NCBI GenBank assembly: GCA_015183035.1
Contig: JACZZP010000014.1
Span: 62,001-126,000, forward strand
Origin: Meloidogyne chitwoodi
Lineage: Eukaryota > Nematoda > Chromadorea > Rhabditida > Meloidogynidae
Reading direction: 5' to 3'
Length of the DNA: 64,000 bases
Positions 1 through 64,000 of the stretch are shown one piece after another (position 1 is the stretch's first letter; the number at the start of each line of letters is the position of its first letter). A program made the translations under genes and the position numbers. The notes beneath the pieces are model-generated. The model ran no database searches and had not been told where the DNA came from. It saw only the letters and a list, made by a program, of their open reading frames with translations.

Positions 1-1652
1 GTACCATCTAATAAAAAAAATTATTTTTTTGCAATAATCGCGACAGTTTTTGAATGACAGACATTTTTGGGGAATTGTTGTTAATAGAATATTTACATTC
101 TTTTTATTTTTTTAATAAATAAATAAATAAATATATTTTTATTTTTTTTTATAAATTTGCTTTAATTTTATGAAAAAATAATATTATTTTATTTTTTTCT
201 TTTAATTAAATTAACTTTTAATTCGTCTAATTTTTTGTTAAAATATGAACAGAAAAAATTATATTTACTTTAGGTAAACACCCCATTTATTCGCAAATTA
301 TAAAAAATAAAATTATTAAAAAATTAGAAAATAATACTTAAAAATTAAAAATATTTTTTTGCGAATAAATGGGTGTTCACCTAATTTATTTTACAAATTC
401 TGATCAAAGATCAATTTATGTATTTTCTGTATAAAAATAAATATTTGATTAATTGCAAAATAATTTTAAAAATTTTTTTGGGAACTTTATTATTTTTTAC
501 TAAAATAGGCATAAAATAATTTCTTTCTATTAATTTTTAGCAAAATTTTGATAAATTAACTGTTTAAATAAAATATTTAATAAATTCCCAAAAACTCGTA
601 TTCGTTCTTTTTTAATTTCATTATTTTTTGAATTTTTTTTAATGAGCAGAGATTTTCGAAATTTCTAATTTTGAGATTTTTTTTTGATTTTTATTTAATT
701 TTTTTCCAAAAATTCTTTATTGGACATAAAATTTAAAATTATTTTATTAAATAGTTAATATAAACAAAAAAAATTAAATTGAAAAATATTTTTATTATAT
801 TCACTTTTATTTGATCAGATTACCAGAACGCACTTTTTGGTTCACTCGATTTTTCTTTTATTATTTTTGTTTGTATTTTATTTTTATTTTTTAAGATTGG
901 TAATAAAACCGGTTAATATTAAGTATAATAAAACCTCGCATTCAACAAAACAGAACTTTTTCTTTTCAGGTTTTATGAGGGAGGGGGTTAAAATAGACTG
1001 AGAAGAGATAATATTGTTTTTTAGAAAGAAAAGGTTTTATTTTTAATGTTAAAATAAAAATTTAGAGCATTTAAGGGCAATATTTAAACGTTTTTCTAGT
1101 TTAATAAAACCAGCGCGCTACGCGCACTGGAATAGAGAAACCGCTTCGCGCTTTTAACACTGATTCTAGAAAATTTTGGTAAAATATAAGAAAATAACCC
1201 TCTAAAACCCTCTTAAAAAAACTTCATTAAAAATTAAAAACCAACTTTCAAAATGAGCTGCTCCTTAACCCCTGTAAAAAAGGCAACTCATCATTCAACA
1301 GCTTGAAAAACAATTATTCATTAAAATCTCAGTTAATAAAAACTCCCTTAAAACCGCCTAAAAAACAAAAAAAACTTAAAATCCATCCTGGTTTTATTAA
1401 AATCACACTTTAAACACAACCCCCATTTTTAATATGAAAACCCTTTTACCTACCCATCTCTGAAAGATATTTCATTTTTTAAAATGCAACACCCCTTTTA
1501 ACTTTAAATACGATCTTTTTTTTGGATTAATTATTCTAAAATTTCGTTTGATATTGAAGAATTTTTTTATTCTTATACGAGCCTTGAGAAGCAGCTGCGC
1601 GACTTTAAGGCTCTTTCAGTTTAGAAAAATAATTTCACATATAAATTTTTTT
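1..1652. other. AT-rich gene-free region
   Basis: No convincing coding region was seen on either strand. The stretch is long A/T runs with one short inverted-repeat element (270-384) and a GC-richer island near 1110-1160 (GCGCGCTACGCGC type) that resembles motifs at 3065 and 12845. It probably belongs to dispersed non-coding repeats. Confidence 0.6.
270..384. mobile_element. MITE-like element, family A, copy 1
   Basis: A 115-bp sequence is bounded by inverted ends. The left end reads TTAGGTAAACACCCCATTTA, followed by TTCGCAAA; the right end is its near-perfect reverse complement. The interior is A/T only. Related ends recur at 17932-17987 and 61593-61702, so this is a dispersed non-autonomous family. 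No transposase is present and the superfamily is unknown. Confidence 0.65.
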
Positions 1653-1674
1653 TCAATATTCTAAACATTTTTTT

Positions 1675-2720
1675 AGTATATTCCAAGGGGTCCTGGAATT
1701 TTGGGCTCTGTAATGTTGATATGAGACTAAATTGAACCAAGCTTGAGTCAAGACGGAGCCAAACTTGTGCCTAAGTTGACCCAAACTTGAGCCAAACTTG
1801 AGCAAACCTGAGCCTAACTTGTGCCAAGTTTGAGCCAAACTTGAGCCTAACTTGGGCCAAGCTTGAGCCAAACATGTGCCTAACCTGAGCCTAACTGAGC
1901 AAAACTTGAGCCAAGATTGATTCAAACATGAGCCTAATTTGGGCCAACTCGAGCCTAACCTGAGCCAAGGTTGAGCCTAACTTTACCCAAACTTGATTCA
2001 AAGTTGAGCCTAACTTGAGTCAAGCTTGAGCCAAACTTGAGCCTAACTTGGGCCGACCCAAGATTGCATAACTTGAGCCTAACTTGAGCCAAACTTGACC
2101 CATACTTGAGCCAAGGTTGAGCTAAACTTTAGCCTAACTTGAGCCAAGCTTGAGCCTAACTTTGGCTAAGCTCGAGCCAAACTTGAGCCTAACTTGGGCC
2201 AAGCCTGAGACAAACTTGAGCCTAAGTTGGGCCAAACTTGAGCCTAACTTGAGACAAGATTGAGCCTAACTTTACCCAAAATTGATTCAAGATTTAGCCA
2301 AATTTGTTCTTAAGTTGACTCAACCATGAGACTAACTTGAGCCAACTCGAGCCTAACCTGACCCAAGGTTGAGCCTAACTTCACCCAAACTTGATTCAAA
2401 GTTGAGCCAAACTTGAGCCAAGTTTGAGCCAAGGTTGAGCCAAACTTGAGCCAAGGTTGAGCCAAACTTGAGCCAAGGTTGAGCCTAACTTGAGCCAAGG
2501 TTGAGCCTAACTTGAGCCAAGGTTAAGCCAAGCTTTTGCCAAACTTGACCCTAATTTGGGCCAAGCTTAAGCCTAACTTGAGCTAACTTGAGCCAATTTT
2601 GAGACTAACTTGAGCTAAACTTGACCCAAACCTGAGCCAAGATTGAGCCAAGGTTGAGACATACTTGAGCCTAACATGAGCCAAACTTGGGCTAAAATTG
2701 AGCCTAACTTGGTTCATCTC
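1675..2720. repeat. Degenerate 11-bp minisatellite
   Basis: About 1 kb consists of variants of an 11-bp unit, TTGAGCCTAAC or TTGAGCCAAAC. Because 11 is not a multiple of 3, an open frame through it gives an 11-residue periodic peptide that cycles through all three frames. The short minus-strand open frames here (1653-1925, 2310-2498) are products of the repeat and not supported as genes. Confidence 0.85.
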
Positions 2721-2952
2721 GAACTCATATAGAGCTTAAATTGAGCTCATATAGGCTTAAATCGAGCTCATCTTGAGCTTAAATCATGCTCATCTTGGGT
2801 TTAAATCGAGTTCATCTCGAGCTCATATAGAGCTTAAATCGAGCTCATATAGAGCTCAAATCGAGTACATCTCGAGCTCAAATCGAGCTTAAATTGAGCT
2901 CAAAGCGAGCACAATATGAGATCGATTTGAGCTCATCTTGAGCTCAATTTTA
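2721..2952. repeat. 11/22-bp minisatellite of GAGCTC type
   Basis: The stretch is built from 11-bp units such as GAGCTCATATA and GAGCTTAAATC, often paired into 22 bp. It links the TTGAGCC minisatellite on its left to the 44-bp satellite after 3815, and looks like an ancestral or boundary form of the same array, split by the insertions at 2953-3814. Confidence 0.75.
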
Positions 2953-3064
2953 CTGTCCGTCTATGTTTTAATTTAACTATTTTGTCCTACATGTTTTAAA
3001 GGAGTTTCTTTAGCCCTTGCCATTTAGAATATTTTTCACTTTATTTAGAATCAGTGTTACAAGC

Positions 3065-3290
3065 GCGAAGCGCACTGGTTCCGTCCATAAGAGAAAAATA
3101 GGGCGTTTTTTTTTTAATTTTTTAAATAACTTTAAAATTTTATTTATATAAATGTATATGCATTCGATAGATTATGGAAAGGGCTATCGAATGTATATAA
3201 AAATTTTTGAAAAAAGCCGACAATGTCGAAAAAATGTCAAAAAAACATGCTTTTTTTAACAAAAAATGGTTTTTTTAATGGATGAATTAT
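3065..3290 (-). repeat. Dispersed repeat, inverted relative of 13.66-13.86 kb
   Basis: This segment, with CATTCGATAG and GGGCTATCGAATG blocks followed by CGACAATGTCGAAAAAATG, is recognisable as a diverged reverse complement of about 13660-13860. The two copies sit on opposite sides of the satellite. A related start (CAGTGCGTTAGTTC...) also occurs at 12875. No coding content was seen. Confidence 0.55.
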
Positions 3291-3318
3291 GTATAATTCT
3301 AAAGAGATCGTCTAGCTG

Positions 3319-3797
3319 ACAAGGGAACATCACAACATGCTACTCACCGATTTTGGCAAAACCTATGCAATTCGAAAGAGCTTTTTGAGTAGGTACAGAA
3401 TCCGAATTTTTATGTGCCCTTTTAAGTAATTGTAAAGTTATGAGCATTTAAAATTTCAAAAAAATGTTCCTTATCCTCTTCAAAAGTGTCCCTTTCTCTC
3501 TACTCTTTACTACGGCCTTAAGATCACCTCTCTTCTCTCTTTTCCTTTCCTAGCAGCGGCCGCTCCAAGAAAAAGAAGAGAAGGCAGGGCCTCTGCAAGG
3601 AAAGGACTGGAAAAGAGAGTATAGAAGTGCTCTTAAGTGTGAAGAGCCTCTTTTTTAAAACTTTAAAAGCTTGTAACTTTACAATACATTAAAACGGGTA
3701 CATAAAAATTTGGATTCTGTACGTTCCCAAAAAGCTCTTTCGAATGGTATAGGTTTTGTCAAAATCGGTAAGTAGCATGTTGTGATGTTCCCTTGTG
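3319..3797. mobile_element. Fold-back element with about 150-bp inverted ends
   Basis: The left end starts ACAAGGGAACATCACAACAT and the right end is its reverse complement; diverged complementarity continues for about 150 bp. The centre (3470-3650) is purine/pyrimidine-biased and contains AGCGGCCGCT. The element interrupts the 11-bp-based repeat region. A short piece of the same end (GATGTTCCCTTGT) recurs at about 40255. No reading frame of note; a non-autonomous transposon is inferred. Target-site duplications were not identified. Confidence 0.6.
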
Positions 3798-3814
3798 AGT
3801 TGATTGACACAAAT

Positions 3815-6800
3815 ACAACTTGAGCTAAAATCATGCTCAAATCGAGCTCATCTTGAGCTTAAATCATGCTCAAATCGAGCCCCTCTTGAGCTAATATCAA
3901 GCTCATTTCGAGCTAAAATAATGCTCATATCGAGCTCATCTTGAGATCAAATCGAGATCCTTTTGAGCTCAAATCATGCTCATCATGAGCTTAAATCGAG
4001 ATCCTTTTGAGCTCAAATCATGCTCATCATGAGCTCAAATCGAGATCCTTTTGAGCTCAAATAATGCTCATCTTGAGATCAAATCGAGATCCTTTTGAGC
4101 TCAAATCATGCTCATCTTGAGATCAAATCGAGATCCTTTTGAGCTCAAATCATGCTCATCTTGAGATCAAATCGAGATCCTTTTGAGCTCAAATCATGCT
4201 CATCATGAGCTCAAATCGAGATCCTTTTGAGCTCAAATCATGCTCATCATGAGCTCAAATAAAGCTCCTTTTGAGCTCAAATCATGCTCATCATGAGCTC
4301 AAATAAAGCTCCTTTTGAGCTCAAATCATGCTCATCATGAGCTCAAATAAAGCTCCTTTTGAGCTCAAATCATGCTCATCATGAGCTTAAATCGAGATCC
4401 TTTTGAGCTCAAATCATGCTCATCATGAGCTCAAATCGAGATCCTTTTGGGCTCAAATCATGCTCATCATGAGCTCAAATAAAGCTCCTTTTGAGCTCAA
4501 ATCATGCTCATCATGAGCTCAAATAAAGCTCCTTTTGAGCTCAAATCATGCTCATCATTAGATCAAATCTAGATCCTTTTGAGCTAAAATCATGTTCATC
4601 TTGAGATCAAATTGAGATCCTTTTGAGCTCAAATCATGCTCATCATGAGCTTAAATCGAGATCCTTTTGAGCTCAAATCATGCTCATCATGAGCTCAAAT
4701 CGAGATCCTTTTGAGCTCAAATCATGCTCATCATGAGCTCAAATAAAGCTCCTTTTGAGCTCAAATCATGCTCATCATGAGCTCAAATAAAGCTCCTTTT
4801 GAGCTCAAATCATGCTCATCATGAGCTCAAATAAACCTTTTGAGCTCAAATCATGCTCATCATGAGATCAAATCTAGATCCTTTTGAGCTAAAATCATGC
4901 TCATCTTGAGATCAAATCGAGATCCTTTTGAGCTCAAATCATGCTCATCATGAGCTCAAATAAAGCTCCTTTTGAGCTCAAATCATGCTCATCATGAGCT
5001 CAAATAAAGCTCCTTTTGAGCTCAAATCATGCTCATCATTAGATCAAATCTAGATCCTTTTGAGCTAAAATCATGTTCATCTTGAGATCAAATTGAGATC
5101 CTTTTGAGCTCAAATCATGCTCATCATGAGATCAAATCTAGATCCTTTTGAGCTAAAATCATGTTCATCTTGAGATCAAATCGAGATCCTTTTGAGCTCA
5201 AATCATGCTCATCATGAGCTTAAATCGAGATCCTTTTGAGCTCAAATCATGCTCATCATGAGCTCAAATCGAGATCCTTTTGAGCTCAAATCATGCTCAT
5301 CATGAGCTCAAATAAACCTCCTTTTGAGCTCAAATCATGCTCATCATGAGATCAAATCTAGATCCTTTTGAGCTAAAATCATGCTCATCTTGAGATCAAA
5401 TCGAGATCCTTTTGAGCTCAAATCATGCTCATCATGAGCTCAAATAAAGCTCCTTTTGAGCTCAAATCATGCTCATCATGAGCTTAAATCGAGATCCTTT
5501 TGAGCTCAAATCATGCTCATCATGAGCTCAAATCGAGATCCTTTTGGGCTCAAATCATGCTCATCATGAGCTCAAATAAAGCTCCTTTTGAGCTCAAATC
5601 ATGCTCATCATGAGCTCAAATAAAGCTCCTTTTGAGCTCAAATCATGCTCATCATTAGATCAAATCTAGATCCTTTTGAGCTAAAATCATATTCATCTTG
5701 AGATCAAATTGAGATCCTTTTGAGCTCAAATCATGCTCATCATGAGCTTAAATCGAGATCCTTTTGAGCTCAAATCATGCTCATCATGAGCTCAAATCGA
5801 GATCCTTTTGAGCTCAAATCATGCTCATCATGAGCTCAAATAAAGCTCCTTTTGAGCTCAAATCATGCTCATCATGAGCTCAAATAAAGCTCCTTTTGAG
5901 CTCAAATCATGCTCATCATGAGCTCAAATAAACCTCCTTTTGAGCTCAAATCATGCTCATCATGAGATCAAATCTAGATCCTTTTGAGCTAAAATCATGC
6001 TCATCTTGAGATCAAATCGAGATCCTTTTGAGCTCAAATCATGCTCATCATGAGCTCAAATAAAGCTCCTTTTGAGCTCAAATCATGCTCATCATGAGCT
6101 CAAATAAAGCTCCTTTTGAGCTCAAATCATGCTCATCATTAGATCAAATCTAGATCCTTTTGAGCTAAAATCATGTTCATCTTGAGATCAAATTGAGATC
6201 CTTTTGAGCTCAAATCATGCTCATCATGAGATCAAATCTAGATCCTTTTGAGCTAAAATCATGTTCATCTTGAGATCAAATCGAGATCCTTTTGAGCTCA
6301 AATCATGCTCATCATGAGCTCAAATCGAGATCCTTTTGAGCTCAAATCATGCTCATCATGAGCTCAAATAAAGCTCCTTTTGAGCTCAAATCATGCTCAT
6401 CATGAGATCAAATCTAGATCCTTTTGAGCTAAAATTATGCTCATCTTGAGATCAAATCGAGATCCTTTTGAGCTCAAATCATGCTCATCATGAGCTCAAA
6501 TCGAGATCCTTTTGAGCTCAAATCATGCTCATCATGAGCTCAAATAAAGCTCCTTTTGAGCTCAAATCATGCTCATCATGAGATCAAATCTAGATCCTTT
6601 TGAGCTAAAATCATGCTCATCTTGAGATCAAATCGAGATCCTTTTGAGCTCAAATCATGCTCATCATGAGCTCAAATAAAGCTCCTTTTGAGCTCAAATC
6701 ATGCTCATCATGAGCTCAAATAAAGCTCCTTTTGAGCTCAAATCATGCTCATCATGAGCTCAAATAAAGCTCCTTTTGAGCTCAAATCATGCTCATCATG

Positions 6801-9800
6801 AGCTCAAATAAAGCTCCTTTTGAGCTCAAATCATGCTCATCATGAGATCAAATCTAGATCCTTTTGAGCTAAAATCATGTTCATCTTGAGATCAAATCGA
6901 GATCCTTTTGAGCTCAAATCATGCTCATCATGAGCTTAAATCGAGATCCTTTTGAGCTCAAATCATGCTCATCATGAGCTCAAATCGAGATCCTTTTGAG
7001 CTCAAATCATGCTCATCATGAGCTCAAATAAACCTCCTTTTGAGCTCAAATCATGCTCATCATGAGATCAAATAAAGCTCCTTTTGAGCTCAAATCATGC
7101 TCATCATGAGCTCAAATAAAGCTCCTTTTGAGCTCAAATCATGCTCATCATGAGCTCAAATAAAGCTCCTTTTGAGCTCAAATCATGCTCATCATGAGCT
7201 CAAATAAAGCTCCTTTTGAGCTCAAATCATGCTCATCATGAGCTCAAATAAAGCTCCTTTTGAGCTCAAATCATGCTCATCATGAGCTCAAATAAAGCTC
7301 CTTTTGAGCTCAAATCATGCTCATCATGAGCTCAAATAAAGCTCCTTTTGAGCTCAAATCATGCTCATCATGAGCTCAAATCGAGATCCTTTTGAGCTCA
7401 AATCATGCTCATCATGAGCTCAAATCGAGATCCTTTTGAGCTCAAATCATGCTCATCATGAGCTCAAATAAACCTCCTTTTGAGCTCAAATCATGCTCAT
7501 CATGAGATCAAATCTAGATCCTTTTGAGCTAAAATCATGCTCATCTTGAGATCAAATCGAGATCCTTTTGAGCTCAAATCATGCTCATCATGAGCTCAAA
7601 TAAAGCTCCTTTTGAGCTCAAATCATGCTCATCATGAGCTCAAATAAAGCTCCTTTTGAGCTCAAATTATGCTCATCATTAGATCAAATCTAGATCCTTT
7701 TGAGCTAAAATCATGTTCATCTTGAGATCAAATTGAGATCCTTTTGAGCTCAAATCATGCTCATCATGAGCTTAAATCGAGATCCTTTTGAGCTCAAATC
7801 ATGCTCATCATGAGCTCAAATCGAGATCCTTTTGAGCTCAAATCATGCTCATCATGAGCTCAAATAAAGCTCCTTTTGAGCTCAAATCATGCTCATCATG
7901 AGCTCAAATAAAGCTCCTTTTGAGCTCAAATCATGCTCATCATGAGATCAAATCTAGATCCTTTTGAGCTAAAATCATGTTCATCTTGAGATCAAATCGA
8001 GATCCTTTTGAGCTCAAATCATGCTCATCATGAGCTCAAATCGAGATCCTTTTGAGCTCAAATCATGCTCATCATGAGCTCAAATAAAGCTCCTTTTGAG
8101 CTCAAATCATGCTCATCATGAGATCAAATCTAGATCCTTTTGAGCTAAAATTATGCTCATCTTGAGATCAAATCGAGATCCTTTTGAGCTCAAATCATGC
8201 TCATCATGAGCTCAAATCGAGATCCTTTTGAGCTCAAATCATGCTCATCATGAGCTCAAATAAAGCTCCTTTTGAGCTCAAATCATGCTCATCATGAGAT
8301 CAAATCTAGATCCTTTTGAGCTAAAATCATGCTCATCTTGAGATCAAATCGAGATCCTTTTGAGCTCAAATCATGCTCATCATGAGCTCAAATAAAGCTC
8401 CTTTTGAGCTCAAATCATGCTCATCATGAGCTCAAATAAAGCTCCTTTTGAGCTCAAATCATGCTCATCATGAGCTCAAATAAAGCTCCTTTTGAGCTCA
8501 AATCATGCTCATCATGAGCTCAAATAAAGCTCCTTTTGAGCTCAAATCATGCTCATCATGAGATCAAATCTAGATCCTTTTGAGCTAAAATCATGTTCAT
8601 CTTGAGATCAAATCGAGATCCTTTTGAGCTCAAATCATGCTCATCATGAGCTTAAATCGAGATCCTTTTGAGCTCAAATCATGCTCATCATGAGCTCAAA
8701 TCGAGATCCTTTTGAGCTCAAATCATGCTCATCATGAGCTCAAATAAACCTCCTTTTGAGCTCAAATCATGCTCATCATGAGATCAAATAAAGCTCCTTT
8801 TGAGCTCAAATCATGCTCATCATGAGCTCAAATAAAGCTCCTTTTGAGCTCAAATCATGCTCATCATGAGCTCAAATAAAGCTCCTTTTGAGCTCAAATC
8901 ATGCTCATCATGAGCTCAAATAAAGCTCCTTTTGAGCTCAAATCATGCTCATCATGAGCTCAAATAAAGCTCCTTTTGAGCTCAAATCATGCTCATCATG
9001 AGCTCAAATAAAGCTCCTTTTGAGCTCAAATCATGCTCATCATGAGCTCAAATAAAGCTCCTTTTGAGCTCAAATCATGCTCATCATGAGCTCAAATAAA
9101 GCTCCTTTTGAGCTCAAATCATGCTCATCATGAGCTCAAATAAAGCTCCTTTTGAGCTCAAATCATGCTCATCATGAGCTTAAATCGAGATCCTTTTGAG
9201 CTCAAATCATGCTCATCATGAGCTCAAATCGAGATCCTTTTGAGCTCAAATCATGCTCATCATGAGCTCAAATAAACCTCCTTTTGAGCTCAAATCATGC
9301 TCATCATGAGATCAAATAAAGCTCCTTTTGAGCTCAAATCATGCTCATCATGAGCTCAAATAAAGCTCCTTTTGAGCTCAAATCATGCTCATCATGAGCT
9401 CAAATAAAGCTCCTTTTGAGCTCAAATCATGCTCATCATGAGCTCAAATAAAGCTCCTTTTGAGCTCAAATCATGCTCATCATGAGCTCAAATAAAGCTC
9501 CTTTTGAGCTCAAATCATGCTCATCATGAGCTCAAATAAAGCTCCTTTTGAGCTCAAATCATGCTCATCATGAGCTCAAATAAAGCTCCTTTTGAGCTCA
9601 AATCATGCTCATCATGAGATCAAATCTAGATCCTTTTGAGCTAAAATTATGCTCATCTTGAGATCAAATCGAGATCCTTTTGAGCTCAAATCATGCTCAT
9701 CATGAGCTCAAATCGAGATCCTTTTGAGCTCAAATCATGCTCATCATGAGCTCAAATAAAGCTCCTTTTGAGCTCAAATCATGCTCATCATGAGATCAAA

Positions 9801-12800
9801 TCTAGATCCTTTTGAGCTAAAATCATGCTCATCTTGAGATCAAATCGAGATCCTTTTGAGCTCAAATCATGCTCATCATGAGCTCAAATAAAGCTCCTTT
9901 TGAGCTCAAATCATGCTCATCATGAGCTCAAATAAAGCTCCTTTTGAGCTCAAATCATGCTCATCATGAGCTCAAATAAAGCTCCTTTTGAGCTCAAATC
10001 ATGCTCATCATGAGCTCAAATAAAGCTCCTTTTGAGCTCAAATCATGCTCATCATGAGATCAAATCTAGATCCTTTTGAGCTAAAATCATGTTCATCTTG
10101 AGATCAAATCGAGATCCTTTTGAGCTCAAATCATGCTCATCATGAGCTTAAATCGAGATCCTTTTGAGCTCAAATCATGCTCATCATGAGCTCAAATCGA
10201 GATCCTTTTGAGCTCAAATCATGCTCATCATGAGCTCAAATAAACCTCCTTTTGAGCTCAAATCATGCTCATCATGAGATCAAATAAAGCTCCTTTTGAG
10301 CTCAAATCATGCTCATCATGAGCTCAAATAAAGCTCCTTTTGAGCTCAAATCATGCTCATCATGAGCTCAAATAAAGCTCCTTTTGAGCTCAAATCATGC
10401 TCATCATGAGCTCAAATAAAGCTCCTTTTGAGCTCAAATCATGCTCATCATGAGCTCAAATAAAGCTCCTTTTGAGCTCAAATCATGCTCATCATGAGCT
10501 CAAATAAAGCTCCTTTTGAGCTCAAATCATGCTCATCATGAGCTCAAATAAAGCTCCTTTTGAGCTCAAATCATGCTCATCATGAGCTCAAATCGAGATC
10601 CTTTTGAGCTCAAATCATGCTCATCATGAGCTCAAATAAACCTCCTTTTGAGCTCAAATCATGCTCATCATGAGATCAAATCTAGATCCTTTTGAGCTCA
10701 AATCATGCTCATCATGAGCTCAAATAAAGCTCCTTTTGAGCTCAAATCATGCTCATCATGAGCTCAAATAAAGCTCCTTTTGAGCTCAAATCATGCTCAT
10801 CATGAGCTCAAATAAAGCTCCTTTTGAGCTCAAATCATGCTCATCATGAGCTCAAATAAAGCTCCTTTTGAGCTCAAATCATGCTCATCATGAGCTCAAA
10901 TAAAGCTCCTTTTGAGCTCAAATCATGCTCATCATGAGCTTAAATCGAGATCCTTTTGAGCTCAAATCATGCTCATCATGAGCTCAAATCGAGATCCTTT
11001 TGAGCTCAAATCATGCTCATCATGAGCTCAAATAAACCTCCTTTTGAGCTCAAATCATGCTCATCATGAGATCAAATCTAGATCCTTTTGAGCTCAAATC
11101 ATGCTCATCATGAGCTCAAATAAAGCTCCTTTTGAGCTCAAATCATGCTCATCATGAGCTCAAATAAAGCTCCTTTTGAGCTCAAATCATGCTCATCATG
11201 AGCTCAAATAAAGCTCCTTTTGAGCTCAAATCATGCTCATCATGAGATCAAATCTAGATCCTTTTGAGCTAAAATCATGTTCATCTTGAGATCAAATCGA
11301 GATCCTTTTGAGCTCAAATCATGCTCATCATGAGCTTAAATTGACTAAAATCCTGCTCATCTTGAGCTAAATCATGCACATCTTGAGCTTAAATTGAGCT
11401 CAAATCATGCTCATCTTGAGATCAAATCGAGATCCTTTTGAGCTCAAATCATGCTCATCATGAGCTTAAATCGAGATCCTTTTGAGCTCAAATCATGCTC
11501 ATCATGAGCTCAAATCGAGATCCTTTTGAGCTCAAATAATGCTCATCTTGAGATCAAATAAAGCTCCTTTTGAGCTCAAATCATGCTCATCATGAGCTCA
11601 AATAAAGCTCCTTTTAAGCTCAAATCATGCTCATCATGAGATCAAATCTAAATCCTTTTGAGCTCAAATCATGCTCATCATGAGATCAAATCTAGATCCT
11701 TTTGAGCTAAAATCATGCTCATCTTGAGCTTAAATTGACTAAAATCCTGCTCATCTTGAGCTAAATCATGCACATCTTGAGCTTAAATTGAGCTCAAATC
11801 ATGCTCATCTTGAGATCAAATCGAGATCCTTTTGAGCTCAAATCATGCTCATCATGAGCTTAAATCGAGATCCTTTTGAGCTCAAATCATGCTCATCATG
11901 AGCTCAAATCGAGATCCTTTTGAGCTCAAATAATGCTCATCTTGAGATCAAATCGAGATCCTTTTGAGCTCAAATCATGCTCATCTTGAGATCAAATCGA
12001 GATCCTTTTGAGCTCAAATCATGCTCATCATGAGCTTAAATCGAGATCCTTTTGAGCTCAAATCATGCTCATCATGAGCTCAAATCGAGATCCTTTTGAG
12101 CTCAAATCATGCTCATCTTGAGATCAAATCGAGATCCTTTTGAGCTCAAATCATGCTCATCTTGAGATCAAATCGAGATCCTTTTGAGCTCAAATCATGC
12201 TCATCATGAGCTTAAATCGAGATCCTTTTGAGCTCAAATCATGCTCATCATGAGCTCAAATCGAGATCCTTTTGGGCTCAAATCATGCTCATCATGAGCT
12301 CAAATAAAGCTCCTTTTGAGCTCAAATCATGCTCATCATGAGATCAAATCTAGATCCTTTTGAGCTAAAATCATGCTCATCTTGAGCTTAAATTGACTAA
12401 AATCCTGCTCATCTTGAGCTAAATCATGCACATCTTGAGCTTAAATTGAGCTCAAATCATGCTCCTCTTGAGCTCAAATCATGCTCATCTTGAGCTCAAA
12501 TCATGCACATCTTGAGCTCAAATCAGGCTAATCTTGAGCTCAAAACATGCTCATCTTGAGCTCAAATAAAGCTCCTTTTGAGCTCAAAACATGCTCATCT
12601 TGAGCTCAAATAAAGCTCCTTTTGAGCTCAAAAGATGCTCATCTTGAGCTCAAATAAAGCTCCTTTTAAGCTCAAATAAAGCTCCTTTTAAGCTCAAATA
12701 AAGCTCCTTTTAAGCTCAAAACATGCTCATCTTGAGCTCAAATAAAGCTCCTTTTGAGCTCAAATCATGATCATCTTGAGCTAAATCGAGCTCATCTCTA

Positions 12801-12845
12801 GCTCAATTCAAGCTCATTATAGACATAAATAGAGCTCATATAGAA
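3815..12845. repeat. 44-bp satellite array, about 200 units
   Basis: The monomer is 44 bp and reads as two 22-bp halves that both begin GAGCTCAAAT; each half is two 11-bp pieces. One half continues CATGCTCATCAT, the other AAAGCTCCTTTT or CGAGATCCTTTT. Variants (AGATCAAATCTAGATCC, AAACCTCC) are arranged in blocks that recur. A rare variant (AAAATTATGC) lies at 6431, 8147 and 9643; the gaps of 1716 and 1496 bp are exactly 39 and 34 monomers, so the array grew by copying large blocks. At both edges units degrade (3815-3960 and 11340-12845). Most monomers contain a SacI-type GAGCTC palindrome. Nothing coding is supported. Confidence 0.95.
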
Positions 12846-12966
12846 CGCGCGTAGCGTTTCTTTTTTCAGTGCGTTAGTTCTACCTATCTTATAAGAGAAA
12901 TATAGAGTTTTTTTGAATTTTTAATTACTTTTTAAATTTGATTTTTTGTATAAAAAGGCATAACTT
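12846..12966 (+). repeat. Dispersed repeat at right edge of the satellite
   Basis: The segment begins ACGCGCGTAGCG and contains CAGTGCGTTAGTTC and TTATAAGAGAAATATAG, similar to the start of the copy at about 3065 but in the other orientation. It is a short non-coding boundary element. Confidence 0.45.
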
Positions 12967-13337
12967 GTCTTGCGTCTAGATTGTATCTTGCGATTACTTT
13001 GCGTCGAGCTGGCTCCTATTGTCCTGCGTCTAGATGGCCCATTGCGATTAATTGTCCTGCGTCTAGATGGCCCCTTGCGAATAATTGTCTTGCGTCTAAA
13101 TGGCCCTTGCGAATAATTGTCTTGCGTCTAAATGGCCCCTTGCGAATAATTGTCTTGCGTCTAAATGGCCCCTTGCGATTAATTGTCCTGCGTCTAGATG
13201 GCCCCTTGCAATTAATTGTCCTGCGTCTAGATGGCCCCTTGCAATTAATTGTCCTGCGTCTAGATGGCCCCTTGCGATTAATTGTCCTGCGTCTAGATGG
13301 CCCCTTGCGATTATTTGTATTGCGTCTAGATGGCCTT
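12967..13337. repeat. 33-bp minisatellite, about 11 units
   Basis: The 33-bp unit carries TTGCGATTAATTGTCCTGCG followed by TCTAGATGGCCCC. As 33 is 11 codons, both strands stay open in several frames and give 11-residue repeat peptides (12981-13478 plus, 13096-13344 minus). Overlap of several frames in the same DNA argues that none is a real gene. Confidence 0.85.
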
Positions 13338-13362
13338 GAAACATTAAAAAAAAATATTTCCG

Positions 13363-13428
13363 ACCTTCGGGTTCGAACCCGTATTCAAATTAGCAAATCC
13401 AACACATTACCACTACACCACAACTCAT
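13363..13428 (-). pseudogene. tRNA-like sequence, probably a tRNA pseudogene
   Basis: On the minus strand an A-box match (TGGTGTAGTGG) is followed about 35 nt later by a B-box (GGTTCGAACCC). A TTTGCTA loop between them would give a TGC anticodon. The acceptor and anticodon stems pair poorly and the T stem has a mismatch, so a working tRNA is unlikely. A tRNA-derived repeat is the alternative. Confidence 0.4.
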
Positions 13429-13542
13429 CTTACCTACTTAAAAATAAAAGTGCTTTTGACTTTGCCTCTATCCCATAAATCTCAATTTTTTAATTTTTTA
13501 TGGAACGCATATCTCACTAAATCTTTATGCGATCCGAACAAT

Positions 13543-13860
13543 TTTTATACCATTCGATAGCCCAAAGTCTGAAGGTGTGCCCTCTCGCTGGGACCAACTC
13601 TGTACCTTTATCCACAAAAAAGTTGTGGTCCAAAAACCAAAACTACCCACTTTTTTTCGTCAAAAAAAAGCATGTTTTTTGACATTTTTTCGACATTTTT
13701 CGACTTTTTCGAAAACACTTTTATATACATTCGATAGCCCTTTCAAAATGCTATCGAATGGATATAACTTTATATATAAAAAATCAAAATTTATAAAGTT
13801 ATTCAAAAAATTTAAAAAAACCACCTATTTTTCTTTTATAGGCGGAACTTTTATGTGTAT
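13543..13860 (+). repeat. Dispersed repeat, plus-oriented copy
   Basis: It contains ATTCGATAGCCC blocks and a run of CGACATTTTTCGAC. About 13660-13860 is the inverted relative of 3065-3290. The open frame at 13577-13891 lies inside this repeat, is K/F-rich and is not supported as a gene. Confidence 0.5.
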
Positions 13861-13952
13861 TTTTACGGAAATAGAAATGTATTTTTACTGAAATAGAAAT
13901 GTATTTTTACGGAAATAGAAATGTATTTTTACGGAAATAGAAATGTATTTTT
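13861..13952. repeat. 22-bp tandem repeat, four units
   Basis: Four units of 22 bp with core TTTTTACGGAAATAGAAATG lie head to tail; the second has CTG in place of CGG. Confidence 0.85.
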
Positions 13953-14620
13953 CATATATGTTTCCGGAATTTCTTATAAGAAAAGTGTATCTTCCTTCCG
14001 GAATTTAGGAATTTATTATAAAAGTTATTTTTCATATTATTCTTTCCGAAATTAGTTATTTTTGTGTTTCTTCTGATTATTTTTACGGAAATAAAAAATT
14101 TGTTTTTCTTTATTATTATTCCTTCCGGAATTTTTTATAGGAAAAGTGTATTTTCCTTTCCGGAATATATATAATTATTAACGATTATTTTGTGTTTCTT
14201 CTGATCAGGTATTTTTTACGGATAAAAAAGCATTTTTCATTGTATTTTCTTCCCGGAATTTATTTTTATTTAATAGAAATAGTGTATTTTTTCCGATCAT
14301 TTTTAGTTTTTCATTCTTAATAATTATTTTTTAATCAAAAAATATTTTAAAAATATTTAATTGAAAAAAATAAAATCATTTTTTCCGGAAAGAAAATAAT
14401 TTTAGATATTTTCTTTCTTTTAAAAATTATTTTTGAGTTTTTGTATTTGCATATTTTGTCTAGTACTGTAAATTTAAATTATTATTTTTTAAAATTAACA
14501 TTTTTTACTTAATTATTTAATTAATTTATTTAATTTCAGAATAAATTAAAAATCATTATTTTATATTAATATTTAAATAACAACTACATATTAATTAATT
14601 AATTTTTAAAAAATTATAAA
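13953..14620. other. AT-rich region upstream of the arrestin gene, rich in TTCCGGAA
   Basis: No gene was seen. The palindrome TTCCGGAA or a near form occurs repeatedly (about 13966, 13996, 14123, 14157, 14256, 14382). The last 100 bp before the ATG at 14621 is A/T-rich and may hold the promoter, but no element stands out. Confidence 0.5.
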
Positions 14621-17600
14621 ATGGTAATTAAACGTTCCCCTTCATCAGCAGCAGCTAGCGCTTCATCAGCCGACAGTATTTTTGAACGTTTTGAAGTTGA
14701 ATTTGATGCTGGAAATTCTCCTGTATGGATTTTGATATACTTAATTTTATTATATGATAAAGTCGGGATCGGGAGTAAATTCCCGATTTCCAGTTTTTTA
14801 AAAATTCCAGACACTTGAAGGGAATTTAAAAAATAATTTTTTCAAAAGGTATTTCATGGCGGAGAGTTAATTACCGGCTCATTAAAAATTCAATTAAAAA
14901 AAGAGGTCACAATCAATGCTATACGCATTCAATTCCGTGGACGTGCTGTTTGGCTCGATCCAAAACATCCAACTAAAGAGGCTGGGGAAAAAGTGAGAAA
15001 TTTCTTTTTAAAGTAGTTTTAAATTTATTTTTTAATTTTTTAGGTTTATTTTGATAAAAACTTTGTTTTATTGGAAAGACCTCCTGGACATCCTGAACCT
15101 GGGCATTTCCCTTGGAGTGCCAATTTTTTATATTCTCTGCCTTTTGAGTATTTTTTTTAAATTTCATTTTTTAATATTTTTATTATTTGTTTAAAAAAGA
15201 TGTCCATTACCTAAAGGATGTGAAACTAGTTATGAAGGACCTCATGGCTTTATTCGTTATTATGCTAGGGCCATTTTGGAAACAGCCGAGCCTGATAAAG
15301 TTTGTTTTTATTTTTTGGACTCAATCTTTTTTAATATCCATAAATTCTAAAAATGGATACAAATTACCGTGTTTCCTAAAATAGACCTCTCAGTGGTTAT
15401 ACTTTCAACCATCCTGTGGCTTTATTTTGAAGCCTTAAATTCATGGTGGTTTTATTAGGAAATACGGTATAGAAATGGAGTGGATTTGTCCTTGTTATGG
15501 TCTCATTTAAACTTTTTTGAATCGCTCAAAGAGAAATTGTAGATATGTAGAAAAATTTTTTTTATTGTTCCTTCCACACCTCTTAAAGTGTGGAAGGAAC
15601 AGTAAAAACTTCAGATTTTTCTCAACTTTTTCTCCTACGTTTCGAGAGAATGAACAGGTTGAATAAGTCAATATTGAAAAAATTGAAAATTAATTTTATT
15701 TACCTAGTCACTTGACATTCTACTATTTTTACCTTACACCCTTGGAAGACACAAACCCTTTAAAAAATTATATTTTTATTTTCTCTTTTTAAAAGGCCAA
15801 ATATATAGTAAAGCAATGCTTTTCCATTATTTCTTCACCAGAATTACATCAATTAGTGCCTCCATTTTCTGATCCAATTTCTGAAAAGAAAACGGTCAGA
15901 TTTGGTAGTTGCTGTTGTAGAGGAAAAATGACTGCAGAAATTATTTTACCAAAAAGTTCATATGCACCAGGTGAACCTTTTTAATTTATTTTAATATTTA
16001 AAAAAAAATTATTTTTATAGGTGAAGATGTTATTGGAAATTTTTCAATAAATTCTTCTACAGCTAAAAATGCTCTTGAACATGTAAGTTAATTTTTATTT
16101 GTTGTATTTTCTAAAATAAAGCCTCTAAGGCACTTTATTTTTTAAACATCCGCAAATTGGTGGCTTTAATTTAGGGGGGAGGTTTTAATATTCAGGGAGG
16201 CTTTATTTAGGAAATACGTTTACTTTATTTTTGACTTTCGTTATAAGGTCATTTCTATATATGAAGGATACAACGGTTATAAAAACATTTTGGAAGTAGT
16301 CCCGATCTGTGATTATTTCCCTAAAACGAATAAAAATATAATAATCGAATATAAGAACACCCACTGGATTATTCCCTGAAGTGTCCTTATAACGGGATAC
16401 AATTTAAAAAAGAAATAAAAATAATTAGATCGAAAAATGTTTTTTTTCGAAAATTTGGAGTTTATTTGAGAGAGAGAAAATAATTTTTTTAATTTTTTTA
16501 GATCGAAGTTCGCCTTATTGATCGTTTATCACGCATTACATCAGATTTGGAGCCTATTAAAGAGAATTCACCTATAATACCGTAATCCTTTAATTATTTT
16601 TTATTAAAATAATTTTTAAATATTCAAGTGAGCCAGTAAATGGTTCTGAAACAAAAACAACAGAAAAAAAGTCAAAAAATAAGCAAAAACAAAAAAATGG
16701 GATTACCGAGGCTGCTGCAAATAATAATAATGACAAAAAATTAAAAACAACAAAAGAAGACAAAAAACAAAAGAAATCCACCAATTCAATATCAACAACA
16801 ACAACAAAACCTTCTCCATCCTCAACATCTTCAACAGAAAGACATCGTGTAGTTTTTGGAAGAAGACTTGTTAAAGAAGATTTTAAGGGGGAAACAACAA
16901 CAAATGAAAGAAAAAATAGTGGAGAAAAAGATAAAAATATTTTAATAAAAAAGAATGTTTGTTTTTTGAGAATTCCTGCTGTTGTTCCAACAACACAAAG
17001 TAAAAAAAGTTTTATTAAAATCCCGTTATAAAGACACTGAAATTTAATCCCGTGGCTGTTCTTTAGTATATGGGCCCGAGCTCTGATAATGTAATAAATA
17101 ACATTCGATTCCTCTCGAAGAGCTGAGCACGAATACATAAGAATTTCTTACCTGAGACGAACACTCGCTGAGATACAGGTCTCTGAAAATCGAAAAACCA
17201 TAGGGGGGAGTAAGCTCCTCTATTTGATTACCGCGGCTGCATTTAAATTATTTTCACTGGATTAATTATTTTGTTGTAATTTGACTCTCGTTATAAGAAC
17301 ACGCAAGGGAACGAACTGTGGGTGTTTTATCCGTTCGTTCCTATCTTTGGATAAAGATTCGATCTGGACCAATTGTCTTTATAACCATTATGCCTCCTAT
17401 TGTCCTTATAACGGAAGTCAATTTATTATTAAAATTTTATTTTTGAAGTTAACAATAGTCAATTACAACAATCAGCATCACAATTCGATGAACTTGTAGA
17501 TGGTGTTGGTGCAGAGAATGGGCAATTCCATCGACTGTTAGAGTCACCATCTACAGCTACACTTAGAGCACGTAGAGAACCATTTCTAAGTGTGGATTAT

Positions 17601-19143
17601 GCATTACAAGTAAAAAATTAAATTTTTTATCTTTAATTGGATATTTTTTAGATTTATTTGGGAACTCATGTACTCGTCGAACTTCCAATTCAAATTCATC
17701 CAATACCCATCTATGCAAAAGGTATTATTTTTTTTAAATATTTATTTTTAATTATAAATTTATTTTTAAAGGTATCGGTTTCCAACCATTTACTGGTGGT
17801 CCTCAATCTGTCGTAGAATCGGATGAATCGACTTTTATACCTTTTAAAGGCCCATTTTCTTTTGCGCCTCTATATCCTGTGTTAGTGTAATTTTTATAAA
17901 ATATTTTGAAATTAGTATAGATTAGGTAAACACCCCCATTTATTCGCAAAAAATTATTTTTTATTGCGAATAGATTGGGTGTTTATTAAAAAATTTATAT
18001 ATTTTTTTGAAGTTACCTCGAGTCACCTAAAATCCTTATTGTATCAGAGGACACAATATTAGAACCAATTTCTGAAGGAACAAAAACAACAATATTAACT
18101 AATAACCCTAAACCAATTAATGGAGGAATAAATGAAGAATTACAACAACAACCTTTTATAGTAATTACTTCAACAAAAGAAGAAGAAAAACAAATAAAAT
18201 TAGGAGAAACAACAACAACAACAATTATAACAGAGAAAATAATACAAGTAGAAAATAATAAAAAAGAAGAAAAAATTGCAGAATTAAATAAAAATAAGAG
18301 TGAAATAAAAGAAAAACCTTTGGAAATAAATAATGAAGAAGAAAAACATTTGTCAAATGGAACAACAATTGAGGAAAAGAAAAGTTTGCAACAAAATGGA
18401 GAAGAGGGGGAAATGGTAAAAAAGAGTGTTGTAAAGACAGAAGAATATGAATCAAATAATAATGTAAGATTAAATTTTAGCTAAAATTCTTTTAAAAATA
18501 GAAAAATAAATTTTTGAGTGTATAAAATTTTAAAAATTGTGTATTAATAAACACCTATACATAATTTGATTTTATTGGAATTAAAAATGTTTTATTTCAT
18601 AAATCATAAAAGAAATGATAAATAAAAACAAATTGTTGTGTCTTAAGTGTTGTCCGAGATGCTTGTAGTCGAGCAACAAGAAAAAAGGGTTATCCGAGAG
18701 AATAACAATAATTGGTGAAGGTAGAGAAATAGGTAAAAGTGTAGACAGGCGAGGATTAACTCAAAGACTGGTTTATTATTGGTGCTTATATAGTATTTAT
18801 ACTAGACCGTTAAATGTGTCTATAAAAGACACCACTCATCTACAACAATACAATCAGTTAAATACAATTCCGGAAAATATTATATATAACAGTAAAATAC
18901 AATTCCGGAAAATATTATATTTTATTTTTCCAGGACGGATCAACTATAAACGTACAAAAAACAACAACAACAACCACTACAGAATTTACTACAACAACAC
19001 CAACCGTTATTATAAACGGAGAAAATTATAATGATTTAAGCAATGGTCAAGATGAAATTATTGAACAAAATATTAAAAATAAAGAAAATAATAATGGAAT
19101 AATTGATAATAATCAACAAATGGATATTTCAATGACTGAATAA
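14621..19143 (+). CDS. Arrestin-domain protein, 13 exons
   Basis: Exons read from the sequence: 14621-14722, 14849-14992, 15044-15147, 15200-15299, 15796-15970, 16021-16082, 16502-16581, 16629-16999, 17449-17609, 17652-17721, 17772-17886, 18013-18463 and 18934-19143. All junctions are GT-AG and phases agree, giving about 714 residues. The N-terminal half has the arrestin fold pattern (FHGGELITGSLKIQL, IRIQFRGRAVW, then FSWSANFLYSLPF-like text, which here is FPWSANFLYSLPFE). The second arrestin half starts near GEDVIGNFSIN. Compared with alpha-arrestins of about 400 residues, two long low-complexity insertions stand out: a Lys/Thr/Ser-rich one in exon 8 and an acidic, Thr-rich tail in exons 12-13. 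Alpha-arrestins are membrane-trafficking adaptors; the role here is inferred. Two introns contain short transposon-like elements. No PPxY motif was noticed. Confidence 0.85.
16242..16395. mobile_element. MITE-like element, family B, in arrestin intron 6
   Basis: The ends are inverted: TTGACTTTCGTTATAAGGTC on the left and the complement of TCCTTATAACGGGATACAA on the right. The same ends flank 17279-17422. It lies in the intron between exons 6 and 7, which is longer than most. Confidence 0.5.
17279..17422. mobile_element. MITE-like element, family B, in arrestin intron 8
   Basis: The left end TTTGACTCTCGTTATAAG and the right end CTTATAACGGAAGTCAA form an inverted pair. It is about 144 bp with no coding content, and a sister of 16242-16395. 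Confidence 0.55.
17932..17987. mobile_element. MITE-like element, family A, short copy
   Basis: TTAGGTAAACACCCCCATTT is followed by TTCGCAAA, then TTGCGAATAGATTGGGTG in inverse orientation. This is an internally shortened copy of the element at 270-384, in the intron between arrestin exons 11 and 12. Confidence 0.6.
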
Positions 19144-20204
19144 AAACACAAAAAACACAACAACTCTCTCAACAACAAAATACATATTTCAAAAAATACA
19201 TATAAATACAGTCAAAATGTTTTTTTAATAGTGTTGATTTGAGAAATTTATTATTGTAACTTTTTGACTGTATTTTTACTTATTTTTATTATAATACACA
19301 CATTTGTAGAATAGAGGGACTGGGTTTTCTATTAAAATATTTAATTAATAGTTATTGGTAATTGTTCTTCTGATCTTTCTTATGCAACTCTGATTGTATT
19401 TTTTGATACTAATGATTTTAACCTTTTTCGATCCCGATTTTCTAAAGACAAGGGCCATGATCAGGATTTTCAAAAAAAAATTGATCCCGAAATTAATTAG
19501 TCAACCCAATCTTGAAATTAAAATCGAGATCGCGAAGTTATCAAATCCTGATATATGTTTGATTGGAATTACTAGGAGATAACGGTAAATGTCCAGTTGA
19601 TGTCCCACCTGTCCGCAAAGAGAATTAGCTCTTTTCTTTCCTTCTCTTGCATTTTTGGCGTTAGGAGAAGTTCACTCTTATTTTTCCTCTACACTGTAAA
19701 ATGCCTTTAGGCACTTGGAAAGGAAGGGGTAAAATAATTAAAATTAATTAATAATAAAGTGAAAATATATTTATAAGTGATCAAAGAGCGAATTCTCTTT
19801 GCGGACAGGTGGGACATCAACTGGACATTTACCGGAGATAACTTTATTAAACTAAAATTTAGTTAAATAATATCAATCCAGTCCCAATATATACCATTTT
19901 CATTAAAATATCAAAACTTTTTTTTGTTGATGCCCAAAGAATTGCCAACAATTATAATAAAATTTATGTATTATGCTGTGTGATAATAAAAAAATCGTAG
20001 AAAATACCCCAAAATTGTTGTTGAAGAATTTGAGCATATAATTAATTATATTAGTGAATAAATTTAAAAAAATATTTTAATTATTTTTTATGAATGACTT
20101 AAAAAAATATTTATTATGAGATTAAATGTAATAGAATTAACACAGAAATGATTAAAATGTTTAAAATTAAAAAATAATGCCAAAAAAATATTAAAAAATA
20201 ATCA
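19144..20204. other. Intergenic region between convergent arrestin and GnT-I genes
   Basis: The two genes end toward each other here. Apart from the inserted element at 19584-19833 the sequence is AT-rich 3' flank. The open frame at 19394-19582 has no recognisable features. Confidence 0.6.
19584..19833. mobile_element. MITE with long TIRs and 9-bp target duplication
   Basis: A 250-bp element starts GGTAAATGTCCAGTTGATGT and ends with its exact reverse complement; the match is perfect for 43 bp and continues to about 51 bp with one mismatch. It is flanked by the direct repeat GGAGATAAC (19575-19583 and 19834-19842). A 9-bp duplication with long TIRs suggests a Mutator-like or Merlin-like non-autonomous element. 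Perfect ends imply recent insertion. Confidence 0.85.
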
Positions 20205-22812
20205 CTAAAAAACAGTCATATTACCCCAAAGCTCAAGTCTTTTCATCCATCCTTTTAATTTAAACCATTTTTGCATTGATTCACTATAAGGATCGCAAAT
20301 ACCCGTCCATCTGTTTTAAGAATATTTTTTTATTTTTAAATTTTTATTTCTCTAAAATTACGTTTTAGGCGTGCAATAAAGCTCTGAAAAATCCAAATAT
20401 TTGCTTTTCATATCCCATTTATCATCATAAATTTGATCACTGGATAAAACACCAATTTGGCTAATATTCACTGAATTATGTACAGCAAATAGTTGAGTAC
20501 CAGAAATGTAAAAGGGTACAATCTAAAATTTTATATTTTTGAAAATTGATGAGAAATTTAATATAATTTAAGTTAAAATAAATATAATTAAAAATTTTAC
20601 AAAAATATTTATATACCCCCAAATATGCCGTTCTCATCATTCCAGAGCGTATATCGGCCATTAATTGAAAAGTTTTTGATAACTTTCTATATTCACGAGG
20701 ATCATAAAAACGTACAATAAATGAAGTCTTTTTAATATTTTTATGATGTTGATATTCTTCTTTGTATTTTCCTGAAAAAGCATTTTTGCATTTAAATTTT
20801 TTGTATTTTTTTCTTTAAAAGGAGAATTAAAAAATCAGAATTAAATTGTATTTTCCGGAAAATAAGAAAAGATATGTTGAGAATTATTTTCTCAGAATTA
20901 TTTTGATAAAAACACAAATATCTTCTGTTTTAATTAACAGAATAATCTGATTCTTTCCGGAAATGTTTTATAAAAAAATAAAACAGAAAAAGTTTCCGGA
21001 AAATGTTTTAATTAATAAAAAACAAAAATCAGAAAATGTTTCCGGAAACAAGATAAAATATTATAAATATTAAAATTAATTTACCATTCAAAACTTCTTG
21101 TAATGAAATCTCTATTCCATTTTCTAACTCATCGCGCATCCAATTATCAAAATTATTTTTTCTTAACTTTTCTAAATCATTTTGGGAAAGAAAGGCAGTT
21201 TTATCGTGAAGTCTGGAAGAAAAAATTTTTAAAGAAATTTAGAAAAATTAACTTTAACATACCTAATTGAAGAAAGAAAATTCTTATAGAGACCACTAAA
21301 AATAAAAAATAACTTTAATTTTTAATTTATTCTAAAACTCACTCGCTAGAGCCTTTTCCAGCAACCAAAAAATTATGTAAAGTGCGTGAGATCTCAGGCC
21401 TAATACAAACACGATTTTGGCGAATATCATTTTTCCTAAGCCAGTCATCCCAGTAAACCTCTTTAATTAAAATTTTAATTTTTATTATAAAAATAAACCT
21501 GGCCATTTTTCTCTTAATTCAAACCAAAGCTCAGATCGCAACATCCAACCCAAACCAGGGAAGAAATCTGTTCTCCACAATTTATTTATACCATTTTCCC
21601 AATCAACTAAAGAAGGATTGCCATTATCATTCCAAGCAGAAATACACCTAAATTAATTATTTATATATTTTTTAAATAAAATAAAACCAAATTGTAGGAT
21701 CAGAATAAAGTAATGGTTTAGTTGAATTAAAATAAATAAAAAAATCTGGGGCAATGTCGAGATCATCTGAATTTAATTTTCCTTACATATCCCAAAATTT
21801 ATTTTTAAAATATTAAAAAAACCTTCTGTAATTATGACTGTCTTAAATTTATTTTCCAAAAAAACTTTGTCTAATGCCCATTTATAATGTTGAGAGATTC
21901 GTATATAATTAATTACTGATTTTGAAGCAAAAATTTTCTTTTCTTCATGCTAAACATTTAGAAAAAATAATTTTAATTTAAAAAAATAAAACCTGAAAAT
22001 GAGTAAAATAAGGCGTTTTTGTTTTAAATTCATTAATAACACTAGTAACTTCATTATTAAACCCGTCTTGGCTTACAAATATAGGAAAATGTTGAGATGA
22101 TGGACGCAATCTAAAAATGATTGTTTGAAAATTTTAAATTATTTGGAAAATTAAAAATTTTTTGGACAAATGTATCTTTTATAAGAAAATTCCAATCAAT
22201 AATTTTAATAAATTTAAAATAAACCTCTTTAACTGCTCCAAATGATTTTTGATTGCTTTAGGCCTTTTAGCACAAAAAACTAGCAAAGCAATTTGTTCAC
22301 CTTTTGAAGGAATTGTTTGTTCATCTTCTGATTTAATTGTAAACATATTTTCATTTATTAATTGAATTGGTTGTGTAAATAAAACACTCTAAATTTATAA
22401 ATTAAATTAATTTTAAAAATTATAAAAAAGAAGAGAACAGTTCAATGCCTTTGTTCAAAACCCAAAAAAAGGAGACCAATCCCTTCTATAAACTAACACA
22501 AAAATAAATAACCAAACATTATTAATCATGTTTAAAATATTTAAACCAAAAATTAAAAAAAACCTGATCAACAACAGCAAATGATTCCAATGTAATAACA
22601 TCACTTAAAAGATAAGAAAACAAAACAATCACAGAAATTAAGGTAGAACAAAAAATTAGTAAAACAAATGTCAAAGTAAATCGTTTAATATTACAAAAAC
22701 ATGAAAGCGATTTTTGTTTATTTTGACGACGATTTAAATAATAATTATAATTTATTGAACAACAAAAATATTTTAAACGAGCTAATGATGTAATTTGTTT
22801 GCTTGTATTCAT
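20205..22812 (-). CDS. GnT-I: alpha-1,3-mannosyl-glycoprotein beta-1,2-GlcNAc transferase
   Basis: Twelve exons on the minus strand, in coding order: 22812-22564, 22388-22225, 22110-21993, 21949-21833, 21766-21688, 21647-21499, 21470-21343, 21295-21263, 21212-21085, 20771-20617, 20522-20362 and 20310-20205. Phases agree and give about 528 residues, somewhat longer than vertebrate MGAT1. An N-terminal cytosolic stretch precedes a signal anchor (FTLTFVLLIFCSTLISVIVL, residues about 46-65), as in a Golgi type II enzyme. Family GT13 marks are the metal/nucleotide-sugar motif EDDLDIAPDFF, then SAWNDNG, FFPGLGWMLR and WDDWLR. GnT-I adds the first GlcNAc that opens the way to complex N-glycans. The gene shares about 475 bp of upstream DNA with the divergent Lon-domain gene. 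Nearly the whole gene is repeated inverted at 26614-28792. Confidence 0.9.
20616..22794. repeat. Left arm of a 2179-bp inverted duplication
   Basis: This segment is repeated as the reverse complement at 26614-28792. The arms have the same length (2179 bp) and no difference was noticed where they were compared by eye, introns included. The left breakpoint is in GnT-I exon 10 at its donor; the right one is 18 bp after the ATG codon. The spacer is 3819 bp and holds the Lon-domain gene. Confidence 0.9.
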
Positions 22813-23288
22813 GTAAAAAATAAAATTATAAATATTATGCTGAAAATTTGCGAGATTGTCTAAAAAATGACAAAACTACTCTAATTGACCCTTTTGTACT
22901 TTCCCACTGTTTGACCATTTTGTAATATTTTACGCTGCTGACCTTTTTTCCCTCTTTTCATCTTTTTCCAACAAAGAGAAAATTCTCAATGTTGTCTGAC
23001 TCTTTTTCTTTCTTTAATAATGTTAAGCAAAGAGAAGTAATTGTCTAACCCACCGCTGCCTAATTTCCCAGATTTACAACTAAAGTCTTATTTTTTATCT
23101 GACACTTTTTTTAAAAGGAGAAAAGTTAAAGAAACGCCATTATTTGGCATTCGTTTTGGCTTTGCATAAATTAAATTTTGATATTAATTTAGGTTTTAAA
23201 CAACTAAACTATTTTTTTATTTTTTAAAATTCCCACTAATAAGTACATTTTGTAGATCATAAATTAAAGCAATATATTATTTTGCGAA
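22813..23288. promoter_or_regulatory. Shared upstream region of GnT-I and Lon-domain gene
   Basis: The 476 bp lie between two divergent ATG codons and should contain both promoters. It is less AT-rich than its surroundings in the middle (about 22880-23110). No clear TATA box or other known element was identified. Confidence 0.4.
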
Positions 23289-26200
23289 ATGGCTAAATTT
23301 AACCTTTTTGTCATCGTTCTTTTATGCTTATTCAATGTCGTATCTACAAAAACTATTAAAAATGACTTAATTTTGTTTTGTTCAACTATATTTCTAATAG
23401 TGCTCTTTTGTTGCATTTGTTATTTCCTTCCTAAAAAGAATATGCGAAATGTTGATGATGTGGATATTGAGGCAAAGGTTTATTTTTGATAAATTCAGAG
23501 TATTAGTTTCCTTGTAATAACATTGTAAAATTTTAGCCCTTAAGAATGGAAATTCCCAAAATAATAGTAATTTAAAGCATATGTGTTGCATTATTTTTTG
23601 CGAATTTCTAGATATTTTTTTAAGAATATTCATTTATTTTTCGTGCGTTAACCGAGTGTTTCACTTTAAGTAAGCGACTACTCTAGGCCTTTGTATTAAT
23701 ACATAAAATATCCTTGAAGGGTTAAGATGCAAAAATAAATTATTACTCTTTAAATTATTAAAATTGCGCGAAATTGCAGATGCATATGTTGTTGTTAGCT
23801 TACTATTCTGTGTTTAAGTTTAAATTTATTCCGATAATGTTAGTTAGATTTATATTTTAAGTAATTTTCTGAATTAGTTTATTTTTTGTATATTATTTGG
23901 GCTGAATTCTTCTTTATTTTTTATAGTATATATAAATTAAAAATTAAATTTATAGAACGAAGCTAATACAAATAACGTTGGTAATCAAAAGGAAAAAGAT
24001 AATTCTGTGATTAAGGTTTATTTTTAATTATATTTTAATTTTAAATATCATTTAATTTATAGAATGAAGTTCTTCCGAAAATAAACGAAGATAATGAAAA
24101 GGAAACAGTTTTAACTAAGGTTTATTTATATCTTTATTTTGATTCTTAAAATGATTTTTGGTTTAAATAATGTTTTGCTTTTTTTAAATCTCACATTTAT
24201 AATTAATTGAGATTAAATTTTGTTTATAGTAAAGTATAGGAGGAATCTCGGGCCGGAAACTTTTGAATTCCCTAAATTTCGAGAGTATTGTTTACACCTG
24301 TTTTTGTATTATCGAAATTTCACCCTTTCAATTGCTTTAAATTTTAATAACAAATATTTTAATAAAATATAAAGCATAAAATTTAACTTCAAATTTCAGC
24401 AAACTAAGGAGCAAGAAAATAAAGATGAACACGAAAGTGATGATGATGAAGTTGATTTGACGCAACAAGGATCATCTATTGAGGTTTTCTATTATATCTT
24501 ATATTTTTTTGTTACTAATATTGGGGCTGGATCAGATCTGTCTTTTAAACATTTTTTCAAGTGGAAATTAAAAATTTTGTTTTAAATAACTTGCCTTTTT
24601 AAAATTTATTACCTTTATAATTTATTGAGCATTAAGTTTTTGTTTTTAGTAATTGATAGTGGAATCTCAGCCAAAAATTATTAAATTCACTAAATTTCGA
24701 AAGTATTATTTACACTATTTTTGTATTATCAAAAATTTTATGTCATTCTCTCAGTTTCTGTAAAATTTTATAAGAAATAATTTAACAAAATATAAAGGAT
24801 AAAATTTAAAATTTCAGGAAAAGTTGGAACAAAATGAAAAAGAAAGTGATTTTGCTGAAGTTGATATGACGCAACAAGGAACATCAATTGAGGTTTTGTA
24901 TTATTTTATATTATCTTTAAATTTTTACTAAACTAAAATTGTGGATGGGTCAAGTCCGTAATTTTGAGATATTTTTTTTGCTCATTATTATTTTAAAATT
25001 TTTTGTCATTAAAATTTTTTGCTCATTTTTATTATCTTAAAATGCCCATTAGCATAGCATTACTTTGTTAAATTTTTCTAGTGTTTTGGAGGATTTTTTC
25101 CTTTTCTTGTTACCTTATAAGCTGTGGCTAACAAGCACTTTTCTTTAAACATTTTCCATCAGTAAAAAATTGAAACTAACTAGTGCTTTCATTGGTTTTC
25201 AAAAATTTGACTGTAACCGAGAAAATAAAAAATCTCCAAAACCTTTACAAATATTAAAAAGAAATATTTTGCCTAATTCCAGACGTTTGCCAAATTAAAA
25301 ATTAAAGAATATTTTAATTTTATAGACCAGCTCGTGTTCATATTATCAACAAAATATTCTTTTGAATCCTGAAAATATGGTCAGGATCTACTATCCTCAA
25401 TACATCAATAAAAGTGTAATTGGTCGTTTTCATATAATGACCGTTTTCGAGTTTTTTGCTAATAAAGGTAAATATTTGTTTGGAATTATTAGATTCGATG
25501 CATTAAAATATATTCATAATGTAATAAATAGAATTAAAAAGTACATGACGGGTGTACCGTGGTTGGGCATTAATAAAAATTTGATAGTGAGATATTTTAG
25601 AATCCCCCGTATATTTTAACTTGATTATTAAATTTTTTATCAGAAGATAAAGAAAAAGGAAACAAAACTCGTACTGGATCAATCGATTATGTGGAAGCTG
25701 CAATAACAAAAGAAGACAACAAAGATCCACCAAACACTGAAGATGAAACTTTACACAGTATATATAATGCAAAAGTGTACGCTGAAAATTTTCTGAAGAA
25801 TAGAGGAATTACTTTTGAGGGAAAATTTACTGCAAGATTCAAACCTGTATGATTAAATATTTTTTAAGAATTATATTTTAAATTCCTAGAGATTTATTAA
25901 TTAGAATATTTTAATTTTTTAAAATTTAGCATAATATTTTTATTTAAAATCTCTTCTGATTTAATACTAGTAACGTGAAATATTTAATTTTCTCTAGAAG
26001 TTTTAGCTTATAACAAAAAATTTAGGACAATATCAATCGAGATGGGCCCAGCGCAGGATGTTCTATTACCACGGCAATGATTAGCGCTGGATTACATCAA
26101 ACACCATTTAATGGTATTTTCGTTTTAGTCTGGAGCCCTTTTAACAAGAAAATTTTAATTAAATTTTGGCTTATATTATTTCATCGTTTTAGCCACAGAA

Positions 26201-26604
26201 AAATTATATTTTTATTTTTGAAGGTTTTTATCCTGATTTTTAATAAAGGGAAACTGGGAAAATTATTTATATTTTGATTATTATATTTTTTCTCATTTTT
26301 AAAACATTTTTAAGAAAATTATAAAATGTCATAAAATATAAATCAAAAACTAACAATAAATATAATATTGATTTTTTCAGATGTGGCAATTTTAGGAAAA
26401 ATAGGTATTCTTGGTGATATTGAGTATGTTGGCGGTTTGAAATGGAAAACAATGGCTGCCAAAAAAGGAGGAATCAACAAATTGATCATGCCAACAACAA
26501 TGTCTGAACAATGGGATTCTTTAGAAAGCAATTTGAAAATCGGTTTTGATGTTTTTATTCGTGATCATTATTCTGATGCATTTCCGTTATTATTTAATAA
26601 TTGA
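23289..26604 (+). CDS. Membrane-anchored Lon-type Ser/Lys protease domain protein, no AAA+
   Basis: Nine exons can be read: 23289-23477, 23956-24015, 24063-24119, 24400-24483, 24818-24892, 25326-25467, 25644-25846, 26026-26113 and 26381-26604. They are in phase and give about 373 residues. Residues 1-20 look like a signal peptide, followed at about 27-47 by a transmembrane segment (LILFCSTIFLIVLFCCICYF) and then PKKNMR, which favours a cytosolic C-terminus. Four short acidic exons follow; exons 4 and 5 are related (VDLTQQGSSIE, VDMTQQGTSIE). The last about 130 residues match the Lon proteolytic domain: DGPSAG with the catalytic Ser, VAILGKIGILGDIEYVGGLK and the Lys in GGLKWKTMAAKKGG. Lon proteases normally carry an AAA+ ATPase; none is encoded here. 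Substrate and role are unknown. A broken copy of part of the gene lies at 37857-38843. Confidence 0.8.
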
Positions 26605-26613
26605 ATTTTTAAT

Positions 26614-28792
26614 ATTACATCATTAGCTCGTTTAAAATATTTTTGTTGTTCAATAAATTATAATTATTATTTAAATCGTCGTCAAAATAAACAAAAATCG
26701 CTTTCATGTTTTTGTAATATTAAACGATTTACTTTGACATTTGTTTTACTAATTTTTTGTTCTACCTTAATTTCTGTGATTGTTTTGTTTTCTTATCTTT
26801 TAAGTGATGTTATTACATTGGAATCATTTGCTGTTGTTGATCAGGTTTTTTTTAATTTTTGGTTTAAATATTTTAAACATGATTAATAATGTTTGGTTAT
26901 TTATTTTTGTGTTAGTTTATAGAAGGGATTGGTCTCCTTTTTTTGGGTTTTGAACAAAGGCATTGAACTGTTCTCTTCTTTTTTATAATTTTTAAAATTA
27001 ATTTAATTTATAAATTTAGAGTGTTTTATTTACACAACCAATTCAATTAATAAATGAAAATATGTTTACAATTAAATCAGAAGATGAACAAACAATTCCT
27101 TCAAAAGGTGAACAAATTGCTTTGCTAGTTTTTTGTGCTAAAAGGCCTAAAGCAATCAAAAATCATTTGGAGCAGTTAAAGAGGTTTATTTTAAATTTAT
27201 TAAAATTATTGATTGGAATTTTCTTATAAAAGATACATTTGTCCAAAAAATTTTTAATTTTCCAAATAATTTAAAATTTTCAAACAATCATTTTTAGATT
27301 GCGTCCATCATCTCAACATTTTCCTATATTTGTAAGCCAAGACGGGTTTAATAATGAAGTTACTAGTGTTATTAATGAATTTAAAACAAAAACGCCTTAT
27401 TTTACTCATTTTCAGGTTTTATTTTTTTAAATTAAAATTATTTTTTCTAAATGTTTAGCATGAAGAAAAGAAAATTTTTGCTTCAAAATCAGTAATTAAT
27501 TATATACGAATCTCTCAACATTATAAATGGGCATTAGACAAAGTTTTTTTGGAAAATAAATTTAAGACAGTCATAATTACAGAAGGTTTTTTTAATATTT
27601 TAAAAATAAATTTTGGGATATGTAAGGAAAATTAAATTCAGATGATCTCGACATTGCCCCAGATTTTTTTATTTATTTTAATTCAACTAAACCATTACTT
27701 TATTCTGATCCTACAATTTGGTTTTATTTTATTTAAAAAATATATAAATAATTAATTTAGGTGTATTTCTGCTTGGAATGATAATGGCAATCCTTCTTTA
27801 GTTGATTGGGAAAATGGTATAAATAAATTGTGGAGAACAGATTTCTTCCCTGGTTTGGGTTGGATGTTGCGATCTGAGCTTTGGTTTGAATTAAGAGAAA
27901 AATGGCCAGGTTTATTTTTATAATAAAAATTAAAATTTTAATTAAAGAGGTTTACTGGGATGACTGGCTTAGGAAAAATGATATTCGCCAAAATCGTGTT
28001 TGTATTAGGCCTGAGATCTCACGCACTTTACATAATTTTTTGGTTGCTGGAAAAGGCTCTAGCGAGTGAGTTTTAGAATAAATTAAAAATTAAAGTTATT
28101 TTTTATTTTTAGTGGTCTCTATAAGAATTTTCTTTCTTCAATTAGGTATGTTAAAGTTAATTTTTCTAAATTTCTTTAAAAATTTTTTCTTCCAGACTTC
28201 ACGATAAAACTGCCTTTCTTTCCCAAAATGATTTAGAAAAGTTAAGAAAAAATAATTTTGATAATTGGATGCGCGATGAGTTAGAAAATGGAATAGAGAT
28301 TTCATTACAAGAAGTTTTGAATGGTAAATTAATTTTAATATTTATAATATTTTATCTTGTTTCCGGAAACATTTTCTGATTTTTGTTTTTTATTAATTAA
28401 AACATTTTCCGGAAACTTTTTCTGTTTTATTTTTTTATAAAACATTTCCGGAAAGAATCAGATTATTCTGTTAATTAAAACAGAAGATATTTGTGTTTTT
28501 ATCAAAATAATTCTGAGAAAATAATTCTCAACATATCTTTTCTTATTTTCCGGAAAATACAATTTAATTCTGATTTTTTAATTCTCCTTTTAAAGAAAAA
28601 AATACAAAAAATTTAAATGCAAAAATGCTTTTTCAGGAAAATACAAAGAAGAATATCAACATCATAAAAATATTAAAAAGACTTCATTTATTGTACGTTT
28701 TTATGATCCTCGTGAATATAGAAAGTTATCAAAAACTTTTCAATTAATGGCCGATATACGCTCTGGAATGATGAGAACGGCATATTTGGGGG
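26614..28792 (+). pseudogene. Truncated inverted copy of GnT-I
   Basis: This is the right arm of the inverted duplication. It starts a few codons inside exon 1, without the ATG, 9 bp after the stop of the Lon-domain gene. It stops at the exon 10 donor and lacks the last two exons, including the C-terminal WTGICDPY segment. All retained splice sites and the EDDLD motif are intact, so the copy is recent. No start is present, so a normal enzyme cannot be made; read-through transcription from the Lon-domain gene is possible and could give antisense-matching RNA to the functional gene. Confidence 0.85.
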
Positions 28793-28945
28793 CAGTGATG
28801 TCCCGGTTCCGGGAACCGGTTCCCACGGTTCCACTTCCGGTTCCGGAACCGTGGAACCGTAAAAAATTGGAACCACCCGGAACCGGAACCGTGGAACCGT
28901 AAAATTCGTAGAACCGGTTCGGAACCGGTTCTGGAACCGTCCATT
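28793..28945. repeat. GGAACC/GGTTCC-rich palindromic cluster
   Basis: The sequence begins CAGTGATGTCCCGGTTCCGG at the breakpoint of the GnT-I copy and is a run of overlapping GGTTCCGGAACC-type palindromes. CAGTG is a start seen in hAT transposon ends, but no matching CACTG end or 8-bp duplication was found. It may be one end of an inserted element. Confidence 0.5.
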
Positions 28946-29091
28946 TTTAATATTTATATAATTATTTTTTGAAACGAAAGTAATAAATTGATCGATTTTC
29001 ATGAATAATTGTTGTTATATTTGTTTGTTACATTCAAAATCATTCGTTGCTTATTGCTTTCTTTAATTAATTTAAATTATTTTTTTCTAGA

Positions 29092-29239
29092 AATCGTTAA
29101 AGAAAGCTTGATTTGGGAAACTAATTATTTTAATCGTCTTGTCGAAGGATTTACAGAATTCTATTTATGTAAAACAAAACTCGGGAAAATTTTCAAAAAT
29201 GAGTCCCCAACAATTTTGGCTTCTAGTCAAAGACGATGT
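29092..29239 (+). pseudogene. Short coding fragment, possibly retroelement-derived
   Basis: After a T-rich tract ending TTTTTTTCTAG, a frame of about 49 codons runs to a stop. It contains WETNYFNRLVEGF and FYLCKTKLGKIF. The fragment is not identified with confidence. It lies at the start of a region with more broken retroelement frames, so an integrase or other pol remnant is possible. Confidence 0.25.
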
Positions 29240-29289
29240 TGAGATGGTAAAATTGTTTACGAAATTATAAAATAATTAAATAAAGAAAC

Positions 29290-29767
29290 CACTTCTTCTA
29301 TCTGCATTGATAATTGGCTGACGGCTAAGAAAAGAAGTAATTGTGGGGTATGTGCTCGTTTGGGAGCTAAATCGTACTCCTTATCTCGATCTCATGATTT
29401 GCCTGAATGTAGAGTTAAAGGAAATTCATCGAAGTACCTGTTAGGAGGTGAGAAAATCAATTATACTTTGGAGGAAGAAGAAAAACATGGAACGAATATA
29501 AACAACAAAGATAATTCAAGATTCGAAAATATCAAAATTGTAAATTTCGTTAGTGAAATAAACTATAATGATGCTAACATATCTAACAAAATGAAATTAG
29601 AAGAGGTAAAATTAAATAATAACAATTTAAACATAGAAGAAGTGGTCCCGCTGGCGGGAAATTTGGTAACAGGCGTAAGTTCTATTTTTAAAGACCTAAT
29701 ATCTAATAAAGTATTAAGAAAATCAAAAACGACGAGCTTGAACATAACATGCCCACTATTGACCTAG
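29290..29767 (+). pseudogene. Gag-like fragment with a Cys/His cluster
   Basis: The frame reads through CGVCARLGAKSYSLSRSHDL followed by PEC, a C-x2-C-x11-H-x4-C arrangement as in zinc knuckles of retroelement Gag proteins, then a Lys/Glu/Asn-rich stretch. The first ATG (29360) lies inside the cluster, so the beginning is missing or in another frame. It is followed by further frames toward an LTR at 30915. The assignment to a retroelement rests mainly on context. Confidence 0.35.
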
Positions 29768-29891
29768 ATGACACCTCACTGGACTCGACACCGGAAGGGC
29801 CTATGCTTAGTAAAGAAGAATTGCAAATATTTGAAGTGAACTGTTAGGAGTCCCAACCGGAAAGAGAACTAAAATACATTCGGAAAATAAG

Positions 29892-30751
29892 ATGCCGTTA
29901 TATGGAAATAATTTAGAACGTTACATACATGAAGATGATCCAAGCACTACTGAAGCTGGCCAGGACGAAATCAACCTCAAATTGAACCTAGAAGAGTTGA
30001 CTTGGAGCAAGCAGGAATTGGACAATATGGAACTTGAAATTGTGGACAGAGTACAAGAAATCAAAACACAAAACAAAAGCGGTTTGGCGTCAAAGATATT
30101 TCAAAAAAGAACACATTTTAATTTCTTTAAATTTCATAAGGGGAGACCAGGGTCACTAAGAATAGGAAGTCCGTTAGAGGATGTTAGCAAATATGAGTAT
30201 GAAGAACATGTAAATTGGAAAATGGAGCTATGGTTGTTTGGAACCTCAAGGAAATATCTAACGCGGTTGGACGCGACCCCCAATGCCCTTTTGTTAAAAT
30301 GACAACTCAAACGGGAACTTACATTAAGGGAATTTGGTTAGCCCAAGATGTCCAGAGATCCTTAATATTCGAATCTGACGCCAAACGCGTCACGTCTTGT
30401 CGTGATAACTTGAGATTAATCCTCTCAGGTTTTGCCGTTCCGAACACTCTTTACGGAAAACTGATGTTAGGATCAGAAACTAAACAGGTGATTAAAAGAG
30501 ACACTGAGCTTGTTTCAGTTCCAGAATTGATAACTCATCTCCAAGCCGAAGCGTTGTTCCAAAACAATGAACTTAAAAAACTAATGGGGACTGTAGTTGC
30601 GTTGTTATGTCACAAGCTGGATAAAGACATCAAAGGGGACATAACCGCCACTATGGACCCAATCCATTTGATCCGAAATAAATTGGAGACTTTTTGGAAT
30701 GACGTTGGAAGTCCAATAAGAAGTTGGAATATTGGCAATGTTCACTTGTGA
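29892..30751 (+). pseudogene. Frameshifted retroelement protein, possibly envelope-like
   Basis: Two overlapping frames (29892-30302 and 30215-30751) look like parts of one protein separated by a frameshift near 30215-30230. The second part has Cys residues and a pattern of hydrophobic and polar segments (CPFVKM, LILSGFAVPNTLYGKLMLGS) that could fit a viral-type surface protein. No family is recognised. Codon use is less AT-biased than in nearby host genes. Position just before a 3' LTR fits the env position of an LTR element; this is inference. Confidence 0.35.
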
Positions 30752-31014
30752 GTTTCACTATGCTAATTTCCCTTTCTGGAAACATTTGCGAATACTTAGC
30801 AGTTAATATTAGATTAGATGAGTTAGAATCCAAATGTGCTTCTGGATTTATAATCACCTTACCTATATATATTCACACTTCGGCGTTGGGGCCAATAATT
30901 TTGAACGAGGAGAATGTTAAAGATGCAAGAGAGGGGAGAAATAAGATTAAGGGTGAGAAGTGTAATAAAAGAGAGTTGCGAACGGTGATCAAAAGGATAA
31001 GAAGGCGTCGTTAG
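30724..31014 (+). pseudogene. C-terminal frame running into the LTR
   Basis: The frame continues the coding region in another register, with a hydrophobic stretch (CASGFIITLPIYIHTSALG) and an Arg/Lys-rich end that lies within the LTR sequence. It is probably the degenerated end of the preceding retroelement protein. Confidence 0.25.
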
Positions 31015-31354
31015 GAACGTCTATAAAAGCATTTCTCCTAGCTTAAAGGGGTTCACTTTTTCATTCATTCAAGGTTCATTCATTCACTTTTATTGTCAAT
31101 CAACAAACAAAACACTCTTTCACATATTCACATTAATTTATATTTGTAATAAATATTATTATATGGAATAAATACTATTTGGAAATAATATATTGGCTAA
31201 TATACTACTTTGAATTAAATATATTATTTGGAAAAATAATATATTACTTTGGAATTAGAATATTGCTATATTCTAAACACATTGTGTAACAATTGCTCCA
31301 TACTAATTAATTGGAATAATTAGAAGGACATTCTGTTATCCTTTCTTTTTTACC
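30915..31354 (+). mobile_element. LTR, plus orientation (3' LTR of a decayed element)
   Basis: The unit starts TGTTAAAGATGCAAGAG, preceded by a purine-rich GAACGAGGAGAA that would serve as polypurine tract. It contains a TATA box (CTATAAAAGC, about 31021) and AATAAA-type signals. A copy of about 440 bp lies inverted at 31671-32112. The 3' border is set by loss of similarity near TTTTTTACC. Together with the upstream broken frames this is the end of a decayed LTR retrotransposon. Confidence 0.7.
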
Positions 31355-31670
31355 TCTCAATTTTACATATAATAATGAGGTTTACCCAATTTAATTTCTT
31401 TTCCACTAATATTGACATTAATAATTTATCGAAGGCAATAAAAAATTATTCGGTACTATCCTCATCAGACCAATCTTCTTCTTGTTTCCCAATAGCTGTA
31501 TTTGCATGAGGACGTAGTTAATTTATATTAAATAAAGGTTTAAAGAAAAAATTTTGTATAAAAAACTCTATATTAGGTTGTTTTATATAACAAATTTCTT
31601 CTTTTAAAAATTTAAAAAAAAATTTTTACGCTTAGACTGTACAGGTTCGAATCAGGTCAAACGGTCACCA
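31355..31670 (-). mobile_element. Internal start of the inverted LTR element, with primer-binding site
   Basis: Read on the minus strand, the inverted LTR ends at 31671 and is followed directly by TGGTGACCGTTTGACCTG. TGG right after an LTR is the usual start of a primer-binding site, complementary to a tRNA 3' CCA. Downstream, GATTCGAACCTG is the complement of a tRNA T-arm, so the match to a tRNA could be longer than the usual 18 nt. The rest of the segment holds no gene. Confidence 0.45.
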
Positions 31671-32112
31671 GATAAAAAAGAAAGGAGAACAGAATGTCCT
31701 TCTAATTATTCCAATTAATTAGTATGGAGCAATTGTTACACAATGTGTTTAGAATATAGCAATATTCTAATTCCAAAGTAATATATTATTTTTCCAAATA
31801 ATATATTTAATTCAAAGTAGTATATTAGCCAATATATTATTTCCAAATAGTATTTATTCCATATAATAATATTTATTACAAATATAAATTAATGTGAATA
31901 TGTGAAAGAGTGTTTTGTTTGTTGATTGACAATAAAAGTGAATGAATGAACCTTGAATGACTGAAAAAGTGAACCCCTTTAAGCTAGGAGAAAATGCTTT
32001 TATAACGTTCCTAACGACGCCTTCTTATGCTTTTGATCACCGTTCGCAACTCTATCTTTTATTACACTTCTCACCCTTAATCTTATTTCTCCCCTCTCTT
32101 GCATCTTTAACA
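31671..32112 (-). mobile_element. LTR, minus orientation
   Basis: This is the reverse complement of 30915-31354 with a few differences (for example CTTATGCTTTTGATC against CTTATCCTTTTGATC). It starts TGTTAAAG at 32112. No full second element follows, so the pair is two fragments of related elements in inverse orientation, or a rearranged single element. Confidence 0.7.
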
Positions 32113-32946
32113 ATTATTATTTAATAATTTTTAAGAATTATTAAATTAATTTAATGGATAAATGCATCATTTAAGAAAAGAAAAAAGGTTTATATATATT
32201 TTTAATTTTTCAAATTAAAAATTTTACAATAATTAAAATATTTGACAATAAAAAGAAATAAATCATCTTAAAAGTGAAAATACCTAAAATCCTTGACTTT
32301 CCTTTTTTTTCTTTTTTATTGGATTTTTATTTAAAAAATTAAATTTTTACTTTTTTTCACAAATTTCCTTTTGATTCTAATTTGTTGTACGATGATTCTA
32401 CAGAGAATTGTTGATAATTCTATTATTGAAGAATTCAAGTAATAGCAGATTATTATATTGAAGTTAAATTAAAAAATCTCAAACTTGGGTAATTAAACCA
32501 AATTGGGCAATTAAATTTAAACTTTAGATTATATATATAAAATAACTTTGCAACTCGTGAAAACTCGGCGAAAGAAAAAATTACGCTTTAACCAGGACCG
32601 GGAGAGGGCTGGAATTTCGAAATTTTCCTGGAAACTTATGAGTGCGCATCCGGGAAAACTATAGACTTTTTGATGCGGGGGTCCCTTCCCGCCGAAACAG
32701 CCCCCGCTCCGGATCTATCTCGTGAACGGGAGGGGATAGCGGAAAACTTCTGCTTGGAGGGGGATGGCCCACGATTAGTAGATATAGAATAAAAAAAAAT
32801 TTCTGAAAAAATTCCAACTCTAATGGGCGTTTTGCTTGGCTAACCCTTTTTAAATGCTGGCATTTTGTCCATGCCATGGGGCAGTGACCAAAAATTGCAA
32901 ATGCTATTAAGAGAACGGGGGAATATAAGAGAAAATGTTTGAGAGA
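32113..32946. other. Gene-free region with GC-richer segment
   Basis: AT-rich to about 32560. From 32590 to 32790 the composition is more GC-rich (GGAGAGGGC, CCCCCGCTCCGG). The open frame at 32659-32877 on the minus strand has no recognisable features. No gene is supported. Confidence 0.5.
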
Positions 32947-33290
32947 GATAATGGGTAAACGGCTATGGGGAATTTTTTGGGACAGGTTATTTTGGTGCCA
33001 AGCTTGAGTGTGGCGCTGAAATGGCCGAATGCAATATAATTTAAAAATATGTTGGAATATTTTTGGGATAATGGGTAATCAGCTGTGGGGAGTTATGTGG
33101 GAAAGGTCATTTTGGTGCCAGACTTGAGTATGGCACTGAAATGGCTGTTTGAATCACAAATAAAAATAAGTCGGAATTGTCCGGGGATAATGGGTAATCG
33201 GTTATGTGGAATTCATTGAGAAAGGTCATTTTGGTGCCGAACTTGAGTGCGGCACTGAAATGGCCGATTGAATATTTAAATTGCTTTTTT
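32947..33290. repeat. 119-120-bp tandem repeat, three units
   Basis: Units start GATAATGGGTAA at 32947, 33067 and 33186. Each has a shared part with GGTCATTTTGGTGCC, CTTGAGT and GGCACTGAAATGGC, and a more variable A/T part. The units are diverged, so this is an older triplication. The minus-strand open frames 33107-33346 and 33276-33680 overlap it and are not supported. Confidence 0.8.
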
Positions 33291-34170
33291 GAGTGCGAAA
33301 GTGAAGTCGGGAGTTTTGGGTGCAGTTGAGGCATTTGTAACCACAAGTTTAGACTGCAAAAAGTCTGGGAGCCACTTGAGTCTGGGATGAGTGATTGGGG
33401 TGATTTGAGTCAAAAAGTGGTGGTCACATGAGTCAATTTTTGAAATCGGAGAGCAAAACCCGATTTTACTAGCCCACGTTGTAAAGCATGTTCTGGAAGT
33501 CCGAAAAACATAAGAATTGTTGGGGGTCCACTTGAGTCTCAGTGAGTTAGAGTCCGAAAAGTGATTCGGACTCTGACGGTTTTTTGACCGTAACTTTTGC
33601 GAAAATTTTTTAAAAAATTTTCTGACTTCGGATTCGTTTTCAGGGAGTGTTTTTACCCTATATAAGACATTTTTACGCAAAATTTTTCCAAAGGGGTACC
33701 CGTATTGGAATATTTTCCGAAAAATTCAATCGACCTTAACTTTGCGAGTTTTGGTCGAATTTGAATGAATCAAATGTTATTAAATAAAGAAAAAATAGCT
33801 ATTTTATAAGTTAAAATTTTTTGAAAAATATTAGGTTTAGAGGTACTTAGGATCAAAAATCTGAAAATTCGAAAATTTCCGGTTTTTCGAAAAATTTTCG
33901 GTATTTTTGCCATGGGACTGGATGGAAAGTATTTTTATTATATTAAGCATAATTTTTGGAACCTTTTAAGGTTTTAAAATATTCAAAAAAGGTTACTTTT
34001 CAAAAAGTTATGATTTTTTGAAAATTTGGGCATAAAATCCCATCAAAATTTTGAGAGCCAAAATGGCCTACTACAAAATTAAAGTATGGGGGCCAAATTA
34101 TATATCATTTTAAAGCCCTTAACGAGAAGAGTCCAAAATATTTTTTGTAAAATTTTTGGATAAACTCTGA
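33291..34170. other. Region without supported gene
   Basis: Moderate GC content, with phrases repeated at low similarity (GTCCACTTGAGTC..., GAGTC...AAAGTG) that suggest old repeats. No coding signal was accepted on either strand. Confidence 0.45.
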
Positions 34171-34199
34171 CCAAGTTGAAGGTGCTAAATTTTCGGTTG

Positions 34200-34440
34200 A
34201 GGTGGTTCACTGGGCGGGAGGGTTGCACCACCACTTTTGCCTTCATCACGACTTTTAACTCACCACAAAATTTCCAAACTTTAGCGGGGCGTTTGAGGGC
34301 CGAAGGCCCTCAAACGCCGGAGGGTTGCACCACCACTTTTAGCCCACCACAAACTTTCCAAACATTAGCGGGGCGTTTAAGGGCCGAAGGCCCTTAAACG
34401 CCGGAGGGTTGCACCACCACTTTGGGACTCACCACGACTT
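34200..34440. repeat. Tandem repeat with strong hairpin
   Basis: Two copies of about 106 bp contain GGAGGGTTGCACCACCACTT and a hairpin. The first hairpin (about 34290-34318) pairs GCGTTTGAGGGCC with GGCCCTCAAACGC around a GAA loop; the second (about 34370-34398) reads GCGTTTAAGGGCC and GGCCCTTAAACGC. The single difference between the copies changes both sides of the stem and keeps the pairing. The plus-strand open frame 34176-34397 follows the repeat and is not supported. Confidence 0.75.
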
Positions 34441-34499
34441 TTAACCCACCACAACTTCACAAAGCTCATGACGCACATATTCCAAGCAAAAATCCTTGC

Positions 34500-35974
34500 T
34501 AGGACCTTTTCAAAGCCGCAGGCTTTCAACGCCCAAAATATTTTCAATTCCCCCGGCGCTTCTCCCTAAAGTATTTTTTTAATGTTCCCCATGTTATTAA
34601 TTTTCCCCATGATTTTAACATTGATCTGAGCATAATTCCGCTGGTTATAAATTTAAATTAAAACTTAAACTTGGGTAATTAAACAAAATTGGGCGATTAA
34701 ATTTAAACTTTAGATTATAAATTTAAATTAAAACTGTTATAAAAATATATTTATTTATTTTTTAAAAAGAAAGGATATATATTTATTTATAAAAGATTAA
34801 ACAATTTAAAATTTTAAGAAAATGAGATGAATAATACTAAAATCCTTTGTTTTATATATTAAGTAATTTTCTTTGTTTTTAATTGAATTCTTAATCAAAC
34901 AGTTGTCATTTTGATATAATAAAATTCTTTCCAAAAATGCCTTTAGTTCAACAAATATAATTAAAAAGTTTTTATTGAATTTGCCAATATTAATGTTTTG
35001 TAATTTCTAATAATACTAATTTATTTGTTTTGTTAGTAAATTGTTTAATTTTTAATTGGACGATTAACAATTGCTATATATTTATCCAATTAAAATTTAC
35101 CAAAAAGTTAGAGAAAAATATAATAAAGTTTGGCCAAATGTAAAAGAGCTAAAAATTCTAAAAAAGAAAAAAGAGAAAGAAAAAATTGTTTTATGTAATT
35201 GTTATTTAATTCTTGAAAACGTTATATGAGTGGGTAGAAATTTATGGGTTTTGAGTCAAAATCTTTATTTTTCTAAAAAAAGGGAAAATTAATTGTTTTA
35301 TTTTTTAATTATTTTCTTTTTGTTTTACTCCTACGTGAAATTAGATATAATATTATAAACAATTATTACATTTTCTTTTTTAATCTTTAAAAATAGAATT
35401 AAAATTGTTTTTCTCTTAATCAAATAATGGGTGATTAATTGTTTTATTTTGGTCCAAAAATTGCACAATTTTGCACTTTTAATTTTTTGTTTTTATTTGT
35501 TTGGTTTAGACCTCATATTTCGGTCTAAAAATATTGCACAGACTTTTTTCTACTACCGATTTTAGAAAAATGTCTAATCTTTATTTTAAGACCAAATTTA
35601 TAATTTTAATATTTATTTATATAGATTTTTGTATTTTTGTAATTCAAGTTTATTTTTCTATTTTTCTTTTTTATTATTTTTATTTATTTTTATTTATACC
35701 TATTTATATTAATTAATTAATTTATTTATTTATAATTTATTTTATATATATATTTTTTTAATATATTTATTTATCTATTCTTTTTAATTAATTAATTTAT
35801 TTTTTTTTTAATAATTATTTTATATAACGGGTTTACAACCCTCAACAAAAGTGAATTAAACCAAATTTAAACAAAAAATCTTACTTTATACTATTAATTA
35901 GTAACCAGGAAATAAATTTGAATTTAAAGTAAAAAAATTAAAAAAACAATATTAAGTCAACGTTTTATTATATT
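34500..35974. other. AT-rich region without gene
   Basis: Long A/T tracts, with AACTTGGGTAATTAAAC...AATTGGG phrases shared with about 32480-32520, which points to another dispersed repeat. The open frame 35534-35716 is a run of hydrophobic codons created by TTT/ATT-rich DNA and is rejected as a gene. Confidence 0.5.
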
Positions 35975-37662
35975 AGTTATTTATTCAATACTTTTATTGA
36001 TTTTAAATTATTAATATTTTATTAAAATAAGTTTAACGAATAAAAACAGAAATTATATTATTTAATTATTTATGATATTATATTAGTTATTTATTCAATA
36101 CTTTTATTGATTTTAAATTATTAATATTTTATAAAAATAAGTTTAACGAATAAAAACAGAAATTATATTATTTAATTATTTATGATATTATATTAGTTAT
36201 TTATTCAATACTTTTATTGATTTTAAATTATTAATATTTTATTAAAATAAGTTTAACGAATAAAAACAGAAATTATATTATTTAATTATTTATGATATTA
36301 TATTAGTTATTTATTCAATACCTTTATTGATTTTAAATTATTAATATTTTATTAAAATAAGTTTAACGAATAAAAACAGAAATTATATTATTTAATTATT
36401 TATGATATTATATTAGTTATTTATTCAATACTTTTATTGATTTTAAATTATTAATATTTTATTAAAATAAGTTTAACGAATAAAAACAGAAATTATATTA
36501 TTTAATTATTTATGATATTATATTAGTTATTTATTCAATACCTTTATTGATTTTAAATTATTAATATTTTATTAAAATAAGTTTAACGAATAAAAACAGA
36601 AATTATATTATTTAATTATTTATGATATTATATTAGTTATTTATTCAATACTTTTATTGATTTTAAATTATTAATATTTTATTAAAATAAGTTTAACGAA
36701 TAAAAACAGAAATTATATTATTTAATTATTTATGATATTATATTAGTTATTTATTCAATACTTTTATTGATTTTAAATTATTAATATTTTATAAAAATAA
36801 GTTTAACGAATAAAAACAGAAATTATATTATTTAATTATTTATGATATTATATTAGTTATTTATTCAATACTTTTATTGATTTTAAATTATTAATATTTT
36901 ATTAAAATAAGTTTAACGAATAAAAACAGAAATTATATTATTTAATTATTTATGATATTATATTAGTTATTTATTCAATACCTTTATTGATTTTAAATTA
37001 TTAATATTTTATAAAAATAAGTTTAACGAATAAAAACAGAAATTATATTATTTAATTATTTATGATATTATATTAGTTATTTATTCAATACTTTTATTGA
37101 TTTTAAATTATTAATATTTTATTAAAATAAGTTTAACGAATAAAAACAGAAATTATATTATTTAATTATTTATGATATTATATTAGTTATTTATTCAATA
37201 CTTTTATTGATTTTAAATTATTAATATTTTATAAAAATAAGTTTAACGAATAAAAACAGAAATTATATTATTTAATTATTTATGATATTATATTAGTTAT
37301 TTATTCAATACCTTTATTGATTTTAAATTATTAATATTTTATTAAAATAAGTTTAACGAATAAAAACAGAAATTATATTATTTAATTATTTATGATATTA
37401 TATTAGTTATTTATTCAATACTTTTATTGATTTTAAATTATTAATATTTTATAAAAATAAGTTTAACGAATAAAAACAGAAATTATATTATTTAATTATT
37501 TATGATATTATATTAGTTATTTATTCAATACCTTTATTGATTTTAAATTATTAATATTTTATAAAAATAAGTTTAACGAATAAAAACAGAAATTATATTA
37601 TTTAATTATTTATGATATTATATTAGTTATTTATTCAATACTTTTATTGATTTTAAATTATT
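35975..37662. repeat. 110-bp AT-rich satellite, about 15 units
   Basis: Units are exactly 110 bp: GTTTAACGAA occurs at 36031, 36141, 36251, 36361 and so on. Units are almost identical. Two variable sites (CTTTTATTGA or CCTTTATTGA, and ATTAAAATAA or ATAAAAATAA) are combined in different ways, so exchange among units has mixed them. High identity indicates recent expansion. Confidence 0.95.
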
Positions 37663-37856
37663 TACAATTAGTTACCTATTAGTTATATAATAGAATAACA
37701 TTCAAATTATTTTTCATTTATAAGAAAACTTTAAATTATTTACAATTAGTTACCTATTAGTTATATAATAGGTAGAATAACATTCAAATTGTTTTTAATT
37801 TATAAGAAAATTTTAAATTATTTACAATTAGTTACATATTAATTTTAATTTTTCAA
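37663..37856. repeat. 78-82-bp tandem repeat, about 2.5 units
   Basis: TTTAAATTATTTACAATTAG recurs at about 37652, 37730 and 37812, with TTACCTATTAGTTATATAAT between. The array links the 110-bp satellite to the Lon-gene fragment. Confidence 0.75.
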
Positions 37857-38843
37857 AAAAGTTCGTCCGAACATAAACGAAGATAATGAAAAGGAAAAGG
37901 AAACAATTTTTAATAAGGTTTAATTATATCTTTATTTTAATTCTTAGAATGATTTTTGGTTTAAATAATGTTTTGCTTTTTTTAAATCTAACACATTTAT
38001 AATTAATTGAGATTAAATTTTGTTTACTTTCGGGCTAGAAACTTTTAAATTCCGTAAAGTTCGAGAGTATTGTTTACACCTATTTTTGTATTATCGAGAT
38101 TACACCTTTTCAATTGCTGTAAATTTTAATAATAAATATTTAACAAAATATAAAGATAAAATTTAACTTCAAATTTCAGGAGACTATGGAACAACAAAAT
38201 AAAGATGAACAAGAAAGAATTATGATGAAGTTGATATTACGCAACAAGGATCATCAATGATGGGTCAAGTCCGTAATTTTGAAATATTTTTTTCATTAAA
38301 ATTGTTTTTTGCTCATTTTTATTATTTTAAAATGCCCATTAGCATAGCATTACTTTGTTAAGTTTTTCATGTTTTCTAGTGTTTTGGAAGATTTTTTCCT
38401 TTTCTTGTTACTTTATAAGCTGTGGCTAACAAGCGCTTTTCTTTAAACATTTTCCATCAGTAAAAAATTGAAACTAGCTAGTGCTTTCATTGGTTTTCAA
38501 AAATTTGACTGTAACCAATAAAATAAAAATCCTCCAAAACCTTTACAAATATTAAACAAAAATATTCTGCCAATTCCAGATGTTTGCCAAACTAAAAACT
38601 AAAGAATATTTTAAATTTTATAACCAGTCGTGTTCTTTTTATCAACAAAATGTAATTTTGAATCCTGAATATATGGTTAGGATCTACTATCCGCAATACA
38701 TTAATAAAAGTGTAATTGGTCGTTTTCCTATAATGACCGTTTTCGAGTTTTTTGCTAACAAAGATAAATATTTTTTGGAATTATTAGATTGGATGCATTA
38801 AAAATATATTTATAATGTAATAAATAGAATTAAAAAGTACATG
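37857..38843 (+). pseudogene. Broken partial copy of the Lon-domain gene
   Basis: The segment aligns with 24063-25551 of the Lon-domain gene: exon 3 (CGAACATAAACGAAGATAAT), an exon 4-like piece and exon 6 (ATGGTTAGGATCTACTATCC). A deletion joins exon 4 directly to sequence that in the parent lies after exon 5. Exon 4 has a frame shift and the exon 6 donor GGTAAAT is changed to GATAAAT. The protease domain is absent. The copy ends at AAAAGTACATG, exactly where the Polinton terminal repeat begins. Divergence of several percent makes it older than the GnT-I duplication. Confidence 0.8.
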
Positions 38844-38844
38844 A

Positions 38845-39060
38845 GTAGTTAACCCCCGGTCGATGTCGCGGGGGCAAAGGGGTATGAGAAAAACGGTGTC
38901 GCGGACAAGGGGTAAAAGAAAATGATGTCGCGGGTAAAGGATCTAAAAGAAGAGAGGTAGTTGGGAAAAGAAGAAGAGGAGTAGCCGGTGTCGTGCCCTT
39001 TTCTTTTTTCCCAAGGGTATTGACCATTGTCTTTCCTTTTCTATTTTGGGGAGAAGAGAG
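38845..39060 (+). repeat. Polinton left terminal inverted repeat
   Basis: It starts AGTAGTTAACCCCCGGTCGA, contains several GTCGCGG blocks and ends near CCAAGGGTATTGACCATTGT. It is complementary to 58910-59157. The arms differ in the number of internal GTCG-GGGTAA-GAAGAAG subunits, the right arm being longer. Confidence 0.85.
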
Positions 39061-39364
39061 AACAATAAACTTTTCTTACCAAGCAGAAATGACCAGTTGC
39101 GACGCTTCTCTTTTTTCATTCTTTCAACACAGTGGCCGTTCTTTTTTCCTTTTATATATTGATTCATAAGAAATTAAACCTATTTTTCCTTATATTTTCT
39201 TCTATGTGAAGAAACATTTTTAGTACGCCTTTTCTATTTTGCGACGCGAATTAATATTATTTTATTGACTTTTTAAAAATTATTATATTTATTTATTTTT
39301 TTTCATTTTTTTAATTTAAACCTTAACACTATTTTTCTTTTTTATCTACATTTAAGTTTTTTAT

Positions 39365-40125
39365 TTGTTTTATGCCCGTAATTCTGGGCTTTTTAATTTT
39401 TTGCCCGTAATTCTGGGCCTTTTAATTTTGCACAAATTTATGTTTTATGCCCGTATATCTGGGCTTTTTAATTTTACACATTTTTATTTGTTTTATGCCC
39501 GTAATTCAGGGCTTTTTAATTTTTTGCACATATTTTTTTTGCCCGTAATTCTGGGCTTTTTTTAATTTTTTGCACTTATTTGTTTTTTGCAAGTAATTCT
39601 GGGCTTTTTAATTTTTTGCACTTAATTGTTTTTTGCCCGTAATTCTGGGCCTTTTTAATTTTTTGCACTTATTTGTTTTTTGCCCGTAATTCTGGGCCTA
39701 TTACTTTTTGCACTTAATTGTTTTTTGCCCGTAATTCTGGGCCTATTAATTTTTGCACATTTTTATGTTTTTTGCCCGTAATTCTGGGACTATTAATTTT
39801 TGCACTTAATTGTTTTTTGCCCGTAATTCTGGGCCTATTAATTTTTGCAATTATTTGTTTTATGCCCGTAATTCTGGGCCTTTTAATTTATGCACATTTT
39901 TAATTTATTGCCCGTAATTCTGGGCCTATTAATTTTTGCACTTAATTGTTTTATGCCCGTAATTCAGGGCTTTTTAATTTTGCACATTTTTATGTTTTTT
40001 GCCCGTATATCTGGGCTTTTTAATTTATTCACATTTCTAATTTATTGCCCGTAATTCTGGGCCTTTTAATTTTTATTTGTTTTATGCCCGTAATTCTGGG
40101 CTTTTTAATTTTATTCACATATTAA
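39365..40125. repeat. 45-bp tandem repeat inside the Polinton left end
   Basis: About 16-17 units of 45-47 bp carry GCCCGTAATTCTGGGC, in which GCCC and GGGC can pair around an 8-nt loop, followed by TTTTTAATTTTTTGCAC. Substitutions in some units (ATTCAGGGC, TATATCTGGGC) leave GCCC and GGGC unchanged. Open frames 39365-39565 and 39718-39903 follow the repeat and are rejected. It lies between the terminal repeat and the first gene. Confidence 0.85.
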
Positions 40126-40331
40126 TGTTTTATTTTTACATTAATATTGCGAGAAAAAATTTTTTTCGGAGACATGGGCCGCTATTATTTTTCAATCATA
40201 TTATAAATTTATAATATATATTAAATAACTTGACGGGAGGCTGTTGCGGTAGTTGATGTTCCCTTGTAAGAAAACAAACCTTTTTATTCGCAAAAAAATT
40301 TTAATTTGTTCAATTTCACTTCCTATCCAAC

Positions 40332-40339
40332 TATAAAAG
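40332..40339 (+). promoter_or_regulatory. TATA box of the first Polinton gene
   Basis: TATAAAAG lies 40 bp before the ATG at 40372. Confidence 0.6.
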
Positions 40340-40371
40340 AAGAGCGTTTTTCATTTTAGATTCATTTTAAG

Positions 40372-40845
40372 ATGAACAACAAAAATATTCCTAAAATTTT
40401 ACCAGAAGTTGAGTTTAATATTACCTCTAATGGGATCACTATTTCTAGTGTCCGACTTACAACTCCCCGTTTTATCCCTTATGATCAAGCTGGAAAATGT
40501 ACCAAATGCAAGAGTACAGAAGTAGAATTAGACTTTGTAGTAGTAAAGGAGGGTGTGATTGTTTACTGTACACGCTTTTCAGGGAGTCGCTTCGTTCCTT
40601 TTGATTCATTCTACGATTTACCTGGTCACTGTTTCTTTAAACTGAAGAATAAGGGGCGTGTCTTTAATGTTCCATACAATTCTACACTAAAGACCGAGAT
40701 TCCTGCGCCAATATCAATCGAGAGTGCACCACCACCATCCGAAACGGTTCAACTTCAAGCACATGATTCTCTTCCATCAAAAGAAGTTCTAGATGAATTC
40801 TTCAAGGGCTTAGATGTTTCTTTAACAGGAATTCCAACAGAATGA
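40372..40845 (+). CDS. Polinton protein of unknown function, 157 aa
   Basis: First gene of the rightward cluster, preceded by a TATA box. The sequence is not recognised. The two halves look related: VRLTTPRFIPYD before CTKC and TRFSGSRFVPFD before a GHC, so an internal duplication is likely. The Cys residues (CTKC, C in VYCTRF, GHC) could bind a metal. The C-terminal third is Pro/Ser-rich and acidic. No signal peptide or membrane segment. Position next to the packaging ATPase suggests a virion or assembly role, but this is only context. Confidence 0.7.
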   Translation: MNNKNIPKILPEVEFNITSNGITISSVRLTTPRFIPYDQAGKCTKCKSTEVELDFVVVKEGVIVYCTRFSGSRFVPFDSFYDLPGHCFFKLKNKGRVFNVPYNSTLKTEIPAPISIESAPPPSETVQLQAHDSLPSKEVLDEFFKGLDVSLTGIPTE

Positions 40846-40849
40846 AAGA

Positions 40850-40857
40850 TATAAAAG
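40850..40857 (+). promoter_or_regulatory. TATA box of the packaging ATPase gene
   Basis: TATAAAAG lies 41 bp before the ATG at 40891 and only 17 bp before the upstream ATG at 40867, which favours 40891 as start. Confidence 0.55.
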
Positions 40858-40890
40858 AGTTAAATAATGTTATTTGTAAACTTGTTAGTT

Positions 40891-41538
40891 ATGGATTTAA
40901 TTTCAGATAAAGATTTAAAATTTAAACTTCCTTTTGGTATGATTATTTCAGGTCCTAGTTCCAGTGGTAAAAGCACATTCATTTTAAATTTTATAGCAGA
41001 TTTGAAAGAGCTAATCTTCCCTAAACCCAAATCAATACTTTATTGCTTTGGTGAAATGAATATGCTTGTACCTATTTTACAAAAGTCGGGAATAAATGTG
41101 TATTCAGGTGTCCCTTCAGAAGAAGTTATTAATAAATATCCAAAACCATTGCTTTTAATTTTAGATGATTTACTACTTTCTATAAATGAAAAGTACTTAT
41201 CTGAATTATTCACTAAAAAGGCCCACCATCAAAATTTTGCCATAATTTTTGTAACACAAAATTTATTCGAACCTAAAATTAAAGTTGCAAGACAAAATTC
41301 TCAATATCTAGTCTTAATGCGCTCTCCAAACTCTATGCTTTCTGTAAGAAATATAGGCGTACAACTGTTTCCACGTCAATTAGATTATTTTCTAGACGCG
41401 TATAAACAAGCAACGAGTCATCCCTATGGTTATTTGTTAATAGATATGCATGCATCCTCAGAATCAAATTTACGGCTAAGGACCAACATATTTAAGGAGG
41501 ATGATGAGAAAATTGTTTTTATTTCTAAAAATGGTTAA
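40891..41538 (+). CDS. Polinton packaging ATPase (A32/FtsK-like)
   Basis: About 215 residues. Walker A is GPSSSGKS at residues about 20-27 and Walker B is LLLILDDLL near residue 86, followed by IIFVTQNLF, a sensor-like Gln/Asn strand seen in this family. ATPases of this type drive DNA into capsids in Polintons and in large DNA viruses. The open frame begins at an ATG at 40867, but the TATA position and the usual family length favour the second ATG at 40891. The end overlaps the beginning of the next frame by a few codons. Confidence 0.85.
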   Translation: MDLISDKDLKFKLPFGMIISGPSSSGKSTFILNFIADLKELIFPKPKSILYCFGEMNMLVPILQKSGINVYSGVPSEEVINKYPKPLLLILDDLLLSINEKYLSELFTKKAHHQNFAIIFVTQNLFEPKIKVARQNSQYLVLMRSPNSMLSVRNIGVQLFPRQLDYFLDAYKQATSHPYGYLLIDMHASSESNLRLRTNIFKEDDEKIVFISKNG

Positions 41539-41890
41539 TAAACTGATTCAAGAAAATATTGATTTTTTAAATTTACTATCAAAGACAAAATCTGAGACAA
41601 AACGTAAAAAACTTTTCAGGCTTTCAAATACTAATCAACTTTTAGCAATAGCTGAAATATGTTTGAATATTGTAAAAGGGAGATTTCATCTCACTAATAG
41701 ACAGAGGAAAAGATTAATACCTCATGCAGAGTTTGTTCGACATATGAGTAGAGTAAGAAGCGAAAGAGGTGCTCGTCATATTGTTAATCAAAAAGGCGGA
41801 GGGATTGGGGTTTTTGCAGCTCTTTTAACCCCCGTACTATTAGAAATGGCTAAGAGTATATATAAGAATGATAGTTCAAAAACTCAATAA
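41531..41890 (+). CDS. Small basic Polinton protein with Gly-Gly processing-like site
   Basis: The frame opens at 41501, but MVNKLIQENIDFLNLL (ATG 41531) is the likely start. About 119 residues, strongly basic (KRKKLFR, NRQRKRL). Near the C-terminus NQKGGGIGVF precedes a hydrophobic stretch (AALLTPVLLEMAKSI). Gly-Gly sites before hydrophobic segments are typical of precursors cut by adenovirus-type proteases. Proteins of this layout recur in Polintons and related viruses and are thought to be core or membrane-active minor virion components; that role is inferred. Confidence 0.7.
   Translation: MVNKLIQENIDFLNLLSKTKSETKRKKLFRLSNTNQLLAIAEICLNIVKGRFHLTNRQRKRLIPHAEFVRHMSRVRSERGARHIVNQKGGGIGVFAALLTPVLLEMAKSIYKNDSSKTQ
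41859..41866 (+). promoter_or_regulatory. TATA-like box of the 186-aa gene
   Basis: TATATAAG lies 38 bp before the ATG at 41897, inside the end of the preceding gene. Confidence 0.5.
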
Positions 41891-41896
41891 TTAGAT

Positions 41897-42457
41897 ATGG
41901 CAAATAAATTTATTTTAGTTCCAGAAGAGATATACAAAGGGCTTACGACTCATGATACAGGCGAACCAAATATAGATTTTATGCGTACAACACTTGAGAA
42001 AACAAAAAAGAAAAAAGAAACCCCAAGTGAAAAAAATATAAAGTACAATCAGGAGTTGAGAAGATATTTAAAAATGCGTAATGAGCAGCAAAATAGACCT
42101 GTTAGAGTAGAGATGGTAGCTAGTTCTAAAGGTATTACAGCGAGGCCTATTTCAGGAATAGATGAAGAGAATGATGATAACATGTTTATTGATGATAGTT
42201 TTACATCGACATATCTAAATCCTTCCGCTCAAGATATTAAACCTTCTATGTTTCAAGATATTAAATCTTCATCTAGACTTAAACCTATATCTCCAGCTGA
42301 AACTAAAGTTAAAGTTTCAGCATCTAGATGGGGTGTTAGAAAACCCTCAATTGCGGATGTTAACAAACGCAAAGAGAGGCCTATAAAAGAGTTTAAACCT
42401 TCCCTTTGGAAAAGAAATGGTAGATTACACAAAGTTTCTTCAACATCTTTACAATAA
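41897..42457 (+). CDS. Polinton protein of unknown function, 186 aa
   Basis: Starts 7 bp after the preceding gene. The N-terminus (FILVPEEIYKGLTT) and a segment with NQELRRYLKMRNEQQNRPVR resemble a small protein often found just before the Polinton integrase, as far as I recognise it. The middle is acidic, with repeated DIKPSMFQDIKSS, and the C-terminus is basic (WKRNGRLHK). The last 41 bp overlap the integrase start. Function unknown. Confidence 0.65.
   Translation: MANKFILVPEEIYKGLTTHDTGEPNIDFMRTTLEKTKKKKETPSEKNIKYNQELRRYLKMRNEQQNRPVRVEMVASSKGITARPISGIDEENDDNMFIDDSFTSTYLNPSAQDIKPSMFQDIKSSSRLKPISPAETKVKVSASRWGVRKPSIADVNKRKERPIKEFKPSLWKRNGRLHKVSSTSLQ
42382..42389 (+). promoter_or_regulatory. 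TATA box of the integrase gene
   Basis: TATAAAAG lies 35 bp before the ATG at 42417, inside the coding region of the preceding gene. Confidence 0.55.
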
Positions 42458-43493
42458 TCCAGAGTCTCCAGCAGCCTTTTCAGGTGTTGACAGACTGTGG
42501 AAAGAAGCTAGAAAAGAATACAAAAATATACCTAAAAGAATTGTTCAAAACTATTTAGAAGGTCACAGAACATATACCTTAATGCGTCCAAGACGTATTC
42601 ATTTTAAAAGAGCAAAGACTATTCCAGCAGGATTTATGACAGATGTTCAAGTTGATCTTGCAGATTTTCAATCAATATCGCGACATAATAAAGGCAACCG
42701 ATATTTACTTTTAGGTATAGATGTTTTATCTAAAAGAATATTTGGTATACCTGTTAAAACAAAAGGTTCTAATGATATGCTTGAAGGCTTTAAAAAACTT
42801 ATTGATCAAATGCCTATGAAACCTCATAGAATTTTTTCGGATAAGGGTTTAGAGTTTAAAAATAAAGTTGTTAGAGAGTATTTTGAAAAGGAAGAAATAC
42901 ACAAAACTGAACCAAATCACTCTACTGTGAAAGCATCTTTAGCAGAAAGGGCTATACGAAACATTAAACAGAGAATTTATCGATATTTTGCCCAAAATAA
43001 GACCTTGAAATGGATAGATGTCCTTCCAAAAATTATAGAAGGAATAAATAAGGCTAAAAGCAGAGTCCACGGAATGCGACCTATTGATGTTAATTTTGAT
43101 AATGCTCAAGAGATATGGGAGCGAATATATGGTGATCAATTTTCAAAAAAGAAATCAAAACTCAAAAAAGGAGATCATGTACGTATGAGTGTGGGTAAGG
43201 GAGTATTTGAGAAAGGCTACATTCCAAACTGGGGTGATGAAATATTGCAAGTTGAAAGAGTCAAAGATAATGTCCAACCAGTTCTTTACAAAATTAAAGA
43301 TGATAAAGGTGAAAAATTCAAAGGTTCATTCTATGGAGAGGAACTATCCCGTGTTCGTAAAGATGCAGACACAGAATATAGAATTGAAAAAATTGTTCGT
43401 AAAAAGAAAAGAGATGATGGAACATTCGATTTACTTGTAAAATTTATAGGGTATCCTGAAAGAGAATGGATACACGAGACACAACTAGTATAA
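42417..43493 (+). CDS. Polinton retrovirus-like integrase with chromodomain
   Basis: 358 residues. The DDE core is complete: VDLADF (Asp about 79), FSDKGLEF (Asp about 142) and SLAERAIRNIK (Glu about 176). A short basic barrel-like segment follows (KKGDHVRMSVGKG). The last about 40 residues form a chromodomain (YRIEKIVRKK, then LLVKFIGYPEREW). The enzyme joins the element's ends to host DNA; the chromodomain may guide insertion to marked chromatin. It overlaps the 186-aa gene by 41 bp in another frame. All catalytic residues are kept, so the gene may be active. Confidence 0.9.
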   Translation: MVDYTKFLQHLYNNPESPAAFSGVDRLWKEARKEYKNIPKRIVQNYLEGHRTYTLMRPRRIHFKRAKTIPAGFMTDVQVDLADFQSISRHNKGNRYLLLGIDVLSKRIFGIPVKTKGSNDMLEGFKKLIDQMPMKPHRIFSDKGLEFKNKVVREYFEKEEIHKTEPNHSTVKASLAERAIRNIKQRIYRYFAQNKTLKWIDVLPKIIEGINKAKSRVHGMRPIDVNFDNAQEIWERIYGDQFSKKKSKLKKGDHVRMSVGKGVFEKGYIPNWGDEILQVERVKDNVQPVLYKIKDDKGEKFKGSFYGEELSRVRKDADTEYRIEKIVRKKKRDDGTFDLLVKFIGYPEREWIHETQLV

Positions 43494-43497
43494 AAAG
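43489..43497 (+). promoter_or_regulatory. TATA-like box of the penton-like gene
   Basis: TATAAAAAG lies 42 bp before the ATG at 43531 and only 18 bp before the upstream ATG at 43507, supporting the downstream start. It overlaps the stop codon of the integrase gene. Confidence 0.55.
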
Positions 43498-43530
43498 CGT
43501 TATTTATTGTATATTTTTAATTTGATAAAT

Positions 43531-45258
43531 ATGTCTAATACATTTTTTATTTTCCTTCCAAGTAATGTTCCCGATTATTCCGATAATAGACCTAATAAAT
43601 TCAGAGTCCATTTACCAAAACCATTATATTTTTCTGGAGATTGGGTTTGTGGTTTACATAGTATAAGTTATCCATATTCATGGCCTTCAACAATTGGAAC
43701 TTTAGATGAGCAATTTATTGATATTCATTTTCTCGATAATAATGATAAGGCTAGAGTAATTCGTTTACCTGTTCCTAAGGGATCCCACACTTCAGTAGAG
43801 GAATTGCATCAATTTTTAGTATCAACATTAAAACATCAAAGTGATGCTGTTATAGCAAAACCGTTAGAGGAGCCCGAAAAACTAATCGAAAAACCAACTG
43901 TTCGTAAACCAAAACGTAGTGTTAGTCCAGAAGGTGAACTTAGAACCCCATCTCCTATGGAAGATGAAAAACCTGAAGGTGAACTCAGGACTCCATCTCC
44001 TTCATCCTCAGCTGAAGGAGTAACTAAATCTCCAACACCTGAAAAACAGGAACCTCCAAAGAAGAAATTGACACCTGTGCCTCATATATCACCTATTAAG
44101 CCTACTCCTGTAACTCCTATTACCACTCCTCAACCTCCAATAATCACTACTCAACCTCCTATAACCACTACGCAACCTCCAATAACCACTACTCAACCTC
44201 CTATAACCACTACTCACCCTCCAAAAACCACTCCTCAACCTCCGGTAACCACTACTCACCCTCCAATAACCACTCCTCAACCTCCAATAACCACTACGCA
44301 ACCTCCAATAACCACTACTCAACCTCCAATAACAACACCTCAACCTCCTACATCCACTCCTGAACCTCCCAAAACCACTTCACAACCTCATAAACAATCT
44401 CATGAACACTCTAAAATTCCCCCTGAACTACCTAAAACTACATCTGAACAACCTCAGTCCATTATTCTACCATCTTTACCTACTCCTCAATCTCTAAAAA
44501 ACACAACACAACCATCTTTGAGTCCTGAAGGAGAGCTCAGATCTCCATCCCCCATTGAAGAGGAAGACAAAGTTCCATCATCTGTTAATTTACAAGAATC
44601 TTTTCCAAATCTTCCAACCCCTGAAGCAGTCTTTAAAGATCCTATTTGGACAGAAGAAGACGAAATAATTCTAACAAGGATACTAGGTAAAACTCCAAAT
44701 CATTTTCAAAGAATAGCTTATTTACCTAATATGCCAATGCTAAGACTAAAATATGGGAAACTTAAAAAAGATAATATAGACTCATCTGTACAAAAACAAC
44801 TTATCGATTCAATAGAATTAATTTACCTATATGAATTTGAACGATTCAAAGTCACATTCAAACATCCAAAAATAAAATACATTTCGTTTTCTAACCAGCT
44901 TGGCTATGTCTTAGGTTTTGAAAACCCTAATATGGTTCAAAAAAATGAAGTCGCAAAATATGGATGTGACTTACGAGGAGGTTTCTCAAGTTTTGCAGTT
45001 TATTCCAAAGGTCTCACAGAAAATATGATTATAGGTAACTCTCTTAGTTCCCTGCTCCGTGTTGTTTCAGTAGCAGGAGCTGTACCTGGAGAATATTATG
45101 AAAAAATTTATGATTCTCCTATTTACGCAAGAGTCCTACCAAAAGAGGTTAATGAAATTGAGATTGAACTCAGAACTATGGACAATGGTAGACTTGTACC
45201 ATTCGAATTTGGGACTGTCCTGCTAGTCCTTATATTTAAGAAGGTGTTAAATTTCTAA
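43531..45258 (+). CDS. Polinton minor capsid (penton-like) protein with Pro/Thr repeat insert
   Basis: About 575 residues from MSNTFFIFLPSNVPDY. The frame is open from 43507, but the TATA position favours 43531. The N-terminal segment (FRVHLPKPLYFSGDWVCGLH, then SISYPYSW) and the C-terminal half (FSNQLGYVLGF, CDLRGGFSSFAVYSKGL) match the Polinton family usually taken as the penton or minor capsid jelly-roll protein. Between them lies a long insert with SPEGELRTPSP motifs and about 15 PPITTTQ-type repeats (residues about 188-290), unusual for an internal capsid domain and more like a mucin-type exposed stalk. Minus-strand frame 44089-44343 is only the shadow of this repeat. Confidence 0.8.
   Translation: MSNTFFIFLPSNVPDYSDNRPNKFRVHLPKPLYFSGDWVCGLHSISYPYSWPSTIGTLDEQFIDIHFLDNNDKARVIRLPVPKGSHTSVEELHQFLVSTLKHQSDAVIAKPLEEPEKLIEKPTVRKPKRSVSPEGELRTPSPMEDEKPEGELRTPSPSSSAEGVTKSPTPEKQEPPKKKLTPVPHISPIKPTPVTPITTPQPPIITTQPPITTTQPPITTTQPPITTTHPPKTTPQPPVTTTHPPITTPQPPITTTQPPITTTQPPITTPQPPTSTPEPPKTTSQPHKQSHEHSKIPPELPKTTSEQPQSIILPSLPTPQSLKNTTQPSLSPEGELRSPSPIEEEDKVPSSVNLQESFPNLPTPEAVFKDPIWTEEDEIILTRILGKTPNHFQRIAYLPNMPMLRLKYGKLKKDNIDSSVQKQLIDSIELIYLYEFERFKVTFKHPKIKYISFSNQLGYVLGFENPNMVQKNEVAKYGCDLRGGFSSFAVYSKGLTENMIIGNSLSSLLRVVSVAGAVPGEYYEKIYDSPIYARVLPKEVNEIEIELRTMDNGRLVPFEFGTVLLVLIFKKVLNF
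45231..45240 (+). promoter_or_regulatory. TATA-like motif before the pVI-like gene
   Basis: TATATTTAAG lies 43 bp before the ATG at 45274. It is a weak match but at the same distance as the other Polinton promoters. Confidence 0.35.
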
Positions 45259-45273
45259 ATTTCATTCTTAAAA

Positions 45274-45711
45274 ATGGTTCACATTTTATTTGATGCAAGT
45301 ACTGTAAGCTATGACGACTTTCTCCCTATGAAAGGAGGGGGAATTTCAGATGATTATTATAGAGGAGCGTCTCCTTTTCAGAGGGGATACGGTCAAAAAG
45401 GTGCAGGAGTCGGCGATATAATGAGAGGTCTCTGGAGATTTTTCTTGCCTATTATGAGAAAAGTAGGTACTACAGTATCAGAAGAAGCGCTAAATACAGG
45501 TCAACGAGCACTTGGAAGAGTCATTCAAGGTGAACCTGTAAAAGAAGCACTTGTTAGTGAAGGAAAGAAGGGTATTGACTCTGTATTGGAAAAAGGAGGT
45601 TTACCGAAGCAATTTGGATCCGGACGGAGTATAAAAAGGAAAAAGATTCATCCACACCAAACAATTATAAAAAGAAAAAGACAGAGAGCTGATACATTTG
45701 GACTCTATTAA
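45274..45711 (+). CDS. Polinton pVI/pX-like minor virion protein
   Basis: 145 residues, 15 bp after the penton-like gene and 3 bp before the capsid gene. Near the N-terminus, MKGGGISDDYYRG provides a Gly-Gly site suited to the element's protease. Next come an amphipathic region (GDIMRGLWRFFLPIMRKVG) and a helix-rich part with GQRALGRVIQG, then a basic tail (SIKRKKIHPHQTIIKRKRQR). The layout resembles minor capsid proteins of adenoviruses and other Polintons, which lie under the shell and act on membranes or bind DNA. Function by analogy. Confidence 0.75.
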   Translation: MVHILFDASTVSYDDFLPMKGGGISDDYYRGASPFQRGYGQKGAGVGDIMRGLWRFFLPIMRKVGTTVSEEALNTGQRALGRVIQGEPVKEALVSEGKKGIDSVLEKGGLPKQFGSGRSIKRKKIHPHQTIIKRKRQRADTFGLY

Positions 45712-45714
45712 AAA

Positions 45715-47040
45715 ATGACATTTCATAAAATTGATCGTGATAGTATAAATTCTATTACAAATGCCTTAGATTTTTTTCAAGTTCCCCCAACTAATGTAAG
45801 CATTTCCTCATCAAAAGTTTTTGAAATATTGACAAATAACCCTTTAACAGATACTCCATTTCATTTCAAAATTCATAGTAGTCAAGACTATATTGATCTT
45901 TCAAAGGTATACCTTTTTACAGAATTTCGCATAAGAAAGGAAGATGCAGATGGAAAACTCATAAATTTGGTTGCAACAGATAGTGTTGTACCTATACAAC
46001 TAATTGGTCAAACTTTTATAAATAATATGAGAATTAATGTAAATGGTAGAGAAATTTTTAATTCAAATTCTCTTTATGCTTATAAAACATACTTTTCACA
46101 TGAACTTTCATATTCTATAGGAGCAAAAAATTCCCATTTAAATGCTGCAGGATATTATTATGATTCTGACACAAATCTAGAGGGTGGTAATGCTTTTAAT
46201 TCAAGAAAACAATTATTTGAAAAAAGTAAGACAGCCCAATTTATTTCAAAACTCGATGCTGATATATTTAATCAACCACTATATCTAATTAATCATTGCG
46301 AAATTGATATTGAAATCCTCCCAAATGAATCAAAATTTGTATTGATAGCACCCCCTGTTAACAATGTTCCTCAAACTACAACTTATCATTTTGAAGTTGT
46401 AAACTGTAAAATGTATGTAAAAAAGATTGACATTATGGATGGACTCTCACTAGACATTGCAAGAAAACTTGAAACTAAACCTGCACGTTATGCTATAAGA
46501 AAAACTATGATGAAACCTTTGTTCATAAGCCAAGGTCGGTATGAATTTAATGCAAATTTATTCATGGATCAAATTCCACGAAGAGTTACATTAGGATTAG
46601 TTGCAAATGCAGACTATGTAGGGAAATTTGATCGAAGTCCCTTCAACTTTCAACATTTTAATGTAAGAGAAGTTAGTATAATAGCTAATGGGAGACCTTA
46701 CCCTCAGGCTCCATATGACTTTGATTATAAAAATGGGAGATATGTTCGGGCATTTCATGATATGAATGAAGCTACGGGTCTGACAAATTCTTCAGAAAAT
46801 AATGGAATAACTTATCAACAATATGGAAAAACACATTGTATCTATGTTTTCAATTTAACAAATAGTGGAGAGGACAATAGCGGAACATTTGACTTAATCA
46901 AAAACGGAACAACTGCTGTAAATATTAAATTTAGTCAACCCGTTCCAGAAGGCGGAGCTATGCTCATTGTGATGGGTGAGACGGATTCCCTTATAATGCT
47001 CGATAAAAACCGGACTATAGCCAGTGACACAACCATTTAG
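45715..47040 (+). CDS. Polinton major capsid protein (double jelly-roll)
   Basis: 441 residues. The text matches the family of Polinton major capsid proteins that is annotated in animals as F54H12.2-like: YIDLSKVYLFTEFRI near the start, VVPIQLIGQTFINNMRINVN, then SYSIGAKNSHLNAAGYYYD. The length fits a double jelly-roll capsid subunit without large inserts. It stands in the centre of the morphogenesis cluster, after the penton-like and pVI-like genes and before the protease. A TATAAAAAG motif is found 49 bp upstream (45666). The gene is intact. Confidence 0.88.
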   Translation: MTFHKIDRDSINSITNALDFFQVPPTNVSISSSKVFEILTNNPLTDTPFHFKIHSSQDYIDLSKVYLFTEFRIRKEDADGKLINLVATDSVVPIQLIGQTFINNMRINVNGREIFNSNSLYAYKTYFSHELSYSIGAKNSHLNAAGYYYDSDTNLEGGNAFNSRKQLFEKSKTAQFISKLDADIFNQPLYLINHCEIDIEILPNESKFVLIAPPVNNVPQTTTYHFEVVNCKMYVKKIDIMDGLSLDIARKLETKPARYAIRKTMMKPLFISQGRYEFNANLFMDQIPRRVTLGLVANADYVGKFDRSPFNFQHFNVREVSIIANGRPYPQAPYDFDYKNGRYVRAFHDMNEATGLTNSSENNGITYQQYGKTHCIYVFNLTNSGEDNSGTFDLIKNGTTAVNIKFSQPVPEGGAMLIVMGETDSLIMLDKNRTIASDTTI

Positions 47041-47045
47041 AAAAA

Positions 47046-47486
47046 ATGAAAAATATTTTAGTTTCTATATTTTTAATTCGCATATTCGCTCCATGTGTTG
47101 GACTTACAACGTATGGAAATGATGTAAATTTAGAAAAGATTCCCGAGTATTCAGAATATTTACGTCAGTTGGGATACCCAAAGAAAAATTCAACAGCTGA
47201 AAGAATTTCAGCTCCAAGTCCCCCAATAATATCTCTTCCAGCAATTGAACTTTGTAAGAATGGACCTCCGGATGATAGTTTATACGGCCATATATTTTGT
47301 TGGGGGATGATTGGTTTATATATTATGTTAATTGCTAGTTTAATTATTTATCAACTTCGTTCAGTTTTTTGGCTAAAAACAAATATTCCTAAAAATAATA
47401 ATAATAATGTACAGCACTCAAATTACGAAAATATTGAGCTCCAACCTAGAAACGAGCAAAATCTTCCAAGGGTGCTTTCCATGTAA
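47046..47486 (+). CDS. Polinton single-pass membrane protein, 146 aa
   Basis: Starts 5 bp after the capsid gene. A signal peptide (residues 1-19, ILVSIFLIRIFAPCVG) is followed by a short outer region of about 60 residues with one Cys (ELCKNG), a transmembrane segment at about 84-104 (WGMIGLYIMLIASLIIYQL) and a cytosolic tail rich in Asn. It is too short for the large fusion proteins known from some nematode Mavericks. It might mark a step at a membrane during particle entry or exit, but there is no direct evidence. Its last 80 bp overlap the protease gene. Confidence 0.7.
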   Translation: MKNILVSIFLIRIFAPCVGLTTYGNDVNLEKIPEYSEYLRQLGYPKKNSTAERISAPSPPIISLPAIELCKNGPPDDSLYGHIFCWGMIGLYIMLIASLIIYQLRSVFWLKTNIPKNNNNNVQHSNYENIELQPRNEQNLPRVLSM

Positions 47487-47847
47487 TAATTTACCAAAGC
47501 CTGTGAAAGGTAAAGCTTTAATTGTAAACCTAGATCCTCAAGGATATGAAGGCTCACATTGGATTGCAATTTATGTTCAAAAGATTGATGAAATAATTTA
47601 TTTTGATAGTTTAAACCTTCCCACTAGTATTTGTATTATAGACTCATTTTTAAAAAATTTTAAAATTGTTACAAGAAATTTAAGAGAATACCAATCCCCA
47701 AACTCTAATTATTGTGCCCATTATTGTATTTCTTTTATTTATTTCATTTCAAAAAGTTATACATTTCCCCAATACCTTAATTTATTAAATAAAAATCAAA
47801 ACTCAGATTTATTTGTAAAAAATATTGTTAATAAAATGATTAAATAA
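47407..47847 (+). CDS. Polinton adenovirus-type cysteine protease
   Basis: 146 residues. Catalytic elements of the adenain/Ulp1 fold are seen in order: GSHWIAIYV (His about 50), IYFDSLNLP (Asp about 66) and SPNSNYCAHYCISF (Cys about 102 in the YCAHYC box). The short length suits adenain-like rather than full Ulp1 enzymes. The N-terminal part overlaps the membrane-protein gene in another frame; the ATG at 47407 is the first of the frame. It would mature precursors at Gly-Gly sites such as those in the two small basic proteins of this element. Confidence 0.85.
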   Translation: MYSTQITKILSSNLETSKIFQGCFPCNNLPKPVKGKALIVNLDPQGYEGSHWIAIYVQKIDEIIYFDSLNLPTSICIIDSFLKNFKIVTRNLREYQSPNSNYCAHYCISFIYFISKSYTFPQYLNLLNKNQNSDLFVKNIVNKMIK

Positions 47848-47897
47848 TAATGTTTTAATTTTTTACATTAAAAATAAATATTTAAAAGTTTACTTTT

Positions 47898-48304
47898 TTA
47901 ATCCTCTTTCTTGGTTTCAGCTTGTTTTTTCCCATCCCATTCGCATAAAATATCATTTATATACATATTCTTCTTGATGCAAATAGTACACAAATCAAAA
48001 CTAACATTAATTTTTCCATCAACCTCCTCAGAGAACTTATTCTTTTTATGATAAAGAGCATTTGCACACTGTTTACAAAGACGAAATTCGATTCTAGGAA
48101 GATATTTCATTCTGACAAGTTTCCACAAAACCTTGGAGTTAATACCATTTTTCTTTTCAATCTTGCCTTTAACGATTGTCTGATCAATGTTATTTTTCAG
48201 TTTAGATTTTTTCTCATTATTTTCAAATGTAACCTCGATTATTTCTTCGCCAATTTTTTGTTATTTACCAAATGATTTTCTGGTATAGTATTTAATTTAG
48301 TCAT
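47898..48304 (-). pseudogene. Small two-CxxC Polinton protein, frameshifted
   Basis: A minus-strand frame ends at 47898 and contains CKQC and CTIC about 30 residues apart, with a Lys-rich start and end, so one zinc site is plausible. The frame that holds the motifs has no ATG before an internal one (48128); upstream sequence in the same style continues to an ATG at 48304 but in another frame. The break falls at or near a run of six T (plus strand 48254-48259). It may be a real frameshift or a homopolymer error. The gene converges on the protease gene. No family is recognised. Confidence 0.55.
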
Positions 48305-48367
48305 TTTTATTAAAAGTATTATTTTAATGGCTCAAGAGGGAAATTTGAGCAAGATACTCTTGAACTG

Positions 48368-51300
48368 ATGGAACAGATTGGAGCACCTTTTGACCAAAAT
48401 GAATATGATGCAGAGGATTGGGTTCCTCCAATAGTGGACCATTGGAATGAGCAATATGAAGGCCAGTTTATTTTCAAAGTTTTTATGTTTGACTGCTTGG
48501 GACACTACAAACCTTGTTTTAAATATGGCCCTAATAACTATAATTCACCTTTGCTTCTTTACTTTGACGGCTCCCATTTCAACGGGGTATCTTGCACTGG
48601 AGGGCTCTTTGGGCAGTCTTACTGTTTAGAATGTGAGACAATTTATGATAGGCCAAAACAACACTCTGTATCATGTCGAGCACGATGTTTAAACTGCTCC
48701 CGAGTTGGTCCACTATATCCATGCCAACCAAGAAACAAATTTTACAAAAAATGCAGCAATTGCTTTAAGAAATTCAACAACGAAGACTGTTTTATTTTTC
48801 ATTTAAATTCTAATTTCTGCAAAAATTCAAAAAAATGCGAAAAATGTGGAGTAGTATGGGACGTCAAGGATAATAATAGAAATGGAAGAAAAGGCCATGC
48901 TTGTAATGAGAAATACTGCAAGACGTGTGGAGGATATCATGAAACCAAAAGAGGATGCTTTGTTAAACCATTGGAGATCAAGGAGCAAAAACCATATAGA
49001 ATTGTAGCTTTTGATCTTGAAACAACGCAACACTTAACTACAAACAACAACAAAAGAAAACATCAAGTCAATTTTGTTGCAGCAAGAGTAACTTGCCCCA
49101 AATGCATAAATGATGAGCAAATTGAATGTAAAATTTGCGGAAACAACCGACTCATTACATTTTCTGAACGGCCGTTCACAAAAACGAACGTTGTTAACAA
49201 AAATATATCAGAAGAACCGCTTGTTTCCTTCGTCAAGTGGATTATTGAAACAACAAAGGAATTTGATACAATAGCCTTCTCTCATTACGGAGGAAAGTTC
49301 GACATGGTTATTGTCTTCAAAGAGTTATTTCTTCTAGGTTTTACACCTGAAATGTTAAAAAGAGGAAATAAAATGTATGAGATGAAGGTGCGCATTGGAA
49401 AGAAGAGCATGTTAATTTTTAGAGATAGCTTTAATATTATGCCAATGTCTTTGGCATCATTGGTTCGAGCATTTGCTCTTAAGGTTGAGGATAAACCGTT
49501 CTTTCCTCACCTCTCAAACCATCCAAAGAATTATGGAAAAGAAATATACCCCTCTCCATCTGAATATTTTGCGGATGGGATGATGCCTGAAAAGAGAAAA
49601 GAATTTGACCAATGGTACTCACAGAACAAAGAACAACCATTTCTGCTTGATGAGGCCTTAGCTTCTTATTGCACAAATGATGTGGAAATATTATTAGCTG
49701 CATTAATTGCATTTCGAAAAGAATTTATGGACGTTACAAAGCGATCAAATGGTGAAAGACCTGCTTCAGTTAAAGCTCATGATGGGATAGATGTTCTAAG
49801 AGAGTCAATGACCATTGCGTCTGCATGTATGAATCATTTTAGAACAAATCACTTGAAGGAAAATCACTTGGCTCTTGTTCCAGAGAAGGGGTATGACAAT
49901 GCTGATAATCAAAGCAAATTAGCTCTGAAATTTATGAAATGGTACGAAGAGGAGCATGGAGTAACAATTCAAAATGCATATTCAAAAGGAGGAGAGAAAA
50001 AAGTGGGCAATTATAAGTTGGATGGGTGGATAGAGGAGGAGAAGCTTGGGATAGAAGTTAATGGGTGTGCATGGCACGGGTGCGAGAGATGCTATCCTGA
50101 AAACAACATAATGCTCCCAAATGGAGTAACTGCGGGAAAGCAGAGAGAAAAAGATGAAATTCGACTACAATTTATCAAAAGTCAGGGAATAAATGTTCAA
50201 GTCTTTTGGGAGTGTGAAATAAGAAAAATGTTGGATAAAGATAGAGAAATGAGGAACAAATTTAAAAATTATCTGGACAACGGGCCTATTGATATCCGCT
50301 CTTCTTTCTTTGGAGGACGGACTGGCCCACTGCGTCTCTTTTACAAACCAAGGGATCGTGAGAAGATTTCATACTATGATGTCACTTCCCTCTACCCATT
50401 TATTAATGTGACAACAAAGTATCCAATTGGTCACCCAGAAGTACATATTCTGAACAAAGACGTCAAATGGATTAGGCCTGAAGACAACACTTATGAATTG
50501 GCAATTTTGAAAGTGTTTGTTATACCACCAAGGAGTATAGATGTACCTGTGCTCCCAATGAAGATTGGAGAGGATGATGAAAGACTTCTCTTCCCACTCT
50601 GCTCCAAATGCGCGAGAGAGCACCCAGAAGGGGATGTGAATGAAAAATACTCATGTCCTCATTCAGATGAACAAAGAGGATGGCTGAGTACCTGCACCTC
50701 AATTGAGCTCAATGTTGCTCTTGAGGAAGGATATAGAGTGACAAAGCTCTTCCGAGTATTAGAATACAAGGAATCGGACAACAAATTATTTGCTCCCTAC
50801 ATTATTGAATTTATGGCAGCAAAAATCCATTCTTCAGGATTTGATATCTCCGTCAAAGGAAAATATGAGGAGGAGGAGAAATTTATTAAAGAATGTAAAC
50901 AAAAGTTTGGAATATCTATTGAAAGAAGTAAAATGGGCCCAAATAAAGGAAAAAGAACTCAGGCAAAGTTAATGCTCAACAATTTGTGGGGGAGATTCTC
51001 CTTAAGAAATGACGGGCTTTTTCAATGTGCTATAACAGACAACCCTGCTGAACTTAGGCGACACATGGATGACCATTCCGTTGATATTAAAGCATTGGAT
51101 GAACTTGCTCCTGGTATTATGCTCATCACATACATCAAGAAGAAGGATTGGATCGAGGAGCATGCGTCGTCAAATGTGGTCATTTCACTTTGGACGACAT
51201 CAGCTGCACGTATACATTTGCTCAGAGCAATGCAAAAAGTCGTCAGAACTCCTGGATGCAAGCTTCTCTACACTGACACGGATTCACTGATATTCTCTCA

Positions 51301-51754
51301 TCCGCAACTGAATTGTCCATTACAGCTAGGATCTCATTTAGGGGAATTTACAGATGAATATCCCTCACATGAAATTATGGAGTACACCTGTGGAGGAGCT
51401 AAACAGTACGGGCTCAAATTGAGACGGAAGGAGCAGCATGTAGCAGCTGACTATGAGTACGTGTTAAAAGTTAGAGGAATGACCCTCAACTTCGACGTGA
51501 TCGAAAATCAGGGACTCCGTTATGACACATTCAAGGATCAGGTACTATCTTATGCAAAAACAGGAGAGTTAAATCCTATTGATATTTTATATCCCAATTT
51601 TTTGAGACCATCTATTAAAGATGGCTGTGTTACCTCTCAACCCCTTCATAAAATGTATAAACCAGTTGTATGTAAAGGGGTTATCCGCCCTTCTGATTTT
51701 ATTGTATTAAATTTTGGCCATTTAAATAATAAACATCCTCTTATATTAATATGA
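48368..51754 (+). pseudogene. Truncated second copy of Polinton DNA polymerase B
   Basis: 1128 residues identical to the C-terminal part of the complete gene at 53884-57978. The inverted duplication starts at codon 223 of the full gene, so the N-terminal 236 residues before the first ATG here, including the putative OTU Cys region, are absent. All exonuclease and polymerase motifs remain. The first ATG (MEQIGAPF) has no known promoter. A shortened enzyme might still be made; loss of the N-terminus and a foreign upstream region make normal function doubtful. Confidence 0.8.
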
Positions 51755-52130
51755 TTTCATAAGGAGATGGAAAGTAGTCAGGGGTACAGATCCTCCAACC
51801 TTATACCAACCATGTTATCGATGATTACCAACATGAGCTATTCTTATGTTGTGAGGTCGTTCCCTCATTGAATTTCAATGAATATCAACATGTGTTAGCC
51901 ATATGTTGTGGGGCAATCCTCTCATTGAATGTGGTCGCGGACTTGAGTAAATTCTCAAGTCCCTGGTCGGGTTGGAGGAGATGTCGAATGACGAAGCCAA
52001 GCTCCTTCCATATTAATATTTTTCATAGAGGTTTTATTAAACTTATAAGCCAAACTCATTCCCTATCACTATAATTATTATTACTCATAATGTAAATAAT
52101 GTATTCAAAATAAAAATTTTAATAATAAAA
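51755..52130. other. Structured non-coding stretch downstream of the truncated polymerase
   Basis: Two imperfect copies of a 57-bp unit (starting AACATGAGC at 51830 and AACATGTGTT at 51887) each hold ATGTTGTG and CTCATTGAAT. Short hairpins are possible, for example ACTTGAG with CTCAAGT near 51940-51960. The frame 51868-52074 (68 codons) is not supported. The same stretch is mirrored at 53508-53883. It may be a 3' RNA structure or origin-linked signal; unproven. Confidence 0.4.
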
Positions 52131-52445
52131 ATGTCTATTTTTAAAAATCTGTATTACAGAATTAACAAAAGTTAATACAAGTTTTTAGGGGTAAAAATAC
52201 AGAATTAAGGAAAAGGAGCTTAATTTTATAATATTAAAAGACAAAATTAAGGACAAACTACAGAGTTAACAAAAGTTAATACAAGGTTTTAGGGGTAAAA
52301 AAGGCAGAATTAAGAAAAACAAGTTAAAATTTAAAAATTTTATTTACAAAATTAAAAAGTATTTACAAAATTAGTAATAGTTTGTATTCAATTTTAGGGG
52401 TAAAATTGCAGAATTAAGAAAATATTTGTAAAAATTCATCATTTT
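52131..52445. repeat. Degenerate tandem repeat, left arm
   Basis: Three diverged units share TTTTAGGGGTAAAA, CAGAATTAAG and GTTAATACAAG. The mirrored copy is at 53193-53507. The repeat separates the polymerase end from the PAZ-like fragment. Confidence 0.7.
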
Positions 52446-52481
52446 TGTCATATGTGTGTGCGCATGTATATAGATGGCACA

Positions 52482-52812
52482 CTACCAGTCATCTTGGCTA
52501 AAATCTCCTCTGTACACTTCCATCTCATCCTCAAGATTCTTATCCATAATAATTTCAGGACTATCAGGAGGTGAAAATTTGGCTTTGCTTGAAAAACTTG
52601 AAGATAAACTTGTAATTTTCTCTGCTTCCTCATCAACAAATTCTAATAGCTCGATAGGATAGAAACGATCTTTCTGATATGGTCGTCGATCGATTACACA
52701 ATTTAGATATGGATAACGAAGTTGAATACGATGACGAGTGTAAAAATGTTGAGCAATACTAACATTATATGGACGTCTGAGATGTCCATAGGCACGAATT
52801 TTATTTTTGGAG
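52482..52812 (-). pseudogene. PAZ-like fragment, closed left copy
   Basis: Mirror copy of the PAZ-like sequence at 52832-53156, read outward from the palindrome centre on the minus strand. The frame is open to its stop at 52482, but upstream across the spacer it meets a TGA within a few codons, and no ATG precedes the PAZ-like part. So this copy cannot be translated as the right copy can. Confidence 0.65.
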
Positions 52813-53156
52813 GTATTTCAAGAAAAAGTGCAAATAAAATTCGCGCCTATGGACATCTCAGACGTCCATATAATGTTAGTATTGCTCAACATTTTTACAC
52901 TCGTCATCGTATTCAACTTCGTTATCCATATCTAAATTGTGTAATCGATCGACGACCATATCAGAAAGATCGTTTCTATCCTATCGAGCTATTAGAATTT
53001 GTTGATGAGGAAGCAGAGAAAATTACAAGTTTATCTTCAAGTTTTTCAAGCAAAGCCAAATTTTCACCTCCTGATAGTCCTGAAATTATTATGGATAAGA
53101 ATCTTGAGGATGAGATGGAAGTGTACAGAGGAGATTTTAGCCAAGATGACTGGTAG
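52722..53156 (+). CDS. Argonaute PAZ-domain-like fragment in the Polinton
   Basis: A 144-codon frame spans the palindrome centre. The first about 37 residues come from the antisense side of the left arm and the spacer. From NKIRAYGHLRRPYNVSIAQH on it resembles the second half of an Argonaute PAZ domain: SIAQHFYTRHRIQLRYPYLN followed by CVIDRRP and then FYPIELLEFV, matching the usual pattern of V-x2-YF, Y-x-I-x-L-x-YP-x-LPC and YxPxEL. The end is acidic and Ser-rich (SLSSSFSSKAKFSPPDSP). The MID and PIWI domains are absent. The gene converges on the complete polymerase gene. The natural N-terminus was lost at the palindrome centre, so the present frame may be chance or a reduced product. Host capture is inferred. 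Confidence 0.6.
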   Translation: MNTMTSVKMLSNTNIIWTSEMSIGTNFIFGGISRKSANKIRAYGHLRRPYNVSIAQHFYTRHRIQLRYPYLNCVIDRRPYQKDRFYPIELLEFVDEEAEKITSLSSSFSSKAKFSPPDSPEIIMDKNLEDEMEVYRGDFSQDDW

Positions 53157-53192
53157 TGTGCCATCTATATACATGCGCACACACATATGACA

Positions 53193-53507
53193 AAAATGAT
53201 GAATTTTTACAAATATTTTCTTAATTCTGCAATTTTACCCCTAAAATTGAATACAAACTATTACTAATTTTGTAAATACTTTTTAATTTTGTAAATAAAA
53301 TTTTTAAATTTTAACTTGTTTTTCTTAATTCTGCCTTTTTTACCCCTAAAACCTTGTATTAACTTTTGTTAACTCTGTAGTTTGTCCTTAATTTTGTCTT
53401 TTAATATTATAAAATTAAGCTCCTTTTCCTTAATTCTGTATTTTTACCCCTAAAAACTTGTATTAACTTTTGTTAATTCTGTAATACAGATTTTTAAAAA
53501 TAGACAT
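53193..53507. repeat. Degenerate tandem repeat, right arm
   Basis: Mirror image of 52131-52445, with units ending in TTTTACCCCTAAAA. No coding content. Confidence 0.7.
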
Positions 53508-53883
53508 TTTTATTATTAAAATTTTTATTTTGAATACATTATTTACATTATGAGTAATAATAATTATAGTGATAGGGAATGAGTTTGGCTTATAAGTTTA
53601 ATAAAACCTCTATGAAAAATATTAATATGGAAGGAGCTTGGCTTCGTCATTCGACATCTCCTCCAACCCGACCAGGGACTTGAGAATTTACTCAAGTCCG
53701 CGACCACATTCAATGAGAGGATTGCCCCACAACATATGGCTAACACATGTTGATATTCATTGAAATTCAATGAGGGAACGACCTCACAACATAAGAATAG
53801 CTCATGTTGGTAATCATCGATAACATGGTTGGTATAAGGTTGGAGGATCTGTACCCCTGACTACTTTCCATCTCCTTATGAAA
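53508..53883. other. Structured non-coding stretch downstream of the complete polymerase
   Basis: Mirror image of 51755-52130, directly after the stop of the complete polymerase gene on the minus strand. The frame 53564-53770 is the mirror of the one rejected in the left arm. Confidence 0.4.
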
Positions 53884-56800
53884 TCATATTAATATAAGAG
53901 GATGTTTATTATTTAAATGGCCAAAATTTAATACAATAAAATCAGAAGGGCGGATAACCCCTTTACATACAACTGGTTTATACATTTTATGAAGGGGTTG
54001 AGAGGTAACACAGCCATCTTTAATAGATGGTCTCAAAAAATTGGGATATAAAATATCAATAGGATTTAACTCTCCTGTTTTTGCATAAGATAGTACCTGA
54101 TCCTTGAATGTGTCATAACGGAGTCCCTGATTTTCGATCACGTCGAAGTTGAGGGTCATTCCTCTAACTTTTAACACGTACTCATAGTCAGCTGCTACAT
54201 GCTGCTCCTTCCGTCTCAATTTGAGCCCGTACTGTTTAGCTCCTCCACAGGTGTACTCCATAATTTCATGTGAGGGATATTCATCTGTAAATTCCCCTAA
54301 ATGAGATCCTAGCTGTAATGGACAATTCAGTTGCGGATGAGAGAATATCAGTGAATCCGTGTCAGTGTAGAGAAGCTTGCATCCAGGAGTTCTGACGACT
54401 TTTTGCATTGCTCTGAGCAAATGTATACGTGCAGCTGATGTCGTCCAAAGTGAAATGACCACATTTGACGACGCATGCTCCTCGATCCAATCCTTCTTCT
54501 TGATGTATGTGATGAGCATAATACCAGGAGCAAGTTCATCCAATGCTTTAATATCAACGGAATGGTCATCCATGTGTCGCCTAAGTTCAGCAGGGTTGTC
54601 TGTTATAGCACATTGAAAAAGCCCGTCATTTCTTAAGGAGAATCTCCCCCACAAATTGTTGAGCATTAACTTTGCCTGAGTTCTTTTTCCTTTATTTGGG
54701 CCCATTTTACTTCTTTCAATAGATATTCCAAACTTTTGTTTACATTCTTTAATAAATTTCTCCTCCTCCTCATATTTTCCTTTGACGGAGATATCAAATC
54801 CTGAAGAATGGATTTTTGCTGCCATAAATTCAATAATGTAGGGAGCAAATAATTTGTTGTCCGATTCCTTGTATTCTAATACTCGGAAGAGCTTTGTCAC
54901 TCTATATCCTTCCTCAAGAGCAACATTGAGCTCAATTGAGGTGCAGGTACTCAGCCATCCTCTTTGTTCATCTGAATGAGGACATGAGTATTTTTCATTC
55001 ACATCCCCTTCTGGGTGCTCTCTCGCGCATTTGGAGCAGAGTGGGAAGAGAAGTCTTTCATCATCCTCTCCAATCTTCATTGGGAGCACAGGTACATCTA
55101 TACTCCTTGGTGGTATAACAAACACTTTCAAAATTGCCAATTCATAAGTGTTGTCTTCAGGCCTAATCCATTTGACGTCTTTGTTCAGAATATGTACTTC
55201 TGGGTGACCAATTGGATACTTTGTTGTCACATTAATAAATGGGTAGAGGGAAGTGACATCATAGTATGAAATCTTCTCACGATCCCTTGGTTTGTAAAAG
55301 AGACGCAGTGGGCCAGTCCGTCCTCCAAAGAAAGAAGAGCGGATATCAATAGGCCCGTTGTCCAGATAATTTTTAAATTTGTTCCTCATTTCTCTATCTT
55401 TATCCAACATTTTTCTTATTTCACACTCCCAAAAGACTTGAACATTTATTCCCTGACTTTTGATAAATTGTAGTCGAATTTCATCTTTTTCTCTCTGCTT
55501 TCCCGCAGTTACTCCATTTGGGAGCATTATGTTGTTTTCAGGATAGCATCTCTCGCACCCGTGCCATGCACACCCATTAACTTCTATCCCAAGCTTCTCC
55601 TCCTCTATCCACCCATCCAACTTATAATTGCCCACTTTTTTCTCTCCTCCTTTTGAATATGCATTTTGAATTGTTACTCCATGCTCCTCTTCGTACCATT
55701 TCATAAATTTCAGAGCTAATTTGCTTTGATTATCAGCATTGTCATACCCCTTCTCTGGAACAAGAGCCAAGTGATTTTCCTTCAAGTGATTTGTTCTAAA
55801 ATGATTCATACATGCAGACGCAATGGTCATTGACTCTCTTAGAACATCTATCCCATCATGAGCTTTAACTGAAGCAGGTCTTTCACCATTTGATCGCTTT
55901 GTAACGTCCATAAATTCTTTTCGAAATGCAATTAATGCAGCTAATAATATTTCCACATCATTTGTGCAATAAGAAGCTAAGGCCTCATCAAGCAGAAATG
56001 GTTGTTCTTTGTTCTGTGAGTACCATTGGTCAAATTCTTTTCTCTTTTCAGGCATCATCCCATCCGCAAAATATTCAGATGGAGAGGGGTATATTTCTTT
56101 TCCATAATTCTTTGGATGGTTTGAGAGGTGAGGAAAGAACGGTTTATCCTCAACCTTAAGAGCAAATGCTCGAACCAATGATGCCAAAGACATTGGCATA
56201 ATATTAAAGCTATCTCTAAAAATTAACATGCTCTTCTTTCCAATGCGCACCTTCATCTCATACATTTTATTTCCTCTTTTTAACATTTCAGGTGTAAAAC
56301 CTAGAAGAAATAACTCTTTGAAGACAATAACCATGTCGAACTTTCCTCCGTAATGAGAGAAGGCTATTGTATCAAATTCCTTTGTTGTTTCAATAATCCA
56401 CTTGACGAAGGAAACAAGCGGTTCTTCTGATATATTTTTGTTAACAACGTTCGTTTTTGTGAACGGCCGTTCAGAAAATGTAATGAGTCGGTTGTTTCCG
56501 CAAATTTTACATTCAATTTGCTCATCATTTATGCATTTGGGGCAAGTTACTCTTGCTGCAACAAAATTGACTTGATGTTTTCTTTTGTTGTTGTTTGTAG
56601 TTAAGTGTTGCGTTGTTTCAAGATCAAAAGCTACAATTCTATATGGTTTTTGCTCCTTGATCTCCAATGGTTTAACAAAGCATCCTCTTTTGGTTTCATG
56701 ATATCCTCCACACGTCTTGCAGTATTTCTCATTACAAGCATGGCCTTTTCTTCCATTTCTATTATTATCCTTGACGTCCCATACTACTCCACATTTTTCG

Positions 56801-57978
56801 CATTTTTTTGAATTTTTGCAGAAATTAGAATTTAAATGAAAAATAAAACAGTCTTCGTTGTTGAATTTCTTAAAGCAATTGCTGCATTTTTTGTAAAATT
56901 TGTTTCTTGGTTGGCATGGATATAGTGGACCAACTCGGGAGCAGTTTAAACATCGTGCTCGACATGATACAGAGTGTTGTTTTGGCCTATCATAAATTGT
57001 CTCACATTCTAAACAGTAAGACTGCCCAAAGAGCCCTCCAGTGCAAGATACCCCGTTGAAATGGGAGCCGTCAAAGTAAAGAAGCAAAGGTGAATTATAG
57101 TTATTAGGGCCATATTTAAAACAAGGTTTGTAGTGTCCCAAGCAGTCAAACATAAAAACTTTGAAAATAAACTGGCCTTCATATTGCTCATTCCAATGGT
57201 CCACTATTGGAGGAACCCAATCCTCTGCATCATATTCATTTTGGTCAAAAGGTGCTCCAATCTGTTCCATCAGTTCAAGAGTATCTTGCTCAAATTTCCC
57301 TCTTGAGCCATACCTCCCGTGAATATAGTTGTAATATTGGGAGCGTGATAAATTTCCGATGAAGCGGATCATTGTTGCGATTAAAGCATAAAATAGACAA
57401 TAACCGTTGTTGTTGTTATTAATCTTTATCAAATTTTTAGTTTTAATTTGATGATGAACAGGAGCAAGTTTCCTAGGTGCTCCTCCTATAATATTGTTCC
57501 CTCTCGGTAAACTTGACTTATTAACAACCATAACATTAATTGAAAAAGGTTTTCCCCATAAAGTTAAACCTGCCTGTTTCTTGCTTTGCGCTACTTTATT
57601 GAACTGATTCAACATTGAGTCAAATGTGTTTTGAGTTGTTGGGCGTACAGGTATCCAAATATCAGATTCAAGCAATTCAGATGTAAGAGTACATCCTAAC
57701 TCTTCTGGCTCAATTCCTTTATTGCGAGCATTAGATGTTGCTTCATCAAAACAATACTGAAAAATACCTGAAAGAAGTGCTTCAGGATCTGTAGGAATAT
57801 TTTTTATAAGGAATTTTGAATAAGATTTAATAAGTTTAAATTTATCATTATGTTGTATGGATTCATCCAATTTTTCAACATATTCTTTGGGAGATGCTCC
57901 CTCTCCTACTTGATTAATTTCTAGGAGATTATCGATAAAAAATGAACGTTGTCGTTTGGTTGGAGGCTGATAAGTCAT
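53884..57978 (-). CDS. Polinton protein-primed DNA polymerase B, complete
   Basis: 1364 residues. Near residue 194, GYCLFYAL, and later SHFNGV, resemble the Cys and His boxes of an OTU-like domain known from polymerase N-termini of some Polintons. A Cys-rich zinc region follows (CLEC, CRARCLNC, CEKCG, CKTCGG). Exonuclease motifs are FDLETT (about 450), GGKFDM (about 543) and YCTND (about 669). Polymerase motifs are YDVTSLYPF (A, about 904), NNLWGRF (B, about 1107) and YTDTDSL (C, about 1203). Between them, GIEVNGCAWHGCERCYP is characteristic of the Polinton group. The enzyme would copy the element from its protein-primed ends. It is transcribed leftward, toward the palindrome centre. The ATG at 57978 is the first of the frame and the gene is uninterrupted. 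Confidence 0.93.
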   Translation of the reverse strand: MTYQPPTKRQRSFFIDNLLEINQVGEGASPKEYVEKLDESIQHNDKFKLIKSYSKFLIKNIPTDPEALLSGIFQYCFDEATSNARNKGIEPEELGCTLTSELLESDIWIPVRPTTQNTFDSMLNQFNKVAQSKKQAGLTLWGKPFSINVMVVNKSSLPRGNNIIGGAPRKLAPVHHQIKTKNLIKINNNNNGYCLFYALIATMIRFIGNLSRSQYYNYIHGRYGSRGKFEQDTLELMEQIGAPFDQNEYDAEDWVPPIVDHWNEQYEGQFIFKVFMFDCLGHYKPCFKYGPNNYNSPLLLYFDGSHFNGVSCTGGLFGQSYCLECETIYDRPKQHSVSCRARCLNCSRVGPLYPCQPRNKFYKKCSNCFKKFNNEDCFIFHLNSNFCKNSKKCEKCGVVWDVKDNNRNGRKGHACNEKYCKTCGGYHETKRGCFVKPLEIKEQKPYRIVAFDLETTQHLTTNNNKRKHQVNFVAARVTCPKCINDEQIECKICGNNRLITFSERPFTKTNVVNKNISEEPLVSFVKWIIETTKEFDTIAFSHYGGKFDMVIVFKELFLLGFTPEMLKRGNKMYEMKVRIGKKSMLIFRDSFNIMPMSLASLVRAFALKVEDKPFFPHLSNHPKNYGKEIYPSPSEYFADGMMPEKRKEFDQWYSQNKEQPFLLDEALASYCTNDVEILLAALIAFRKEFMDVTKRSNGERPASVKAHDGIDVLRESMTIASACMNHFRTNHLKENHLALVPEKGYDNADNQSKLALKFMKWYEEEHGVTIQNAYSKGGEKKVGNYKLDGWIEEEKLGIEVNGCAWHGCERCYPENNIMLPNGVTAGKQREKDEIRLQFIKSQGINVQVFWECEIRKMLDKDREMRNKFKNYLDNGPIDIRSSFFGGRTGPLRLFYKPRDREKISYYDVTSLYPFINVTTKYPIGHPEVHILNKDVKWIRPEDNTYELAILKVFVIPPRSIDVPVLPMKIGEDDERLLFPLCSKCAREHPEGDVNEKYSCPHSDEQRGWLSTCTSIELNVALEEGYRVTKLFRVLEYKESDNKLFAPYIIEFMAAKIHSSGFDISVKGKYEEEEKFIKECKQKFGISIERSKMGPNKGKRTQAKLMLNNLWGRFSLRNDGLFQCAITDNPAELRRHMDDHSVDIKALDELAPGIMLITYIKKKDWIEEHASSNVVISLWTTSAARIHLLRAMQKVVRTPGCKLLYTDTDSLIFSHPQLNCPLQLGSHLGEFTDEYPSHEIMEYTCGGAKQYGLKLRRKEQHVAADYEYVLKVRGMTLNFDVIENQGLRYDTFKDQVLSYAKTGELNPIDILYPNFLRPSIKDGCVTSQPLHKMYKPVVCKGVIRPSDFIVLNFGHLNNKHPLILI

Positions 57979-58909
57979 AATTAATAAGTAATATTATTTT
58001 AATATTAATAATAACAATTTTATTAAAATAAAGAAAATGAGGATTAAATGAAAATTTCCTTGATTTTTATATTAGAAAATAAATATATTTTCTTTCTTGA
58101 CTTTAAATATTTTTTTTTACAATTTATTTCGTAATATTTCCTAACAAATAAATTTGCAGATTTAAATAAATATATTTTTTCTTTCCTTTTAGAATTCCCA
58201 AGGGGTTTTACTTCTTTTTAAATTCCTTTATTTCATAATATTTTTAAAATTTTTATATAAATAAATTTGCATATTTAAAAATAAAAATTTTTTCTTTCGT
58301 TGAATTCCCATGGGGTTTTACTTCTTTTTAAATTCCTTTATTTTATCTTTTTTAACTTTTTATATAACTTTGCATAACATTCCTGTAGAAAAGAAAAGGA
58401 TTTTATGGCCAATACCTTTTAAAAAAGAATAGATTTAATCTCTTATTACAAAATGTTTCTAAAAGAAAAGAAACGGCGACTGGCAATTTTTGGGATTAAA
58501 AGCAAAATAATTTTTTGGAGATTTAATGAATAATTTTATATTCTTTAAAAACACTAATTCTTCAATAAATGGTCCTAATGAAGACCTTTTGTTTTTTTTG
58601 ATAAAGATAATATTAATTAATTAACTTAGAATTTTAAAATTACAACTTCCTCCAAAAGGCTTAGATTTTAATGAGGAAGTGAGGATTGCGTCTTAGTTTC
58701 GCCTCCACATTATTGTCTTAAAGGTTTAAGTTTGCACGATATCTACATATTCAGGCTATATTTTTATTTCACAAACTAAAAATATTTTTAATAATATATC
58801 ATTTAAATTTTTTAACTTAATATTTTTCATTTTTTACTTTTTATTTCACAATAATTTATTCAATTTTTACCGCATTCCTTTGGAATTTTTATCTTCTTCT
58901 CCTCAAAAA
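57979..58909. other. AT-rich right subterminal region of the Polinton
   Basis: Between the polymerase start and the right terminal repeat. It contains a repeated phrase, AATTCCCA(A/T)GGGGTTTTACTTC (about 58193 and 58304), and A/T tracts. The polymerase promoter should lie in the first 100 bp; no TATAAAAG is present there. No gene is supported. Confidence 0.5.
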
Positions 58910-59157
58910 AAGAAAAGATAGACAATGGTCAATACCCTTGGGAAGAAAGGAAAAGGCCACGACACCGGCTACTTCTCTTCTTTTTACTTCCCTTACCCCG
59001 ACGACGCCGACTACTCTCTTCTTCTTTTTTCTCCCCTACACCCACCACATCGACTTCTCTCTTCTTCTTTTTCCTCCCCCTTACCCCGACGACACCGCTG
59101 TACAAAAGAAGAAAAAGGGAAAATGGCCGACGACATCGACCGGTGGTTAACTACTGG
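58910..59157 (-). repeat. Polinton right terminal inverted repeat
   Basis: Complement of 38845-39060, ending GACCGGTGGTTAACTACT. It contains extra copies of a CCTTACCCCGACGAC block and is therefore longer than the left arm. The plus-strand frames 58925-59197 and 58938-59150 are shadows of this pyrimidine-rich repeat. Confidence 0.85.
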
Positions 59158-59327
59158 AACTGCAACTATGAAACAACAAATGCCTGGTCTGGTTTAGAAC
59201 TAGTTCCGAAGATATATTTTTCTCCTCTAATTATCCCTAACTTCTTTCTCTCTTGCACCTAGGAGAAGAAAAAATAAAAAAGGGAAGAAATTATTTATAA
59301 TTTATTTAGTTGCCATTGTTGTATTTA

Positions 59328-59396
59328 TGGTTGAGTGGTTAATGTGTTAGGCTACAGTTGCGAATGTGTGTGGGTTTGATTCTAGGATAAATTCTT
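59328..59396 (+). pseudogene. tRNA-like sequence, possible SINE head
   Basis: An A-box match (TGGTTGAGTGG) is followed by a B-box-like GGTTTGATTCT about 45 nt later. The acceptor arms do not pair clearly. A tRNA-derived SINE head or decayed Ser/Leu-type tRNA is possible. Confidence 0.35.
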
Positions 59397-59467
59397 CTTT
59401 TTAAAAAAATTCTGATTTATATAAAAATATTTTTCAGTTTTGCGAGGATTTAGAGCTTTGTCCATCA

Positions 59468-59806
59468 ATGCGTCACCCATCATTTGGACATAAACTTAAA
59501 AAAGAAATAGAAAAGGCTGAAAAACCTTCAGAAGATGGCTTCCAATATTTTATTCCAAAAAAAGAATTAAAGAATATTAAAAATAAATTAACAAAACTTG
59601 CTTGTGAATGTACAATTGGAGTAACTGATATATGCCATCTTGGATATCCAATGGACTGTTATTCTATTAAAACTGCTTTGGGAATTTTTGCTATAGATTT
59701 ATTTGCTTATTCTGTGATGGAAAATGAGTTTGACCAATTTATTGGTAAATGGCCTTCTACTATGTATTTTTACAATGAAGATGAAGAAAAGAAAGAGAAT
59801 TAAATA
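59468..59806 (+). CDS. Unrecognised protein or last exon of a host gene
   Basis: A clean frame of 112 codons (111 aa) from ATG 59468 to TAA. It can also be entered as an exon after TTTTTCAG at 59436, which would add FCEDLELCPS upstream. It has several Cys residues (CECTIGVTDICHLGYPMDCY) and an acidic end (NEDEEKKEN). Base composition and style fit the surrounding host genes. No upstream exon was identified; the Polinton end lies only about 280 bp away, so earlier exons may have been cut off. The family is unknown. Confidence 0.5.
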
Positions 59807-61004
59807 GACTTGAAGAAAACTGAAGTATACTCGTTTCGGCAATCTGAAAAATCTACATCCCAAACAAAAAAATTTTTAATATTCGGGACACATACCATTC
59901 GATTCGTTTCGTCAAGCTGAGTCGAATGATATCAAAAGCATCTCGATTTGATTTAACAATAAAAAGTTATGTTTAATTGAAACTTAGGGAAAACTGTAAT
60001 GGAGGACAACCTTAATAATCACATCAAAGAGCTTGGTCCCCCCTATGATTTTTCAATCTAAGAGTCTATATATTGGTTCATAGTTATTTTAGCAAGTCGA
60101 GTATAGTACCATTCAACTCAGATTGATAAGACAAATCGAATAGTGTTTTCAAATATTAAAAAATTTTATAGATGCAGATCCTTCTATATTGCATTCTTTT
60201 ATTCCAAATTTCTGTCATTTAAATTATTTGCTTTTTTTCGAAATTGTTTAAAACAATTTTTTCATTTTACATTTGATAAAATTTCTGTAGTGTTCTTTTG
60301 ATATAGTACGAACCTTATCTTACCTAAAAAACAAAAGAAAACGCAAAAATCTTAATGAACTTACTTAAAATGAAACGTATTTTCAAACTAATGTTAAGTT
60401 GAAAAGAATTTACGCATTTCATAAATGAAATGCTTCCAAAAATTGCTTAAACCCATAAGCGTCCCCCTGCACGGAAATCTTTAGTAAAAGGCGAAAGATT
60501 TCTTCGTCCGAATACAAGGGAACCAGGGATAATTTAGTTGAAATTATAATATCATTTTTTAAATGTTTTTAATAAATTTTATATATGTTATAGTCTATTG
60601 AATATAATGAAAAATAAAATGTTCACTCTCTTTAATTTCTCTTTCTCTCTTTACATAACTAACATTTCTCTTCATAAAATGTCTAACATTCTACCTTTGT
60701 CTCTCTAATATTTATTTATTTCTTTTAAAAACATTGAGAAGAATTCTTTTTTTGTTGAACTCTAACCTTTTTTCTATAACTTTTTCACTTTAACTGGATA
60801 CATTCCGACTAGTCGCAGGCCGACTATTTGCGAAATATTTTTTAAAAAAGAGAATTAGAGATTAAGAGGAAAATTTGAGGAAAATTAGCCTGCGATTAGT
60901 CAGGATTTTCACAATTTTTTTAAATTTTCTTTGTTTTGTATTTCATTTTTAATTTTTTAATTTTATTATTTATTTTTAATTTTATTTACATAATATTTCC
61001 AACC
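59807..61004. other. Intergenic region upstream of the COA7 gene
   Basis: No gene was seen. The segment at 60810-60910 has the inverted phrases GACTAGTCGCAGGC and GCCTGCGATTAGTC, about 60 bp apart, which may be a small MITE-like insert or hairpin. The remainder is AT-rich and could contain the COA7 promoter. Confidence 0.5.
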
Positions 61005-62672
61005 ATGTTTTCATCATTCAAATCAAAATGGAAAAAATCTTCAGATTCAGTTAATAATTTGGAAGGTGGTTTAACCCCTGAAGAACATCAACAAGAAAGA
61101 GCAGAATATGTCCAAAATATAGGTATTGAGTACAGATATGGTTGCTATGAAGAAAAACAGGTTTTTATTTTAATTTTTGAAATTAATTTAAAATAAATTA
61201 GCCAGAAGCTTGTCAATTATTAGGCGAATATTTTGAAGCTATTGAAAAGAAATATGAAGATGCTTTTCATTTGTTTGAAAAAAATTGTAAAGAAAATAAA
61301 TGGCCTAGAAGTTGTTTTAAATATGCTTCTTATTGTTTAGCGGGAAGAGCGACTGAGCCTAGTTATGAAAAGGTTTTTATTTTATTTTTTAAATATATTT
61401 TTTTGAACTTGTGTATTTACTAGAGACCGACAAAATTACATTTTCGAGATTCTTATTCATGATTTTTTATAGTTACCGGGAAGGATTCATGGAATTACAT
61501 CCCGGAACATTCTTAATCACGAAAAATTCCAAAAAATGCGTGCTTTCTAGACCAGGAATACCTTAAAATTCCTACCGGATCTCCCCTTTGATTGAACACC
61601 CCATTTATTCGCAAAATATTTTTTATTTCTTCAATTTATTTTTATAATATTTTAATAGTTTTATTTTTTACATTTTGCGAATAAATGGAGTGTGTTTCCT
61701 AAAGTAAATATACTCGATTCTTATTTTTTGTTATTTTATATTTTTAAATTTAATTTTTATATTTATTTTTAGGCTTATCTTCCTTTAGAAATTGCTTGTA
61801 ACGGAAATATTCCAAAAGCTTGCAGACGACTTTCACAGCTTTATTGGGTGGCTAATTCTGCTCCAAAAGGTCAACCTAATACTTGTAAAGCTGTTGAATT
61901 AATGAGAAAATCATGTGAATTAGAAGATTATCAATCTTGTTGGATACTTAGTACATGGTTTAATTTTATATTATTTTTTTATTTAATGGGGTAGAAAAAT
62001 TTATAAAAATTTAATTTTTTAGGTATTTAGGCCCAGATGCAAAATTTGCAAAAAGAACAACTAAAAAAGGAATTTCAAGGGAACCAGATAATATTGAAAC
62101 AGGCTTTCTTAAAAAGGATGCAAATAAAGCTTTGGAATATGGATTAATTGCTTGTGATAGGGGAAATTTAGTACAGGTTTTTATATTTTTTAATTTTAGA
62201 ATTTTTTTAATTTATAAATAATTTAATTAAATTTATTTTTCAACTTTTTATGCTTGGTATTTTTAGTCTTTTAACCTCCAAATTAAATTTTTATTTATAG
62301 CTGACATTTTTTCTTATTATTCATAAATGTCCCAAAAATTTATTTCTTGAATGTGATTAATTCAGTTTAATTTTAAAAATTTGGGAAGAATTTCAAAATT
62401 TAGTTTTAATATGTGAAAAATATTTTTTGACTAATTTTTTTTAATATAATTTTATTAAATTAAAATTAATTATTTTTTCCAGGCCTGTCAGAATGTTGCT
62501 AGAATGTTTTATATTGGCGATGATATTCCCAAAGATGAGAAAAAGTGAGAAGAATATTTTAATTTTTTAATAAAATTTACTAATATTTTTTAGAGCAAAA
62601 CATTACAAAGAAAGGGCAATGGAATTACATAAAATGTTAAAAAAAGGATGGACGACTGGCCTTACTGGATAA
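61005..62672 (+). CDS. COA7 homologue, Sel1-repeat protein, six exons
   Basis: Exons 61005-61160, 61202-61372, 61773-61957, 62023-62176, 62483-62544 and 62594-62672 are in phase and give 268 residues, close to the usual COA7 length. The start MFSSFKSKWKK is chosen over the upstream in-frame ATG at 60936, which would only add a stretch of hydrophobic codons from AT-rich DNA. The pattern of five Sel1-like repeats with paired Cys residues is clear: [61 protein letters not shown] and ACDRGNLVQACQNVARMF. COA7 acts in the mitochondrial intermembrane space in cytochrome oxidase assembly; the paired Cys would form disulfides. A MITE lies in intron 2. Confidence 0.88.
61593..61702. mobile_element. MITE-like element, family A, in COA7 intron 2
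   Basis: GAACACCCCATTTATTCGCA at the left is inverted as GCGAATAAATGGAGTGTG at the right. It is the third copy of the element at 270-384 and makes this intron about 400 bp long. Confidence 0.6.
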
Positions 62673-62783
62673 ATTTTTTTTAATTTATTTTTAATTAGGT
62701 TTTTTGTTTATTTATGAAGAAATGTTTATTTTTATATAAATATTATGCTTATTTTTAAATTTTATGTCTAAAGTTTATTTTTA

Positions 62784-63302
62784 TATTCTGAGAGTATTTC
62801 AAGTTTATTTTTATATTCTGAGAATATTTCAAGTTTATTTTATATTCTGAGAGTATTTCAAGTTTATTTTATATTCTGAGAGTATTTCAAGTTTATTTTA
62901 TATTCTGAGAGTATTTCAAGTTTATTTTATATTCTGAGAGTATTTCAAGTTTATTTTATATTCTGAGAGTATTTCAAGTTTATTTTATATTCTGAGAGTA
63001 TTTCAAGTTTATTTTATATTCTGAGAGTATTTCAAGTTTATTTTATATTCTGAGAGTATTTCAAGTTTATTTTATATTCTGAGAGTATTTCAAGTTTATT
63101 TTATATTCTGAGAGTATTTCAAGTTTATTTTATATTCTGAGAGTATTTCAAGTTTATTTTATATTCTGAGAGTATTTCAAGTTTATTTTATATTCTGAGA
63201 GTATTTCAAGTTTATTTTATATTCTGAGAGTATTTCAAGTTTATTTTATATTCTGAGAGTATTTCAAGTTTATTTTATATTCTGAGAGTATTTCAAGTTT
63301 AT
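62784..63302. repeat. 29-bp tandem repeat, about 18 units
   Basis: The unit contains ATTCTGAGAGTATTTCAAG and then TTTATTTTAT. The first two units are 30 bp because of an extra T; later units are nearly identical. The array lies between the convergent ends of the COA7 and glyoxalase genes. Confidence 0.95.
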
Positions 63303-63334
63303 TTTTATATAAATATTAATTAAACATTTCTCTC

Positions 63335-63856
63335 TTATTCATCAACTTTATTTGGATTAAAAATTTCAATCCAATAACCATCAGGATCTTCAATAAAAGC
63401 CAATCCTTTCATTTTTCCATCATTTGGTTTTTTAACAAATTTAACTCCAAGTTTTTCAAAACGAGCACAAGCAGCATAAACATCTGGTACTACAATTCCA
63501 ATATGTCCTAAATAATTAATTATTTAATAAAAGGTCATTCTTTTTAATTAAAAAAATAAAAACTGACCAAATCCACGCGGATCTTTATTTCCATTATGAT
63601 AAGCAAAATTTGGATCTTTTTCGGATCCCCAATTACTGTAAATTTAAATTTTTAATAAAAATGTAATCTTTTAATAATTATTTTTTTTAATATTTTTATT
63701 TAAATATCTCTTTACTATGTCAATTCAATAGTTGAGTGTGTTGAAAGCGCAAAATTGCGACGCTCCTTTTCATCCTTTGTCAATTCACTAGAATCTTTAT
63801 ATCCCATAAAAAAGAGAGAAAATTCCATCTCTGGGAAGTCTAATTGTTTTAAAAGT
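63335..63856 (-). CDS. Glyoxalase I (lactoylglutathione lyase), 3' part
   Basis: Three exons on the minus strand: 63856-63716, 63635-63568 and 63507-63335; earlier exons lie beyond the window. Matching text is [23 protein letters not shown] and NWGSEKDP, then [16 protein letters not shown] and [16 protein letters not shown]. In glyoxalase I the Glu of TIELT, the His of GHIG and the Glu of WIEIF are metal ligands, and all three are kept. The enzyme turns the methylglyoxal-glutathione adduct into lactoylglutathione in the cytosol. The stop is 32 bp from the 29-bp array. Confidence 0.88.
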
Positions 63857-64000
63857 CTGAAAAAAAAAAGAAATTAAATAAAAGTTAAAATTAAAAAATT
63901 ATTATAAATTTAATAATGGGGAAAATTGTTATAGACCTCTTTTTCCCTTTTTTAGTATAATTTTTGATTTTTCAAAATTCATAATTAAAATAAATTCACT

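What the first reader, a model, noticed from the sequence alone, without database searches (positions are those of the whole stretch)
52722..53156. Argonaute PAZ-like fragment carried by a Polinton
A frame at the centre of the Polinton palindrome matches the second half of a PAZ domain (HFYTRHRIQLRYPYLN, FYPIELLEF), with no MID or PIWI domain. PAZ binds the 3' end of small RNAs. A virus-like element that keeps a PAZ-only protein could use it as a decoy against host RNAi; alternatively it is a captured, now broken, host Argonaute piece. The mirrored copy is closed by a stop, so only one of the two can be translated. I do not know of a PAZ domain reported in Polintons.
Basis: partly seen in the sequence, partly recalled or inferred. 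Interest (0 to 1): 0.9.

Follow-up and report, generated by a model that had tools for sequence, protein, structure and literature searches.

The report
Transposon-carried Argonaute PAZ-only protein
A virus-like mobile element of a root-knot nematode carries, in dozens of copies, a small gene for just the part of the RNA-silencing protein Argonaute that holds the 3' end of small RNAs, probably to blunt the worm's silencing of the element; the copy that was flagged is a damaged one of this real gene family.

The parts
52797..53156 (+). PAZ-only gene, 3' part (codons 55-173 of the intact gene, then stop), cut at its 5' side by the palindrome centre
   Evidence: tblastn with the intact 173-codon frame of L007: 95.8% over 119 aa; Pfam PAZ 28.5 bits
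52485..52811 (-). mirror copy of the same PAZ 3' part (codons 65-173)
   Evidence: tblastn 95.4% over 109 aa; inverted arm
48327..52806 (.). left arm of fold-back palindrome
   Evidence: 4480 nt, 100% complementary to 52832-57311, 25-nt spacer
52832..57311 (.). right arm of fold-back palindrome
53884..57978 (-). Polinton family-B DNA polymerase, full frame (1364 aa)
   Evidence: the truncated mirror copy hits Pfam DNA_pol_B_2, E 9.1e-39
48314..51754 (+). mirror copy of the polymerase, lacking the first 228 residues of the stop-to-stop frame
40360..40845 (+). ORF161, Polinton gene of unknown function
   Evidence: homologues in L022 and L023
40864..41538 (+). packaging-type ATPase
   Evidence: Adeno_IVa2 26.5 bits (cut-off 21), Pox_A32 23.1 (cut-off 22.8)
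42387..43493 (+). retrovirus-like integrase
   Evidence: rve E 2.5e-5, 24.9 bits, under the cut-off of 32.6; 70 matches genome-wide
43489..45258 (+). ORF589, gene of the structural-type block, not identified
   Evidence: no Pfam or PDB sequence match
45712..47040 (+). ORF442, conserved gene of the structural-type block, used as element marker
   Evidence: 62 matches in the genome; no Pfam match above cut-off, no PDB match
47377..47847 (+). adenovirus-endoprotease-like gene
   Evidence: Peptidase_C5 E 0.0058, under the cut-off
47901..48260 (-). ORF120, small Cys-patterned protein; a homologue lies in 7 of 20 PAZ loci

Best explanation
Polintons of root-knot nematodes carry a gene for a stand-alone Argonaute-type PAZ protein, captured probably once from a nematode Argonaute and kept by selection in the Polinton lineages of this genome (linkage, intactness and constraint shown; single capture likely). 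Its likely work (inferred): the free, strongly basic PAZ domain binds the 3' ends of host small RNAs (siRNA duplex overhangs or single-stranded guides), keeps them from Argonautes or masks them, and so weakens silencing of the element's transcripts. In the commonest type the acidic tail with a constant C-terminal Trp may dock to Argonaute or another partner. The window copy itself is a casualty: a fold-back rearrangement removed its first third.
Against: No binding, expression or silencing data. Two positions reported to contact the 3' end are changed: AGO2 H271 is Tyr in 15 of 17, Y311 is His in 13 of 17. Type D has no long tail and no terminal Trp, so a tail function cannot be general. PAZ is not the fastest gene everywhere: in L025 it is 41% over 73 aa while polymerase and ORF442 pieces are 30-46% and 32-39%. 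dS is over 0.9 in nine pairs, so those ratios are rough. 12 of 54 ORF442 places show no PAZ within 15 kb, so the gene is dispensable or those copies are damaged.
Confidence: 0.55

Rival explanations
1. Replication or packaging factor: the PAZ protein binds free 3' ends of the element's own DNA or RNA during protein-primed replication or packaging, with no role against RNAi.
For: Polymerase sequence lies within 2 kb of PAZ in 17 of 20 loci; the gene occurs beside very diverged element groups; the core is basic. DNA is reported to bind the PAZ domain of AGO2 too (passage in PMC6361761).
Against: In L012 it is less conserved than polymerase, integrase and ORF442, unlike a replication core gene; 12 of 54 ORF442 places lack it within 15 kb; all 20 named relatives are Meloidogyne, whereas protein-primed replication is general to Polintons (recalled).
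Confidence: 0.2
2. Argonaute- or Dicer-binding inhibitor: the protein acts through protein contacts (C-terminal Trp in an acidic tail, resembling GW hooks, a comparison from memory) and uses PAZ as a scaffold that no longer holds RNA ends.
For: C-terminal Trp in 13 of 13 type-A proteins of A1, 6 of them ending in GW, and 3 Trp in each of 2 type-B tails; tail net charge -4 to -15 in type A; pocket changes H271 to Y and Y311 to H.
Against: Type D has no such tail; the AGO2 H316 position is His in 17 of 17, which would be unneeded if RNA binding were lost.
Confidence: 0.13
3. Captured or broken piece of a host Argonaute without function, or an assembly chimera.
For: The window copy is truncated inside a 100% palindrome, a structure that chimeric reads can produce.
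Against: 48 Polinton-linked places, open frames, purifying selection, homologues in four named Meloidogyne species; another fold-back junction is identical over 95 nt on two contigs.
Confidence: 0.03
4. Element-against-element weapon: the PAZ protein steers host small RNAs against competing Polintons or other viruses (superinfection exclusion).
For: Many diverged Polintons share this genome.
Against: No direct evidence; Pfam shows no nuclease or guide-loading domain in the members.
Confidence: 0.05

Closest known systems
Argonaute PAZ domain (Pfam PF02170; human AGO2, Drosophila Ago1)
   Same: Profile, fold and several 3'-end pocket positions
   Different: Stands alone, without MID or PIWI; more basic than 5 host PAZ domains; H271 and Y311 positions changed in most members; long acidic tail with terminal Trp in type A
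Cargo genes of nematode Mavericks/Polintons (wosp proteases, krma kinases; also a fusogen; meeting report PMC10680173, passage seen)
   Same: Extra genes carried by nematode Polintons beside the core
   Different: None named there is a PAZ or RNAi protein; PAZ was found only in Meloidogyne and lies near 42 of 54 ORF442 places
Viral suppressors of RNAi that bind double-stranded or small RNA, e.g. of the DNA virus IIV-6 (PMC4231766, listing and start of abstract only); tombusvirus p19 (recalled)
   Same: Proposed way of working: hold the RNA that silencing needs
   Different: Other folds (recalled); here the module looks taken from the silencing machine itself; suppression is not shown
Transposon anti-silencing proteins, VANC of Arabidopsis VANDAL elements (PMC10398659, listing and start of abstract only)
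   Same: A mobile element encodes a protein against its own silencing
   Different: Called sequence-specific anti-silencing proteins in that abstract; no PAZ mentioned in what I saw

Membership tests
PAZ domain (PF02170) | Profile match over the curated cut-off of 28.8 bits | tested here: met
   Intact relative L009: 33.4 bits; 20 Polinton-linked places over the cut-off. The truncated window frame alone: 28.5, just under
PAZ domain (PF02170) | PAZ fold | tested here: met
PAZ domain (PF02170) | 3'-end binding pocket residues | tested here: inconclusive
   H316 17/17, R315 14/17, aromatic at Y338 16/17, but H271 to Y 15/17 and Y311 to H 13/17 (positions carried over by hand from the profile alignment)
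Argonaute | PIWI domain in the same gene | tested here: not met
   The 38 PIWI matches listed lie more than 30 kb from every Polinton-linked PAZ place (lists compared by eye); fetched PAZ frames end 8-77 residues after the domain
Polinton/Maverick | Family-B DNA polymerase of the organellar and viral type | tested here: met
   DNA_pol_B_2 134 bits
Polinton/Maverick | Retrovirus-like integrase | tested here: inconclusive
   rve E 2.5e-5 but 24.9 bits, under the cut-off of 32.6
Polinton/Maverick | Packaging ATPase | tested here: met
   Adeno_IVa2 and Pox_A32 over their cut-offs
Polinton/Maverick | Adenovirus-like cysteine protease | tested here: inconclusive
   Peptidase_C5 E 0.0058, under the cut-off
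Polinton/Maverick | Double jelly-roll major capsid protein | tested here: inconclusive
   ORF589 and ORF442 have no convincing sequence match in Pfam or PDB; no structure predicted
Polinton/Maverick | Terminal inverted repeats | not tested
   Ends of the element not mapped
Viral suppressor of RNAi | Measured suppression of silencing | not testable with these tools
   Needs binding and sensor assays

The most novel reading that the evidence does not exclude
Stand-alone PAZ proteins of a virus-like element, the first as far as the searches here show: Polintons of root-knot nematodes took the 3'-end-holding module of Argonaute once and turned it into a general small-RNA sponge or cap that suppresses host RNAi, kept across Polinton groups so diverged that a shared structural-block gene is only a third identical.
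Probability: 0.45. Interest if true: 0.9.

Novelty: new variant of a known kind. Interest (0 to 1): 0.78.

Why it matters
How large DNA transposons of animals survive the small-RNA defence is mostly open. A conserved PAZ-only gene in dozens of Polintons is a direct, testable candidate for an anti-silencing protein made from a part of the silencing machine. If it works so, it also offers a natural, minimal PAZ reagent and explains database entries that are called only 'PAZ domain-containing protein' of Meloidogyne.

Tried and rejected
Rejected: 'only at this locus' and 'host Argonaute chimera' for the family. Rejected: Dicer-type PAZ as source; the 27 PDB sequences matched by the profile are all Argonautes. 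Single origin: 22 PAZ-only rows form one side of a branch (87/86, 90% of 200 bootstrap trees) against 7 host rows, but host branches are long; exchange of the gene between Polinton lineages is not excluded. Nearest host relative by profile: the C28 Argonaute, 44.9 bits, other fetched host loci 20.3 or less, scored exon by exon, which lowers them. The 22 rows are a part of the copies; host loci L032, L035 and L036, and Argonautes not fetched, were left out of the tree.

Led nowhere: the IMG/VR scan found 46 pattern matches and no relative. Foldseek against viral models gave nothing at E <= 0.001; this shows no absence. A shared intron as proof of common origin of types C and D: the introns lie 5 nt apart, so it was dropped. 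YN00 failed in 10 of 14 pairs and gave ratios of 0.06-0.25 in 4. Species: genus Meloidogyne from names of relatives; species not settled. From memory only, 47.5 Mb in 30 contigs would fit M. chitwoodi; the one paper looked at for this did not give the figure.

Rows dropped: of 60 matches, 11 second-frame, antisense or fragment matches at the same palindromic loci were not counted, leaving 49; 12 or more of the 49 are weak (E 1e-4 to 0.013). Of 62 ORF442 matches, 8 second pieces were dropped, leaving 54; of 70 integrase matches, 9 second pieces and 7 weak or short ones, leaving 54. These searches score only the best candidates, so counts are lower bounds. Closeness can credit the PAZ of a neighbouring element, as on contigs 8 and 28. 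Of the 48 Polinton-linked PAZ places 29 were read in fetched DNA or the window; 19 are placed by coordinates only. Of the 14 further Pfam PAZ places 10 have a PIWI match within a few kb; the other four were not resolved. The dN/dS pairs were my choice from 16 frames.

Papers: PMC5934874, PMC5896489, PMC12002905, PMC6361761, PMC8288018, PMC10680173: passages only. PMC4231766, PMC10398659: listing and start of abstract. Others in the listings: title or start of abstract. Lists were cut (25 of 47; 20 of 23; 20 of 74; 12 of 26).

Full report
WHAT IS THERE. The window is contig 6, bases 62001-126000, of a 47.5-Mb assembly with 30.6% G+C in the window. At 40.4-58 kb lies a Polinton: ATPase, integrase, a block of structural-type genes, a protease-like gene and a family-B DNA polymerase. 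Its polymerase end is folded back on itself: arms of 4480 nt, 100% complementary, with 25 nt between. The flagged frame lies at the centre of that palindrome. It matches the second half of Pfam PAZ at 28.5 bits, E 1.7e-6, just under the curated cut-off, and Argonaute PAZ chains in the PDB. About 25 codons at its start are antisense of the other arm; the PAZ match begins at about 52797.

THE INTACT GENE. A search of the same genome with the frame gave 60 matches, which are 49 separate places after removing 11 second-frame, antisense and fragment matches at the same palindromes. Elsewhere the gene is whole: in L009 it is 172 aa, starts with Met one residue after an upstream stop, and covers profile positions 20-117 at 33.4 bits, over the cut-off. 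Of 22 full-size frames in L009-L028, 20 begin with Met at or before the domain and are 166-204 aa; L020 has no early Met and L028 is cut at its start. In the genome scan with Pfam PAZ, 20 Polinton-linked places pass the cut-off.

LINKAGE TO POLINTONS. 41 of 49 places lie within 20 kb of ORF442 or the integrase; those surroundings make up 4.8% of the genome. Seven of the other eight lie beside the polymerase or other Polinton genes: two on contig 12, two on contig 26, the mirror copy on contig 6, one on contig 25 and one on contig 28. The last, C28:1693649, is a host Argonaute with a PIWI match 1.4 kb away. All 20 loci show Polinton genes in the same 10 kb as PAZ. In contrast, 0 of 14 further Pfam PAZ places are within 20 kb of the markers, and 10 of these 14 have PIWI matches next to them. 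Seen from the element, 42 of 54 ORF442 places have a PAZ place within 15 kb. Counts come from capped searches and from closeness, which can credit a neighbour's gene.

DEPTH. ORF442 falls into groups at 70-100%, 54-58%, 38-39% and 32-34% identity to the window's, and PAZ places lie beside all four. I call the PAZ proteins type A, B, C and D in that order; C is known here only from split, intron-like frames with weak matches (E 0.003-0.009, stronger with the profile). In a maximum-likelihood tree 22 PAZ-only sequences of types A, B and D form one side of a branch (87/86; 90% of bootstrap trees) apart from 7 host PAZ domains; the host branches are long and the attachment point is unsure. M. enterolobii and M. 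graminicola proteins group with type A, and a graminicola protein with type B. Three protein searches found 29 relatives; 20 carry a name, each Meloidogyne: enterolobii, graminicola, incognita, hapla; 9 carry none. The search needs shared 5-residue words and similar length, so distant relatives in other genera are not excluded.

SELECTION. Nei-Gojobori dN/dS between chosen copies is 0.13-0.41 in 13 of 14 pairs; the 14th is saturated and nine have dS over 0.9. The four pairs with dS under 0.3 give 0.14-0.26. So the protein is under constraint. Against the window element, L012 shows polymerase 82-83%, ORF442 78%, ORF150 57-65%, protease 61%, ORF152 58%, ORF589 54% (over 270 aa), and PAZ 47% (against the intact L007 protein). 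PAZ is the least conserved there, which would suit a gene in conflict with the host, though exchange between elements could also cause it; in L025 PAZ (41% over 73 aa) is no less conserved than polymerase or ORF442.

MECHANISM. Shown: a PAZ-only gene is a regular, constrained part of these Polintons. Inferred: it binds small-RNA 3' ends and blunts host RNAi. Without MID and PIWI it should not slice or load guides by itself; what remains is holding 3' ends or making contacts. The strongest rivals are a nucleic-acid end binder for replication and an Argonaute-binding inhibitor. None of the three is excluded.

THE PALINDROME. The fold-back of the window is not unique in kind: L010 (contig 12) has arms of at least 4094 nt, 100% complementary, with a 19-nt spacer, and L011 (contig 26) has arms of 469 nt, 93% complementary, with a 19-nt spacer. 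The two junctions agree in 95 of 95 nt; an ungapped comparison of 1200 nt around them gives 513 mismatches, so the copies run out of register further out. A junction on two contigs is more likely inherited than a random read chimera. The window junction also recurs in an inverted copy on contig 6 at 135-139 kb, identical to the mirror of the window over 3432 of 3432 bases in each of two overlapping loci. These loci were found by a PAZ query, so that both kinds of junction fall in the PAZ gene is no evidence of a preference.

KNOWN OR NOT. Searches for Polinton with PAZ domain (2 papers: passages of one seen, the other by title), Polinton with Argonaute, Maverick or viral suppressor with PAZ, Mavericks of nematodes, Meloidogyne Argonautes with PAZ (PMC5934874 combined Piwi, PAZ and AGO1 domains to find Argonautes, passage), stand-alone PAZ and transposon-encoded silencing suppressors listed no report of this gene. 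Four of these lists were cut, and the library holds open-licence papers only, so a report could be missed. Expressed and polymorphic Mavericks are reported in M. incognita (passages of PMC8288018). Known cargo of nematode Mavericks are wosp and krma genes, and a putative fusogen (passage of PMC10680173).

Noticed in passing
L010 1794-10000 and L011 6188-7144; window 48327-57311: Recurrent fold-back (head-to-head) derivatives of the Polinton polymerase end with 19-25-nt spacers; arms 100% complementary in the window and L010, 93% over 469 nt in L011; one junction is shared by two contigs.
   Followed up: partly
window 52.4-53.2 kb and contig 6 at 135179-138847: An inverted second copy of the palindromic Polinton region, identical in 3432 of 3432 bases in each of two overlapping loci; the stretch around the mirror centre itself is not palindromic (506 of 1416 bases).
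   Followed up: partly
L040 506-1199, L042 321-651, L044 113-710: PAZ-only genes of types C and D that look split by a short intron at nearly the same site, while L025 and L026 are intronless.
   Followed up: partly
window 47901-48260 (-): ORF120, a small protein with paired Cys motifs, has homologues in 7 of 20 PAZ loci and in L043; function unknown.
   Followed up: no
window 3923-12817: Long tandem array, period 44 (two 22-nt halves), about 202 copies.
   Followed up: no
window 20616-22794 and 26614-28792: A second inverted pair, 2179 nt, 100% complementary, 3819 nt apart.
   Followed up: no
window 39397-40112: 46-nt tandem array directly before the first Polinton gene, possibly at or near the element's end.
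   Followed up: no
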